Below are positions 1 through 64,000 of a stretch of 64,000 nucleotides of DNA, one piece after another. The DNA lies in the NCBI GenBank assembly GCA_911728435.2, contig OU452200.1:26799715-26863714 (forward strand), in the 5' to 3' direction. The notes beneath the pieces were generated by a model. It saw nothing but the letters and a program-made list of their open reading frames with translations, was not told where the DNA came from and did no database searches. This stretch comes from Apoderus coryli (lineage: Eukaryota > Arthropoda > Insecta > Coleoptera > Attelabidae). The stretch's first letter is position 1. Each line of letters opens with the position of its first letter. A program made the position numbers and the translations under genes.

Positions 1-1253
1 TTAACTTTCATTAAAATTAAAAAATAAACATCATTTTTCATAATAACTTCGCTTACCTGATGTCAGCGTAAATATAATTTACGCTGCTGATGTGTAGTAC
101 TCCCACTTGCTTCTTCCATATTAAAGTATGAGATATTATAATATATATTATTAAAAAAAAACAATATTTTACGGTACCTACCCATTTATTTTTATAAAAA
201 TAGATAGGTACCTACTAATTAATAACGATATATATATATATTTTTAATTTAATCACTACTTTTTTAGATTTTAAAACTTAAATTAAATATGCAGGTAACT
301 AAATAGAAAGTTTAATTTGTATGCAAAATATCAAAAATCAAAACTTTAAGCTTCCCGAAAAGTAAATAAAAATCATATTAGCACAGGTATAGCACAGAGC
401 ACAACTGTGATAGCACTAGAAATTTACCACTGTGTGATAGAGATAGATATAATCAAAATAATAATCGACATATAGGTACAAAACACTCGCCAAGCGTTGT
501 CATATAACCTTATTTTACATTAAATCTCTGCCGCATCCATATGACGCGTGCTTCTTATAGTGTATGAGAAATAAATACGCTATTGTCATAGGACACAAGC
601 ACTGGCAAGGGTGTTAACTGTCGCACACAGGGAAGAGAGAGAGACCGAAATAAATAATGTTTTACTATTATTACACGAATAAAAAGAAGGAAAATACCTA
701 TAGGTATGTAAATTAAGTATGTTAAATAGGTATACGATAAAGCCTGCTTCAGATGAAGACGAAATTCAAAATTACAGTTGTATGGTAAAGCAGGTTGAAA
801 ATTAAGTATACCTTAATTTATAGTTTAAATTTTATATGGAGAAAAATAATTACACAATAAAATAAAATTAAATACTTAAATATTATTAATTTTACTGATT
901 ATTTAGGTGAAGTTGCTTCACTTGCTTCATAGGACTAGCCGCCACTGCTGACCAGAACATATTCTTTTATTACTTTCGCGACCTAAGGAAAGTATTGTGA
1001 ACGCGCTAAAAAAAATAGGTACCTACCTATAACTATTTTGAAGTACCAAGAGGCGACTAAGACCATTTCCCGATTCTGTGTCGTTACCGAGGCCATATAT
1101 TTTAGATTATATTATATATTACCGGAGAAGTTTTGGGGTGACTAAACCGATTTTTTTAATATCCTAATCCAATCTTTCGAAAGCCTTTTAAACGGAGCAA
1201 GCCTGTGTGAAAATCATTTTCAACATTAATTCATCATATAAATATATACTACA

Positions 1254-1293
<40 letters not shown>

Positions 1294-1788
1294 ACAGATC
1301 AATGCAATGTAATAAATTGATATAAGGAGATAAAGATAACATTCTGTTCATCCAAACTTCGCGCGCTATAACCGTGTTGCAGGGCGATGTTTCTGTAATT
1401 CACTGACACATAAGTACCTTTTAAAACTTTTAGCAACTTACATGTCCATAACTACTCACAAGGAATACATTTTGTATCTAATGGACGTGAACGGTAAATA
1501 TCGATTTAAAGTTATTGCTAGCAAAAATAAATAAGTATGTCATTACAAAACTAAATAAGATATACGGCTTCCCGCAACAGAAACCGAAAACTATTTTCGA
1601 ATGTATTTTCTTCTTCTCAAACAATATTTTTATGATTATTTCATTCAAGTAAACAAAATGTTAGAATACATTAGGGGGAATACTGAGTAAACAAATGATA
1701 TAGCCCAAGATCGACAGGCTGTTCCAGAACAAGATTTAATCGAATTTAAACTTGAACCATGTGATTACTAAGAAAAGTTATTTTTTAA
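1..1788. other. AT-rich intergenic stretch with a (TA)n tract
   Basis: No convincing coding region was seen on either strand. A pure TA dinucleotide run occupies about 1255-1291. The rest is A/T-rich with scattered GGTACCTA words, a common background in insect genomes. It lies downstream of the last exon of the gustatory receptor gene GrA. Confidence 0.6.
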
Positions 1789-2040
1789 ATGGAATGGTAT
1801 ATATTCGACCATGCCGTTCGATATACACTGTATAAACCTGGCCAATACTTGAAACTCTTCAATCAACGATACTACGTAATACCGAAATCAATATCTATAT
1901 TCTTGGTGTCTACTATACAGACCAAGTTCAGTTGTTTTATGGTAGGTGTCACTGCTGGTATTACAGCTACAGCTTTTGTTATAATAAAAATATACCTTCC
2001 TACTAAAGATTTAAATAAAATTTTGAAATACATGAGGGGC
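1789..2040 (+). pseudogene. possible chemoreceptor-like fragment (isolated exon relic)
   Basis: An open stretch encodes a hydrophobic segment (motif FMVGVTAGITATAF, then LNKILKYM). A diverged second copy with stop codons lies at about 30893-31130 (FMIGVADGII, then VKILKYV). The pattern of one membrane helix followed by a charged loop resembles insect olfactory or gustatory receptor pieces, but I cannot assign it to a family. The reading frame runs into a retrotransposon insertion at 2094. It may instead belong to an unrecognised mobile element, because the second copy lies next to a Tc1 relic. Confidence 0.25.
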
Positions 2041-2093
2041 GGCCGTAAACACTTATATTTGATCTTAATAATAATAATCCATAATAGTTTGGA

Positions 2094-2660
2094 GCCACGG
2101 AGAACAAGGCAAGAAGGATGGCAGTGGGTGCACCCTGGTTTGTCTCAAACGCACAGATCAGAAGGGACCTCAAACTCGACGCCCTGAGGGACGTTATGAG
2201 GTTGAGAGCCCAGAAGGTCTTTGCAATGGCAGAGACCCATGCAAACGCACTGATTCGCGAAGCAGTCAACTACAACGTAGAAGACAGTGCAAGGCGGTAC
2301 CGGAGAACGAGGAGTCAACTCTGACGAAGGAATCCACAGGACTAGGACACCAATTAATATTGTTTCTTTCAGGTAAGGTATACTCATCTAAATGTATGTT
2401 TCAGAGTGTTTTCTAGGCACCACCAACAGAGGACAACAGCAACAGACGACAATCAACATCAGAAGACAACAGCAACAGAGGACAATCAAGCAAGGACATG
2501 GAAAAGGGACGGTTCCGAGCCATACTACAAAGATAAGGCAGAGTTTTAGTTTGGGTTAGACTCCCACACTACCTAGGGAAGTGGTAAGGAACTCCCTAGA
2601 TGTCATGATGATTTCTCTGCCTTGGCGCAATCAAAAAAATAAAATAAAAAATAATAATAA
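2094..2660 (+). mobile_element. 5'-truncated Jockey-type non-LTR retrotransposon, 3' end
   Basis: The frame at 2118-2324 encodes the C-terminus of a Jockey-clade reverse transcriptase ORF2 (start GAPWFVSNAQIRRDLKLDAL, then an Arg-rich end). The typical family tail is APWFV.N..I..DL....V. About 300 bp of 3' UTR follow, then an A-rich/(AAT)n tail at about 2630-2665. Everything upstream is missing, as expected for 5'-truncated reverse transcription. A 13-bp direct repeat (ATAATAGTTTGGA) lies at 2081-2093 and 2781-2793, so the real insertion may include the inverted Penelope-like tail that follows. Confidence 0.75.
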
Positions 2661-2682
2661 TAATATTTTAAAGAAGTAGTCC

Positions 2683-2776
2683 ATTCTGAAGTGGAGTGAA
2701 TGTATTGTAGTAGGAAATAAAACGTATTGTATTAAACTGATTTCGTGGAGTCTGACGTTTTATTTCCTACTACAAT
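2683..2776 (-). repeat. Penelope-like element tail fragment folded as a perfect hairpin
   Basis: A perfect 22-nt inverted repeat (arms 2704-2725 and 2755-2776) encloses a 29-nt loop. The segment matches the outer end of the Penelope-like repeat near 62290-62345 (shared words AGTAGTCCAT.CTGAAGTGGAGT and GTGGAG.C.GAC.TTTATTTC). It is read here in the opposite orientation. Confidence 0.55.
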
Positions 2777-3214
2777 AATAATAATAGTTTGGAAAAATCT
2801 TTGACAAACCTCAAAATTTATTTGGCGGCAACCGGACTATTAGATAAAGGTAGTGAAATTAGTTAGCAATATTGTTATATAGAAAAGAAAAAAAAATTGG
2901 CTTAACGCTGAAAGATGCTGGAGAGTTAATATGTTGGGCAATTAGATTAACGGAACATCAGTAAATTATCACTAGGTCACAGTCAGGTATCGATGTTTCA
3001 AGTGGTAAGTCAGCGATGGCGGATCAAATAATAAGTTCGATACACCTCTTTAGTCTGGATACTAATACTAAAACACTTCATAGCTGTGAGAAGTGTAAAA
3101 TGTCAATTAGGTCATTCATTACATACAATTACTTTCTGCCATGTGCTTACCGATAAATGTATTTCCAGACCTCAATAGAAATTTAAAGGATACACTACAT
3201 TGATTTTTGCAACT

Positions 3215-3345
3215 GAGGATGGAACTAGATTGAGTTCTGAAACATGTTTGGACAATAGTTATGGATTTCTATTAAATTTATTTTTGTGGAGATTTGCCTT
3301 TTATTTGTCACTAAAAATTTACAACTCCACTTAAGAATGGACTAT
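3215..3345 (+). mobile_element. Penelope-like element 3' tail relic with hammerhead-like core
   Basis: The order CTGAGGA - inverted repeat GGAACT/AGTTCT - GAAACATGTT is the hammerhead order seen in Penelope-like terminal repeats. It is followed by ATTTCTATTAAATTTATT, TGTGGAG and a CTCCACTT.AG.ATGGACTA end. All of these are shared with the copy at 62216-62345. The body of the element is absent. Confidence 0.5.
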
Positions 3346-3654
3346 TTATTCAAATTAATAATAAAGATGTTTATTGGGTACAAGTAAGATTACTTTTGAA
3401 TATAAGATAATACCTATTTAAAAATAATGCTAAATCATTACTAAAGGAACATGTAACAATCTACAAAGACGTGGTATAATTTGAAGGATAGATGAGCCCA
3501 CTGAATGAGTAAACAAGAAAGTTATTGTAAAAAGAAAAATCGGTTGTGTCACCTCAAAACTTTCTGCCATTGATCATACCTATTTAAAAATAATGCTACA
3601 CGTCAACTTTGTTTTCGAAAGACCGGACTATCTTTCAAGCCCCAAATTCCAATA

Positions 3655-4265
3655 ACCTATGTAGTAAACGGTAAACGTTCTGCCAGGTGGTGTTTACCGT
3701 TTGAGGTAACGGTACGGATCGCCCTGTGCTAGTCTCCGATCGATTAGCCTCAAGCATCTGACTTGATCTTGCCAACCGTTATTATTCAAAGTTGGCAGAA
3801 GGTATATTGGCAAACCTAGCCTAACAATAGGACTGCGGGAGAGAAGCCCCGCTAGCTAGTGCCCTCTTGACTGGTGTTGGCCTCGCAGGGGCAAACGGTT
3901 CGTTTAGTATGAGACCCCTGGGTGGCAGTGAGAGTTGCGGAAATGTTTCCATATACATATCCCTTGAGAGGAAGCATGTAATGTGGCTAGTCGCTTCAGG
4001 TGTCGGAATCAGACCACCCAGTGTAACCCACCGGGCATGTCGCTTGAGGTGTCGGGGATGTGGTGACTAACATTCCTGGTATCCAAAACTAGCGTCATTT
4101 CGACCGGTGCCATCACAGAGGGCATATACTCTGTACTTTCAAATTGTAGAACCAGGGGTTGTTTCCGCCGATGGTCGAGGTTAAGACTACAGCGGGCACT
4201 TGTCTGCGTTTGGGCGATGAAATGATAAACGCTGTAACAAATGCTAAGTCTGCGGTGTGTTAACG
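3655..4265 (+). other. GC-rich island, probable truncated mobile-element leader
   Basis: About 600 bp have far higher GC content than the flanks, with abrupt edges. It holds only a 67-codon frame (3867-4070) of no recognised family. The composition contrast and isolation suggest a fragment of an inserted element, such as a non-LTR 5' UTR. I found no diagnostic motif. Confidence 0.3.
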
Positions 4266-4744
4266 CGAAACTTGCGACTAAACACCTGTGACGTAGTATA
4301 TATTTAATATATTATAATTTTTACTTTGAAAAATCCAATATGTTTTGTTCCTTTTAAAAAATTATTCTATTGGAAAAAGGGGAGCAATTATCCTTTATTA
4401 GGTTTTGAAACAGAGATATAAAAAATATGCTACTCCCATGGCATAATGGCATTCATAATATTATACTTTCAGTAGTTGATTATATCTATAGTTATTTTAT
4501 TAATTAAACAATAATAGGAATATAAAAACATTGTTTTATTTAATAATAATAAAACAATCATAAATTCAATTAAATAATACACCATTAACATTGATATATT
4601 TTTACTAGAATAACAAAACCTTCAAAAAATTTCACATCATCATGATGCTATACGCACACGGCTTGAAGAAAACCATCTAGAAGCAGCTATAAAAAGAACT
4701 AACTTAAAGGTGAATAGATTTCGGTATTCAGAATTAATCTGAGC

Positions 4745-4801
4745 TTATGGTTTTCTAAATTGTGCAAGAATAACCAGGTATGTTATACAGGTTCCAATTG
4801 C
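4745..4801 (-). CDS. gustatory receptor GrA, exon 6 (C-terminus)
   Basis: This is the terminal exon of a minus-strand gustatory receptor (7tm_7 family, a ligand-gated membrane channel in chemosensory neurons). It encodes 18 residues, AIGTCITYLVILAQFRKP, then TAA. The TYLVILAQF part is the diagnostic TYhhhhhQF motif at the end of TM7. A good acceptor (TTTTGCAG) precedes it, and the intron phase is 0. Exons in transcript order: 27703-27443, 26320-25897, 21032-20713, 19198-19130, 5167-5078 (or 4959-4870), 4801-4745. These give about 406 aa, a normal Gr length. The gene spans 23 kb because introns are filled with transposons. Confidence 0.9.
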   Translation of the reverse strand, partial: AIGTCITYLVILAQFRKP

Positions 4802-4869
4802 CTGCAAAAGTAAAAAAAATGTCATTAGCGTTATTGATTACCAAAACAGAATTATTCTAAGTAACTTAC

Positions 4870-4959
4870 AGTTGATACGAGAGTAAGGTTGACTCTAAAG
4901 ATCCCACAAGCCGTAAATTGAATATCATGTGCACATGTGACTGTGTGAAATATCAATAA
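4870..4959 (-). CDS. gustatory receptor GrA, exon 5 copy b (duplicated exon)
   Basis: This 90-nt phase-0 exon encodes the TM7 entry: LLIFHTVTCAHDIQFTACGI, then FRVNLTLVST. It carries the conserved Gr FTACG..x.N signature. It is bounded by TATTTTAG acceptor and ACT|GTAAGT donor. It is identical to the copy at 5078-5167, within an exact 208-bp tandem duplication. Since 90 is a multiple of 3, using either copy or both keeps the frame. Which copy is used cannot be told from sequence. Confidence 0.8.
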
Positions 4960-5077
4960 CTAAAATATAGATACATATATTTTTTATTTACAAATAAATT
5001 TAGTTTTTTTAATGTTAAAATGATTACGCTGTCAGTATAGTTTGCGTTGTGATTGAGAATTATTCTAAGTAACTTAC

Positions 5078-5167
5078 AGTTGATACGAGAGTAAGGTTGA
5101 CTCTAAAGATCCCACAAGCCGTAAATTGAATATCATGTGCACATGTGACTGTGTGAAATATCAATAA
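5078..5167 (-). CDS. gustatory receptor GrA, exon 5 copy a (duplicated exon)
   Basis: This is the upstream member of the duplicated penultimate exon, base-for-base identical to 4870-4959 and with the same intact splice sites. Both copies spliced together would give a receptor with 30 extra residues in the TM7 region, which would probably disrupt folding. Use of one copy per transcript seems likelier. Confidence 0.8.
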
Positions 5168-5654
5168 CTAAAATATAGATACATATATTTTTTATTTACA
5201 AATAAATTTAGTTTTTTTAATGTTAAAATGATTACGCTGTCAGTATAGTTTGCGTTGTGATTGACCCTAAAAATTATTCACAGAAATGAACTGTAATCAG
5301 CTTAATTTAAAGGCTTCATCGCAATTTCAAATGTAAACAAAGATATGAGAGTATGAGTTAAGATTATTGTTTCATGCTATTCAAAACGGCCGATAGGTCA
5401 TTTCCGATGCAATTGAAGTCTAACGAAACATCCAGCGGGGTTTATAGATGGATACAATATCAGTATTATACATACTACATACTATAGTTGAATTTGCTCT
5501 GGATAATTAAATTGGTGAATGGCTAAAGTAGGGTATAACCAAAATTCAATAATGTTTAATTATTACAATGTCTACCAAATCTAGTTTATATTCAAGCCGT
5601 TAATACTGGTATAATGGTTAAAACTGAATTGTAATTTACGTATGTAGTTGTAGG

Positions 5655-6300
5655 CTTGCAAGACGTTGAAACAAGACTTTTTATATTAGGAATTTGGCTC
5701 AAAAACTATACTTTCACCAGAAGGCTGTTTTGCCGATCAATAATAGGACTCATAAGTGGAGTTCAGTAAGTAGTGCTTATACCAAGTTAAAGTTAACTAC
5801 TGATGTTTAAAGAAAATAAATTATCTAATATTTGAACAGACAGTAGTGTTTGTGTAATATCCATTGTACAAAATTAGACAACAGCATGTTGCCACATTAT
5901 TATATACCTACTGATAGTTGGAGAATTGTCTGAACTTGTCAATTAAATGAATCGTTAGTTTGGTTAAGTACCAAAATAATTCTTGGCGGTTATGTAACTG
6001 TTATGCGCCATAATTTTATTAATATATCATTTTAGTACTTAGCCAAATTAAAAATTCATTCAAATGGCGGCTGCAGACAATTCGCTATCAGTAATCCAAT
6101 AATGTGGGCAACATGCTATTGAACATGAATTTTGGATTTTTTTTTTCTTTAAACAACTGCTAAATTTGTGCTGGTTTAAGCACTGCTGAGCTTATGAGTC
6201 GTATTAGCAGAACAGCTGTCTGGTGAAAATATACCTTTTGAGTCAACTTTTCAATATAAACACTCTTGTTTCAACTTATAGCAAGACTATAACAGTGGGC
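5655..6300. repeat. imperfect fold-back repeat with decayed hammerhead-like termini
   Basis: The left and right halves are inverted, diverged copies. For example GCATGTTGCCACATTATTAT near 5884 faces CCAATAATGTGGGCAACATG near 6094. At each outer end a sequence resembles the tandem hammerhead repeat elsewhere in the window: TTATGAGTC, then A.AACAGC, then TCTGGTGAAA.TATA (minus strand at about 5697-5765, plus strand at about 6190-6240). The catalytic core is lost. It lies in the GrA intron between exons 5 and 4. Confidence 0.45.
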
Positions 6301-6639
6301 GGGGATAAGGAAGAAAATGGACAATTTTTAATGAAAAACATTATTTTTGAAAATAATGTGAAATGAAATAATAAATAAATTTGGCAACTAATATAATAAT
6401 TAAAACAATACGACTTAAGCCAAGCTGAATCAATACCTTTAAATCTTGTACTTTTACCAAGAATTGGTTTTGGTACTACGCAACGTCGTAACTTCGTTTT
6501 GAAAAATCATGGTAGGAGACTCGGAGGTGAAACTAAATCAATTCTATGGGAAATTTCACTAAAGTTACCGCACTTCATCATTTGAAGAATGATCTAAATA
6601 TTCCACTACATTGGGTTTATCATTGGATGAATCATCCTC

Positions 6640-6838
6640 TAAAAAAATTTTCTAACCACTTTTATTTTTTTTGCTGCATTTCTTATTTTATTTTTCTCTC
6701 TGTCGGTTGCAAACATGCATCGGCCCCGTTTTCTTCCTCTGTTAGAATTTTCTTTTCTATTAAACGCTTTTGGATGTGGTTCAATGAGCTCAAGAGTTAC
6801 AAATTTGGTTTTGACCTGTTTTGAAATGCATGGGATGA
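6640..6838 (-). pseudogene. possible pogo/Tigger transposase C-terminal relic
   Basis: The minus-strand frame contains IEPHPKAFNRKENSNRGRKR followed by GRCMFATDREKN. This recalls the IRP.PKA..RK...RGRKR....ATDTPEK basic tail of pogo/Tigger DDE transposases. The BEL retrotransposon inserted directly into this segment at GATGA. The catalytic domain was not found on either side, so this is a short remnant at best. Confidence 0.4.
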
Positions 6839-7400
6839 TGTTGAGTAAGTACCCTTCAATCGGGCAATTACACAATTGTATTTATTTTTTTTTTATGTTT
6901 GATAACTGCTCGTGAGATTTCAATAATGGACCTGGGCAGAACTGGGGTAGAACGTAAGCCTTAAAAAACCTACTTAATAGAATAAGTACTCACGTTGCGG
7001 CTTTATCGTATGGTGTGATATGCTGGCCAGCCTTTTCTCCACTTTCCACTCCAAAAAAAACACAGTCCAAATCACATACACATAGATATACAACACAGTT
7101 TGCGATTATAATACTTATGTAGTTCAATTAACTTAACGAACAATGAAAACCTTTAAGGTAAAAAACAAAGCAGCGGGTGCTAACGGTTCAGCGGTTGTTT
7201 TTAGAATGTTTAAAAATATGAACAAATGTCTCTCGCGGTACGCGTGCGCGATAAGTAAAGTTCTTAAGGCTTATTTACACGGCACAACGACACATTAAGA
7301 AATTGAAGTAATTAAACTAACTGACAAGAGCATTCAGTCATTGGAATATTTAAGTAATTAGGAAATATAATAATACACAAAAATAGCTGTGGACGCAACA
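6839..7400 (-). repeat. BEL/Pao 3' LTR
   Basis: This 562-bp terminal repeat has TG...CA ends. It is the 3' LTR relative to the minus-strand polyprotein. It is identical to the partner LTR except for one fewer T in the poly-T tract near 6891. Confidence 0.95.
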
Positions 7401-7413
7401 TATTCCCCCCTAA
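7401..7413 (-). promoter_or_regulatory. BEL/Pao polypurine tract
   Basis: Minus-strand AGGGGGGAATA directly abuts the 3' LTR start TGTTGCGTCC. It is the expected plus-strand DNA primer site, 14 bp downstream of the polyprotein stop codon. Confidence 0.8.
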
Positions 7414-7426
7414 AATGCGAAGCATT

Positions 7427-10400
7427 TTAATAAACAGGGAGTGGACACAGCTTTGAAATCGGACGTCGCAGTTCGTCCTTAGCGGTGCGTATGGAGGCAA
7501 CTCTTGCGCGCCCGTCTGCACCAGTGAAAATTCTAGACACACGACCCATAGCCCATTGTAATGGGGGTAGATTATCATCTTTGATCAAAACTAATGTATC
7601 CAATTCTATAGGAGGCTGCTCAGCGAACCATTTAGATCGCTGATTCAAGGTGTGAAGATACTCCTTGGACCAGCGATCCCAAAAATGCTGATGCAAGCGG
7701 GTTAACAGTTGCCAACGTGATAGTCGGTTCAGGGGTAGATCAGATATGCTCTCGCTTGGCAACACTACCAAAGGCTCACAGGTTAGAAAATGACCAGGAG
7801 TCAAAGCGCCGAAGTCGTTAGGATCATTACTGAGAGGCGTTAATGGTCGTGAGTTAACCACTGCCTCGATTTGAACCAAGACAGTGAGAAATTCCTCATA
7901 ACATAGTACTTGGTCTCCAACAACCCTAAGCAAATGAGTTTTTACATTTTTGACGGAGGCCTCCCATAGACCACCAAAGTTGGGTCCCGAAGGCGGATTA
8001 AAATGCCACTTGATATTTTCGCATAATGCCGAATTTGCCATTATAGCATTAAGTTGCCTATAGGCCCCTACAAAATTGGTCCCCTGATCGCTGTACAAGT
8101 CTGTACAACGACCGCGACGAGCAATAAAGCGCTTCAAGGCAGCTAAAAAGGCCTCTGTGGTTAGCTCCGAGGTTAACTCCAAGTGAACGGCCTTAGTGGC
8201 CATGCAGACAAACAGACAAATATAGGCCTTATAGCTTTTGGAGCCACGGTGTTTCGACATTGAGACCTTGAAGGGTCCGGCGTAATCAACTCCGCTATGT
8301 AGAAAGCACTTAACGCCTGTTACACGAGCAGCAGGCAAATCACCCATTACCGGAGGGGCAAGAGGTTGGGGACGAGTCTTCCAGCATTGCAAACACTTGC
8401 CAATAATGTGACGGATTACACGTTTGGACGATATAATCCAAAATGATTGTGAGAGAATACATTGCACCGTCTGAATTCCGGCATGTAGGTATTTTCGATG
8501 GGTAAATTCGATAAGTCGATTGGTAAACAATGAATTTGCGGGTAAAAGAATAGGGTGGCGGCGAGTAAATGTAATAGGGGCGTGCCTCAATCGACCTCCT
8601 ACACGCAGAATGTCATGCTCAGCAATGAACGGCGCAAGTTTTTGATATTGCTTAGGTAAGAGTTTGCCACTTTTAATAGAGGAAAGCAGCTCAGAAAAAT
8701 ACTGAGATTGTGCCTGTTTAGCAAGTATTACAAGGGCATCTGAAAGTTCGTGAGATGTTAAAGCACCTGTCCTTTTGTTGACAGGATGTAAACAATTCCA
8801 CCGAAAACGATTGACATACGCGACTACACGTTGTGAAGTAGAAAAGGAAGAATACCTTTCTAGCACTGACTCCAGAAAATTGAATTCCACTTGAGTTACT
8901 GCGACAACAATTTTTCTTTCTTCCTCTATAACAGAGGAATGCGAACTATGCAAAATTCCGGTAGTCTCCGCTGACCCGGACAAAACTAGGAAAGGCGGTC
9001 CTGTCCACCATAATGGACATTGTAATAAATCACTTGGCAACAAACCACGTGATCCGACGTCTGCGGGATTTTCATGCGAAGGTACGTAATGCCAGAGTTC
9101 AGAAGGAACTCTCTCCTGAACATAGGCGACTCGGTTGCAGACAAATGTCTTCCACCGATGTGGTTCAGCCCTGATCCAGGCAAGTGTAACTTGTGAATCA
9201 GACCAACATGCAACACGAGAAAAGAGAATGCGGTTCGAGAAAACATGTTGTACATAAGCGACCAAGCGAGCCGCTAAAACTGCTGCGCATAATTCCAATC
9301 GAGGCAGCGAAATCTTTTTTAAAGGGGCTACCTTCGATTTAGCACATACAAGATAGGTTCGCGGTGACCCTGAAATCTGCGGAAATACAAAATAAACAAC
9401 GGCACAATATCCTCTCTCACTAGCATCTCCGAAACCGTGGAGTTCACCATGAGAAAAGTCATCTGGTGCAAGCTGGCGAGGAAAAGACAATTTCTCTAGG
9501 CAAGAAAAGTCTGATTTATACTTATCCCAGAGGCGGAGGATATGCGGCGGTGGGGAATCATCCCACCCCAATTTAAGAAGCCAAATTTGTTGGATTAAAT
9601 GTTGTATTAGAAAGGTGACGGGCGAAAGAATTCCAAGTGGATCGAAAATACGAGCCAAATTAGACAAAATAAGTCGTTTAGTACATTCCACTGAAAGCGG
9701 GCAAATCGAAAATCGGAATGTATCTGCGGGCGGAACCCACTTGAGCCCAAGCACTTTAAGGGACTCATTCTCGCTTAAATCAAACGTGTGAGGATCAAGG
9801 GATAGGTGCGATTCAGGCAGATCTGAAAGGAGAGATGGGTCATTACTCGACCACTTTCTCAACTCAAATCCCCCAGAGTTGAGAAGCGAGATAAGTTGCG
9901 ATTTTGTATCGAGAGCTTCCTGTTTACTCGGACAGGAAACGACAATATCATCAACATAGACTGAATGTCGAAGAATGGCTGCGGCTTTAGGAAACTCGTC
10001 ACCATGTAAATCTGCCAAATGCTGCAGAGTGCGGAGCGAAAGAAAGGGTGACGAGGAAACACCGTATGTTACGGCATTTAAAACAAAATCCTGAAGAGGC
10101 TCGTCAGTTGCAAAACGCCATACAATGCGCTGAAAATCTCTGTGATGCGGGGCGATAAGAATCTGACGATACATCATTTTTATGTCACAAGTAAAAACAT
10201 AAGGGTAAAGGCGAAAATTCAATAACAGTGACATGATGTCCTTTTGAAGTTTGGATCCAACTAGTAAATGATCGTTAAGTGATAATTGACCCGGAAGCTT
10301 TGCGGAAGCATCAAAAACGACACGCAATTTAGTAGTCAAATTGTCAGGCCGCAACACACAATGATGCGGAATATAATAACAAGAAGGTGACTCACTGCTA

Positions 10401-12553
10401 GCTGATTGTGACATATGACCCAAATCAATATATTCTTTCATAAAATGCTTATAACTTTCATAAACTTCTGGAGTTTTCATCAGACGCCGCTCAAGAGAAT
10501 AAAATCTCTGAACAGCTAGACGACGACTATTTTGAAAATTAGGAACACCCTCTTTGAAGGGTAAGTTTAACACAAATCGACCTGATGGCAAGCGAGTAGT
10601 TGTCGTGACATATATGGATTCACACACACTATCCGCGGGATTAACATAGTTGCAATCAGGGATATTTTCAAGCTCCCAAAGGTTCTTAACTTCATCTTCT
10701 AAAGACGCAGTCAGACCTGAAGCACAGACAAATAAAGCGGTATTGCAGGAAACAGAAGCGGCAACATCTTGGCATTTACCTAAAAGAACATGTCCGAATA
10801 TAGTGTTGAATGCTGTTGGCTCACCGGATTCACCGGCAACTCTACCATCCAACAAAATTTGCGGGAAGACATCAGCTCCCAAAAGAAGATCGATAGCATC
10901 CGTATCCCGAAAGTTCGGGTCCGCCAAGGTCAAGCCAGACATATGGGTCCAGGCCACACTACCAAAATGTTGATAGGGTAGACGCTCACAAACCTTATGA
11001 ATTACCACAGCAGTTAGAGACAATGTTGAAGGTGACGTTAGAGATCGAAGCAGAAGCGACACTTGACCTTTATTTGTAAAAGAATTTAAAGAATCAACAC
11101 TCTGAATTCTAACGGAGCACTTAGACGGTTTTAAACCTAATTGCTGAGCACATCTTGCGGATAAAAGAGAAATCATACTGCCCGTGTCAATCAGACAACG
11201 AACTTTATGAAATTGACCCCAAGCGTCCTGAATCTCAACTCTGGCGGTCGCAAGGAGAACACTAATTGGGTTACTGGATAAGGCAGTATGAACAGCAGCA
11301 CAACTGTCCTCAGAAGTGGAAGTAGAGGCGTTTGAATACCGTGGAGAAGAAGAGGTTGAAGTTTGTCTCACGGGTTCGAGATTGCGGCTACTTGTTGCAG
11401 CATTTGGAGATGAAAAATGCAAAAGAGTGTGATGTTTACTGGAACATTTATAGCAAGATTGAGAACTCTTGCATTTTTTAGTAGAGTGTCCCCTACTTAG
11501 ACAATTGATACACGCTCCTTTTGATTTGATAATTTGATATCTCTCATTAGGAGTCATTTGAAGCAATTGAGGACACTTATATATTACGTGCTCGGAAGCA
11601 CAAACAATGCAACTAGACTTACGAGGCTCAGAAGCTTGAACCATCATAGCCGTTGTGTGCTTTGGAAATTTGTTCACCCTGGTAGATTTAGCAGATGGAC
11701 CATCATCTAGCGCAATACTGCGTCGCGATAAAAACTCAACCAAACCTTCGTACATTGGAACTTCACCAGAATTGTGATGAATTTTAAAGTCATTGAGAGT
11801 TTTTTCATCAAGCTTATTCATAAGGGTATGAACCAAAATTAAATTCCAATGAGCGACAGGGTATTTTAGAGTTTTCAAAGACTCCAAATTAGTAGTGAAA
11901 GTCGTGAGTACAGCGGCTAAGTCTATGGGATTGTCAGACTTGAGTTTTGGTGCATCCATAATAGCAGACCAGTGAGACATTGCGATAACTCGCGGTTTGT
12001 TAAAGCATTTGTATAACGCATCGTAAGCGGTCTGATAATTACATCCTTTAACAGGAATGTGTTGAATCGCCTGTAAGGCAGGACCCTTCAGTGAAGAAAT
12101 CAAAATCGCAAATTTGTCGACATCTGGGAGGGTGGGGTGTTTACCCACATAAGAATCGAAAATCTCGATGAAGGTTGCGAATTTTAGAACATCACCAGAA
12201 AACGGCGGAATATCTACGTTGGGCAAAGCAAGTCGAGAGGTGGTTGCCTCGGACGAAACAGACAAAGCAGTGCATTTCGAAAGACGACTTTTGATTGTAA
12301 AAAATGAGGTATCAAATGCTTTCCGAATATCGTCCTCTGCTTCAAATTCGTCGTCAGCTGCTAAAGCACCTATAATTACATTATGCGCCTCATAAAAGGC
12401 CACTTTTATCGTATTCAACTCCATGCCATACTCCTTAAACAACGGAATAAGCTCAGGATTATCACTAATCCGTTGAGAAACCTCGAAAATGTCATTGAGG
12501 CGATTTATCTGGGTCTGACGATATGCCCTATATCGCTGACGTTTCTCAGCCAT
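7427..12553 (-). CDS. BEL/Pao gag-pol polyprotein, 1708 aa, intact frame
   Basis: A single uninterrupted frame runs from ATG at 12553 to TAA at 7427. Domains in order: gag-like region 1-300 (DUF1759 type); Cys/His zinc-knuckle cluster about 315-375 (CIVC, CINCL, CYKC); aspartic protease with DTGS at 456-459; Pao-type reverse transcriptase about 690-900 (VVFDAS, then YVDD at 866-869); RNase H region with the Pao hallmark GFGDAS 1041-1046 and KISLPRLELCAAVLAARL about 1080-1097; integrase with an HHCC zinc site (H1351, H1356, C1386, C1389) and a DDE triad (D1422, D1488, E1530, contexts GVDYAGPF, YSDQGTNF, GLWEAS). All catalytic residues are present, so the copy could be active. No additional envelope frame was seen. 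Confidence 0.95.
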   Translation of the reverse strand: MAEKRQRYRAYRQTQINRLNDIFEVSQRISDNPELIPLFKEYGMELNTIKVAFYEAHNVIIGALAADDEFEAEDDIRKAFDTSFFTIKSRLSKCTALSVSSEATTSRLALPNVDIPPFSGDVLKFATFIEIFDSYVGKHPTLPDVDKFAILISSLKGPALQAIQHIPVKGCNYQTAYDALYKCFNKPRVIAMSHWSAIMDAPKLKSDNPIDLAAVLTTFTTNLESLKTLKYPVAHWNLILVHTLMNKLDEKTLNDFKIHHNSGEVPMYEGLVEFLSRRSIALDDGPSAKSTRVNKFPKHTTAMMVQASEPRKSSCIVCASEHVIYKCPQLLQMTPNERYQIIKSKGACINCLSRGHSTKKCKSSQSCYKCSSKHHTLLHFSSPNAATSSRNLEPVRQTSTSSSPRYSNASTSTSEDSCAAVHTALSSNPISVLLATARVEIQDAWGQFHKVRCLIDTGSMISLLSARCAQQLGLKPSKCSVRIQSVDSLNSFTNKGQVSLLLRSLTSPSTLSLTAVVIHKVCERLPYQHFGSVAWTHMSGLTLADPNFRDTDAIDLLLGADVFPQILLDGRVAGESGEPTAFNTIFGHVLLGKCQDVAASVSCNTALFVCASGLTASLEDEVKNLWELENIPDCNYVNPADSVCESIYVTTTTRLPSGRFVLNLPFKEGVPNFQNSRRLAVQRFYSLERRLMKTPEVYESYKHFMKEYIDLGHMSQSASSESPSCYYIPHHCVLRPDNLTTKLRVVFDASAKLPGQLSLNDHLLVGSKLQKDIMSLLLNFRLYPYVFTCDIKMMYRQILIAPHHRDFQRIVWRFATDEPLQDFVLNAVTYGVSSSPFLSLRTLQHLADLHGDEFPKAAAILRHSVYVDDIVVSCPSKQEALDTKSQLISLLNSGGFELRKWSSNDPSLLSDLPESHLSLDPHTFDLSENESLKVLGLKWVPPADTFRFSICPLSVECTKRLILSNLARIFDPLGILSPVTFLIQHLIQQIWLLKLGWDDSPPPHILRLWDKYKSDFSCLEKLSFPRQLAPDDFSHGELHGFGDASERGYCAVVYFVFPQISGSPRTYLVCAKSKVAPLKKISLPRLELCAAVLAARLVAYVQHVFSNRILFSRVACWSDSQVTLAWIRAEPHRWKTFVCNRVAYVQERVPSELWHYVPSHENPADVGSRGLLPSDLLQCPLWWTGPPFLVLSGSAETTGILHSSHSSVIEEERKIVVAVTQVEFNFLESVLERYSSFSTSQRVVAYVNRFRWNCLHPVNKRTGALTSHELSDALVILAKQAQSQYFSELLSSIKSGKLLPKQYQKLAPFIAEHDILRVGGRLRHAPITFTRRHPILLPANSLFTNRLIEFTHRKYLHAGIQTVQCILSQSFWIISSKRVIRHIIGKCLQCWKTRPQPLAPPVMGDLPAARVTGVKCFLHSGVDYAGPFKVSMSKHRGSKSYKAYICLFVCMATKAVHLELTSELTTEAFLAALKRFIARRGRCTDLYSDQGTNFVGAYRQLNAIMANSALCENIKWHFNPPSGPNFGGLWEASVKNVKTHLLRVVGDQVLCYEEFLTVLVQIEAVVNSRPLTPLSNDPNDFGALTPGHFLTCEPLVVLPSESISDLPLNRLSRWQLLTRLHQHFWDRWSKEYLHTLNQRSKWFAEQPPIELDTLVLIKDDNLPPLQWAMGRVSRIFTGADGRARVASIRTAKDELRRPISKLCPLPVY

Positions 12554-12985
12554 ACTAAATATGAGTTAGTTATAAATAAATAACAAGGAAAAGCAAGCAA
12601 GCGGTATGAGACTATGTAAAACAAAGTTTAAGGTAACACACTTAAGCACAGCGATCCTCAGAATCACGAAAACCAAAGAAATCAGTGTGTAAATATTAAT
12701 TTAAATTTATGCGGTTGAAATTAAATGAAATTATAAACTTAAATTAATCGAATAGCCAAAACACATAAAAATTTCAATATCACAAAATGACAATCAAAGA
12801 AATCCAGAGACAATCTCAAATCAATCGAGGAAATTCAAATTGAAGCGATAGATTTTGAAAATGGCGATGAACTTCTCAAGAAGTTAAAAATTGGTAAATT
12901 TAAATTTATAGCGATGCCAGAATAAAATATAAATTTAAATTGAACCGTTAAATCAAAAAGCGTTAATCGCAAACAAGAGCATATA
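12554..12985 (-). other. BEL/Pao 5' leader, part adjoining gag
   Basis: This untranslated leader lies between the polyprotein start and the nested mariner. It continues at 15075-15355 beyond the mariner, giving about 713 bp of leader in the uninterrupted element. No open frame of note. Confidence 0.7.
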
Positions 12986-13325
12986 CAGGGTGGTCCAACG
13001 AAAAGTTTGCACCTAGCTTTTCTCTTTTTTTTGTAGTCGAATGCGAAAATGCTCGGACACGTCGATTTTGCTTTTGAGGGGGACACATTTTAAACATATT
13101 TTTCGATCTGCGCCTTTAACCCCCTAGCGGGGGTGAGTAACAACCCTAAAATTTTAAATGGAAAGAGGGGTCTAATGACATATCATTTGAAAGGACACAA
13201 AATTGTCTTTCTAATGATACCCTATTTGTCGAATTTTACTAAAACAGTTAATACGAAAACGACTTTAAAGACATTAAGCCGATAATTTTGGTATTAATGA
13301 GAAATACAAATAAGTTTTAATTATT
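12986..13325. repeat. mariner left terminal inverted repeat
   Basis: This is the reverse complement of 14733-15072. It begins with CAGGGTGGTCC, typical of Tc1/mariner ends. Confidence 0.9.
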
Positions 13326-13554
13326 ACGACTGAAAACAACTACAATCATTTCTAAATTATTTACTTTGAAGAAAAACGGGATTTCAAAAACACTATCTTA
13401 TTTATCAGAACTAAATTCCTCACTAATCGTTTGCGTTTTTTGTTGAAATAAAAACTGCAGATACGTGTAGGAAAAGAATTTACACCGTTTATTTTAGTCT
13501 TTTCATTGATTCAGTTTGGTTGCTTCTCAAGTTATTTTACTTTTACCGTACAAA

Positions 13555-14628
13555 ATGATTTATTCCATTCTAGAACGAGTTGAAATTGTTAAACTTTATT
13601 TTCAAAATAATAGTAGTGCTAGACTTACGGCTCGCTTATTTAATGAGAGACATCCCGATAAAAATGTGAATGATGTGTACGTTGGCAAGTTAGTTAAAAA
13701 GTTTGTAGATACCGGATCTGTCTGTAATGTAAAACACCAGCCGCAGAAACCGATCAGAAATGAAGCTGTGGAAGTCGCTGTTTTAGGGCATGTTGAAATG
13801 GATCATAGTCAAAGTACCCGTCAACTAGCTGAAGCCTCAGGTGTCTCCCGTTCGTCCATAATACGAATTTTAAAAGCGTACAAATTTCATCCGTACAAAA
13901 TCAAATTAGTACAGGAACTAAATGAGGATGATCCTGATAGAAGGCTGCAATTTTGTGAAGCAATGAGCCAGCGTTTAATTGAAGATCCGCAATTATTATT
14001 TAACATTTGTTTTTCCGACGAATGCACATTTTATTTGAATGGAGCTGTAAATAGGCACAATTGCCGTTACTGGGATGACAGTAACCCACATTTATTCCGT
14101 GAGGTTCATACCCAGTATCCTCAAAAAATAAACGTCTGGTGTGGCATATTAGGAAATCATATTATAGGACCACTTTTTATTCCTGGAAATTTAACTGGTG
14201 AAGTGTACCTAAACATGCTTGAAGACACAATTGATCCTTTAATAACACAAATAATTGAAGATGACCAAAATCATACTGCTGATCGGCTTTATTTCCAGCA
14301 AGATGGAGCACCTCCGCACTATGTGGCTCCTGTAAGACAGTTCTTAGATGACCGGTTCCCTGGACGGTGGATTGGAAGGAGGGGCCCAATTGAATGGCCT
14401 GCCAGGTCACCGGATTTATCGCCTTTAGACTTTTTTCTTTGGGGGCACTTAAAAAATAAATGTTTTGCCACGAAGCCCGAGTCCATAGAAGATCTTCGCC
14501 AACGCATTACAGAAGAGTGCAGAAACATAACACCTGATATGCTACAAAATGTTAGAAATAGATTTGAACAAAATCTGTATTATTGTATGGAATCAAATGG
14601 GTCACATTTTCAACATTTGTTAATGTAA
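13555..14628 (+). CDS. mariner transposase, DD41D type, 357 aa
   Basis: The start at ATG 13555 (MIYSILERVEIVKLYFQNN) is preferred. The frame is open 39 nt further upstream but has no ATG there. An N-terminal pair of helix-turn-helix domains (about 1-120, including SRSSIIRILK) binds the TIRs. The catalytic triad lies in FSDECTF, YFQQDGAPPH and RSPDLSPLDFFLWG. Counting from the Asp of QQDG to the second Asp of SPDLSPLD gives 41 intervening residues, the signature of the rosa-like DD41D group. The frame is uninterrupted and the TIRs intact, so the copy may be autonomous. The family catalyses cut-and-paste at TA dinucleotides. Confidence 0.93.
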   Translation: MIYSILERVEIVKLYFQNNSSARLTARLFNERHPDKNVNDVYVGKLVKKFVDTGSVCNVKHQPQKPIRNEAVEVAVLGHVEMDHSQSTRQLAEASGVSRSSIIRILKAYKFHPYKIKLVQELNEDDPDRRLQFCEAMSQRLIEDPQLLFNICFSDECTFYLNGAVNRHNCRYWDDSNPHLFREVHTQYPQKINVWCGILGNHIIGPLFIPGNLTGEVYLNMLEDTIDPLITQIIEDDQNHTADRLYFQQDGAPPHYVAPVRQFLDDRFPGRWIGRRGPIEWPARSPDLSPLDFFLWGHLKNKCFATKPESIEDLRQRITEECRNITPDMLQNVRNRFEQNLYYCMESNGSHFQHLLM

Positions 14629-14732
14629 CGTTTTAATAAATCAATTTAACAGCTTGTTTACTTTTTTTACAAAGCAATGTTAAAACTAACAAACATTGGA
14701 ATGTACTAACGATTGCAGGTGTTTTCACTCGC

Positions 14733-15072
14733 AATAATTAAAACTTATTTGTATTTCTCATTAATACCAAAATTATCGGCTTAATGTCTTTAAAGTCGTT
14801 TTCGTATTAACTGTTTTAGTAAAATTCGACAAATAGGGTATCATTAGAAAGACAATTTTGTGTCCTTTCAAATGATATGTCATTAGACCCCTCTTTCCAT
14901 TTAAAATTTTAGGGTTGTTACTCACCCCCGCTAGGGGGTTAAAGGCGCAGATCGAAAAATATGTTTAAAATGTGTCCCCCTCAAAAGCAAAATCGACGTG
15001 TCCGAGCATTTTCGCATTCGACTACAAAAAAAAGAGAAAAGCTAGGTGCAAACTTTTCGTTGGACCACCCTG
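14733..15072. repeat. mariner right terminal inverted repeat
   Basis: This is the reverse complement of the left repeat, ending in GGACCACCCTG followed by TA. Confidence 0.9.
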
Positions 15073-15328
15073 TATGTGTACACACCTTAATATATTATTT
15101 TACCTATTCAAAATAAATAAATTTAAATATCATAGGTACCTAACAAGATAATAGAACAAATTTGAGTTGGAGTAAAGTTGGAGATAAGCAATAGTAAATA
15201 TCTATCCACAGCTGATTTTTTATGCACATACGAATTTATAATATACTTTTAAATGGCGAAAATTATAATTATATGAAATTAATATTAACTAGGTAGAAGA
15301 AAACAATGAAATACTAAATGCTCTGCCT

Positions 15329-15351
15329 AAATCCGGCTCGACAAAGGACCA
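15329..15351 (-). promoter_or_regulatory. BEL/Pao primer-binding site, tRNA-Tyr-like with 3-nt insertion
   Basis: Four bases from the 5' LTR, the minus strand reads TGGTCCTT-TGT-CGAGCCGGATTT. Without the middle TGT it equals the complement of the 3' end of insect tRNA-Tyr (recalled 3' end AAATCCGGCTCGAAGGACCA). The tRNA assignment is from memory of insect tRNA-Tyr. The position and leading TGG are directly visible. Confidence 0.7.
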
Positions 15352-15355
15352 GAAA

Positions 15356-15918
15356 TGTTGAGTAAGTACCCTTCAATCGGGCAATTACACAATTGTATTT
15401 ATTTTTTTTTTTATGTTTGATAACTGCTCGTGAGATTTCAATAATGGACCTGGGCAGAACTGGGGTAGAACGTAAGCCTTAAAAAACCTACTTAATAGAA
15501 TAAGTACTCACGTTGCGGCTTTATCGTATGGTGTGATATGCTGGCCAGCCTTTTCTCCACTTTCCACTCCAAAAAAAACACAGTCCAAATCACATACACA
15601 TAGATATACAACACAGTTTGCGATTATAATACTTATGTAGTTCAATTAACTTAACGAACAATGAAAACCTTTAAGGTAAAAAACAAAGCAGCGGGTGCTA
15701 ACGGTTCAGCGGTTGTTTTTAGAATGTTTAAAAATATGAACAAATGTCTCTCGCGGTACGCGTGCGCGATAAGTAAAGTTCTTAAGGCTTATTTACACGG
15801 CACAACGACACATTAAGAAATTGAAGTAATTAAACTAACTGACAAGAGCATTCAGTCATTGGAATATTTAAGTAATTAGGAAATATAATAATACACAAAA
15901 ATAGCTGTGGACGCAACA
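15356..15918 (-). repeat. BEL/Pao 5' LTR
   Basis: This 563-bp LTR should contain the element promoter. It is identical to the 3' LTR except for one extra T. Confidence 0.95.
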
Positions 15919-15939
15919 GATGACATCGGAGGCAATATT

Positions 15940-16275
15940 TTATCGTCATCATGTCTATTAATCAATATTTCGAATAAGTTTAAGGAGTATGAATTTTTTA
16001 ATTTTTTGTACCCTTTTTTAAACCTCTTGCGTACGCTCAATGTTCCCTAATAGTTAATAAGCTCCTGGACTTATCCTGTAGTATTTTTGAACCAAATTTG
16101 TTAGAAATCCGTTTAGTGAATTTTGAGTTATCGTCGATAGACAGATACACAGACACATAGATTGACAGGTTTTTTTTAACAACTTATTTACGTGTAAAGT
16201 GACCGATTTTTTTTTATCATGAAACTTATACTTCCATATACATATATTACATAATATATTATGATATGGAGAGCT
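15940..16275 (+). repeat. interspersed repeat family A (CAGA-bearing), truncated copy
   Basis: It shares ordered blocks with 18541-19030: TACGCTCAATGTT, then a short ACAGA-rich stretch, then TCATGAAACT and a terminal hairpin CCATATACATATATTACAT...ATATGGAGAGCTAA. It has no coding content. A third copy lies inverted at 56345-56990. Confidence 0.55.
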
Positions 16276-16554
16276 AAATAGAGGCCTTTATTATCATGTA
16301 GTTAAACAACTTATATCACATAACATCAATTTACCAACATTTAAGAAACACCCCAATATGAGTTAAAACATTCGTTATGAAAATATGGCATACACAATTA
16401 ATATGCAAAATTTCATCAAATTTACCAAAAACATTTTCTTTTTCACTGCCTTTCAGAAAGTTATTAGCTCGACACGCACCTAGTATATACGGTGTTTCAC
16501 GGTCTATGGTTACTTAGACGAGGTACGATTTTCATAGTGTGGTAATAATATAAT

Positions 16555-18055
16555 AATAATAATAATAATAATAGCCTTTTTTGTCAATTGCAGGACAAAA
16601 AAAAAAAAACAAAATATATATACAAATGCAAAAAATAAATATTAATTCTAGTTTATTAAACATTCCCTAGTTTAGATGAGATAATGCATAGTCAATTAGT
16701 TTTTATATTCGTTCTCGCACACGGATTACAAAAGGAGATACCCGATCTAGTATTTAATCGTGACACATTCAAATTTACTCTTGAAAGCAAGTATGAACAC
16801 ATGAGTGTAACAAGTTACATCGCAGAGAATTCAATCTTCTTCTCATCTCCAAGCCTGGTATTCGAAACCTATCTGTCATTAATCTGTAATCAGTAGCCCT
16901 TGGATGGTACTGCCCATCCATCTTAAACGTTAGATATTTCAGAGACCCACGCTGTACTATTTCAACTGAGTTTTGATGTGTTGTATAAAAAGGACACCAT
17001 ATTAGTGATCCGTATTCCAGCTTGGAGCGCACACAAGTGAAATACAGTGCTTGAGAGTATCTATATTTCTAAATCCTCTGCAATTCCTAGCTATACAACT
17101 TCCACTTGCCTGAAGCACACAATTGTTTATATGCACAGTAAATGTAAATTTAGTATCAAAAATTACTCCCAGATCAGTGGCAGATTCACAACGATATATA
17201 TGTGTGTTATTAATGGAGTAATTGAAATCAGTGATCGTTCTCCTCTTGATAAAACTAACATATTTACATTTAATTAGATTCAAAGACAGTTTATTCAAGT
17301 TGCAGCACTCTTCGACCAGTAATATATTGTTTTACAATTTAACACAATCAATGATGTTCTGAACTAAAGAGTACAACTTAAGATCATCCGCAAACATTAA
17401 CCGATCGCAGTTCAGCTTATTTACCAAGTCATTAACAAACAACAGAAAAAAAGTGGCCCCAAGTTAGAGCCTTGCGGAACCCCAGAGGATGCAAAAAATC
17501 TGTGAGATTGGTATCGATTGTTAAACGCATACTGAGCTCTGTTTCTCACATACGAATTAAAAAACAATTTTAAGTTTGGCACAAAGCCGAATTGATACAA
17601 TTTCTACATCAGAATACCACGATCTACCCTATCGAAGTCTGTATAAATATATGACATCAATCCGACCTCCATGATCCAAGACTTCAGATACGTTCTCAGA
17701 AAGAACAGCAAGATTAGATACTGTAGATCTACGGGAGATAAAACCATGTTGAGCAGTAGAGATCTGATTTCTGATTGAGTTATAGGTGCGATCATAAAGC
17801 ACAGATTCAAACATTTTCGCAAAGTTTGACGATATGTAAACCGGTGGGTAGTTACTGATTACATATCTATCACCTGACATGAGTAAAGGAAGGATCTTAG
17901 ACCTTTATTACTTTATTTTTAAGAGCCAAGTTGAAAATCAAGCATAATGGATCCACCAAAACATGCATACAATCTTTAACAAAAAAGGAAGCCATCTGGT
18001 CCAGATGTCATTTTGTTGTTAATCCTCTTACACGCCACAGTTAAAACTAGCTGTT
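16555..18055 (-). pseudogene. degenerate Jockey-like non-LTR reverse transcriptase relic
   Basis: Minus-strand frames broken by stops and shifts encode RT pieces in order. These are SGPDG near 18015, SNFAKMFESVLYDRTYNSI near 17830, STAQHGFISRRSTVSNLAVL near 17760, VIYTDFDRVDRGI near 17640, KCKYVSFIKRR near 17270 and RSKLEYGSLIWCPF near 17030. Such motifs (HGF..GRST, DF.KAFD, LEYGS..W.P) are typical of Jockey-type elements. A short (TTA)n tract at the 3' end (about 16548-16575) resembles a microsatellite tail. Confidence 0.8.
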
Positions 18056-18059
18056 GCCC

Positions 18060-19035
<976 letters not shown>

Positions 19036-19129
19036 AGTTCTTCTATATAAAAAAAACGTTTAATCGTGATTCACTCTATATAATGGATTTATTCGTATAT
19101 AGAAATCAATAAATATAAGAATACATTAC

Positions 19130-19198
19130 CTCTTTGGGAATTATATTAGCAGGAGTAAGGTCCATAATTCTCGCAACAGTCAATCTAGTTCGGTTTGC
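19130..19198 (-). CDS. gustatory receptor GrA, exon 4
   Basis: This 69-nt phase-0 exon encodes 23 residues (ANRTRLTVARIMDLTPANII, then PKE). The acceptor is TTGTAG and the donor GAG|GTAATG. Only this frame is open. It matches GrB exon 4 (34321-34389) in length, phase and pattern. It belongs to the intracellular segment before TM7. Confidence 0.85.
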
Positions 19199-19321
19199 CT
19201 ACAAGTAATACATAAATTTACTGCAAAAATAAAATTATTATCGGGGTTTGTTACATAACTGCTTACATTATATTTTTTAATGAATTGCTTGTTACATAAC
19301 TTGTTACATTATCTAACAAGC

Positions 19322-19590
19322 AATTCATTAATAAAGCCTCCCGCCGGGGAATTCGGGCGTGTCTAGTGTTGGCAATAGGATATAATGGAGTTCTTGCTTC
19401 CCGTCCGGCCATCGTTTGTGAACTGTGTTTCACCGGGCATATTGCCTGCTCACACTAGATGTCGCCAAAAAGATCTTGTTGTCTTTTAACTCTCGTGCTG
19501 GTATAAACTCCTGGTAAATTGGGTCACACTGCCTGCCGATCACCAATGATGAGTTGTGGATCAACGAAACGTCCCGTCTGATGAAAGCAT
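19322..19590 (+). repeat. dispersed copy of the hammerhead tandem-repeat unit
   Basis: One partial unit of the 51.5-54.9 kb repeat. In order it shows AAAGCCTCCCGCC.GGGAATTC, the GTGTTGGCAATAGGAT block, CATCGTTTGTGAACTGTGTT, then the hammerhead segment. The core has one damaging change (ATGATGA where CTGATGA is expected, 19544). It is cut off after GAAAGCATGGT by the MITE at 19591. Confidence 0.75.
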
Positions 19591-19985
19591 GGTCAGAGAA
19601 CAACTAAGGGAGATAATATAATCTCTGTCTTGCCGCCTTTGATCTCATTCAGCCTGTGGCCGCCATGTTGAAAGAGTAGAAAACAGGGTCGTATTTAAAT
19701 TTTGTTGAAATAATCGTGCAGGTCGGTACTTAAGGTAATTGAGATGCTTACAGTGTGGATTGACTGCATGGAATACTTTAAGTAATGTCTGTAATTATAA
19801 TAGACAAATCTCCTAACCAGTGGGTTTGCTAATAATACTATGATAATCTTCAGCAAAAAATCTACTACGAATTAAAGAAATATTTTAAACTATAGCGGGG
19901 TTAGGCGTGTATATAATTCGGTACTGTTATTATCGGGATATTTTCCCTGCTATTGTAAGAACTCTTTGTATCTGTCATTTGTGAA
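19591..19985 (+). mobile_element. hAT-like MITE, one end
   Basis: It begins CAGAGAACAACTAAGGGA, the same end as the complete copy at 38142-38884, and follows that copy inverted for about 390 bp before similarity stops. The CAG.G start is hAT-like. The other end is missing. Confidence 0.55.
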
Positions 19986-20712
19986 ATTTAATATTTACAA
20001 CAGAAAAATCATTCAAACAGCTAAAGTGTTTTTTCTTATAAAATTTATACACAAACTGACGCACATACAGTTTTCCATAAACATAATAATATTCGTGGTC
20101 AGAGGACATCAAAACGCCCTTAGGTGGGTGGGAGGTAGAAAATGCACTTAGTGCATGGTTAGATAGCTCCAATTTTAACAGACTTAATTTTGAAATAGGA
20201 AATTAATTGTTTAATGAATTTGGAATGATACTACTGTCGATGGAAACAATTTGACTATAATGTTTTCATTCATTTTCGGTTATAGGTAGCAGGTATAGGC
20301 ATTTACTTTGTGTATCATGTTCCATTTTTTTGTATATGAAATCCTTATTTACCTATTTTAGGTTTTAGTCCTTATTGGAAATGTTCTACTTTAAGAGATA
20401 TTGGATAATGTTTCGATAATTATTAATAGAAGGTGCTCAAATAGTAAGGTTAAAAATGAAATAGAGATACCTGTCACAAATCAATTTTTTCAATTGGAAA
20501 CTCTCAAATGGTTTTTGTTGATGAAAATTTAGAAATTGCTGCGGAAGTGTTCTAATTTTGAAAGAAATTTAGTCGGTAGTACAATTTCAAATTTTCCAAC
20601 GATTATTTTCAATTATCCCCGTTCATCATGGCACACGACACGTAAATACTGCTCAATCTTATTAAAATAATTAATATTATTTTTATTTAAATAATTGTTT
20701 ACCAAAGCATAC

Positions 20713-21032
20713 CGTTTTACAAAGTCGATCTGTCACCCAACAAATGTGAACAAATCTTAATAGATAAAAACATAGCCAGAATGCAGATATGAGTTGAGTG
20801 GTTAAACTCCTTTTTGATGTACTAGCCAGATAGCCACCAAAGATATTGAAATACAAGTTAACCAGAATATTCGCAGCTAAATTAGATAATAATACCAGAA
20901 GGTGCAGATTATACCATGCATTTAGTATTGTGCAGCTTTCACATAATGATGTATAGCATCGTCTCAAAATTCTCACTGTTGGATGAAACATTGGTATTCG
21001 CACAGGTTGGTCCATATCAACTGTGTGTATTT
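20713..21032 (-). CDS. gustatory receptor GrA, exon 3
   Basis: This 320-nt exon starts at TGATTTTAG|AA, completing a Glu codon split with exon 2, and ends at AAAACG|GTATGC. It encodes two membrane helices (NLHLLVLLSNLAANILVNLY and ISAFWLCFYLLRFVHICWVT) and finishes in DRLCKT. It is about 85% identical in protein to GrB exon 3. The length and split-codon phase agree with the neighbours. No frame damage is seen. Confidence 0.88.
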
Positions 21033-21179
21033 CTAAAATCAAATAACATACCTAACTCGAAAAACTATATTGTAAGGAATTAGAACAAAATTTATAATAA
21101 CAAACATTTTACAGTGTCCTCGAAAATTAATTTAAATTAGGAAAGATGTGGATCAATTAAACCATAGATTTCACACATA

Positions 21180-22520
21180 TATATTTACGCTTGTTTATAT
21201 ATACGTGCACATCTATCTTAGTGGGCTCCATACGTGGATAAGGCGCCCTGGCCTCCACCAGAACCACGTTATTTACGCGTGTATACATTGCATATTTGAA
21301 TTCCCCGGAAAAAAATAAACAAAGGCAACTTGAGAGGGGAAGAGATTTCGTAAAAAAAATATATACGAAAAAAGTATAGACTCAAGATAGAAACCGGGCT
21401 CCGCATATGACATGACAAACTCTCCTCCGGTGCATATAATTGGATATGTTATCTCGACCTAATGGTCACCGACGATGTTGCCATATCGAGGCATATCTAA
21501 ACAATATATGTAAATGTATCTTTATGGCCTCTACTTTGACTAGCCTCCGCTGTGTATATCATTTATATAAACGCAGGCACGTTTCAATCGCCTCCGTCTT
21601 TTTATAACTAAATTCCACTTCGTTATTGAACTTGTTTTGTTGAGGAGTTGTATATCAATTACTTACATTCATCTTATTGGGCTCCATTTTTTATAATGAA
21701 CTTCGCGGTCGTTTTCTGACCTAAATTCCTCTTGATTGGTTTTCTGGTTTTGCAGACGGGTTGTATATAAATAATATTATGTGCATATAACTGATCAGCC
21801 TCTATTTTACATACAAAGAAAGTATTATCTCCTTCGTTACTGGTAGACAAAAAATGATTAAAACCAAGCAAATTGAGAAAATTTATATTTGGAATTTCAA
21901 CTTACAACTTACTCAATTAGTACAAGTATGAAACATTGAAATAACACGGTAACTAGTGAGATTCTTTTGCTGAATATTTTGTTCTTATAAGGTAGGTACT
22001 ATATTATAAGGAATCCTTATTTATTCCTTCACCAGAGGCAACCAACATCAGAAGATCAGCGGAAACAGTGTTCATTTCTTTCAATCGAATTGTAAAAATT
22101 CAAATGTTTGCCTCTAGACACTTTTCGACCTTCATGTATTCTTACCACATATCTACGTTGTGTTTACTTTTGGTACTTTTGGTACTTTTTTATTTTATTT
22201 ATGCCTTCTGGTTTTAAAGCCACATTTATGGTTAATATTACTACATCTAACAAAATTGCTCCGAGGCTAGGCTTATGAGAGTCTTTATTAGTACAAATTA
22301 ATTTAAGTTAAAATGCCAGATATTAACCCTCCAGTAAATTTGAACTTATTTATGAAGTTTGTATCTAGTTAGGTATATTGATTAAAAAAAAACAGTATTT
22401 TTGTAATGAACCAAAACCCAAAGAAAGATAAATAAATAAGAACATTGTATGCAAGAACAGAACGAAATGAATGGATTAAAAAAATGTATCGTGTAATTCT
22501 AAAAATTATTTTGAAAGAAA
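21180..22520. repeat. intronic segmental duplication, unit 1
   Basis: A long, diverged direct repeat of 24000-25010 (for example CTAGCCTCCGCTGTGTATAT, CATTCATCTTATTGG.CTCC, CTTCTGGTTTTAAAGCCA, AACCCAAAGAAA.ATAAATAAA in the same order). It contains recurring GGCCTCC/GGGCTCC words at irregular spacing. No coding content was seen. Confidence 0.65.
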
Positions 22521-22720
22521 TATAAAATATACTCTATACTATAAACAATAAAATAACGTTAAATAAAATAAATAACAAATTCAAGTTATAGATATATATA
22601 GCTACTTAAAAGAATAAAATAAGACATAATACAGTAGGTATAATATATCCATGAAATGACTGTAAAACGTTTAACTACAAATTCCTCAACTAAAAATAAG
22701 CCGATCTAGCCGTTTTGCCT

Positions 22721-23775
22721 ACAGGGCGCTACAGTTCTTAAATTAATATCGTTTTTTTAGAATAATTATTTTCTAAACGCCTTTATCAATGTTCACTAAT
22801 TTTGAAACTAACCGATTTTTTGTTAATGCCTAGAAATTTTAAAATGGTGCGTGATTCGTAAAGAAAAGTTTCTGTCTCCCGTAAAATTTGCGCTAGGCAT
22901 ACAGTTTATCTACAAAAAGATTATTTACAATACCTTGAAATTGATCATTGCCTATTTATTCGACACGAAAAAATATCGAAAGTTTTAATTCTGAACAATG
23001 TTTAAAATAATTGTTATGTTTGTTTACTAGGCAACAATAAAATAAATAATCTGACATAACGATAGTTTTTATTTCTTTTACGTAAATAATTATTGGTTCT
23101 TTAAAATGGACCATTATTCTATCGCTGAGAAGGTCGACATGCTTATGGTATATGGATTATGTGAGAGAAATGGACGTATGAGTGTCAGAGTCTATCGTGA
23201 AAAATATCCAGAATTCCTATCGATCAAACTTTCACGAATATTAAGAAGTAAGTAACATAGAGAAAGGGGTAGTTTTCATGGAAATAATGTTAAGCCAGGA
23301 CGGCAACTTACAATTAGGACTGCTGAGTTTGAAGAGGTAGTTTTAAACAGAATTGAAGATGATCCCAAGTTAAGTCGTATACGCTAGGGGTTCGGATTGG
23401 AGATTTCCAGAAGTACAATTAATAACATTCTACGAGAGCAGTTACTCCATCCGTATCATGTCTAACAGGTGCGAAATGTTTTACCAAAGGACCCTGAAAG
23501 TCGGCTGACGTTTTAGCATCTCATCAAGCCAATGAGAATACCACACATTCATGCTGAAATATGGTTTGTGCACGACGAAGCGCCATCCTTCTTTAGTACC
23601 AGCGTTCGCAGATTTTCAAATGAAACATACCCTAATATATGGGTCGGAAATCGCCCAGCAAGGTCACCCAACTTAACGCCTCTGGACTTTGGATATTTCG
23701 TATATTCGCCTAGATATTTTTAGTTGAGAAATTTGTGGTTAAGCGATGTACAGTAATTTCCTGGACACCCTGTAT
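22721..23775 (+). mobile_element. degenerate mariner element
   Basis: The right end is CTGGACACCCTG followed by TA (about 23764-23775). The possible left end is TACAGGGCGC near 22720. It contains the broken transposase at 23106. It lies between the two units of the intronic segmental duplication. Confidence 0.6.
23106..23700 (+). pseudogene. mariner transposase pseudogene
   Basis: It starts MDHYSIAEKVDMLMVYG, a mariner N-terminal HTH. It ends with HDEAPSFFSTSVRRF, then ARSPNLTPLDF. In-frame stops and shifts occur throughout. Only 36 residues separate the last two catalytic positions, and the WPARSP context has lost about five residues compared with DD41D relatives. Asp is replaced by Asn in SPNL. 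Non-functional. Confidence 0.8.
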
Positions 23776-23999
23776 AATAGATAACTAAAGAAACAAACTA
23801 ACAAATACTGTTTAAGTTACTCAAATTCGTTGGGTTTGTTAAAATGTTTCAAGTGGTAGGTAATACTTTAACTGAAATTGAAGACTGACGGGTGCGATGA
23901 ATGATGATACTACATTATTCCTTAGGCTTAAAATCTTTGTAGATCTTTGTTTAAATAATTGAATCAATACTTATGGATAAGTCGTGCGTCAAATTTACA

Positions 24000-25010
24000 C
24001 TAGCTGTATATCTAAACAATATATGTGCATCTATATTATAGGCCTCCATTGCCGAAACACGTGTTCTATATATATATAAACTATTTATGTACATCTATCT
24101 TAGTGGAATCTACTTTTTGTTAATAGCAAAATTTACATTTAGTGTATACAATCAGAACATATCCACAACAAACTTACTAGCCTCCGCTGTGTATATTATT
24201 TATACAAACAGACGTTTTAATCGCCTCCGCTGTCATATTTTTATAACTAAATACGACTCCATTATTGCAATTGTTTTGTCGACGAGTTGTATATCAATGA
24301 ATTATTTACATTCATCTTATTGGTCTCCATTTTTTACAATCTCTCGCTTTTTTTTATACTGAAATTCTTCTTCATTGATTTTATTATTCGCAGGCGCTTT
24401 GTATATAGATAATTTATGTGCATTTAACTTATTGGCCTTTATTTTTACATAAAAAATAAAGTATTGTTTTCTTAGTTATTAGTAATTAAAAAATAATTGA
24501 AAACAAGCAAATTTTAAATTTGGAATTTCAACACAATATAAAATTAATATTCATATTCATATTCAACCAACATCACCAACCACCAACAAACCTTCTGGTT
24601 TTAAAGCCAAATAGTTACGGTTAACATTAGTACATCTTACAAAATTGACCCGAGAGTTACTAAGTCCATTTCAGCTGCTTATGAGAGCCTTTATTAATAT
24701 CACTTAATTTAAGGCAAAGTCATGTCAAAGTCGATATATTAAATCCTGCACACCTTTTAACGCAATTGCTCTTTCCTTAAAATCATTTTCAGAAGTAGTA
24801 GTAGTAGTTTTAAACCGAAACAATATACTTTGTATTATAGGAGTGATTAATTTGAAGTTATTTATTTAGTTATAATAGATGTGGCATTGATTTAAAAAAA
24901 AAGTATTTTTTGTAATGACCTCAAACCCAAAGAAAAATAAATAAACAAGAAACAACAACAATATATGTAAGAACAGGATGAAATGAATGGATTAAAAATG
25001 TGCGAAAGAA
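24000..25010. repeat. intronic segmental duplication, unit 2
   Basis: Direct, diverged copy of 21180-22520. Both contain the same series of blocks ending in GAAATGAATGGATTAAAAA. Confidence 0.65.
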
Positions 25011-25299
25011 ACTATATTTGTTCGACTAAAATATGGCTATAAAGTTGTTGTCCCGGAAAAAATTGTGAGTCAAAGGATCCGAGAAAACTACCAATTAAGA
25101 ATTATCTATGATTATGGGAAATTATATTTCAAGACATAAAAGAAATTCGAAGTCACTCCCATAAAAAGAGAAATATATTATAAAATTTGGTTTATGAACA
25201 AAGTACTATTTTCGACCTTGGTAATTAGCTACTGTTAAGTAACAAATAGATTCTGCCCAAGCAAATTTTAAAATAAAACTGAAAAAACTATGTGTTTAT

Positions 25300-25800
25300 T
25301 ATTGGCCAACTAGTACGTGGAGCCCAGTGCAACCAGCGGACAAGTACGTGTGTTGCTATGACAGGTTGAGAAATCAAATATACTTTACAATACCTAAAAT
25401 AAATCATTCTACCGACGAAATATACACATGAAGGTTTACGATATATGTTAGCTGGTATCATTACCCACCAGTAACGTTGCCAATTTTAGGAGGCTAATAT
25501 GTGTACTTACACGTGGGGCCCAGTGCAACTAGCGCACAAGTAAGTGTGTATATCTGTGTATGTCTAACGCGCCACGTGGTGGAATTTTTTCAAACCCGGT
25601 TGTATATCTGTATGTGTGTATACTACCCAGTGGGCTCCACCCTAAAATTTTCCAGATGGGTGGGTATACCCTGTAGACCTGAAAAAACACTATATACACG
25701 GGGGTACGTAGTGGCCTCCGAAAAAACGCAGTCGCCTCCGTTTTGGAGCCCAGTGCGCTTAGCGTATATATATTTTGGAGGCCACTTTAACGTTTTGCAT
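25300..25800. repeat. GGGCTCC/GGAGCCC-rich degenerate repeat
   Basis: Repeated words GGAGCCCAGTGC, GGGCCCAGTGCAACTAGCG, GTGGGCTCCAC and GGCCTCCG occur on both strands within 500 bp. They are related to similar words in 21.2-21.6 and 24.0-24.3 kb. The higher GC than the flanks suggests a decayed satellite or element. Confidence 0.45.
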
Positions 25801-25896
25801 ATTGCTCTTAAACTGTATTTGGATATAATATATATCTTTGCATGAAAATTTAAATATCGTATTGCAATAAAATTAGTAATAGGTGTAATAACTTAC

Positions 25897-26320
25897 CCAG
25901 TTTCTGATTTATATTTTTAAAGTGTCCAGTCATTACGAAGCAAATATAACCATACTGCAATTCATTCAGCGTTGCAGTAATATTATTATGTACATTTGAA
26001 AAAAATACTTGAATTGACTGCAATGTCATATTGCCTATACTGCGTAATATTGCGTATAGTTGTATTGGAGGAACTACAGCTAAAGCTATCACTAAGTAGC
26101 ATATCAAATAAACATAGTCCTCATTACTTGTACTTAATTTTGAGATTCCTCTTTCAACTAAGCATATTTTTCTTAGAATGTTTTGTAGATATTTTTTTAT
26201 TTGAAAGAGGTTTGTAACTCTTATTACTAATGATGTTATAGCCAGAAGCAGCTGGTTACCAGTGCGAATTAATACAGATTGTGTTACTACTACTTCTCCA
26301 GTGTTATTATCTTCAACATA
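25897..26320 (-). CDS. gustatory receptor GrA, exon 2
   Basis: This 424-nt exon begins after TTTTTAG with TAT GTT GAA (YVEDNNTGEVVVTQS) and ends CTG G|GTAAGT, leaving one base for the split Glu codon. The frame is open for all 141 codons. It encodes helices LLLAITSLVIRV and LICYLVIALAVVPPIQLYAI, then ELQYGYICFVMTGHFKNINQ. It is homologous throughout to GrB exon 2. Confidence 0.88.
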
Positions 26321-27120
26321 CTAAAAACAATATTCAGAAGTTAGATATTTCAGGATGCTTTGGGATAATTTTAAAATTTAACAGTTTTAAAACTTTTTAT
26401 TCACTTTAAAACTCCATAGCAATCAATTCTACCTAAAAAATTGATGATTTCATCTATAAATAATAGAGCATGGAAAATTTAGAGGCTTCAATAATGTCGA
26501 TAGAAAACGGTAGTCGGATTAAGCGGTCATTGTGGAATTTTCGAACGCTGATTCAAACGATAGATTTTATAAACCTTAAGATACATGGAATGTTCACTTC
26601 AATTATTTACGTATGGGAAAAGTTTTTCCCTGTGTAGGCGAAAATTTTAATATCTATTTATATAAACAAAAAGCAATTGGCTATGCTGCAAGGAATAATT
26701 GATCAATGTTCATCTTGTGTTATTGAATTCTCATTGGAATACCTTTATTTACAAACCTGTAATAGGCGTAAGGTTGCCCTTTTTGGAGCTGACTAATATC
26801 AAAAATCTAAATGAAATGAAATATTCTGTCACATTTTGAGTATATAAGGGACATTTGCATAGTTAATTCTCAATAATAAGGCCTATTTTTGAGGTAATAT
26901 ATAGACTAATCAGGTAACTGACAGGAACCTTGCTCCAAGATCTTCGAAATCCCCTAGAATCTAGAATACAGAACTGGTGGATTCACTAATCTCGCGAAAG
27001 TTTACAAAATGACAAATGGAGATTGCCACTACAAATGAAGATACAGTGGGTCAATCCATAATAAGTCAAGCCCAGTTTTTTTGATGAATCTTCATCTAAT
27101 TCAATTTTTTATTAAAATAA

Positions 27121-27290
27121 AGAACTCAATTTATTAAAGAATTGCTTGTTACATAAAGACTTTAAGTTATGTTGCAAATTTATTTCACACTACCATGCTT
27201 CCACCAGACGGCCGTTTCGTCGATCCACGACTCATCAGTGGTGACCGGCATCACACATCTCTCTCTCAATCAATTTATTAACTTTTGTAT
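27121..27290 (-). repeat. solo hammerhead-repeat fragment in GrA intron 1
   Basis: A minus-strand partial unit of the tandem repeat (TTGCTTGTTACATAAA, then AAGTTATGTTG, then the ribozyme). An internal deletion joins the region left of stem I directly to the TC-rich part. Confidence 0.75.
27171..27260 (-). ncRNA. hammerhead ribozyme, intact core
   Basis: The minus strand gives CACCA-CTGATGA-GTCG-TGGAT-CGAC-GAAAC-GGCC-GTC, then TGGTG. Stem I proximal 5 bp, stem II 4 bp and stem III AC/GT are all paired, with C17 before the predicted cut. The distal part of stem I is disrupted by the deletion. Confidence 0.75.
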
Positions 27291-27442
27291 TTTTTTATGT
27301 TTCGCATCGCCTTAAACTTATGTCCGTTCCTATTCCGAAATTCTTACTCTGTAGTAAACTCCTTATAAGTAAGTATTATTATTAATAAAAATAATGAAAT
27401 TAAGTTTTCTTAACCTTAGCTAATTATTTTAAATTCACTTAC

Positions 27443-27703
27443 ATGAAAAAAATCATACATAGTTCTCGGAATTATGATAAGAGTATACAAATTTATTGTG
27501 ATTAATAATATTTGAAATAAAATCAAATACTTATTTAATTTAATGCTTTTGTTTTCCTCAACTTTCAGAAATGGACTGAGGCCACAAAAACCCGATGCAC
27601 GTAGAATGATAGAAAAATTATCATAAACAGTTGTTTTTGAAACTTCTTTAAATAAAAAATCCACATTTTTGTTTTCTGCCGCAAGTATCTTGCTCACATT
27701 CAT
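27443..27703 (-). CDS. gustatory receptor GrA, exon 1
   Basis: The N-terminal exon ends MYDFFH|GTAAGT. It encodes MNVSKILAAENKN, a loop, and TM1 (KYLILFQILLITINLYTLII). Start 27703 is chosen because similarity to GrB begins close to that Met. An in-frame ATG at 27763 would add 20 residues. No promoter element could be recognised. Confidence 0.8.
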
Positions 27704-28839
27704 GTTGTCACTTAAATGCGTGACTTGTGTAACTATAAGAGGATAAGTAAAAGAAAATGTCATTAGTTGAGGAAGTCATAGACATATCATTTCAATTTGT
27801 GTTTGTATTATACCTACCTAGTATTAGTTTTGAAACCAAATATAGTTATTATCTAGTCAAAGGTTTTGGGAACGTTGGGTTACGTGTAGAAATTAAAGGT
27901 TTTTTCGCACACCCTAGATTGATACATACTCTAAACACATAGATATGTAAAGTTTATTTCACAAACTTTCATTACGTCATTGTTGAAAAAGTTATCTTGA
28001 AATTTTCGAAATTGTGCAGAAACACTAAAATTGAGAATGTCTGCTGCAGTATCGTGTGCAAGATGCAAGGTTTCCTGACAGCCGTTTTATACAATGACAT
28101 TATTCAGAAGTTGAGTTACTTATCCTCACCAGCTTTCATATTAGATTTAATTCATTGTATACATTACGTACAAAGTTAGTAGAAAATAACAAAATATAAT
28201 GGTGTAGAATGAAAATAGATTTTTTCTACAACTGTCATAAAAGAGTGACATTTTTTCACCACTTTTTTGACAAATGATATTTCGCAAATCCGGTGTGCAA
28301 AGTATTTTCTTTAACAGGATATAAGTACGTAGAATTCAATTTTATTGTAGGTGCTAATAGTATATGAAAAACATAAATTGATTAAAACATTCTTTATTAT
28401 TAGTATTAATATGATACGCCTTTGTTTTATTAGTAATGCCGCCATAGAAAAAATGACAAAGCCATGAAAAATGACTTACTTGCTCCTTATATTATTAGCG
28501 GTATAAAACGATATTATAATATAACTAATGTTTTTCGAATGGTTTTCTGACATAAATATTTATGGCAACTAGCGAGCCAATTTAAAATATATCAAATACA
28601 AATTATTTAAAACCTTCCGCAAAGAACTGTCCATTGCAATTTGTTTCATCCTATGGGTAAGAATGTGATGATTCTCCAAACCAAGAAGTGGAATGATTGT
28701 TCAGTTACACAAAATTTAGACGATATATTTATACACACACATGTCACATTAGCGCAGCTGAGCTGAGTTGTACGACCCCGTATATTAGATGGCTTTACTT
28801 TTATTTTTGTTATAATTTATGAAAAAAATAAGTTTTTTC

Positions 28840-29280
28840 TGAGACGGGAAAAAAGTTTGACATATTTACTCTCTTGACAGGTAATAAAATGTCACTTTTT
28901 ATCCCCGGGAAAAAAGTAAGTACTTTTTTCCCGGACACATAAGTAACGGTAGATATTTAATTTTAGGAAATTTTATTATACAAAAGTTACATTTTCTTTA
29001 TATATCAAAACTGGCAATAATTTGTGACGCTACTTTTGCTGCTTCTACTGGTGGAGTGTTCGCAATTTTTAAATTAAATCACAGAATGAAATTGACAGAT
29101 ATTTGATTACTGAAAGGTTAAAACTTCAAATTTCACTGGGATAATTTTCTGACTTTTTTCCATATTAAATCGAAGTTTTTCCCGTTTCAGAAAAAAATAG
29201 TGTATCATACACGGGAAAAAAGTTAGATTGATTAGATGTTAAAATCTAGTACTTTTTCCCTTGTATAATAAATAACTATT
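28840..29280. repeat. cluster of CGGGAAAAAAGT palindromic motifs
   Basis: CGGGAAAAAAGT or its reverse complement appears five times in about 430 bp. One occurrence is the near-perfect palindrome CCGGGAAAAAAGTA..TACTTTTTTCCCGG around 28902-28936. A looser pair at 29206-29271 encloses about 45 bp. Confidence 0.55.
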
Positions 29281-29294
29281 TAATTTCGTTAACA

Positions 29295-29715
29295 AATTCT
29301 TTTATACAGGGTCATCACAATTCATTTTTGAATTTATATATACTATAAATATTAAAATGTTACTTTAAACAAATAGGTATGAGTTGAGTTTATAAAAATA
29401 TAAACATTAAATAATAAGAGGCGTATACAGGGTGACCCAAGTTTTCTTCCTTATTATTAAGAGCACGTTTTTTGACAAATTTTTGAAACGTAACAATACT
29501 AACAACTTTTACATTTTTAAAATAACTTCATACAATTTAGATACAGGGTAACTCAAAAATGTCTCTATTTATTTTTTAAAGTTTTTAGGCACGCCAGACG
29601 TAATAAATAAAAAAACTTAAGTTTTTTTTTGTTTTTTAGCATGGCCTCATGAAATTTTACACAAAATTTTAGCGATTTTTACCGTAGCCCATAAACTTTA
29701 TATACAGGGTATAGT
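29295..29715. repeat. cluster of mariner-type ACAGGGT ends
   Basis: ATACAGGGTCATCAC, TACAGGGTGACCC, ATACAGGGTAACTC and ATACAGGGTATAG lie within 420 bp, consistent with nested or decayed Tc1/mariner MITEs. No transposase was seen. Confidence 0.4.
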
Positions 29716-30100
29716 CTTTCTAATTTTAGTTTAAAATGATATAAAACACCACAACTCGATATCCATTTGTAACTTCAATACCGACCGTAGCCGTCCATAT
29801 TTCAACTGTTCATAACAATATATGTCCTACGATATTTTAAAAATCCTTTATGTATGGACAATTGTATGTTCATTTGTATAAAAGTATATGAGTACTGTAT
29901 TTCTCCTTGCCTTGCCATTACGGCAACATATAAACCTACGCTGAAAAAGACTGTTTTCGTTTTCAGAAGTTTAGACATAGATGCAGATGAACACGCGTGT
30001 TCGAACAGCATGGAACATACCTTTATAATAATTAATACTATTGTTAATACTTGTTACGCATATAAGTAGATACTTTTATAATAATATGCTTCTGGTATTA
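29700..30100 (-). repeat. inverted dispersed repeat, partner of 41880-42200
   Basis: Words such as TACATAAAGGATTTTTAAAATAT, GGACGGCT and GTCGGTATTGA are shared, inverted, with 42010-42110. Function unknown. Confidence 0.45.
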
Positions 30101-30399
30101 TAAACTAAGAACAAATTCTACTCACTTAGTTAGTGTGTGTGTGTGTAATTTAAATGGCACTGGTTATAACCAACTGACCAGCCTCCACCACTTAGTTAGA
30201 TTTTCTATAGAACGTAAAATTTTTATAATATGTGTATTCGTCACTTCATTAGTTCAGACCATAACTGAAGACGCTGGCTTTGCTTGAACTCCCAACGTGT
30301 TCCGCTCGTGTCGTATACTTTAACCTGTCTGATATATCAAACACGGCCAGTATACACTGTCACTGTATACACTGACAGCAGAAAATTATTATCGAGTTT

Positions 30400-30890
30400 G
30401 ATACATCTTTCATTTTATTAATATAAGAAAAACTATTGAACAAATCATGGTTACAATATTCTGCCACCGTGTTTTACTGTCGGACACAAATTTTCTTGTT
30501 TCAATTCCACATTAAGTCTTTGCCATACCATATGATGTCCATCCGATTATATTTAGATTAATGTGAGAAAATAACACGTTGCCGAAATTTATTGGTTTCA
30601 TTCATATATTTATTTGCAAACCCTTTTTTTTTTTCGATTCATCATTAACCCAATACTTTTTCCAGTCATTGTAGTTATTTGTATTACTGTCGGTATCCTT
30701 TGGCAGGCATGATTTATTATAGGTCTTATATACGAGGGAGAAATGTATCAAAAAACGCTGCATTCGATGCCCTTTTACAATGGAGAGGCATGGGAACGGA
30801 TAGCCCCGGAAGAGTCGTTGAATTTATCTATTTTAAGTTAACATTGGATAAACTATACCTGAAATGTAATTGTTGTGACATCTGTTGAAC
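30400..30890 (-). pseudogene. Tc1-like transposase relic, copy 1
   Basis: Inverted copy of 41340-41760. Translation gives fragments of the Tc1 catalytic region (VIFSD..KYN, then DGHHMVW, then CPTVKHGG in shifting frames) with several stops. It lies between GrA and GrB. Confidence 0.6.
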
Positions 30891-30892
30891 AA

Positions 30893-31130
30893 TTCGTATA
30901 CAATATAATACCGAAATCAATACATAAATACAGCTTTTGGCTCTCTCTTCATGCCTACTTTGGTTATTTTATGATAGGTGTCGCTGATGGTATTATTAAA
31001 TCGCTTTACATTCATAGTTATTAGTATAGAAATATTATAAATCCTAGAGATTTGTATTGTAGCGTTAAAATTCTGAAATACGTGCCGGAGCACAAAAAAT
31101 TAACTTATGGTGCAGGTTTTCATTTTTATA
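30893..31130 (+). pseudogene. second copy of the chemoreceptor-like fragment
   Basis: Diverged homologue of 1891-2040 (PKSI, FMIGVADGII, VKILKYVPEH), with two consecutive stops in the middle. Identity of the family is uncertain. Confidence 0.25.
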
Positions 31131-31796
31131 TCGTATGTGTATTAAATAATATCAATATCTTACATATAGCAGTGGTATTAGCGTATTTTCAAGTTTATGT
31201 TAATTTTTATCAGTGAAGTATTTGGAAGAATATAAATATCGATCCCTTTTAAAAATCATTTCGAAACAAAGACAATGTTTAGCAATGTTTTTGCTTTATT
31301 CAGGAACTTCCGTAGACTTAGAAACAATAAATATTAAAGTTATATTAGTAATAAAATATGGGTAAAATATATACTATATATTAAAAATATATTACTTCAA
31401 AATGAATATTAAAATTTTAGGAAATTTTGACACTTCTATAAATCGTATTACCTACCTAGTACCTACCGTGTTTTTCTTTTAATATTTACGTTTTACTACA
31501 AATTATATGGTATACACTTTCAGGAGATGAAAGAATCTGTTAAAACGCTTTTTTATATTTTGAAATAACCGATTCGAAAATGTTTCTCAAAATTAACTAG
31601 GTACTGCTTGAAATTGTGTCTGTAATTGAATAATACACCATTGTTCTTTGCTATATTTACTAGAATATGTTGGTCTGAAATTATCACACTAAAATAATAC
31701 ATATCATTAAGCTTAGTTATATGCACATTATTGATGAAAACCATATAAAAGCAGCTAAAAACATTCAAATGAAAAGTGAGTTGATTGCGTCGTAGT

Positions 31797-31853
31797 TTAT
31801 GCTGTCCTAAATTGTGCTAGAATAACCAGATATGTAATGCAAGTACCAATTGC
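31797..31853 (-). CDS. gustatory receptor GrB, exon 6 (C-terminus)
   Basis: AIGTCITYLVILAQFRTA then TAA. This is the Gr TM7 signature, following a TTTTGCAG acceptor in phase 0. GrB exons in transcript order: 49229-48963, 46444-46027, 40700-40387, 34389-34321, 32012-31923, 31853-31797. They give about 404 aa (410 from the alternative ATG at 49247). GrA and GrB are head-to-tail paralogues with identical exon lengths in exons 4-6 and identical phases throughout, so they arose by tandem duplication. Confidence 0.9.
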   Translation of the reverse strand, partial: AIGTCITYLVILAQFRTA

Positions 31854-31922
31854 CTGCAAAAGGTAAAAAATAGGAGATAAGTGTTACTGATTATCAAATC
31901 TGAATTATTCTAAGTCACTTAC

Positions 31923-32012
31923 AGTTGATACTAGAGTGAGATTGACATTGAAAATCCCACAAGCCGAAAATTGCATTTCTTGTGCACATGTGACTGTGTA
32001 AAATATCCATAA
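31923..32012 (-). CDS. gustatory receptor GrB, exon 5
   Basis: This 90-nt phase-0 exon encodes LWIFYTVTCAQEMQFSACGI, then FNVNLTLVST. Acceptor TATTTTAG, donor ACT|GTAAGT. Unlike GrA, it is present once. Confidence 0.88.
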
Positions 32013-32918
32013 CTAAAATATACAGAAAAAAAATAATATTTTAGATGATAAAATAATTCCAAAATATCCATTTATAAACTTTTCGCTGTCGTTAGCGCTT
32101 GTCGTTGATATTGTGTATTTAAGCTACCATTTCTATAATCTTCGATTATAGTTTTCTCCCAGATAAAATATTTAATTTTATCAAAACAGAACCATACATT
32201 AAAAAGACAAAGGAACTGTAATCAGTTTAACTAAAGTGCCTCCGATGCGATCAAACCCTAGAGAAATATCTAACGTGGTTTCAAAATGGAGAAAATACCT
32301 ATCAGTAAATAATAGTGTTGAATTTGCTGTCGGATACTAATTGTTTTGGCGAAGGTCTAAAGTAAGGTAGGATAACCAAAAGTCAAAAATGTTTAATTAG
32401 TACAATTTCTACTAAAGCTAGTCTATATCAGCTCCAAAAGAATTGAAATTTATGGAGTTGTAGGCTTCCTAGACTTGATTTTTTATTTTTTCGTTGAACC
32501 AATTTTTTGTTAAAACTGTTGGTTGTTAATTAATTTGTATTTTAAACAAAATTAAATGGCTAGAAATTTTTCCAAAGTCTCCTGGATGGTATTGGCAAAA
32601 TCGACCCTTTTTTTCCTATCTTAATTTTGGACTCACCCTGAGTATAAGCACTTTCTATTTTATTAACTTAATATTCAAATGCGTCACTTGTTTTGAAACT
32701 GACAGTATTTGGAACTGGCTCCAAATGCAATATTTTGATCAGAGGGCTGGTTTGCCGATCAATATGACGCATAATGGGTGGTAAAATAAAAAAATTGAAT
32801 AATAATTATGACTTTATTTTTCCGTAACAGAAATACAACTTCAAGAACCGAAAAACAAAATGTTCCACATACAGATATCAGAGAGTGGAAAAAAAATACT
32901 GAAAGGATAATATAATTA

Positions 32919-33266
32919 TTATACGAACAAAAAATAAACGAATAAATGAGTTCCTACATGAATTAACAAAGATTCACAATAACAATAGAAAATATAATAT
33001 AAAAAAATAAGAATTATAAGAATCATTCGTTCAGGACAAATGAATGCACTTTTGTGCTCACTTATCAGAAGTAAAGCCACAATATTATCAAGAAAATGGT
33101 AAGTGGCGGAGCTCGGAGCAAAGTGAACTTTCAACTCCAATATTTCATCAACATGTGTGTTGCATAATGTGCAAGTTTCTCCAGGGTATTGTTCGATAAT
33201 ACTTATACGTTTCATATAAATATCACTATCCGCAAAAATGACCATACCATTAGCGTAGAACAACAT
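32919..33266 (-). other. unrecognised 115-codon open frame in GrB intron 4
   Basis: Open frame with an N-terminal part containing CTLCNTHVDEI and a very hydrophobic end. No family recognised and no splice or duplication support. Probably a chance frame or element relic. Confidence 0.15.
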
Positions 33267-34320
33267 TAATAATAACTATGTCAATTTGGCAAACAACATT
33301 GAAACCACTAATAATTTGGCTTCTAAAAAATTATCAGAGTGTAATAATGAAAAATGGAACGGATTTAAAGATTCGTCCTGTAAAACATCGACAGAAATGT
33401 CAAACTTCCTAGAATAGTCATATCCTATCCTGAAGATCGCTATATTGTATAGAGCCTTTTAATTATATGAATGATACATGAGCTCATTCCAGCTCGATGA
33501 AATTTAAGCCACAGAAGCGTATGGGGTATGCTATTAAACTCCCCTTTAAAGTCCATAAACGCAGCGAAAAAGGTTCGGTTTTTAGAAGTAAATGAAATTG
33601 CACAACATTATTTAAATATTTAAATCAAAAACATTATCAATGCATCCGCAATTCTTTTTAGATTCTGTTTCTTTGGCCCAAAGTTGAGTAAGTTTTGAGT
33701 AAAAGTTGATTCAAAACAGTTCACTAAGGAAATTCCTTTATAATTTGCTGGATGATCAATGGTACCTTTTTATATAACATGTTTAATAAAACTGTGCAAC
33801 AACTACTGAAAAGTGATAGCAAACGCAAAATATTATTAAAGATACAGGTAAAATGTAATAACCAGTTTTTAGGTAAGTGCTTCAAAAATCCATAACCAAG
33901 AGATTTTATCCGTTTTCAAACCTTGCAGTTAACTTTGGTTAAGCCAATAGAATTTTAAAACGCCTCCCAGATATCTATCTTACGCGATAGAAGAAGAACC
34001 ACGAAACTGACGAACAGTCTTGCAAAACGCGGATTGATTCTTACTCTTATACAAAACATTCATATCACAGAAAATATGAAAATCAAATTTTCAAACGCGT
34101 TCGAAAATATAAGATCTTGTTCTATTGAATAATATAACAAACGTAATTTTGACAGCCTGTATCTGTATAACAGCTACCATTTTCAGGATGTAGCCACATT
34201 GAGCTACATACATATACCTTGTTAATCACAATTCACCCTCTACCTTTTGTATAATTAAAATATAATGTAATTATACTTACTTATATAATAAAGAAGTCAA
34301 TAAATATAAGATTAAATTAC

Positions 34321-34389
34321 CTCTTTTGAAGTAATATTAGCAGCATTAACGTCCATCATAGTTGCAACAGCCACCCTAGTTCGCTTTGC
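34321..34389 (-). CDS. gustatory receptor GrB, exon 4
   Basis: 69 nt encoding AKRTRVAVATMMDVNAANIT, then SKE. Acceptor CTTGCAG, donor GAG|GTAATT. It lies 20 bp from the left end of the 34.4-kb mariner relic, which therefore inserted very close to the acceptor. Confidence 0.87.
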
Positions 34390-34727
34390 CTGCAAGTATT
34401 ATATAATATAAAGGGTGTCCGTAAAGTAACGAAACGGGCGATTATTTCCAAAATGGGACATTCTTAAAGGAAAAGCCAAGACACGTTAGTTTTGAATTAT
34501 GTTCAGCAATTTTGTTGCCTACGTATTTGATCCGAAACCCCTATTTCTAGGAGTTGCTGCTGTCGTCCTGAGTACAATGATGTGCCACATGTGGGGGGTA
34601 ACAGAAGAACGTTTTCGAGAAAATGCAACCCACTTTTGGATGTGTCGATTTGTGATTATTCAAATAACAAAAATATCTAATTAATTTTGATTTTGGGAGA
34701 ACTATCTAGAGCAGCTGCTCCAAGTGG

Positions 34728-34960
34728 GCACCGTTAACCGTTTGGCAATGGGCTACCGTTTCCGTAAACGAGTGTTGCACGTTTTCTATGATCTCGGGGG
34801 TGATCAATTGCATCTCGTTCTGAATGCGGTGCTTAATACATCTAAATTCTGTGGCCTATTTAGGTATACACGGTTTTTGGGATGTCTCCATAGAAAAAAA
34901 TCTAAGGGGTTCAAATCGGGTGCTCTTCCTATGGTACTGAACTATAACAAGGTATACAGG
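34728..34960 (-). pseudogene. mariner transposase C-terminal pseudogene
   Basis: The frame-shifted end of a transposase, with motif PDLNPLDFFLW and the terminal VNGAHLEQLL stop. The N-terminal and first two catalytic regions are absent. Confidence 0.7.
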
Positions 34961-35619
34961 TACAAAGTATAAAGTCGAATGGGTCAGATGCACACATTTT
35001 TACTACAATAACAGCAGTTATAGCGAGTAACGTAGGTCAAAATACTAAAATTGACGTCGTTAGGAAAACCTGCTTCCATTTTCAAAATTGTTCTTATGTA
35101 GCACATCATTGTACTCAGGACGACGGCAGCAAATCAAAGATTCCAAAAAATAGGAGTTGCAATTTGAAACAAACATGACTACAAAATTGCGAAACATAAA
35201 TCAAAACTGACGTGTCTAGCGTTTCTTTAAAACCCTTAAACACGGAGGTCGGGTCCCATGGACCCGATCCGCCCAATAAATCGCGATTTCGTGGTGCGTA
35301 TGTGGGGGTTCCCATCGGCCGGCCGTCTAGCCTTCTATTAGTAAGTGTTCGGTACTGATAGGGTATATTGATGTTTTGCTTGGGCTTTTATTTCGCATAA
35401 TCGGGTTCTGGGGACCCAACATCCGTGCTTGTGTACAATGGATAGAATGAAAGGTAACTGATGATAATTTTTAAGCAGTTGTTAGTACATAGTTGGACGA
35501 ATGGAAAGTGATGTGAGTGATATAGACGACCAGCAAGCATTATTATTGCGTGTGTTCAAGCTCTACATACCAAATAAACCCAATTAGTGCAGCTTCAAAA
35601 TTATGGCTCTGACAGATGC

Positions 35620-37043
35620 TAATAATAATAATAATATAATATTTATTTACCGAGGAAAAAAAAAGAATTACAATTATTACAATGAATATCATAAATACTA
35701 GGTAAACAAATACAGAGAGGTAATTACATATTTATTGTTAACACATAGTACTTCATTTCAATTAAGCTCCAAATAGCGCTTGTCTTTGAAATGGAAATAC
35801 AGCACTCTTGAAAATTAAGTATATCACTTACTGAACAATATAAATACCTACAAAATAATAATTTATTGGCATTTTAATGTAAATATAAAACAGAAAAGAT
35901 GAAATAAACTGAAAAACCATAAGTAAGAACAAAAAACGAATTCCAAATAACATTAACCCTTAAACCTAAAAATCAAAATCAAAAGCAAGTCAGAAAGATA
36001 ATAAATATTTCTTCATCTTATTACTTTGACTACATTCTCAATTAACCATTTATGTACCTTTTTCTTAAAATTAGTTTGAAACAAGATTTGTTTTAAATCG
36101 TCTGGAAGCATATTATACAGTTTTGGTGTCACATATAGCAGTGAGCGTTGACCTAAAGTTTTTTTCATTCGTGGAATATTTAAGTTGCAATGAGCTAATT
36201 TTCTTGTTGCGTATGAGTGGCCTACAGTTTGAAAAGTTATCTTTTTTTTAGAAAAATGAAGAAGACAGTTTTTATAAAATAGTTTGCGGGGATTCAGAAT
36301 ATAGAACTCAGTAAAAAGTATATCACTGGGATAAGTTTGAGGGAGGTTGTACATAATTTTTATTATTTTTTTCTGCATTATTTGAAGTGGATTCATAGTT
36401 GTCGAATAAGCTCCACCCAAGCAATTATTCCGTAATTCAGCAGACTATGAACTAGAGCAAAGTATGTTTGTCGTAATTGGGTTATTGACAAAATACATTT
36501 TAGTTTCTTAAACATATAGGACAGGGATCTTAATTTTTTAGTAAGAGAGTCAATCTGAATATTCCATCGTAGACAGCAATCTATGTCAATACCCAAATAC
36601 CTAGTATGTACTGTTTTCTTTATGGTCCAGTTTAGACGTCTATTTGGCAAATAAATATCAATATTATCCAAAGTCTGAAGGCTTAACTTGCTCGTGGAGA
36701 AAGGTAAATATTTTGTCTTCTCCAAGTTGATTGTCAATAAGTTGTTATCTAGCCAGCAGACCATTTGTCTTATATCTGAGGTAATGTTATTTTTCATTTC
36801 TCCCCAGGTCTCGCCTTGGCAAAGTAAAACAGTGTCGTCAGCATATGATATAATTTTTCCATGCGAATTTAAATTAAGGAATTCATTTATATATAATATG
36901 AATAGGATCGGACCAAGAACGGTTCCTTGAGGAACACCATATGTTACCTCAAGTTTCGAACTCACAACTCCATTAATTTCCACACTTTGGGATCTTTCTG
37001 ATAAATAGCTTTTCATGAGTTTATTAAGAATAGCTACTTTCAT
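35620..37043 (-). mobile_element. 5'-truncated non-LTR retrotransposon inside piggyBac relic
   Basis: The minus-strand RT fragment begins within the palm ([19 protein letters not shown], then catalytic YADDTVLL). It ends in an (AAT)n-type tail at 35620-35645. The insertion splits the piggyBac frame between MALTDA and NGYIYG. Confidence 0.85.
36013..37043 (-). pseudogene. non-LTR reverse transcriptase, C-terminal two thirds, one frameshift
   Basis: Frame 1 (37043-36393) carries [10 protein letters not shown], the YADD active site (near 36838), the thumb ([17 protein letters not shown]) and LLNYGIIAW. Frame 2 (36420-36013) continues after a shift near 36405-36420 with [20 protein letters not shown] and a basic C-terminus ending in TAA. 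Only one break is seen, so the copy is young. The endonuclease and RT N-terminus are missing. Confidence 0.85.
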
Positions 37044-38141
37044 AACGGCTACATATATGGTAAGGGTTCAGATAGAAATACACTTTCCGATGAGGAAAGA
37101 AAACTAAGTATTGGGTATCGCAGAGCCGCTCCAAGAGATGGTAATGTGGCTCAAGAAGTAGAACGTTCTAAGAAAAAGAGATACCACTTCTGCCCATCAG
37201 GAAAAGACAGAAAGACACAAAGCATAGACATGTGTTTATACAATATAAGGAAATGATTTTTGACGACTAGTTAGGACCAGTTTTTGTTTTTAGCAATTTA
37301 TATTTCTAAAGTTGTTTTATTATTTTGCCAAACATATTATAATGTATGTTTTTTTTTGTATGGATGATTACATTATCATATACCTAAATAAAACTATATG
37401 TGGGTCCCAGGGACCCATGGTCCGTAAATATGGATATTTAACGCATCTCCGTGTATAAGGGTTAAAAAATTTACCATTTTGAAAATGATAATCGCCCTGT
37501 TCCGTTACTTTACGGACATCCTACAATATGAGAACGATATTATAAGGGAAAAGATAAAGAAATATAATATTATGTCAGATTTAGTTTTTGTTATATATAC
37601 TCACGTATGCATTCTTCTAAAAAGAGAGCTTTGACAACAATAAATTGAATATTATGAGGTATTTTAAAATCACTACAAAATATTTAAAAAGAATTCGTTC
37701 TGTAGCATATAGAAAACCTATCCTATTACCTATCCTACAGTGAGTATTGTGCATTTGAGAAAAGGCATCTTTTCCAGAAAAATCTGAAAGTATATCTATG
37801 GGATTAAAGATCACCTTTCGGTACAGGCTGCTTTTAATTTTGTAGACACGTCACATTGTTTTGATAACAATGTAGTTTTGGTTTACGTTTAAAATTCAAC
37901 ATAGAGGTTTCAAACACTGTTTTATTGGTACTTAAAATTCAATTTAACTAAAGTAAAACTAATGTATGTAGTTGAAGATTATACTATTGGACTTTACTAG
38001 TGGGTCGTGAGAGTAGTTTGAACTGGATCTCGGTCTCGCTTATGGTCTCGATTTCAATTTCTTGTCTCGGTCTCTACAATTTTTCGCGTAAATCATCCAC
38101 GGATCCACAGACTGGTGTGGCAGGTATACTCATATATAAGG

Positions 38142-38884
38142 CAGAGAACAACTAAGTGATAAAATATAATCTCTGGTGGGCGTGGCTAGTTTGCGCATCT
38201 CATTCGCGCAGTGGGATTCGATGACGTACTGAATTTAGACAGAGGCACCACACGCAATTTAGTCTATTTTAGCGTTTCGAGCGACCGGATATTCCGTGGC
38301 AGCGTCAATCTGATATTTTCGATTGCAAGTGAGATATTGTGTGCAAATTTTATACGCTACAAATTATTAATAGAAATTTAAAGTGTACCAACAAAAATAA
38401 ACTTATTATATGGAAACACCAATAAAAACGTTATAGAAAAATATAATATAACTTCTGTTCACCCCTTGGTGCACACCTCCATTACACCTACCTAGGTTCC
38501 TACTAATGACAAATGCAAAAGAGATATTACAATAACAGGTAAAATAACCCGATAATAACAGTAATTATATACACGCCTAACCCCAATAGTTATTTCTTTA
38601 ACTCCTACTAGGAGATTATCATAGTATTATTAGAAGTAGTAAGTTCTGGCAAGCACACTAGTTAGGAGATTTGTCTATTATAATTACCGACATTACCTAA
38701 AGTATTCCATGCATTCAATTCACACTCTAAGCATCTAAAACACCTTAAATACCGACCTGCATGATTATTTCAATACAATTTAAATACGACTCTGTTTTCT
38801 ACTCTTTCAACATGGCGACCACAGGCTGAATGAGATCAAAGGCGGCAAGGCAGAGATTATATTCTCTCCCTTAGTTGTTCTCTG
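38142..38884. mobile_element. hAT-like MITE with CAGAGAACAACTAAG inverted repeats
   Basis: Inverted ends of about 35 bp (CAGAGAACAACTAAG, then ATATAATCTCTG). A CAG.G terminus is hAT-like, but an 8-bp target duplication was not found. A partial copy lies at 19591-19985. No transposase. Confidence 0.6.
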
Positions 38885-40034
38885 GCAATACTTTCCGTGT
38901 CATTTTAACCGCGTGAACGCAAAGTTGCTCTGAAGAAACTTACAGGATGATCAACGGAACGTTAGCTAGTGTAAATTTGACGAAGGATTTCTCCAGAAAA
39001 ATTATTTCTAAAAGTTTAGTTGGCTGACCAAATTTTATGTCTAAAGTAAAAGCAAAAAAAATTGGATTATTTTGGTATATTTTAATTATAAAGCCATGAG
39101 GAGCAATAAACTTATAATTATTTGACATTCAAGTGCCTTACTAGAAAAACTTTTAGTAATGACATTGTCTTGAAATTAATTAAAATAGATGTAACAAATA
39201 ACTTAAAGGAAGTTTTAATGAACAACATCATAGAACGAACATGCAGGACGTTTAATGAAATGTATTCTGATTTACAGCCAATCAGCAACAGAAAGTTAGC
39301 GCTATTACTAAATAATTTCATCAGTTTGAGCTCCAGATTGAAAACAAACGATCTACACTATGTCACTAAACAAACACACTTAGAAAACACTAATAGAGCC
39401 AACAAAGCAACAACAAAAATCATTTATAATATATTTTTAATATGACGACCGTTGGTTTCAAACATTTTAAAAGCCGGGGTTTCACAGAAATATTTATGAC
39501 CCTCCTTACCTCATTGGTGGCATGTGTGATCCATCTAAACCTTTCATTTCAAATTACCACAAAAAAATCAAGTGGTGTGAGGATGCGTAATCTAATCTAA
39601 GATTTAGATAAGCTTTGGTGTTAGTGCAATGAGCCTGTGTCTCATCGAGTTTAAACCAACAGCTTCGATATTGTTCTAATTGGAGGTTATTCAAATAATC
39701 GCGCACCACTGACCATATATTATAATGCTTCATCGTAAATAAGTGACATTGGTTGTCTTTTAGAATTCAAATTATGTTAAAAATAAACTTTTCCTGATCG
39801 TACCTATATTTCTTAAAAACATAAGGACTTTGCTCAGCCTACAATTGTTTATTTTATAATTTTGTCCGCGATGCCACAAAATTATATGTCAGTATTTTTA
39901 ATATTCTTTGTTGCATGGTTACCGAATTAAAATATACACCTTATTATTGAGGGTTAGAAACATGACATATCATTTGAAAGTACAGTTAATGAGTTTTCAG
40001 AATACGTGATAGTATACAGGTAAGTGTAACTATA

Positions 40035-40323
40035 CAGGGTGAGTCACCACAGACGCAAAATGCAATACATCGAAACTCCTTGAATTTTGGTATAGGGAAC
40101 ATTAGTAAAAGTTATTCTTATTTGTTAAGCACAATCCAAAAAACGCAATAAAATACAGGGTATTCAATTTAAAAACCATAACTTTGATGTGCTACTCTTC
40201 TTCGAAGCACCCTGTATATTTCAAAATATGTTTAAAATGTGGTCGTATTAAACCTACATAATGTTCCTGCTTTAAAAATTGTATACAGTTTGGCCAAAAA
40301 ATTCCGTGGCGTGACTCACCCTG
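40035..40323. mobile_element. mariner-type MITE, 289 bp
   Basis: TA-flanked, with inverted ends CAGGGTGAGTCAC (left) and GTGACTCACCCTG (right). Non-coding. Confidence 0.75.
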
Positions 40324-40386
40324 TATCTAAAGAATGAACATCAAGTTTAATAAAAATCACTAATATTAGTTTTAGTAAAAGCATAC

Positions 40387-40700
40387 CGTTTTGCAAAGTC
40401 GATCTGTCACCCAACAAATGTGTACAAATCTTAACAGATAAAAACATAGCCAGAATGCACTTATGAGCTGTGTTGATAAACTACTTTTACTGGCCACATA
40501 TCCACCAAAGATATTGAAATACAAGTTAATCAGAATGTTTGCAGCTAAATTAGATAATAATACCAGAAGGTGCAGATTATACCATGTATTAAGTATTGTG
40601 CAACTTTCACATAATGATGTATAGCATCGTCTCAAAGTTCTTACTGTTCGATGAAACATTGGTACACACACAGGTTGTTCCATATCGATAGTGTATATTT
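40387..40700 (-). CDS. gustatory receptor GrB, exon 3
   Basis: 314 nt, from GATTTTAG|AA to AAAACG|GTATGC, with the same split codon as GrA. It encodes YTIDMEQPVCVPMFHRTVRT, two helices and WVTDRLCKT. It is two codons shorter than GrA exon 3 (ASKSS against ASTSKRS). Confidence 0.88.
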
Positions 40701-41339
40701 CTAAAATCAAGTACAAATATATATCAGAAGAATAATTATTGTAATGCAAAAAATCAACACAACATTGAGCTGCTAGAGCGGCATAGAGATTGTTTAATTG
40801 TCGTAATATTCGACGAGTTAAAAAACACCAGTAAGAATTTTTAAATTATAAAATTTTAATTTTTTTTTTACAAATTTCATATCGGCCTGCCTCATATGTA
40901 GAGGGCGGGCCAAAACAGACGCATCCTGCGTCATCTGCACTCAAATTTTGTGAGAAAATCACTGACGAGACCAGAATTTAGATATCTCTAAACGTCTGAT
41001 CGCCAGAGTGAGTTCCTCGAATTTAGTAAAATTCTTTGGGGGCGCATTATTTTCTTATTGCTTAATAATATGGTTCAGTTTATTTTTGTGTAGGGTGCTT
41101 CATAAATTAGCTTAAAAAAAGATAATAAAACACTACCTAGTTACTTTTAAAATCATTTTGAATTTTTGATCACGATAATATTCTATTATTAATACTCTTT
41201 TAATTACAATAGATTCTCGTTAACTTTGAATTTATTAAACGTATCTCCTTCCTCTTTGGTCCACTTGCTAACAAACGTCTAGGCCACAGCTTAGGTGTAG
41301 TCTCTCTAATCTTAATTTAAAATATACTCGTATAAATTT

Positions 41340-41760
41340 AACGATTCTACCGGGGCTATCCGTTCCCATGCCTCTTTACATTAAAAATGGACATCGAATG
41401 CAGTGTTGTTTTGATACATTTATCCCTCGTATATAAGACCTATAATAAATCATGCCTGCCAAAGGATACCGACAGTAATAAAAATAACTACAGTGACTGG
41501 AAAAAGTTGGGTTAATGATTAGAGTTTGCAAATAAATATAATATGAATGAAACAAATAATTTTTGGCAACGTGTTATTTTCTCAGATTAATCTAAATATA
41601 ATCTGATGGACATCATATGGTATGGCGAAGACTTAATGTGGAATTTAAACAAGAAAATTTGTGTCCGACAGTAAAACACGGTGGCAGAATATTGTAATCA
41701 TGATTTGTTCAATAGTTTTTCTTAGATTAATAAAATGAATGAAGATCTATCAAATTACAT
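41340..41760 (+). pseudogene. Tc1-like transposase relic, copy 2
   Basis: Plus-strand fragments NNFWQRVIFSD, SKYNL and, after shifts, SDGHHMVWRRLNVEFKQ and LCPTVKHGG follow the Tc1 DDE region. A stop replaces the residue after the first catalytic Asp. It lies in GrB intron 2. Confidence 0.65.
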
Positions 41761-41879
41761 AATAATTTTTAATAATACCTCAAGTGGATGAAACTTTTTG
41801 CAGTCACTGTATCGCCGGTATTAGGTTGCAATGTAGTTATATATATACATTTTTTTTATAAGGCAGTATACCAGTGACA

Positions 41880-42200
41880 CGAGCAGAACATGTTTGTTTT
41901 CGTTTTGAGAGGGAATTATTTTGTGACAAGTGTAAGTATATAATATAATATTTGTTTTTAAAATATTTTTAAAATGGCAAAACAGTTATACATTTAACAT
42001 TAATTGTTAATACTCGTACATAAAGGATTTTTAAAATATTGTAGGGCATGTATTGTTATGAAAAGGGTGCGCATATGGACGGCTGAGGTCGGTATTGACA
42101 TTACAAAGGGATATCATTGTAAATTAAGATTAGAAAGACTATACACCGGACGGTATAAGCTGTGCCAAGAGCTTACGACATATATACATATTCATTATGG
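41880..42200 (+). repeat. inverted dispersed repeat, partner of 29700-30100
   Basis: Shares several 20-bp blocks, inverted, with 29700-30100, and lies beside the matching Tc1 relic. The two together look like one larger element present twice in opposite orientation. Confidence 0.45.
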
Positions 42201-44063
42201 TAATGTTTTTAAGATGCATATGTTATAATGGGTACAACGATATTAATTTGGATGTACATATTTTGAATTATATTTTTCTCATTCACTCCTTGACGATATG
42301 CGCATGCATCAATGAATTTAATAGATACGCAATTACTAGTCCTGTCAAAACTTAAGAAAATGCATTTATCAGATTCCAAATAGTCATGGAGAAAGTATAG
42401 GCTTCTAGTCTTGTCGAACCCATCCATTATTCACTTCTTCTTCGTTATACACTCGTTGAAGAATATCCTATTATCAGATTTTCTAAAGTACGTAAATAGT
42501 TATTAATTTTAACGGAAAAAATATCGGAGAGGCTCTTGTAAACAAGCTAGGTTGTATATGTGTATTTCAAAGTTCTCTGTTTAAGGATATCAAAGCAATT
42601 ATTCCAAATATTTTGAATTAAACATTATGTAATGCCTTTTCCTCTAGGTACAGAGATAAAAGTGAAAAAGTAAAACGAACTAAATAAACAACTTGGGATT
42701 ACAATAATAATGAAGAAGTCACTTAAAAATACACGCAGATTACTTTTATTAACTCGTGTCTTATTAAAACATTTTATTCAAAATTATATTATTTAAGAAC
42801 AGTTAACAAACTGACTTCAATACTATAACTATGTTTATAAATATACAGAGTCATAAAATCAGCAGCGATATGTCTCAACTACTATAGCACTAGACTTGAA
42901 GCAAGTTTTACTTTTCTTACAGATCCCATGGTCACAAAATTTTCATGACCAATAACTCTTCCAGAACTCGTCTTCACAAAACGATCATCAGCAATAACGT
43001 CAGACTTACGTATATTCTGCTCAATTGACTGTTTGGTTTTCATTGTTCTTTACTTATATGCATTTATTTTCTTGATCAATTGAGTAAGAGTATTATCATT
43101 ATCAGCCAATTTTGAATCCGATGTAAACAATAAACTCTTCCTAAGTCAATTTATTAACATATTTTTTCTGCATTAACATTGCCATCCCACCTCAGCTCTT
43201 CTCGTGTGTAGAATTTTGATTTGTTATTTTTGGTAAATATCTTACTCAACCGACTAATCTGACCATTTATAATTATAAAAATAAAGATTAGTACCAAGAA
43301 TAATATTCCTTGCTGCATAACAACCAAGAAATAATTGGTTTTTTATTCTCAGCGCCAATTTGAGTTTCATAGTTTTGTTTAAGGTATTCATCACCTGACA
43401 TTGTGAGCCAGGAAGCATCCCTCCATCATTTCGCGCTTTCTATTTGTTTAGAAGAACAGCCACGTGTGACGGTAAACCAGCAGGAGTGACCTCACAGCAG
43501 ATACAGATGAATTCACATTTTCTAATACTAATTTTGATACTCTTGCACCTATTGTTGCATCCGTACGTTCTAATCGTTCTATCATCCCTTTGCTAACAGG
43601 TGAAATTCTAGACTTTGCGTTCAATAATTATTGTACATTTACTTCTGAATCATATTCTGCTATCAAAAATATAGCTGTAGCATAGGCATCTTGACTTGTA
43701 GCACAAACAATATACAAGCTGAAGCATTGTGTGCTGGGGACTTTTAAAAAACATCCTCGTATAAAATGAGACAATAATTCCTCTAGCCAACGGCAAAAAT
43801 GAGATTTTAATCTCACCAACCCAACCATTTCTGTCGCAATAATAATTTTGGTAATAAGGAAATTGGACATGAAAAACAAATCTAATCAAATACATACATT
43901 ATCATAATTTCTATTCCATATAATTCCCAACACAGGCGAGAAAGTTACTTTTGTGTACCGGTTGTTCAAACTCTGTATTTTCAACCACTAAGATCAAATT
44001 GAGCTTCTGCAAGTTTAAGTGATTCGTAAATGAACTGTTCCAGCGCACCCTTTCTTTGTACGC

Positions 44064-44972
44064 TACACGGAAAAAAAGAAAGAAAGATTTTGATATGAGT
44101 CAAAGAAATATCTGTTTGATTTGAAAACATTATTTGTTTGGGTCTGTTGTCAATACAAATAATGTATTTAATATAAGTACGCAGTATACTTTTCTCCATC
44201 AAACTATGATCCTTATTTAAAGACTACTTTTTTCCTGGTATGTCTATTAAAAGTTCAAATTAAAGAACTGGTGTATTTAAAATACGTATCAGTCTATGGA
44301 ACTTTTCCATAAAAAAAATAATATTTGAAATTAAGAAAAACAACCCTTCAATTGCATGTTGCATTTTTAGTGAGTATTTTATGTGTTTACTTTGTTTTTT
44401 CTATACTTCGTTTCTAAATAACATGTTCTTGTCTTTAAATTTAATAATTTTAAACTAAGATCATGGATTCTTTAATGCGAAATATCTTCTTCATAAATAT
44501 ACACACAATTTGAGCATAATAAAATTTCATTTATTGTTTAAACCAAATGACTTTTAAATAAATAATTTTGTTTCCGCAAATTTAAAGAACCGAAATACTG
44601 TAAATAATTAGGTTGAATGTTTTACATTTCTTTAAATTAAAGACACTTTTCTTTTTTATAAAATTTCTGCATTTCTTGTAACATCTAACTTTAATATTTC
44701 ATATAAAACTGATAGTTTTGTTTTATCTATGTATAAGAAAGGAATAAGAAATTTAATCTAAGCAATTATAGTATGACACAGTTAAGAATGATCCACTTTT
44801 ATATGGATAGGACATAAGGATATAAAAGTGTATCATTCTTAACTGTGTCGTGCAGTAAGTGATTTTATTGTGCACAAATATTTTTTAATTAAACACACAA
44901 TCATTTGAACTAATTAAATAGTTTTAAAGTCATCAGATGTCTTTATTTAAGATACAATTTTTTTCCGTGTAG
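44064..44972. mobile_element. TIR element (CTACACGGAAAAAAA ends) inside Pao relic
   Basis: Inverted ends CTACACGGAAAAAAA and TTTTTTTCCGTGTAG are about 910 bp apart, with no transposase between them. It contains a long central hairpin (44771-44850). The superfamily is not identified. Confidence 0.6.
44771..44850. repeat. 30-bp-arm hairpin
   Basis: Arms GACACAGTTAAGAATGAT.. and its reverse complement (about 30 bp, one mismatch) enclose a 15-bp loop in the TIR element. Confidence 0.8.
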
Positions 44973-46026
44973 CATTAATATTAAGATAAAAACTATTTAG
45001 CAACTTTAAACAACATATTATCTAGAATATGGACAATTCTCTTCTGTCGATTTCTTTAATGCATCTCTTAAATGCCCAAGCAGAAAACTACTGGTAACAA
45101 CAAAACGCCAACCTAGCGTGACCATAAATATATTTTAAAATTACCTTCTCTGTCAGTCATAAAATCTAAGCAAATCTGTATCTCGTAAACCAATTTAGCA
45201 TTAACAGCAAACGAAATAATAATGAAGAAATCTGTTCAATGAGACTCTAGACCATTAACACAGTAAAGCTCTTCTGTTTGGCTAAGTTATCAAATACCAG
45301 GTCCTTTCGATTATTTAGTTGCATGTGAATGCGGAAAATAATGATGAAGGGCTTTGTAATCTTCAATAATATTTTCTTCCATCTTATCCTTAAAAATATT
45401 GCAATAATCGTTACAATAATGATTTAACTCTTTTATGACGAACTGAAGCGGCTAATCAACTTTGTATTGTCCATCGCTTTTCCCCTCACAGTAGGAAGAG
45501 AATCATCCGAATCTTGTTCTTCACACAATTTTGTCGTTGTGGTTTCTTGCTCCCAAAACATAAACATCCCAAATGTTTCCTAAATTCAAATTTGTAAAAA
45601 ATCGTAATAGAATGTTATTCACTAACGATGTTTTTCCCGTCAAACCCAACCAAGACGCTCGTGAGAAAAAATTAGTAGCGAAATTTATTCAACAAAGTTA
45701 TCCATAATAATTTAGGTAGAGTGATTGAACATAGTAGAGACATGTCTAATATATGTATGTGATAGCAGACAATGAAATTCCGTTCTCACTTTTAGCATCT
45801 TCCTCAGAAGATAATTGAAACTTAACTTGTAATTTGTAGTAATTCATACTTACTACTTATAATTATGATATACCTATAATAGCTGTTAGATAATAAAGTG
45901 AATTCAATTAATCTCATTTAATAAAATATTTTAGTTTAATTAACTCAACGTGAATTTTATATTTTACTATGGATATAACTAGGCTTTATACTTTAAAATT
46001 AGTGCTTGTTAGGTGGAATGACTTAC

Positions 46027-46444
46027 CCATTCTCTGATTTATATTTTTAAAGTATCCACTCATGACAAAGCATAGGTAACCATACTGCAATTCAGCCACA
46101 GTTGCAGTTACATTATTATATAAATTCGAAAAAAACACGTTAATTGACTGCCAGGATGCATTGCCGTTATTGAATATTATTGTGTATAATTGTATTGGAG
46201 GAACTACAGCTAAAGCTATTACTATGTATAATATCAAATAAATAGAGTCCTCATTGTTTAACTTTGAAATTTCCTTCTCAACTATGCTTATTTTTTTAAG
46301 AATTTTTTGAAGATTGTTTTTTATTTGAAATAGGTTTGCAAATCTTATTACTATAGGTGGTATGGCTAGAAGCAAATGGTTACCAGTGCCAATTAATGTC
46401 GATTGTGTCGCTACTACTTCTCCAGTTTTACCACCTTCAACATA
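46027..46444 (-). CDS. gustatory receptor GrB, exon 2
   Basis: 418 nt, starting after TTTTTAG with YVEGGKTGEVVATQSTLIGT and ending ATG G|GTAAGT (phase 1). Helices LLLAIPPIVIRFANLF and LILYIVIALAVVPPIQLY, then ELQYGYLCFVMSGYFKNINQ. Homologous to GrA exon 2, with two codons deleted. Confidence 0.88.
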
Positions 46445-46716
46445 CTAAAAACAATATTCACAAGTTAGATATTTCATTAAACTGCTAATTTATATTGGAT
46501 CCTCAGAACAAGGGAGAATATTCAATTCTAACAGTTTGAAATTTTTTATTTACTTTAAAACTTGAGATACATAGCAACTTTCTCTAACAAAAAATGGATG
46601 CGTTCATGTATGAAGTATAAAGAACAAAAAAGTATAAAATAATATTCAATGAATTTGTGTTCGTAAATATAATAAATGTATATCTCGTTGTGCTTAAATG
46701 CAGGCCGATATTGTAG

Positions 46717-46790
46717 ATGGGCAACGACTATGGTACTCTGATGAGCTCAGAATAAGAGCGAAACGAATTCGTCAGTATCTGCCGACCCAT
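46717..46790 (+). ncRNA. complete type I hammerhead ribozyme (third family)
   Basis: Core CTGATGA (46738-46744) and GAAA (46760-46763). Stem I GGTACT/AGTATC (46732-46737 with 46774-46779, one G-U), with a distal helix ATGGG/CCCAT (46717-46721 with 46786-46790). Stem II GCTC/GAGC with loop AGAATAA. Stem III ACG/CGT with loop AATT, the whole ACGAATTCGT being palindromic. C17 is at 46773, so cleavage is predicted after it. Every conserved core base is present. It lies in GrB intron 1, antisense to the gene. Confidence 0.85.
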
Positions 46791-47479
46791 GCCTCGGTCT
46801 GGTTCTACTGAATTAGACTGAGGCTCTGCTAAATTAAACAAAATCCCTTGTGTAGGTAACACCAATAATTTTGTCCGCTATGCCACGAAATTATGTTCGC
46901 TTAAAATAATATCGTTAGAGAAAAGTAAATAAACTAATCATTGGAATATTTTTTAACGCTGTAAATACTCAAACTACACATTTTTATGACGTTTGCATAT
47001 TTAATGCTAAATGACAAAATATTTTTTTAAGTACTGATATGTAAATCACGGGGTTTCTGAACAGAATCATGAAGATTCACTAATCCCACGATTTTTTACA
47101 AAATGGAGACTGCCACCACAAAAGAGGGTCCTTTAAATCAATTCCACGATAAAATATGTCTTACAATTTTTCTTCTAAAGTTTTGTAATCATTTATAAGT
47201 TATACAAGAAATCCCTTGCGGGATTTCCCAGTCGTCTTGTGGTAGTCTTACCTATGACAAAAGTCATTGAGGGTTGAAAAAAAAAATCTGAAAGTGTTTC
47301 TATCTATGACAACCTACCGTACCTAAAAATATTGAAAATAAATAGAAACATCTTTGAGTTACCCCGTAGATCACCTCTAGGAGCTTATAGTTTAACTTTC
47401 AAAGAAATCTTGAATTGAAATCTAAAGAAATCAAAAAATTATGCAAAATATTACTTTTTTCTACTTAACAAAATAAAGA

Positions 47480-47710
47480 AATACATTTTTGAATATCTTT
47501 CTATTTTGAAATTCGTTGGTTTAACCAGATCTTAAAATAACGTTAACGTTAATAGTGGTGGATGTTATTTTTTAGAACTACCATATCTCTCTATTTTGAG
47601 ATTCGTTGGCTGCAGTTATTATTCTACCATATCTCTCTAATTTGAAATTCGTTGGTTGCAGTTATGATTCTACCATATCTCTCTATTTTGAAATTCGTTG
47701 GTTTGTCATA
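47480..47710. repeat. minisatellite, about 55-bp unit
   Basis: Direct copies of CTACCATATCTCTCTATTTTGA.ATTCGTTGG.TGCAGTTAT.ATT recur about three times, with a partial copy upstream near 47495. Confidence 0.75.
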
Positions 47711-48574
47711 ATTTGGAAATATTTTTTTCTAACGTTGGTGTCACTTATTTTACTAATAAATTGCTTGACAGTTACCTTTTGTGTGCTTTACCTGTCACAG
47801 TTATATGACATTTGGAATAGTGATATTTATAAAAGGAACGTAGTATATGTGGAGTGAGTCATATTTTTATAGATTAATACTTTTTCAATAGAATTTACGA
47901 ATGGGTACGTAATCCTTTCATACGACTGTGACTAAAAATATACGAAATTGCTTGTCCCATATGTTTTGCTAAGAATATAATCATGAAAATGGGTTTAAAA
48001 AAAATCGACAAATTCCAATATAGTTACAACTCTAGTTTCACGTCATAATTTGGTTTTGGTAATATGTTTTTACTAACACGACAGACAAATTGCTTGGGTC
48101 AAATATTTTATTATTATTTTCTTTGTTTACATTAATAGGCTAAAAGTTTTCGGCATTATTTTCATGTTTAAGATCAATTTCTATCAACATGTTGTATATT
48201 GTAGTGTTATAAAATGCTTATTCCATATAGTTGTAGTAAATTTAGAAGTTTCATTGTGTATTTGAAGTAATATTACGGAAAAAGTGTTAATAACCTAAAG
48301 TGACAGTGTCATGAGAGCCGTCAGATGAATGTGGTCATATGTTTCTCAATAACATAAGTCAGATGGATGGGAAATAGTTGATATCTCCCTCTGCGTCGCA
48401 CCCAAAATGACCTTTTGTAGATGTAATTAAATTAATTAATAAAATACTGTGGCCGCATTAAATCCCCTTGAAACGTACCTGTTGGGATGCAGCAAAAAAC
48501 AAATTTTCTATATAGACAGACCTGCGGCTGCACCTTCGGTACAGCTTTAAGTTAAGTCACATAGATAGCGGTCA

Positions 48575-48682
48575 GTTTTTTGCAGATTTTCGACGACAAA
48601 GACAGCACTATCAGATTTTATAAGGATTTTTTTGCAGATTTCGACGACAAAGACAGCACTATCAGATGTCATAAGGATTAAT
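48575..48682. repeat. direct tandem duplication, about 52 bp
   Basis: TTTTTTGCAGATTTTCGACG, then ACAAAGACAGCACTATCAGA, then T...ATAAGGATT occurs twice in direct succession with a few differences. Confidence 0.8.
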
Positions 48683-48962
48683 AACTATAACTTATATATT
48701 TGTAACAATGACTTTTCAAATTTTCAAATAAAGAACTCATTAAATCCCTCAACTTTTGTACATTTGATATTTTTCGCCTCGTCCTACACTTATGAAAGTA
48801 TCAAATTTTTCATCTATTACCCTGTTGTAAATCCTTATAAATAATAATTGTCTTTCTAACTAATTGTTGATTTGATCAACATATCTTTCAAATGATTATT
48901 ATTAATAAAAATAATATAATTAAGTTTTCATAATTTTTGCTAATTATTTTAAATTTACTTAC

Positions 48963-49229
48963 ATGGAAATAATTATACATCGCCCCAGGAATTATGGTAA
49001 GAATATACAAATTCATTGCAATTAATAGTATTTGAAATAAAATCAAATATTTATTTAACATGATTTTTTTGTTTTCCTCAACTTTAAGAAATGGAGTTAT
49101 GCCACAAAGAACGGACGCACGTAGTATGAGAGTAAAATTATCATAAACAGATTTTTTTGAGACATCCTTAAACAAAAAATTGGCATTTTTATTTTCTGCC
49201 ATAGATACTCGTACCTTACTCACAATCAT
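48963..49229 (-). CDS. gustatory receptor GrB, exon 1
   Basis: The N-terminal exon ends MYNYFH|GTAAGT. It encodes MIVSKVRVSMAENKNANF and TM1 (KYLILFQILLIAMNLYILTI). An upstream in-frame ATG at 49247 would add six residues. Start chosen by alignment to GrA. Confidence 0.8.
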
Positions 49230-49688
49230 GTTGTCTTTTAAATGCATAGATATATTACGTAAGTGTAAGAGAATAAGTAAAAGAAAATATTATCAAACCA
49301 TTAGTGAGGGCGTCATAGACATATCATTTCTATTTGTTTTTTAATATACGATCAGTGTTGGAACCAAATATAGTCTTGCACAGTTCCTGTAAATATTTTG
49401 TGTAAACCAAAGATTGATGCAAATTGTAAAAAACTAGATTTGCCTAATAGTGTCAAACTTTAATTACATATTATTATTATTAGTCTATACAATGGAACGT
49501 CAAAATTTAACGAGTCCAATATAAAAAAAGAAGATAGCAAAATATTTAATAAAATGTATGAATAACAATAATAACAATTACAATTTAAAGCTTCTATATT
49601 TGTTAATACCTTTGTTATTGCCTGGAATACACTATTTAGTGGTTGAATAATTGTTTATCTTCACTAGACTTTATATCATATTTAATTA

Positions 49689-50638
49689 CACCGTGCTAGT
49701 CAAAAGTCCGCGCCCCTTGTATCTTTTGAACGTATATATTTAAAATAATTAAATTTGAGGGTGAAAATAAACGGATGTATGCTTCTCCACTAGTCGCCAC
49801 AGATGACTAAATGGTCATAAATGACAATACAAGGCCACTGTGATTAAAATTTTTAAATGAGACCTTATGGCAAGTGATATCTTATCTCGATTGAAAGGTA
49901 TTGCAAATCCCTCGGAAAATACCTATTCAGCCATACTATTTTTTTGAGTTTAGGCTGATTTTGATGGATAACTTAAATTAAGTTTTAAAATTATGTTTCG
50001 CATTTAAATAATAAGGCCTCTGGTTATTTGTTAAAAAGGTTGACGTTTTTTATTTCTGACATTGACACAATAACACGATTTTTCAAAAGTGTTTATACCT
50101 TGAATATTTACTCAAGTTATTCTTTCACGAGACGGTTAAATATTCAGGGCAAAATGGCTCTTACTGTAGCCGACAAACTAGCAGCTGTCTTAATAATTGG
50201 TGAATGTAGAAACAATTTCCATGCAGCGGGACGTCTTTTTAATGAGATCGCTCTATTTCAAGAACCCATTTGAGGGAGCTTTAAGGAAGTTTGAAGCAAC
50301 CGGTAGTGTTTAAGATGCCACACGTCAGGTCGACCAACAATAAGCTATGAAAACAAAATTGACATCATTGCAAAAATGAGAGTAAGCCCTCTACATTTTC
50401 TACAAATTAATTTTAATTAATCCATCAAAAAAATAGAATGACTGAATAGATTTTTTTTAATACCTTTCAAACCAATTTTGCTCACGGTGGCCCCGTATCG
50501 CATCTATGATTATAACGTCATTTGTTACAACCAGTTGAGAAGCCTACATCCGTTTATATTCACCCTCCACATTTAATTATTTTAATATAACCGTTCCACC
50601 AAAGATACTAGGGGAAAAGGTACTTTTGACTAGCACTG
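49689..50638 (+). mobile_element. internally deleted mariner element
   Basis: TA-flanked inverted ends: left CACCGTGCTAGTCAAAAGT, right ACTTTTGACTAGCACTG, extending with gaps to about 100 bp. From ATG 50154 the transposase N-terminus reads MALTVADKLAAVLIIGECRN, then FHAAGRLFNE, then shifts and stops. The catalytic domain is deleted. Confidence 0.8.
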
Positions 50639-51591
50639 TATAATGAACACATTATAAAATTGGTAACAAATAACAAAATATTTGTTGAAGTAGAAACATA
50701 TATTATCTATATGGCATTATTAACCAAATATTTTATACATGCCAACGCAATAATGCTCATCACGATCTGGTACATGTTTCATACCAATTATTTTTGTACC
50801 ATAGCGTTGTGTCCGCTTGATACGCCTATGATTTTATTAGTAATGTGAAGATACAAAAAATTACAATGCTTTGAAAAATTACTACATAATGTTTATATTA
50901 TTAGCGTTATAAAAGAATATGATTTAACTGATGTTTTTCGTACGTGCTTTTGACATAAATATATTATGGAAACTAGAGAATCAATTTAAAATATATTAAA
51001 TCCAAATTATATGTATGGGATTTATAAGTTTCCTAACAGATTCCTAAATTCTCTGAACAACTGACGTTTCTAATTTGTTTTAAGTATCGTTTCTTTTAGT
51101 TATTATAATTTTAGCATAATTGAAAACTTGCGTAGGTCAGCCTATTGGAAAGATTTGGTTGACTTCTCAGACGAAGTAAAGGAATGACAAAGATAATACA
51201 AATAAAGGTTTCCGTTGTTTTACTAAAGACTATATAAACCGCAACTTTAAAGTAGCTGATTTATATGATCGTTGCCGTTGTACTATTAAATACGTTTGTA
51301 AGATTTACCAATTCTACAATTCAGTTCACATTAATTCCATTAACTGAATCATGTTCCAATTCCACCATCTATGAAAGACTATGGTAAATTCTGGAGAAGT
51401 AGAATTCGGTTAGGTATGAATATTTAGGAATTTCTAAGGTCGTTGAAAAAATACAATCCCAAAAGACGAAGTTACCTGCCTTTTCCCTTCCTTAAGAGAA
51501 ATAATAGAAAATCCCTTAAAAAACGTTAAATAAAATACAAGTGAACATCTTGTGGTCTTTCATGTCTCGTGCTGGTATACGCTCTTCGTAA

Positions 51592-51703
51592 CTGTTGAAA
51601 ATTTGGGTCACACTGCCTGCCGATCAACACTAATGAGTTGTGGATCAACGAAACGGCTCGTCTGGTGAATGCATGGTGGTGTGAACCAAATTTCCAACAT
51701 AAC
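51592..51703 (+). ncRNA. hammerhead ribozyme copy 1, degenerate
   Basis: Core reads CTAATGA (G5 to A), which should abolish activity. Stem II GTTG/CAAC is intact, and GAAAC is kept. Confidence 0.65.
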
Positions 51704-51780
51704 TAAAAGTCTTGTTGCTTTATGTAACAAGCAAGTCACAAATAAAGCCTCCCGTCAGGGAATTCAGGCGCATCTAGTGT

Positions 51781-51890
51781 TGGAAATTTGGATCATACTG
51801 CCTGCCGATCAACACTGATGAGTTGTGAATCAATGAAATGGCCCATCAGGTGAATGCATGGCTGTGTGAATCAAATTTCCAATATAATTA
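51781..51890 (+). ncRNA. hammerhead ribozyme copy 2
   Basis: CTGATGA at 51815 is intact. Stem II GTTG/CAAT keeps pairing through a G-U. GAAAT replaces GAAAC, which weakens the two-base stem III. Confidence 0.65.
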
Positions 51891-52080
51891 AAAATCTTGT
51901 TGCTTTATGTAACAAGCAACTGACAAATAAATCCTCCCGCCAGGGAATTCGGGCGCATCTAGTGTTGGCAATAGTATATAATGGAGTTGTTGCTTCTCGT
52001 CCGGCCATCGTTTGTGAACTGTGTTTCTCCGGGAATATTGCCTGCTCACTCACGTGCCAGTATAAGATCTTCGTATATGT

Positions 52081-52188
52081 TGGAAATTTGGGTCACACTG
52101 CCTGCCGATCACCACTGATGAGTTGTGGATCAACGAAATGGCTCGGCGGGTGAAAGCATGGTAGTGTGAAACAAATTCCTAACATAAC
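52081..52188 (+). ncRNA. hammerhead ribozyme copy 3
   Basis: CTGATGA at 52115 and stem II GTTG/CAAC are intact. GAAAT replaces GAAAC. The expected GTC before the cut has become TCG, so activity is doubtful. Confidence 0.6.
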
Positions 52189-52380
52189 TAAAAGTCTTTT
52201 TACTTTATGTAACAAGCAATTCATAAATAAAGCCTCCCGCCAGGGCATTCGGGCGCATCTAGTGTTGGCAATAGGATTTTTTGGAGTTGTAAGCTTCTTG
52301 TCAGGCCATCGTTTGTGAACTGTGTTTCTCCGGGAATATTGCCTGCTCACTCACGTGCTAGTATAATATCTTCGTAAATG

Positions 52381-52488
52381 TTGGAAATTTGGGTCACACT
52401 GCCTGCCGTTCACCACTGATGAGTTGTTGTGGATCAACGAACCGGCCCGTCTGGTGAATGCATGGTGGTGTGAACCAAATTTCCAACA
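52381..52488 (+). ncRNA. hammerhead ribozyme copy 4, degenerate
   Basis: CTGATGA at 52416 is kept, but stem II has a 3-nt insertion and GAAAC is changed to GAACC. Confidence 0.6.
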
Positions 52489-52809
52489 TAACTAAAAGTC
52501 GTGTTGCTTTATGAAACAAGGGGTTCACAGATAAACATTTATTCCAGAAAGTAATTCAATGACATGCAAGATTTTAAAGTTTTTCTTCTTAAAAGGTGGA
52601 CTATTTTTATTTTGGAAATATAATTTATTTTCTACTATTTTATTTTGAGAAATAAACTATAATATTCAGAGAATAGACAAGAATAAACTTATAATCACTC
52701 ACTTGTTCTTGACCATCATTTATCTTATAATAATATGTAGAACGATTTATAATTACGAAAATTTGCTACAGATTGTTTGGCGATCTAAGTATATACTATT
52801 TCAATTATG

Positions 52810-53101
52810 CTATAAGTAATCATCGTATGTCATCATTTCGCCTGACGAATGTTCCGAATAGTTCTCTATTTCGTCTTCATACTGCGAGAAGTCGATATCG
52901 TGAAATTCTTCTATCATTTCTTGTTCGTTAATTTTCTGCGCTGGTCTTCTTGACGTTCTAATAGTAGTGCTTTCTGCAAATACTTTTTCATCAGGAACAG
53001 ATTTTACAATTGATTCCAGCAATTGCTTTTTATGTAGAAATTTTCGTTTATGCTTCATTTTATGTTTCTTTAAAGCTCGATCAATATCAAATTTTGGTGG
53101 T
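52810..53101 (-). CDS. CCBE1: CCBE1-like protein, terminal exon
   Basis: The exon begins after TTTTTTGCAG with A CCA CCA. This completes the Val codon split with the exon at 55490-55659. It encodes a basic stretch (DIDRALKKHKMKHKRKFLHK) and an acidic tail ending MMTYDDYL, stop. The exact phase match and good splice sites support joining. This C-terminal tail is not one I recognise by itself. The link to CCBE1 (a secreted collagen and calcium-binding EGF protein) rests on the upstream exon. Confidence 0.6.
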
Positions 53102-53284
53102 CTGCAAAAAATTTATTCTATTAGCTTACACATCTATAATTTATAAAAAAATTCATTTAAATTGCATTAGTTTTTTTACTTATCTAAAAAATGCAATTTT
53201 GAAATGCCTTTTTCAAATTTTTCTTAAATACCTATTATATGAAAGTCAATGTGATTGCACTAAATAAAACAACGTCTGCGCCAC

Positions 53285-53430
53285 AAAACAATTATATATA
53301 GGTACGTTCAATTCAAAGAATTGGCTTTTCATTTTCTTGTCAGACATGTTTCGTGACATGACGGTCTCATCAGTGACACTTTATACATAAGTCATCTTTC
53401 TGGACATGTAGAAGGAATGTAAACATTTAG
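53285..53430 (-). mobile_element. Penelope-like terminal fragment with hammerhead core
   Basis: The minus strand reads TGTCA-CTGATGA, then GAAACATGTC-TGACA. Stem I TGTCA/TGACA pairs perfectly, and the palindromic ACATGT stem III is the same as in the 62.2-kb copy. Stem II pairs only weakly (GAC/GTC offset), so activity is uncertain. It lies just outside hammerhead array 2. Confidence 0.6.
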
Positions 53431-53439
53431 ATATTCTAA

Positions 53440-53890
53440 GAATTCGCTTGTTACATAAAGCAACAAGACTTTAAGTTATGTTGGAAATTTGTTTCACACT
53501 ACCATGCTTTCACCAGACGGCCGTTTCGTCGATCCACGGCTCATTAGAGGTGATCGGCAGACAGTGTGACCCAAATTTCCAACATTTACAAAGAGCTTAT
53601 ACTAGCACGAGAATTGATTGAGAGAGAGAGAGAGATGTTTTTGGCGACATCTAGCGTGAACAGGCAATATGCCGGGTGAAACACAGTTCACAAACGATGG
53701 CCTAACAAGAAGTAACAACTCCATTATATCCTATTGCGAACCCTAGATGCGCCCGAATCCCCTAGCAGGGAGGCTTTATTTAAGAATTTCTTGTTACATA
53801 AACCAACAAGACTTTAAGTTATGTTGGAAATTTGTTTCATACTAGGTACCATGCTTTCACCAGACGGTTGTTTCATCGATCCACGACTCA
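53440..53890 (-). repeat. hammerhead tandem-repeat array 2, inverted arm
   Basis: About 1.3 units on the minus strand. The first ribozyme (core 53541-53547) reads CTAATGA. The second is broken at its core by the head-to-head junction at about 53890. Same blocks as the plus-strand arm. Confidence 0.88.
53475..53582 (-). ncRNA. hammerhead ribozyme copy 5 (inverted)
   Basis: GAAAC, the GGCC loop, GTC and the whole extended stem I are retained. A single core change (CTAATGA) should inactivate it. Confidence 0.65.
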
Positions 53891-53967
53891 TGTTCTGTTC
53901 ACTCTAGATGTCGCCAAAAACACCTCTCTCTCAATCAATTCTCGTGCTAGTATGAGCTCTTTGTAAA

Positions 53968-54072
53968 TGTTGGAAATTTGGGTCACACTGCCTGCCGATC
54001 ACCACTGATGAGTCGTGGATCGACGAAACGGCCGTCTGGTGAAAGCATGGTAGTGTGAAACAAATTTCCAAG
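53968..54072 (+). ncRNA. hammerhead ribozyme copy 7, intact
   Basis: Core CTGATGA at 54005-54011, stem II GTCG/CGAC (loop TGGAT), GAAA at 54025-54028, stem III AC/GT with loop GGCC, C17 at 54036. Stem I 5' to 3': TGTTGGAAATTTG, CACACT, TGC and CACCA pair with TGGTG, GCA, AGTGTG and CAAATTTCCAA.A respectively, separated by small internal loops (one outer mismatch in this copy). All core bases are consensus. Confidence 0.9.
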
Positions 54073-54306
54073 ATAACTTAAAGTCTTGTTGCTTTATGTA
54101 ACAAGCAATTCTTAAATAAAGCCTCCCGCCAGGGAATTCGGGTGCATTTAGTGTTGGCAATAGGATTTTTTGGAGTTGTAAGCGTCTTGTCCGGCCATCG
54201 TTTGTGAACTGTGTTTCACCCGGCATATTGCCTGTTCACGCTAGATGTCGCCAAAAACATCTCTCTCTCTCAATCAATTCTCGTGCTAGTATAAGCTCTT
54301 TGTAAA

Positions 54307-54412
54307 TGTTGGAAATTTGGGTCACACTGCCTGCCGATCACCACTGATGAGTCGTGAATCGACGAAACGGTCGTCTGGTGAAAGCATGGTAGTGTGAAAC
54401 AAATTTCCAACA
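54307..54412 (+). ncRNA. hammerhead ribozyme copy 8, intact
   Basis: Core 54344-54350, stem II GTCG/CGAC (loop TGAAT), stem III loop GGTC, predicted cut after 54375. The complete extended stem I includes the perfect outer 13-bp helix TGTTGGAAATTTG/CAAATTTCCAACA. Confidence 0.9.
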
Positions 54413-54657
54413 TAACTTAAAGTCTTCTTGATTTATGTAACAAGCAATTCTTAAATAAAGCCTCCCTGCTAGGGGATTCGGGCGCATCTAGTGTTGGCAA
54501 TAGGATATAATGGAGTTGTTACTTCTTGTCCGGCCATCGTTTGTGAACTGTTTTTCAACCGGCATATTGCCTGTTCACGCTAGATGTCGCCAAAAACATC
54601 TCTCTCTCTCTCTCTCTCTCTCAATCAATTCTCGTGCTAGTATAAGCTCTTTGTAAA

Positions 54658-54763
54658 TGTTGGAAATTTGGGTCACACTGACTGCCGATCACCACTGATG
54701 AGCCGTGGATCGACGAAACGGCCGTCTGGTGAAAGCATGGTAGTGTGAAACAAATTTCCAACA
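54658..54763 (+). ncRNA. hammerhead ribozyme copy 9, near intact
   Basis: Core 54695-54701 is consensus. Stem II GCCG/CGAC has one C-A mismatch. Stem III and the long stem I, including the outer 13-bp helix, are kept. Predicted cut after 54726. Confidence 0.85.
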
Positions 54764-55056
54764 TAACTTAAAGTCTTGTTGCTTTATGTAACAAGCAATT
54801 CTTAAATAAAGTCTCCCTGCTAGAGGATTCGGGCGCATCTAGTGTTGGCAATAGGATATAATGGAGTGGTATCATGGTTGGCGGTAACCGTTACATAAAT
54901 TTCCTGGTACAATCGTAAAAGGTTTTTGTATATTGAGATTTAAGTAATTTTGTGATTAAGTATCTTTGACATGAGTGTTCTAGCTTAAACGAAAATGAGA
55001 ATAATTAAACTAAAACAACATAGTAATTTACAAATATATTTTTAAACAATTACATA

Positions 55057-55197
55057 TCATGCTACCGTATTGAATAGATCATCGGTGTCAAAATTTGCCA
55101 TAATAGTATTTTCCGACAGCATGATCCTTTTCTGGTCGCACTCCTTTAGCAGAAGTGAGTCTCTGGCAAGCGACACAATGTCTTGAAATTCTTCCAT
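55057..55197 (-). other. small open frame of unknown origin, 46 aa
   Basis: MEEFQDIVSLARDSLLLKEC, then a tail ending DTDDLFNTVA, stop. The composition looks protein-like, but there is no acceptor upstream and no family is recognised. Perhaps an element remnant inside the CCBE1-like intron. Confidence 0.2.
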
Positions 55198-55489
55198 TTT
55201 CACACCCAGTTTTATATTATAACATTATTAAAAAATGCAGCGCAAATAATTTGTAACCTTAGGAACCATAGCAAACTAAAATCTTGCGTATACTTAAACT
55301 GAACTTTGGTACCAACTCTAAGAAGTGGGAAAGAGAGTAAGATTTTTTTTGGATTGTTTTATATTATTGAGATAGTGATGTATTAAGAAAGCTTCGAAAC
55401 ATATCTGTTGTGCGTTAAAAATGTATTATATTAGATAGTGGAGACGACGATTGTGTTTTATGTTTAATAATTTAACTGAAAGTACTCAC

Positions 55490-55659
55490 ACTTCACCATT
55501 GGTAAAAACTCTCTTCTGTAGCTCGATAATATCATATCTAACATCAGCAATAACTAGAAGTAGAAAATCAAATGACCCTCTCTCTCCTTTGGGTCCGCGT
55601 TTCCCTCGTTCTCCAGGCTCACCTTTCAGACCAGTTGCTCCAGGTGCCCCAGGTTCTCC
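55490..55659 (-). CDS. CCBE1: CCBE1-like protein, collagen-repeat exon
   Basis: 170-nt exon between TTTCAAG and GT|GTGAGT. It encodes Gly-X-Y repeats ([28 protein letters not shown]), then [20 protein letters not shown] and KRVFTNGE. A collagen stretch running into SFDFLLL..ADIR.DI.ELQ.KVF is what I recall from vertebrate CCBE1, a secreted matrix protein that promotes VEGF-C processing. The role in insects is not established. Upstream EGF exons are not in this window and probably lie beyond 64000. No start is present here. Confidence 0.7.
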
Positions 55660-56344
55660 CTTGAAATAACACAATTATCAGTTAGTAAGAAATATTAATA
55701 CCTATAGGCATAATATTATTGTAACGAAGTTACTTTTATTTTCCGTTTTAAACCTACAATGATACTTTTATTTTCCGTGTTAATTCTACAGTGGTAATTC
55801 TATTTTCCGTTTTAAATTTTCCTTTTCAATATACCTATTTGACGTAATTCCGTCTACCCTATGTTATACCATAGAATAAGTAAGCTATGCTAACCAGAAG
55901 TTTAACTTCGTGTAAATAGCATTGATTTGTATGGGATTTCTTGAAACTCGCGCAGATCTTGTGCGCATCATAGTATTGTTCACAATATCAAACAAGCGGG
56001 CAATAAATTCTGTACTAACAATTAAAATAGTACACAATTTCACATAAGCGGAATATTTTCGAGCAACTTTCGCAATAAAAAAAAATTTGTTTAATTTAAA
56101 AAAAACTTTATTATAATAATATTTATTTCTGTCTCATTCATACTCATGTACATAGATCCGTCGGTAACCAAAAGTACAAAAATAAAAGTATAAAATACGT
56201 ATGACTAATAATAAAAACATAATAATACCTACATATATATCTACAAATAAACAATTTAAACAAAACAGAATGACATTATTGTACAACATTATTTAGATAT
56301 TTTTGCAAATGTGTTGTCAATTAGAATGTTTTTTACTCACCATA

Positions 56345-56990
56345 TCATATTATATTTATATAATATATGTATATGGGGTCTCTTTCGTGATTTTTTTTTA
56401 ATTCCCCCGGAAAAACGTGTTTTCAGTCATTTATATGTAAATAAGTAGTTTTAAAAAATTGTCTCTCGGTCTGTATCCCCGATAACTAAAAAACCACTTA
56501 ACAAATTTGGCACAAAAATACTACAAGATATTATGCAGGTGCTGATTAACTTGGGCGTATTTAAGGGGTTTAAAAAGTTAACAAATTCATACTTCAACTT
56601 ATTTTTTTTGGTTTAATAGAGTATAACCTAACACATTAACCATAAAATTAGATTAGATGGCATAGTGTAAAATGGGGTTAAAAACTTACAAAAAATTTAT
56701 TTCCAAAACATAGAAGAAATATTGCCTAGTTATTTATACCTTTGATAGAATATAACCTATGAAATGTATCATAAAAACGTGCTTACCAATCCGTTCGTTA
56801 TTAGTGGAAAAGGGTTCAAAATTAAAAAAATTCCTAGGCTTGAATAAATAATATGGAATAATTTAAATAGAAATAAAAAATAGCTGAAGTCTACAATGAA
56901 AATAAAAAATAAATATACTCGTAGCTTGTCAACAAGAGTCTTACGAAAAAGATAAATGACAAAAAGGTCACAGAAATATTACTTTAACAC
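56345..56990 (-). repeat. interspersed repeat family A, inverted copy
   Basis: Matches 18060-19030 on the opposite strand (GTGACCTTTTTGTCATTTAT, GACTTCAGCTATTTTTT, CCATATACATATATTAT near the end). The CAGA array is replaced by a short stretch reading CAGACCGAGAGACA on the minus strand (TGTCTCTCGGTCTG on the plus strand). Confidence 0.55.
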
Positions 56991-57356
56991 TTCAATTTGG
57001 AGACTCATGCCTCGACGGCAACAGTTTATTTTTCCTTAACATTTCTCTCAGTCTGACAAACCCTAATTATGTCCTCTGGAATACTTTGGCGATTTTTTAA
57101 GGAATTTGGGCGCGGTAAATATAATACGGTCTTTCTGGTTGCACCCCATTTTGCTGTGAGAAAGCTAAAAAGTTGGATCCTCGATCGCTCACTATACCCC
57201 GCACATTAAGGCTAATTAAATTAATTTTTTTATTGTTTGAAATATAATATCTTTCAAATATTCAACTTTACATGAATTGTGGTTTTGTGGTTAAAAAAAT
57301 GCTAAAAAAAGTTTCTTGTAAGTGTTGCTATAGTTTAGATCCAAGAAAATATCCAG

Positions 57357-58108
57357 TTACGGCAAATTTCTTGTATATCTCCGAACTTTCAATGATTTCT
57401 TGGCTAAATTATACTGCATAATAACAAAATTAGCCAAGCCTTCCTTAAAATTAGTTTTAACAAACTCAATATAATCTTCTTTATCGAATGGTCTGTTCGA
57501 AAGTTCCGGTAATTCTATCGAACTTTCTTTTAGGGATCTTCACCTCCATTCTCAAGGCTTTTTTCTTGGAGATTGCTCAGATATTCCTGGAGATATCTGC
57601 AGTTGTTCTGTAATTTAGAATTTCATCTAATACCTACATAAAGATAGAATTTGTAGTTAAAAGTAACTTACTATCTAAAGGGTTTTTTTCCAAATTCAAG
57701 TCATCAAAAACCAGAGAATCGGCGCGCACTTAAAACAAATTAATTGAATATGTACATACGACTGACACAACACTCATCAAAAATTTACCTTGCTCGCTAG
57801 CCACCTTTCAAAAAATAGTTGGTATGGCTTCCCTTTTGTGTATGCTGTTGCCAAAACCAGCAAACATTTTCTCCTCAAAATGTACAAACTTTGCGGTTAA
57901 ACACTTTTTCCGGTTCGTTCGATATCAAGTCTAACCTGCCAATGTTTTCCACCCATTGAAGTTGCCTTGAAAATTATTTAAAAAATATAGCTAAAATATT
58001 CAACATTTTGTGTAGGTACGTTACATACCTTATTGGATCACTCGGAATCCTGAAATATCTTATTAACTTTCCAGTTTTGTGGCTGTTGTTACTACAATAA
58101 TTTGGCAT
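57357..58108 (-). pseudogene. P-element-like (THAP) transposase relic
   Basis: Minus-strand exon-like pieces: MPNYCSNNSHKTGKLIRYFR, then IPSDPIR with donor GTATGT (58029); QLQWVENIGRLDLIS, then KVC and, after a frameshift, FEEKMFAGFGNSIHKREAIP, then TIF (57965-57790). Together they form a C2CH THAP DNA-binding domain (C.x.C, W, C..HF, A.PTIF). Downstream EFVKTNFKEGLANFVIMQYN, then LAKKSLKVRRYTRNLP, stop, resembles the RRY segment after the THAP domain in P/THAP9 transposases. Frame break and stops indicate a pseudogene. Confidence 0.6.
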
Positions 58109-59731
58109 TGTCTTTCACCACACCAAAGATTTATGTAGGTACACAATTATTAATCTATGCTTTCACTAACAGTTAATTAAATAAACGCTATTACACTATT
58201 GTTCTTAAAACTAGAATTCAATAAATCTTATGGAAATGGAAAAACTTTAAAAACTTTTTAGAAAATGGAATAAACGAATGTAAACAATCATTAATATTCG
58301 TCCATATTGGAATTTTACCCAATTCGACAGCTTGCGCACAAAATCGCGAGAACGAACACAAAATCCCATCGAAATCGTCAAGATAAACTTCTGGTTAGCG
58401 TAGCTTTCTTATTCTATGGTTATACTACCCACTGTACCCCCTCTTCATCCGTGTATCAGCCTATACTAGTAATAAGTGTGTACACGGCGCCACAGTATAT
58501 ATAAGGATAAAGGGATACAGTATAAGCACTCTTTTCGGCACCCTTTGTTTTGCACTTATAGAAAGATACCGCCTATCGAGACATGCATCAATAAAAGATA
58601 ACAGATAAAGCGTAAAGGGCGGTAAAAATTGTAATTGTATATTCGTTGTTATTTAAATGAAGTGAGATAATTTTTAAATTAAACCTATTGGTACGTAAAA
58701 GTTTTTTTTTTTATTTATTTTACACAAACTTACCGATGTTTGATTTTTAACAAAAAAATGTAATAAAGATATACTTACAAAAGAAAAATAAATTAAAAAA
58801 GTACAAACTTACATAATATACTTAACTAAGCCTATTTATTAAATTAAAACATAGGTATGAAACACAATACTTTAGCATATACAAAAATAGAAAAGATATA
58901 TTTGTAATATATATTTTAAATAGATCTATAATCGATCAGCTATATTGTATATAAACTAAATAAATGTTATTATATATTAAATCACCTAGCTGCTTAGACC
59001 AAAATTAATATCGTTTGATTAGAGTTTCTCAAACTAATTCTGTATAGAAACTGGGGTTGTTCGTCTTATAGCATGGTGGTAAATTTAAGGCTATGTGAAA
59101 TAGAAGCGTTTTACTTGTTGAAATATCAATACCACAAATTATATGGGCTGCTTTGATTCGGGATAAAATTTATTAATTATCGCTATTTCACTTACGACAT
59201 ACTATATGAATATAGTACATTAATAAAACTTTCATTTAGTTTAGCAAAAAATTTTTTGCATCAATAATCAATTGATACCATTTTCTCATCAAAGATCAAC
59301 AGCTATTTTCAGTGAGGAAGTTTGTGCTTCTGAGTCGTTTTTGGTACACTTACGAACGCCTATAAAATATAATACATTAAAAATCAAATACGAATATTCC
59401 ATAATTTTTTAATAAAATTAAAAAATCTTATCACGTACTTAATAAGGGAAATGCATTTTGAAGACGATAAGGCTTGCAATTATTTTTTACTATCTTGAAA
59501 ATGGAAATCGCCAATTCTTAACACTTTTTTTAATAAGCCTGAGTTGGAGTAATGTTTGCATATTTAGGTGTATTTATAAATCATCTGGAGCATTGATAAA
59601 TAAATGAGCTTGTAAGAAACCTTGATTGCGTGTGCATAAATTAATACAAGACAATATCATTTGCTTACAACAATATACTATCACAACATTTACATTGGCT
59701 ATAAATAATTTATAAAGTATGTATTTTTTAC

Positions 59732-59816
59732 CTGTCTTTTTCTTTGGGAAACCAAAAAAAGATCTTCCTGATGCTGGGCTTGCCTTGCAATTGTCCACAC
59801 AACACAGCACCGGCAT
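59732..59816 (-). CDS. THAP-type zinc finger, first exon only
   Basis: MPVLCCVDNCKASPASGRSF, then FGFPKKKT|GTAAAA. This is the N-terminal C..C and FF.FPK part of a THAP DNA-binding domain, with a plausible donor. A matching second exon is not seen nearby. It could be the start of a degraded P-like element or a host THAP gene. Confidence 0.45.
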
Positions 59817-60529
59817 ATTAAAAATTGTTTTTGTATGCTATTAACTATACTAAGCAAATAACAAAAAACAAATTAAATTGTATGAAATCTATTGTGTTTT
59901 AACTTATATTTTGTAAATATTTTATTTTACAATATTTTCTTGTGTAAGTTCAAAACAAAGATTAATATGCAACGTATATCTAATTACATGTTTATAAATT
60001 ATTGTACAATTTGATTTTAAGAATATAGCGGAAAACAAAGTTTTGGGTCTAATATCAAATTATTTTAATTAAAAATTAATCATTCTTATTATACCTATAT
60101 TAATTTAGACAGGCAATACGATCCTGTCATAGATATGGAAAAGATTTACAGCAAAAATACGGTTACGTGAAAATTCGCAAAAATTTTTTTATTGTTACAA
60201 AATACAACTGTTATATTCAAAATAAAACTTTTAATTACATGTAAAAAAAGTAAATAGCTCGATATTCAGTGACTAAACAACATATTGTAAATTATGTATC
60301 TTAAAAAAAAAGCGGGAATGAAACTGGGAAAATCATAAATAAAAAAAAAATGCATTGGTTTACCTTCAAAAAAAATATTCTTTTCACTGAAAAATACGGT
60401 TTTATTGTAACAATTCAAAATATGAACCTAATGCGGTATTTCAATATTCGTTCTTTGATGTTACTCAAACGCAGTTGTAGGTATTTTTATAAAAAATGCT
60501 TTCTAATAACCTAATATTATGTCATACTA

Positions 60530-61135
60530 TACAGGGTTATTCACGTCATACGACACGGAATAGTGTGGTTAAACTATTTAATTTCCTAAAAGTTTTATTC
60601 ATGAGTTCGATAAAAATGATTTATGGCTACATTTTAAAAATATTGTGAATCTATACAGGGTGTTCCAAATATAAGAAATGAACCATAGTTGTGTTTTTTT
60701 AAATGGAATGTCCTGTATATGAATATATTTTTAGATTCCCCGTTCAAAACGAACCTAACTTTCATTAAAGTACATCTCATTTAAACCTGACAGTTTTTTA
60801 AATATTTTAATTTTTATAAAAATATAGACATAATTTGAATGAGAAAATTCACACTTATTCGTTTATTCTTTTTAAGCCAGTCTGGGCTGATAAATATACC
60901 GACTCATCACTTATTACGCCAAATATGAAAAATCCCTAGTACTAACTACAGGGTGTCCAATAATATAAGTTATATGAACGTTAAGTTTAATTAATAATAA
61001 GGTCAAAATATTATATCACTTTACTATGGATAACTCTTAACGTTTTCATGGAACATGCACATATTCATAATATTAGGCGAATTTTTAATTGAACATGTTA
61101 ATTTCATGTAGACCACCCTGTATTTGATGATGCAA
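60530..61135. repeat. cluster of mariner-type terminal sequences
   Basis: ATACAGGGTTATTCACG, ATACAGGGTGTTCC, TGTCCTGTATATG, ACAGGGTGTCC and ACCACCCTGTAT lie within 600 bp with TA borders. These are several small or nested MITEs that I cannot pair with certainty. No coding content. Confidence 0.45.
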
Positions 61136-61779
61136 AAGTTAAAGTAGAGTTTTCCTATAGATACGTATATCTTTAATTTTGCATGGAAGAGGCACACATA
61201 TTGGTAATAATAGGAAGAATTTTCGAAAATATAATATTTATCAAGTCAGCCATGAGAATTTGATTTTAAATTTGATATTTACTGTCAAATAATAGTCTGT
61301 TCAAAATTCTTAAAAAAATTTTTTTAATTTTGTAATAATGGCTAGGTCAATATCCTCAAAATAATTTGATTGTGTTTTGTTATTTAGGGTTCTCGTCCTG
61401 TAGAGTTTTTCTGAACATTTCAGTAGTAAATAGAACAGTTTTGAGCCATTGTAATTATAGAGATGTCATGTTGGGATAATAAAAGTAGCCATAAGATTCG
61501 TGTGTTCGTTTTGTGTTTGGTTTTAGATGCATGACCATATAAGCACTAAAGTGTAATAGTTACAGTGGCTACGAATGACTGAGTTTAGAAACTTGCATAT
61601 CGCTGGCATGGTACATAAGATAATGCGCGATAAATTTTTTGTTATATTTTTAGGAACCAACACCCTAAGAAAAGTGGAAAAAAATTGATATACGAGGTTC
61701 AAGAATATAAAATAAATTAAATATTCTTGAAATAAAAGTCGACCTCCACACAATAAATTTAATAAAAATCCTCAATAAA

Positions 61780-61829
61780 TGTCACCATACATGTTTCACA
61801 GCTCCGGGCTGCATCATCAGTGGTTATAA
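61780..61829 (-). ncRNA. Penelope-type hammerhead, left arm
   Basis: Minus-strand mirror of the 62207-62256 motif: CTGATGA, stem II GCAGC/GCTGT, GAAACATGTA. Confidence 0.65.
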
Positions 61830-62206
61830 GAGAAAATTGACGAAAAGCTATGTTATTTAACTAAATTAGTACATATTATTTTGGGAACTTCATTTATTAA
61901 CTCACTGTGCGAAAAAACAAAAATTTTATTGTTAAATTAATTGTTGTGTGAAATTGCAATCAAGTGTTTTCGTGGGGAAAAATTTTTAGAATTTCGATGA
62001 TTTATAAGAAGAAAAGAATGTTACAAGGCTCACATTAGTAATAATGTGAACTTTTTAAGTTCATTAGTTTTAGTTTAAATATTTAACAACGACAATTAAT
62101 TTAACAATAAAATTTTTGTTTTTTCGCACAGTGAGTTAATAAATGAAGTTCCCAAAATAATATGTACTAATTTAGTTAAATAACATAGCTTTTCGTCAAT
62201 TTTCTC

Positions 62207-62256
62207 TTATAACCACTGATGATGCAGCCCGGAGCTGTGAAACATGTATGGTGACA
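62207..62256 (+). ncRNA. Penelope-type hammerhead, right arm
   Basis: ACCA-CTGATGA-T-GCAGC-CCGGA-GCTGT-GAAAC-AT-GTA, then TGGT. Stem I is 4 bp, stem II 5 bp with one extra T, and stem III is the palindrome ACATGT. That is too short to close alone and suited to dimeric hammerheads. Cut predicted after 62248. Confidence 0.7.
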
Positions 62257-62382
62257 TTTATTGAGGATTTTTATTAAATTTATTGTGTGGAGGTCGACTT
62301 TTATTTCAAGAATATTTAACTATTCTACTCCACTTCAGTATGGACTACTTCTTTCGAATAAAATAAATTAAAGTTATATTTA

Positions 62383-62655
62383 AAGGTGTTTCATAATATT
62401 TACAGAGGTGATAGAGCGTCTCAGAAAAATGAAAAATGTTCTCATAAACATATGTCTAAAATCACTTTGTGTCCGACATACAGGGTGTCAAATTTCTAAT
62501 TTTTTTTGTTTTTTAAAATTTTCTCCAAGAATTTGTAAATCAATCACTTCAAAAATTAGTTTTTGACATTTTGAACTGTAATATAATAATTTACATTTTT
62601 GACACGCCCTATCCCCTCTGTAAATGCGTCCCACATATTATGAAACACCCTGTAT
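62383..62655. mobile_element. mariner-type MITE
   Basis: Inverted ends AGGTGTTTCATAATAT (left) and ATATTATGAAACACCCTG (right), extending inward (ACAGAGG.GATAG.GCG on both sides). An internal CATACAGGGTGTC at 62478 suggests a second, nested end. Confidence 0.65.
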
Positions 62656-63229
62656 ATATAATATTATATAATATGCATCTTTGGGAATATAGTATTTACG
62701 ATTGTGTGTTTACTGTTTGTATTCTAAAGGTAAGATGGACAGTGGACAGGCATTTGCACTTAATGGTGGAAATGCAGTGAAATTCGTCCATTGAATCGTA
62801 TTATGCAGAATTATGTACATTTAATATCTCTAATTATTATTACAATAACATCATAAAATTATCTAATTTCTGCACAGTTTACCATTTTAATTATGACAAC
62901 AAATTTTCAGAATTTCCTAAAGTTGGTAAGCAAAATGTAATAATAAAGAAAGTATGAGAAAATTGGTAGTTTCGTTTTGGTCTATACTATAAACCATTTT
63001 TAACAGGGAATATTTTAAACTAAAGCACCACCACCAAGCAATTTTTTATCTCGACGTGCGTTTGGCTAACAATGTTAACATCCTCAGGAGAGAATTAAAA
63101 CTGTTTTAATTCTGTTGTTAGTTTAGTGTTCTACGCCAAAGGTTGTAGTCATCGATTATAAAAGAATATTTTAATTTAGGTATCAAATGTTTATAATTTC
63201 TTGATTGTAATTATGTGCCCTTACGTCAC

Positions 63230-63995
63230 TCCAAACAAAACAAACATATAACTATCGTCAGCTCAGAAATTATGCAAAATCGTCTGTTAAAAGAGAAAAA
63301 GCCGATATCTGAAATACCTAAATCAACAAAATAATGCGTCAGGATTCTATAAAGCTCTTAAAACATTAAACATACAAATAAACAAAGTGAATCCTTCAAT
63401 ACCCTCTCATCTATCTGATCCTTCCCATATAAACAACTTTTTTGCTTCTGTTTTTCAGAATAGTGACACCAAATGTGCTGAAAATATAAGTTTCTACAAC
63501 TCAAATTTGCTTAATCCAAATCACAACTTCAAATTGCATCAAACATATACGGAGAATGTTTTGAAGATAGTGCGGAGTATTTCTTCAACCGCTTCCGGGA
63601 TCGATGGTATTAACCTGTACATGATAAAATTATGTCTTCCAGCTATAGCAGACTTCATAAAACACATAGTAAATTGCTGTATAGAGCAGGGATATTTCCC
63701 AACTGCATGGAAGGAAGCTTTGGTTGTTCCTCTGCCGAAAGTTCCTAATCCGCAGGAAAACAATGACTTGCGCGCTATAAGCTTATTTCCCGCGATCTCC
63801 AAGATATTAAAAAAGACGGTTCATGACCAGATTTACGAATACTTATGTTTTAAGAATTTGCTACCCGAGCATCAATCCGGATTTCGAAAGGGTCATAGTA
63901 CTACCACTTTGTTGATGAATCTTACTGACAATGTTGTTCGTGCCTACGATCGAGGTTTGTCCACAATTTTGGTGCTGCTGGACTTCAGCCTTTGA
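63230..63995 (+). pseudogene. non-LTR reverse transcriptase, N-terminal part, cut by window edge
   Basis: The frame 63387-63995 reads INNFFASVF, then TASGIDGINLYMIKLCLPAI, WKEALVVPLPKVPNPQENND, RAISLFPAISKILKKTVHDQ, and LLPEHQSGFRKGHSTTTLLM with LLDFS. These are RT blocks 0-3 of a Jockey/CR1-like element (G.DG, W..A.V.P..K, R.IS, Q.GF..G.ST, DFSKAFD). Right after DFS the frame is lost (expected Lys-Ala-Phe-Asp), so it is damaged. The earlier part (ASGFYKALK near 63340) is in the same frame but preceded by stops. Confidence 0.85.
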
Positions 63996-64000
63996 TACTT

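Follow-up and report, generated by a model that had tools for sequence, protein, structure and literature searches.

Which kind of element built the array of hammerhead-bearing repeats found in this window (the whole stretch of DNA analyzed, 64 kb), and by which route were the copies of its family inserted? The initial annotation had proposed a retrozyme-like tandem array, and the evidence set out below extends from that array to its inverted partner, to further copies in the window, and to the way in which these copies end. Altogether, we consider the family to be probably an animal non-LTR retrozyme, a mobile element that is non-autonomous and consists of RNA-only units, moved by the route proposed further below.

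The array and its three hammerheads

Tandem Repeats Finder (TRF) delimits on the forward strand a tandem array with a period of 339, 2.8 copies, and 93% matches, and a search by cmscan with RF00163 (Hammerhead_1) matched a type I hammerhead at three places within it (Table 1), which bears out the tandem array of hammerhead units described in the initial annotation. The RF00163 scores of all three lie slightly below the gathering score of 34, and a default scan lists none of them. The predicted cuts follow GTC (54036, 54375, and 54726), and both these positions and the unit lengths of 339 and 351 nt had been given correctly; with 2.8 units, the array comprises two cut-to-cut monomers instead of the three previously claimed. 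A consensus hammerhead had also been attributed to each unit, which is true of hammerheads 1 and 2, whereas hammerhead 3 carries one C.A mismatch in stem II (GCCG/CGAC). Due to this mismatch, hammerhead 3 fails the strict descriptor, and the predicted release of the 351-nt unit is thus less sure.

The array hammerheads are not produced by chance. The 32-nt core, allowing up to three mismatches, occurs five times in the 64-kb window and never in 100 shuffles, and the strict type I descriptor, which demands that all three stems be paired and was drawn up after the copies had been seen, is satisfied at four places in the window, whereas 60 random 64-kb sequences with its dinucleotide composition gave one. 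Stem I contains an internal loop, and loop 2 measures 5 nt (UGGAU); a contact between loop 1 and loop 2 is a feature of canonical type I hammerheads.

Units of 339 and 351 bp in the array, and of 186 to 303 bp in array C (see below), fall in the range of 150 to 450 bp set for retrozymes, and the GC content of three monomers is 0.43, 0.43, and 0.44, compared to less than 45% in the definition of animal non-LTR retrozymes. No LTR was seen by eye. The absence of an open frame, also noted at first, agrees with the longest stop-free runs in the two circularized monomers, which reach 61 codons on the forward strand and 78 on the reverse strand; moreover, no closed stop-to-stop frame of at least 110 aa overlaps 53432-54871.

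A dispersed repeat unrelated to the array carries a strict type I hammerhead too, at 46733-46778 (+) in the window, with a further copy at L004:9012-9237. Its two copies are 87% alike over 226 columns, the L004 copy keeping stem II by way of a G-U pair, and a 35-codon frame recognized by eye (ADIVDG...VWFY) crosses the window copy.

Copies of the family and folding of the unit

Insertion B (53432-54871), delineated by blastn and the covariance model R1, is larger than the array, which forms part of it, and its outer part is inverted. Read on the reverse strand, the sense part of insertion B runs from 53891 to 53432, and the array stands before it in inverted orientation. Three units of insertion B are 93 to 96% alike. 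Four further family copies lie in the window, at 51.6 to 52.5, 27.1, 19.3, and 5.7 kb. One hammerhead of array C has GAAC for GAAA and another has GGC for GTC, copy A has a perfect hammerhead core at 27207-27238, and the one hammerhead of copy D is located in its inverted piece. Candidate hammerheads on the other strand (R1 15 bits, E 0.055; 13 bits, E 0.24) were discarded as reflections of the palindromic stem. By eye, 53343-53373 (-), ~60 bp past the 3' end of B, resembles a hammerhead in which stem III is self-complementary (ACATGT) and stem II is broken.

Table 1. Features of the hammerhead family, with positions counted along the window
Feature	Position	Strand	Basis and remarks
Tandem array, 2.8 retrozyme-like units	53895..54871	+	TRF; cuts by pattern, descriptor, and alignment
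Monomers in the array	54037-54375 (339 nt); 54376-54726 (351 nt)	+	Cut-to-cut
Type I hammerhead 1	53999..54042	+	Cut after 54036; RF00163 33.8 bits, E 2.7e-5; strict descriptor satisfied
Type I hammerhead 2	54338..54381	+	Cut after 54375; RF00163 31.7 bits, E 1.4e-4; strict descriptor satisfied
Type I hammerhead 3	54689..54732	+	Cut after 54726; RF00163 26.7 bits, E 6.1e-3; strict descriptor failed
Strict descriptor places	46733 (in the unrelated repeat), 54000, 54339	+	
Strict descriptor place	27243	-	
Unit nt 49-84 past the cut	54085..54120	+	Small hairpin CTTGTT...AACAAG, then AATTCTTAAATAAA; dispersed copies have their sense 3' ends here
Sense part of insertion B, opposite to the array	53432..53891	-	blastn; starts at 53891, inside a hammerhead
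Hammerhead in the sense part of B, altered core CTAATGA	53516-53547	-	Pattern; R1 match 53491-53570, 99.7 bits
Array C	51565..52545	+	Four hammerheads; units of 186, 300, and 303 bp
Array C, R1 matches	51607-51687, 51792-51872, 52092-52172, 52393-52476	+	Covariance model R1
Copy A	27126..27281	-	Single hammerhead; 132-bp insert 27138-27269
Copy D	19273..19593	.	Sense 3' end on - (19299-19273, 27 bp) joined to inverted piece on + (19300-19593)
Copy E, decayed	5670..5775	-	~70% identical; R1 18.2 bits; ends not placeable
Paralogous stretch without the element	48726..48760	-	Counterpart of the flanks of copy A, receptor-like gene duplication

The source assembly comprises 428 Mb in 129 contigs, from which we sampled 16 loci amounting to 159 kb (80 kb from eight places on four large contigs and 79 kb beside the window). 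At E 1e-3, these 159 kb held no family copy except a 41-nt match of 80% in L008, and the window seems locally rich in such copies. The exact hammerhead core had no match in viral contigs and none in prokaryote contigs, as expected for an animal element. Within the window, unit B1 has a diagnostic stretch, TTTTTTGGAGTTGTAAGC, in common with C3 of array C and not with its own neighbors B2 and Bm, which suggests either a template switch from one RNA to another or conversion of one array by the other. Conversion between arrays, as well as the clustering of copies in the window and their absence from the sampled 159 kb save for the one 41-nt relic, would suit plain satellite DNA, in which the hammerhead would be a passenger and the arrays would expand and spread through unequal crossing-over and gene conversion. 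However, the B1-C3 mosaic could equally be obtained by template switching between different RNAs. A satellite, which we regard as improbable, is at odds with dispersed single copies that have a preferred 3' end and show inverted 5' pieces and direct repeats, and with the paralogue from which the element is missing.

The monomer adopts a rod-like fold (linear z -4.0). Folded as circles, two array monomers gave z scores of -4.9 and -4.0 and one monomer of array C gave -3.0, while the reverse complements of the same three scored -2.8, -2.9, and -1.6, perhaps as a consequence of the palindromic rod. With this rod-like self-pairing added to the type I hammerhead, the tandem units of 300 to 350 nt, the GC content of 43%, and the lack of a frame, the retrozyme reading of the initial annotation stands on these points, and such sequence features make it very probable that the family belongs to the retrozymes.

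The covariance model R1 and the pair counts are drawn from eight hammerheads, copies A, D, and E having been dropped from the 11 aligned as truncated or decayed. Over these eight, pairing is found in 98% of cells for the 13 distal pairs of helix I, 90% for its six proximal pairs, 94% for stem II, and 92% for stem III. The one compensatory change in stem II (C-G in 4/8, U-A in 4/8) marks a single subfamily split, and covariation did not clearly exceed that of shuffles, with two double-change pairs compared to a mean of 1.4 (204 of 500 shuffles reach 2) and 26 of 500 for the covariation score.

At the ribozyme itself, the predicted fold of lowest energy differs from the hammerhead. All eight copies folded preferred a competing hairpin, which pairs the 5' strand of stem II with stem III and thereby breaks stem II (in copy 1, -37.7 versus -29.0 kcal/mol for the hammerhead, with a stem II probability of at most 0.16), in a program that cannot score the tertiary contacts of hammerheads. 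The competing hairpin is 95% paired across copies, without compensatory change. It gives a hint only, since the prediction also falls short of the full native structure for two control hammerheads of another family (46733 and the L004 copy), in which stem II is kept.

The preference for the competing hairpin, together with the stem II mismatch of hammerhead 3, the altered core in the minus-strand copy of B, and the GAAC and GGC variants of array C, might also mean that the copies are old relics of a genuine retrozyme family that are past cleaving. This reading is compatible with our explanation of the family, and we hold it to be rather unlikely; against it, the strict descriptor is satisfied by the hammerheads whose cores lie at 54005, 54344, and 27238. 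The copies have drifted, as seen in the units of insertion B, and many may therefore be dead.

Other repeats and frames were observed in the window: on the reverse strand, an open frame of 1,712 codons (7427-12565) that by eye resembles the gag-pol polyprotein of an LTR retrotransposon; on the forward strand, a transposase-like frame of 372 codons (13510-14628) with matches to DUF4817 and weak matches to a Tc3-type helix-turn-helix; and an exact 208-bp tandem duplication (4848-5264, 100% matches), which is either very recent or an assembly artifact.

Insertion anatomy and the proposed route

The retrozyme kind is already known in animals, and what is new here is the insertion anatomy. Like the inverted partner and the further copies, it was absent from the initial annotation, and it constitutes the most informative part of the locus. 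With the base that follows the cut numbered 1, the sense 3' end lies on the unit at nt 84 in copy A, 82 in B, 83 in D (a 27-bp match), and 69 in C according to blastn, with which local alignment agrees; in a looser multiple alignment, the end of C is likewise at nt 84 (GTCACAAATAAAG versus TTCACAGATAAAC), by likeness to array C's own internal units. Counted over these four copies, the decayed copy E being left out, the chance of four ends within a 7-nt span is at most 3.5e-5, or ~4e-4 if C ends at 69 (16-nt span), for n = 4 in one window and copies that are perhaps not fully independent. The seven internal junctions continue beyond this end point into CTCCC (GCCTCCC in five, GTCTCCC and TCCTCCC in one each). 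In unit B1, the hairpin preceding the 3' end occupies nt 49 to 69; it is mutated in B2, where other small hairpins are predicted.

An inverted 5' piece is present in three of the four placeable copies (A, B, and D) and absent from C, with sizes of 18 bp (A), 294 bp (D), and 977 bp (B). The piece of copy A (27258-27275) is partly simple repeat, has a blastn E value of 0.004, and shares 6 bp with the direct repeat. Measured from the outer end of the inverted piece to where the sense piece begins, the gap is 53 nt in A, 43 nt in D, and ~170 nt in B. The gaps in A and D are such as twin priming would leave, while in B the narrow gap typical of classical twin priming is missing.

Copy A is flanked by 12-bp direct repeats, TTAATAAATTGA, at 27270-27281 and 27126-27137, but as little as 4 bp of this may be true duplication because TTAATAAA of the repeat resembles the element's own end (AATAAA). 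For animal non-LTR retrozymes, target duplications exceed 4 bp when present, to be compared with the 12 bp of copy A, maybe in part the element's end; inspection based on blastn revealed none for B, C, and D. A paralogous stretch lacking the element matches the upstream flank of copy A at 72.6% over 95 columns (blastn) and its downstream flank over 13 nt (by eye). It is not an exact preinsertion site, since the 12 nt between the flanks differ from the direct repeat. This stretch comes from a diverged segmental duplication (25868-28606 and 45994-51010, 72 to 79%) with receptor-like frames; one such frame seen by eye at 25850-26320 (-) has no relatives at E 1e-3. Another repeat (19596-19982 and 38882-38502, 82%) starts at most 3 bp from the outer edge of copy D.

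The preferred 3' end, the inverted 5' pieces, the direct repeats, and the paralogue without the element argue for target-primed reverse transcription from within the RNA, a route of insertion that, judged from these sequences, appears reasonably likely. We propose a model in which the following steps are inferred to succeed one another: (i) the array would be transcribed; (ii) its type I hammerheads would cut the RNA into monomers of ~340 to 350 nt; (iii) the host tRNA ligase (RtcB) would close the monomers into rod-shaped circles; (iv) circular or multimeric RNA would be copied at a nicked AT-rich target by a reverse transcriptase borrowed from an autonomous helper element; (v) priming would take place inside the unit, directly after the small hairpin ~80 nt past the hammerhead cut; and (vi) the second target strand would often be primed also, leaving the inverted 5' piece.

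A long inverted repeat, TGTTGGAAATTTG...CAAATTTCCAACA, is present in the unit and could be taken for the terminal repeats of a non-autonomous DNA transposon of the MITE or Helitron type. We rejected this highly improbable reading, as the repeat is internal: it forms the distal part of hammerhead helix I inside the tandem unit, and by eye no inverted repeat stands at the ends of copy A.

Within the retrozyme explanation, and not outside it, the identity of the reverse transcriptase divides the field. An ordinary LINE-type enzyme acting by classical twin priming on an RNA with a real 3' end near nt 84, instead of a Penelope-like one, would also explain much of the insertion anatomy, including the twin-priming-like inversions with gaps of 53 and 43 nt in A and D. 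Moreover, the window contains RVT_1 frames at 36393-37067 (-), with 54.3 bits, and at 63291-63995 (+), with 26.7 bits, the latter below cut-off. Against a LINE stand the missing small gap in B and a 3' end that falls within the unit instead of at the ribozyme cut or behind a poly(A) tail. A tail common to the unit and the LINE at 36 kb was considered and rejected as well, unit nt 21 to 110 having no significant likeness to that LINE (best match 27 nt, 81%, E 1.5). We regard a LINE-type enzyme as a possible mobilizer whose chances fall somewhat short of even.

Comparison with known systems

The anatomy, the expression, and the ligation by RtcB on which our retrozyme reading is modeled are those of the animal non-LTR retrozymes described by Cervera and de la Pena in 2020 (PMC7229834), which, according to the portions of that paper available to us, make abundant small circular RNAs. 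The family has in common with them the type I hammerhead, the low GC content, the lack of a frame, and a highly self-paired monomer, with tandem units of 170 to 400 nt there compared to 339/351 and 186 to 303 nt here (PMC7229834). Stem III of invertebrate retrozymes consists of two pairs and a tetraloop (PMC7229834), and the 339-nt array can be read in this way (A-U, C-G, and a loop of four). In contrast, the fold prediction places the ribozyme in a competing hairpin here, which is described as not usual for animal circles (PMC7229834). For the preferred 3' end and the 5' inversions, we found no counterpart in the available portions of PMC7229834, whose main text, to the same extent, devotes one sentence to insects and leaves Lepidoptera unmentioned; in the open-licence literature, searched by title and start of the abstract, no papers on retrozymes in Lepidoptera were found.

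Two other hammerhead repeats are more distant. The pDo500 satellite of Dolichopoda cave crickets is also an insect tandem repeat with a hammerhead, likened here by description and not by sequence, and is presented as satellite DNA (PMC2837043, in part). Plant LTR retrozymes likewise are hammerhead repeats yielding circles (PMC4918200), yet, as far as the excerpted sources go, they have a type III hammerhead and LTRs, whereas our family has type I and no LTR was seen (PMC4918200, PMC7229834).

For the enzyme that moves animal retrozymes, LINEs or Penelope-like elements are suggested as the source in the excerpts of PMC7229834 and PMC7761336. Poseidon of Anolis, a Penelope-like element with a minimal hammerhead, is cut 26 bp into its frame; in vitro, its RNA is reverse-transcribed from an internal start at 111 to 118 of the frame on AT-rich targets, both target strands are cut and extended, and insertion in vitro does not need hammerhead cleavage (PMC11167929, in the parts available). 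By subtraction, Poseidon thus starts 85 to 92 nt past the cut (PMC11167929), compared to 82 to 84 in three copies and 69 or 84 in the fourth here. Tandem copies, a type I hammerhead, an AT-rich target, and insertion ends within the RNA are common to both (PMC11167929). Our family differs in being frameless, without reverse transcriptase or GIY-YIG domain, and in its fuller hammerhead, and has a T-rich hairpin followed by AATAAA where the start site of Poseidon is an AC-rich stem-loop (PMC11167929).

This likeness is a resemblance drawn from four copies and not proof. By analogy, two-strand extension as in Poseidon could be the source of the inverted pieces, and a Penelope-like helper may tentatively be envisaged, though we would not back it at even chances. 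The fullest reading combines a retrozyme moved by Penelope-like machinery that starts ~80 nt past the cut, priming on both target strands, and a two-state switch of the ribozyme, in which the hammerhead would be active during transcription and the rod would be closed once circular; taken as a whole, it is unlikely. If it were true, the preferred 3' end and the inverted 5' pieces would be the long-missing fingerprint of the animal retrozyme mobilizer. With readable 3' ends, inverted 5' pieces, and a paralogue without the element, sequence data can settle the question of the mobilizer, and the key comparison is that of insertion ends, relative to the ribozyme cut, with the start site of the resident reverse transcriptase.
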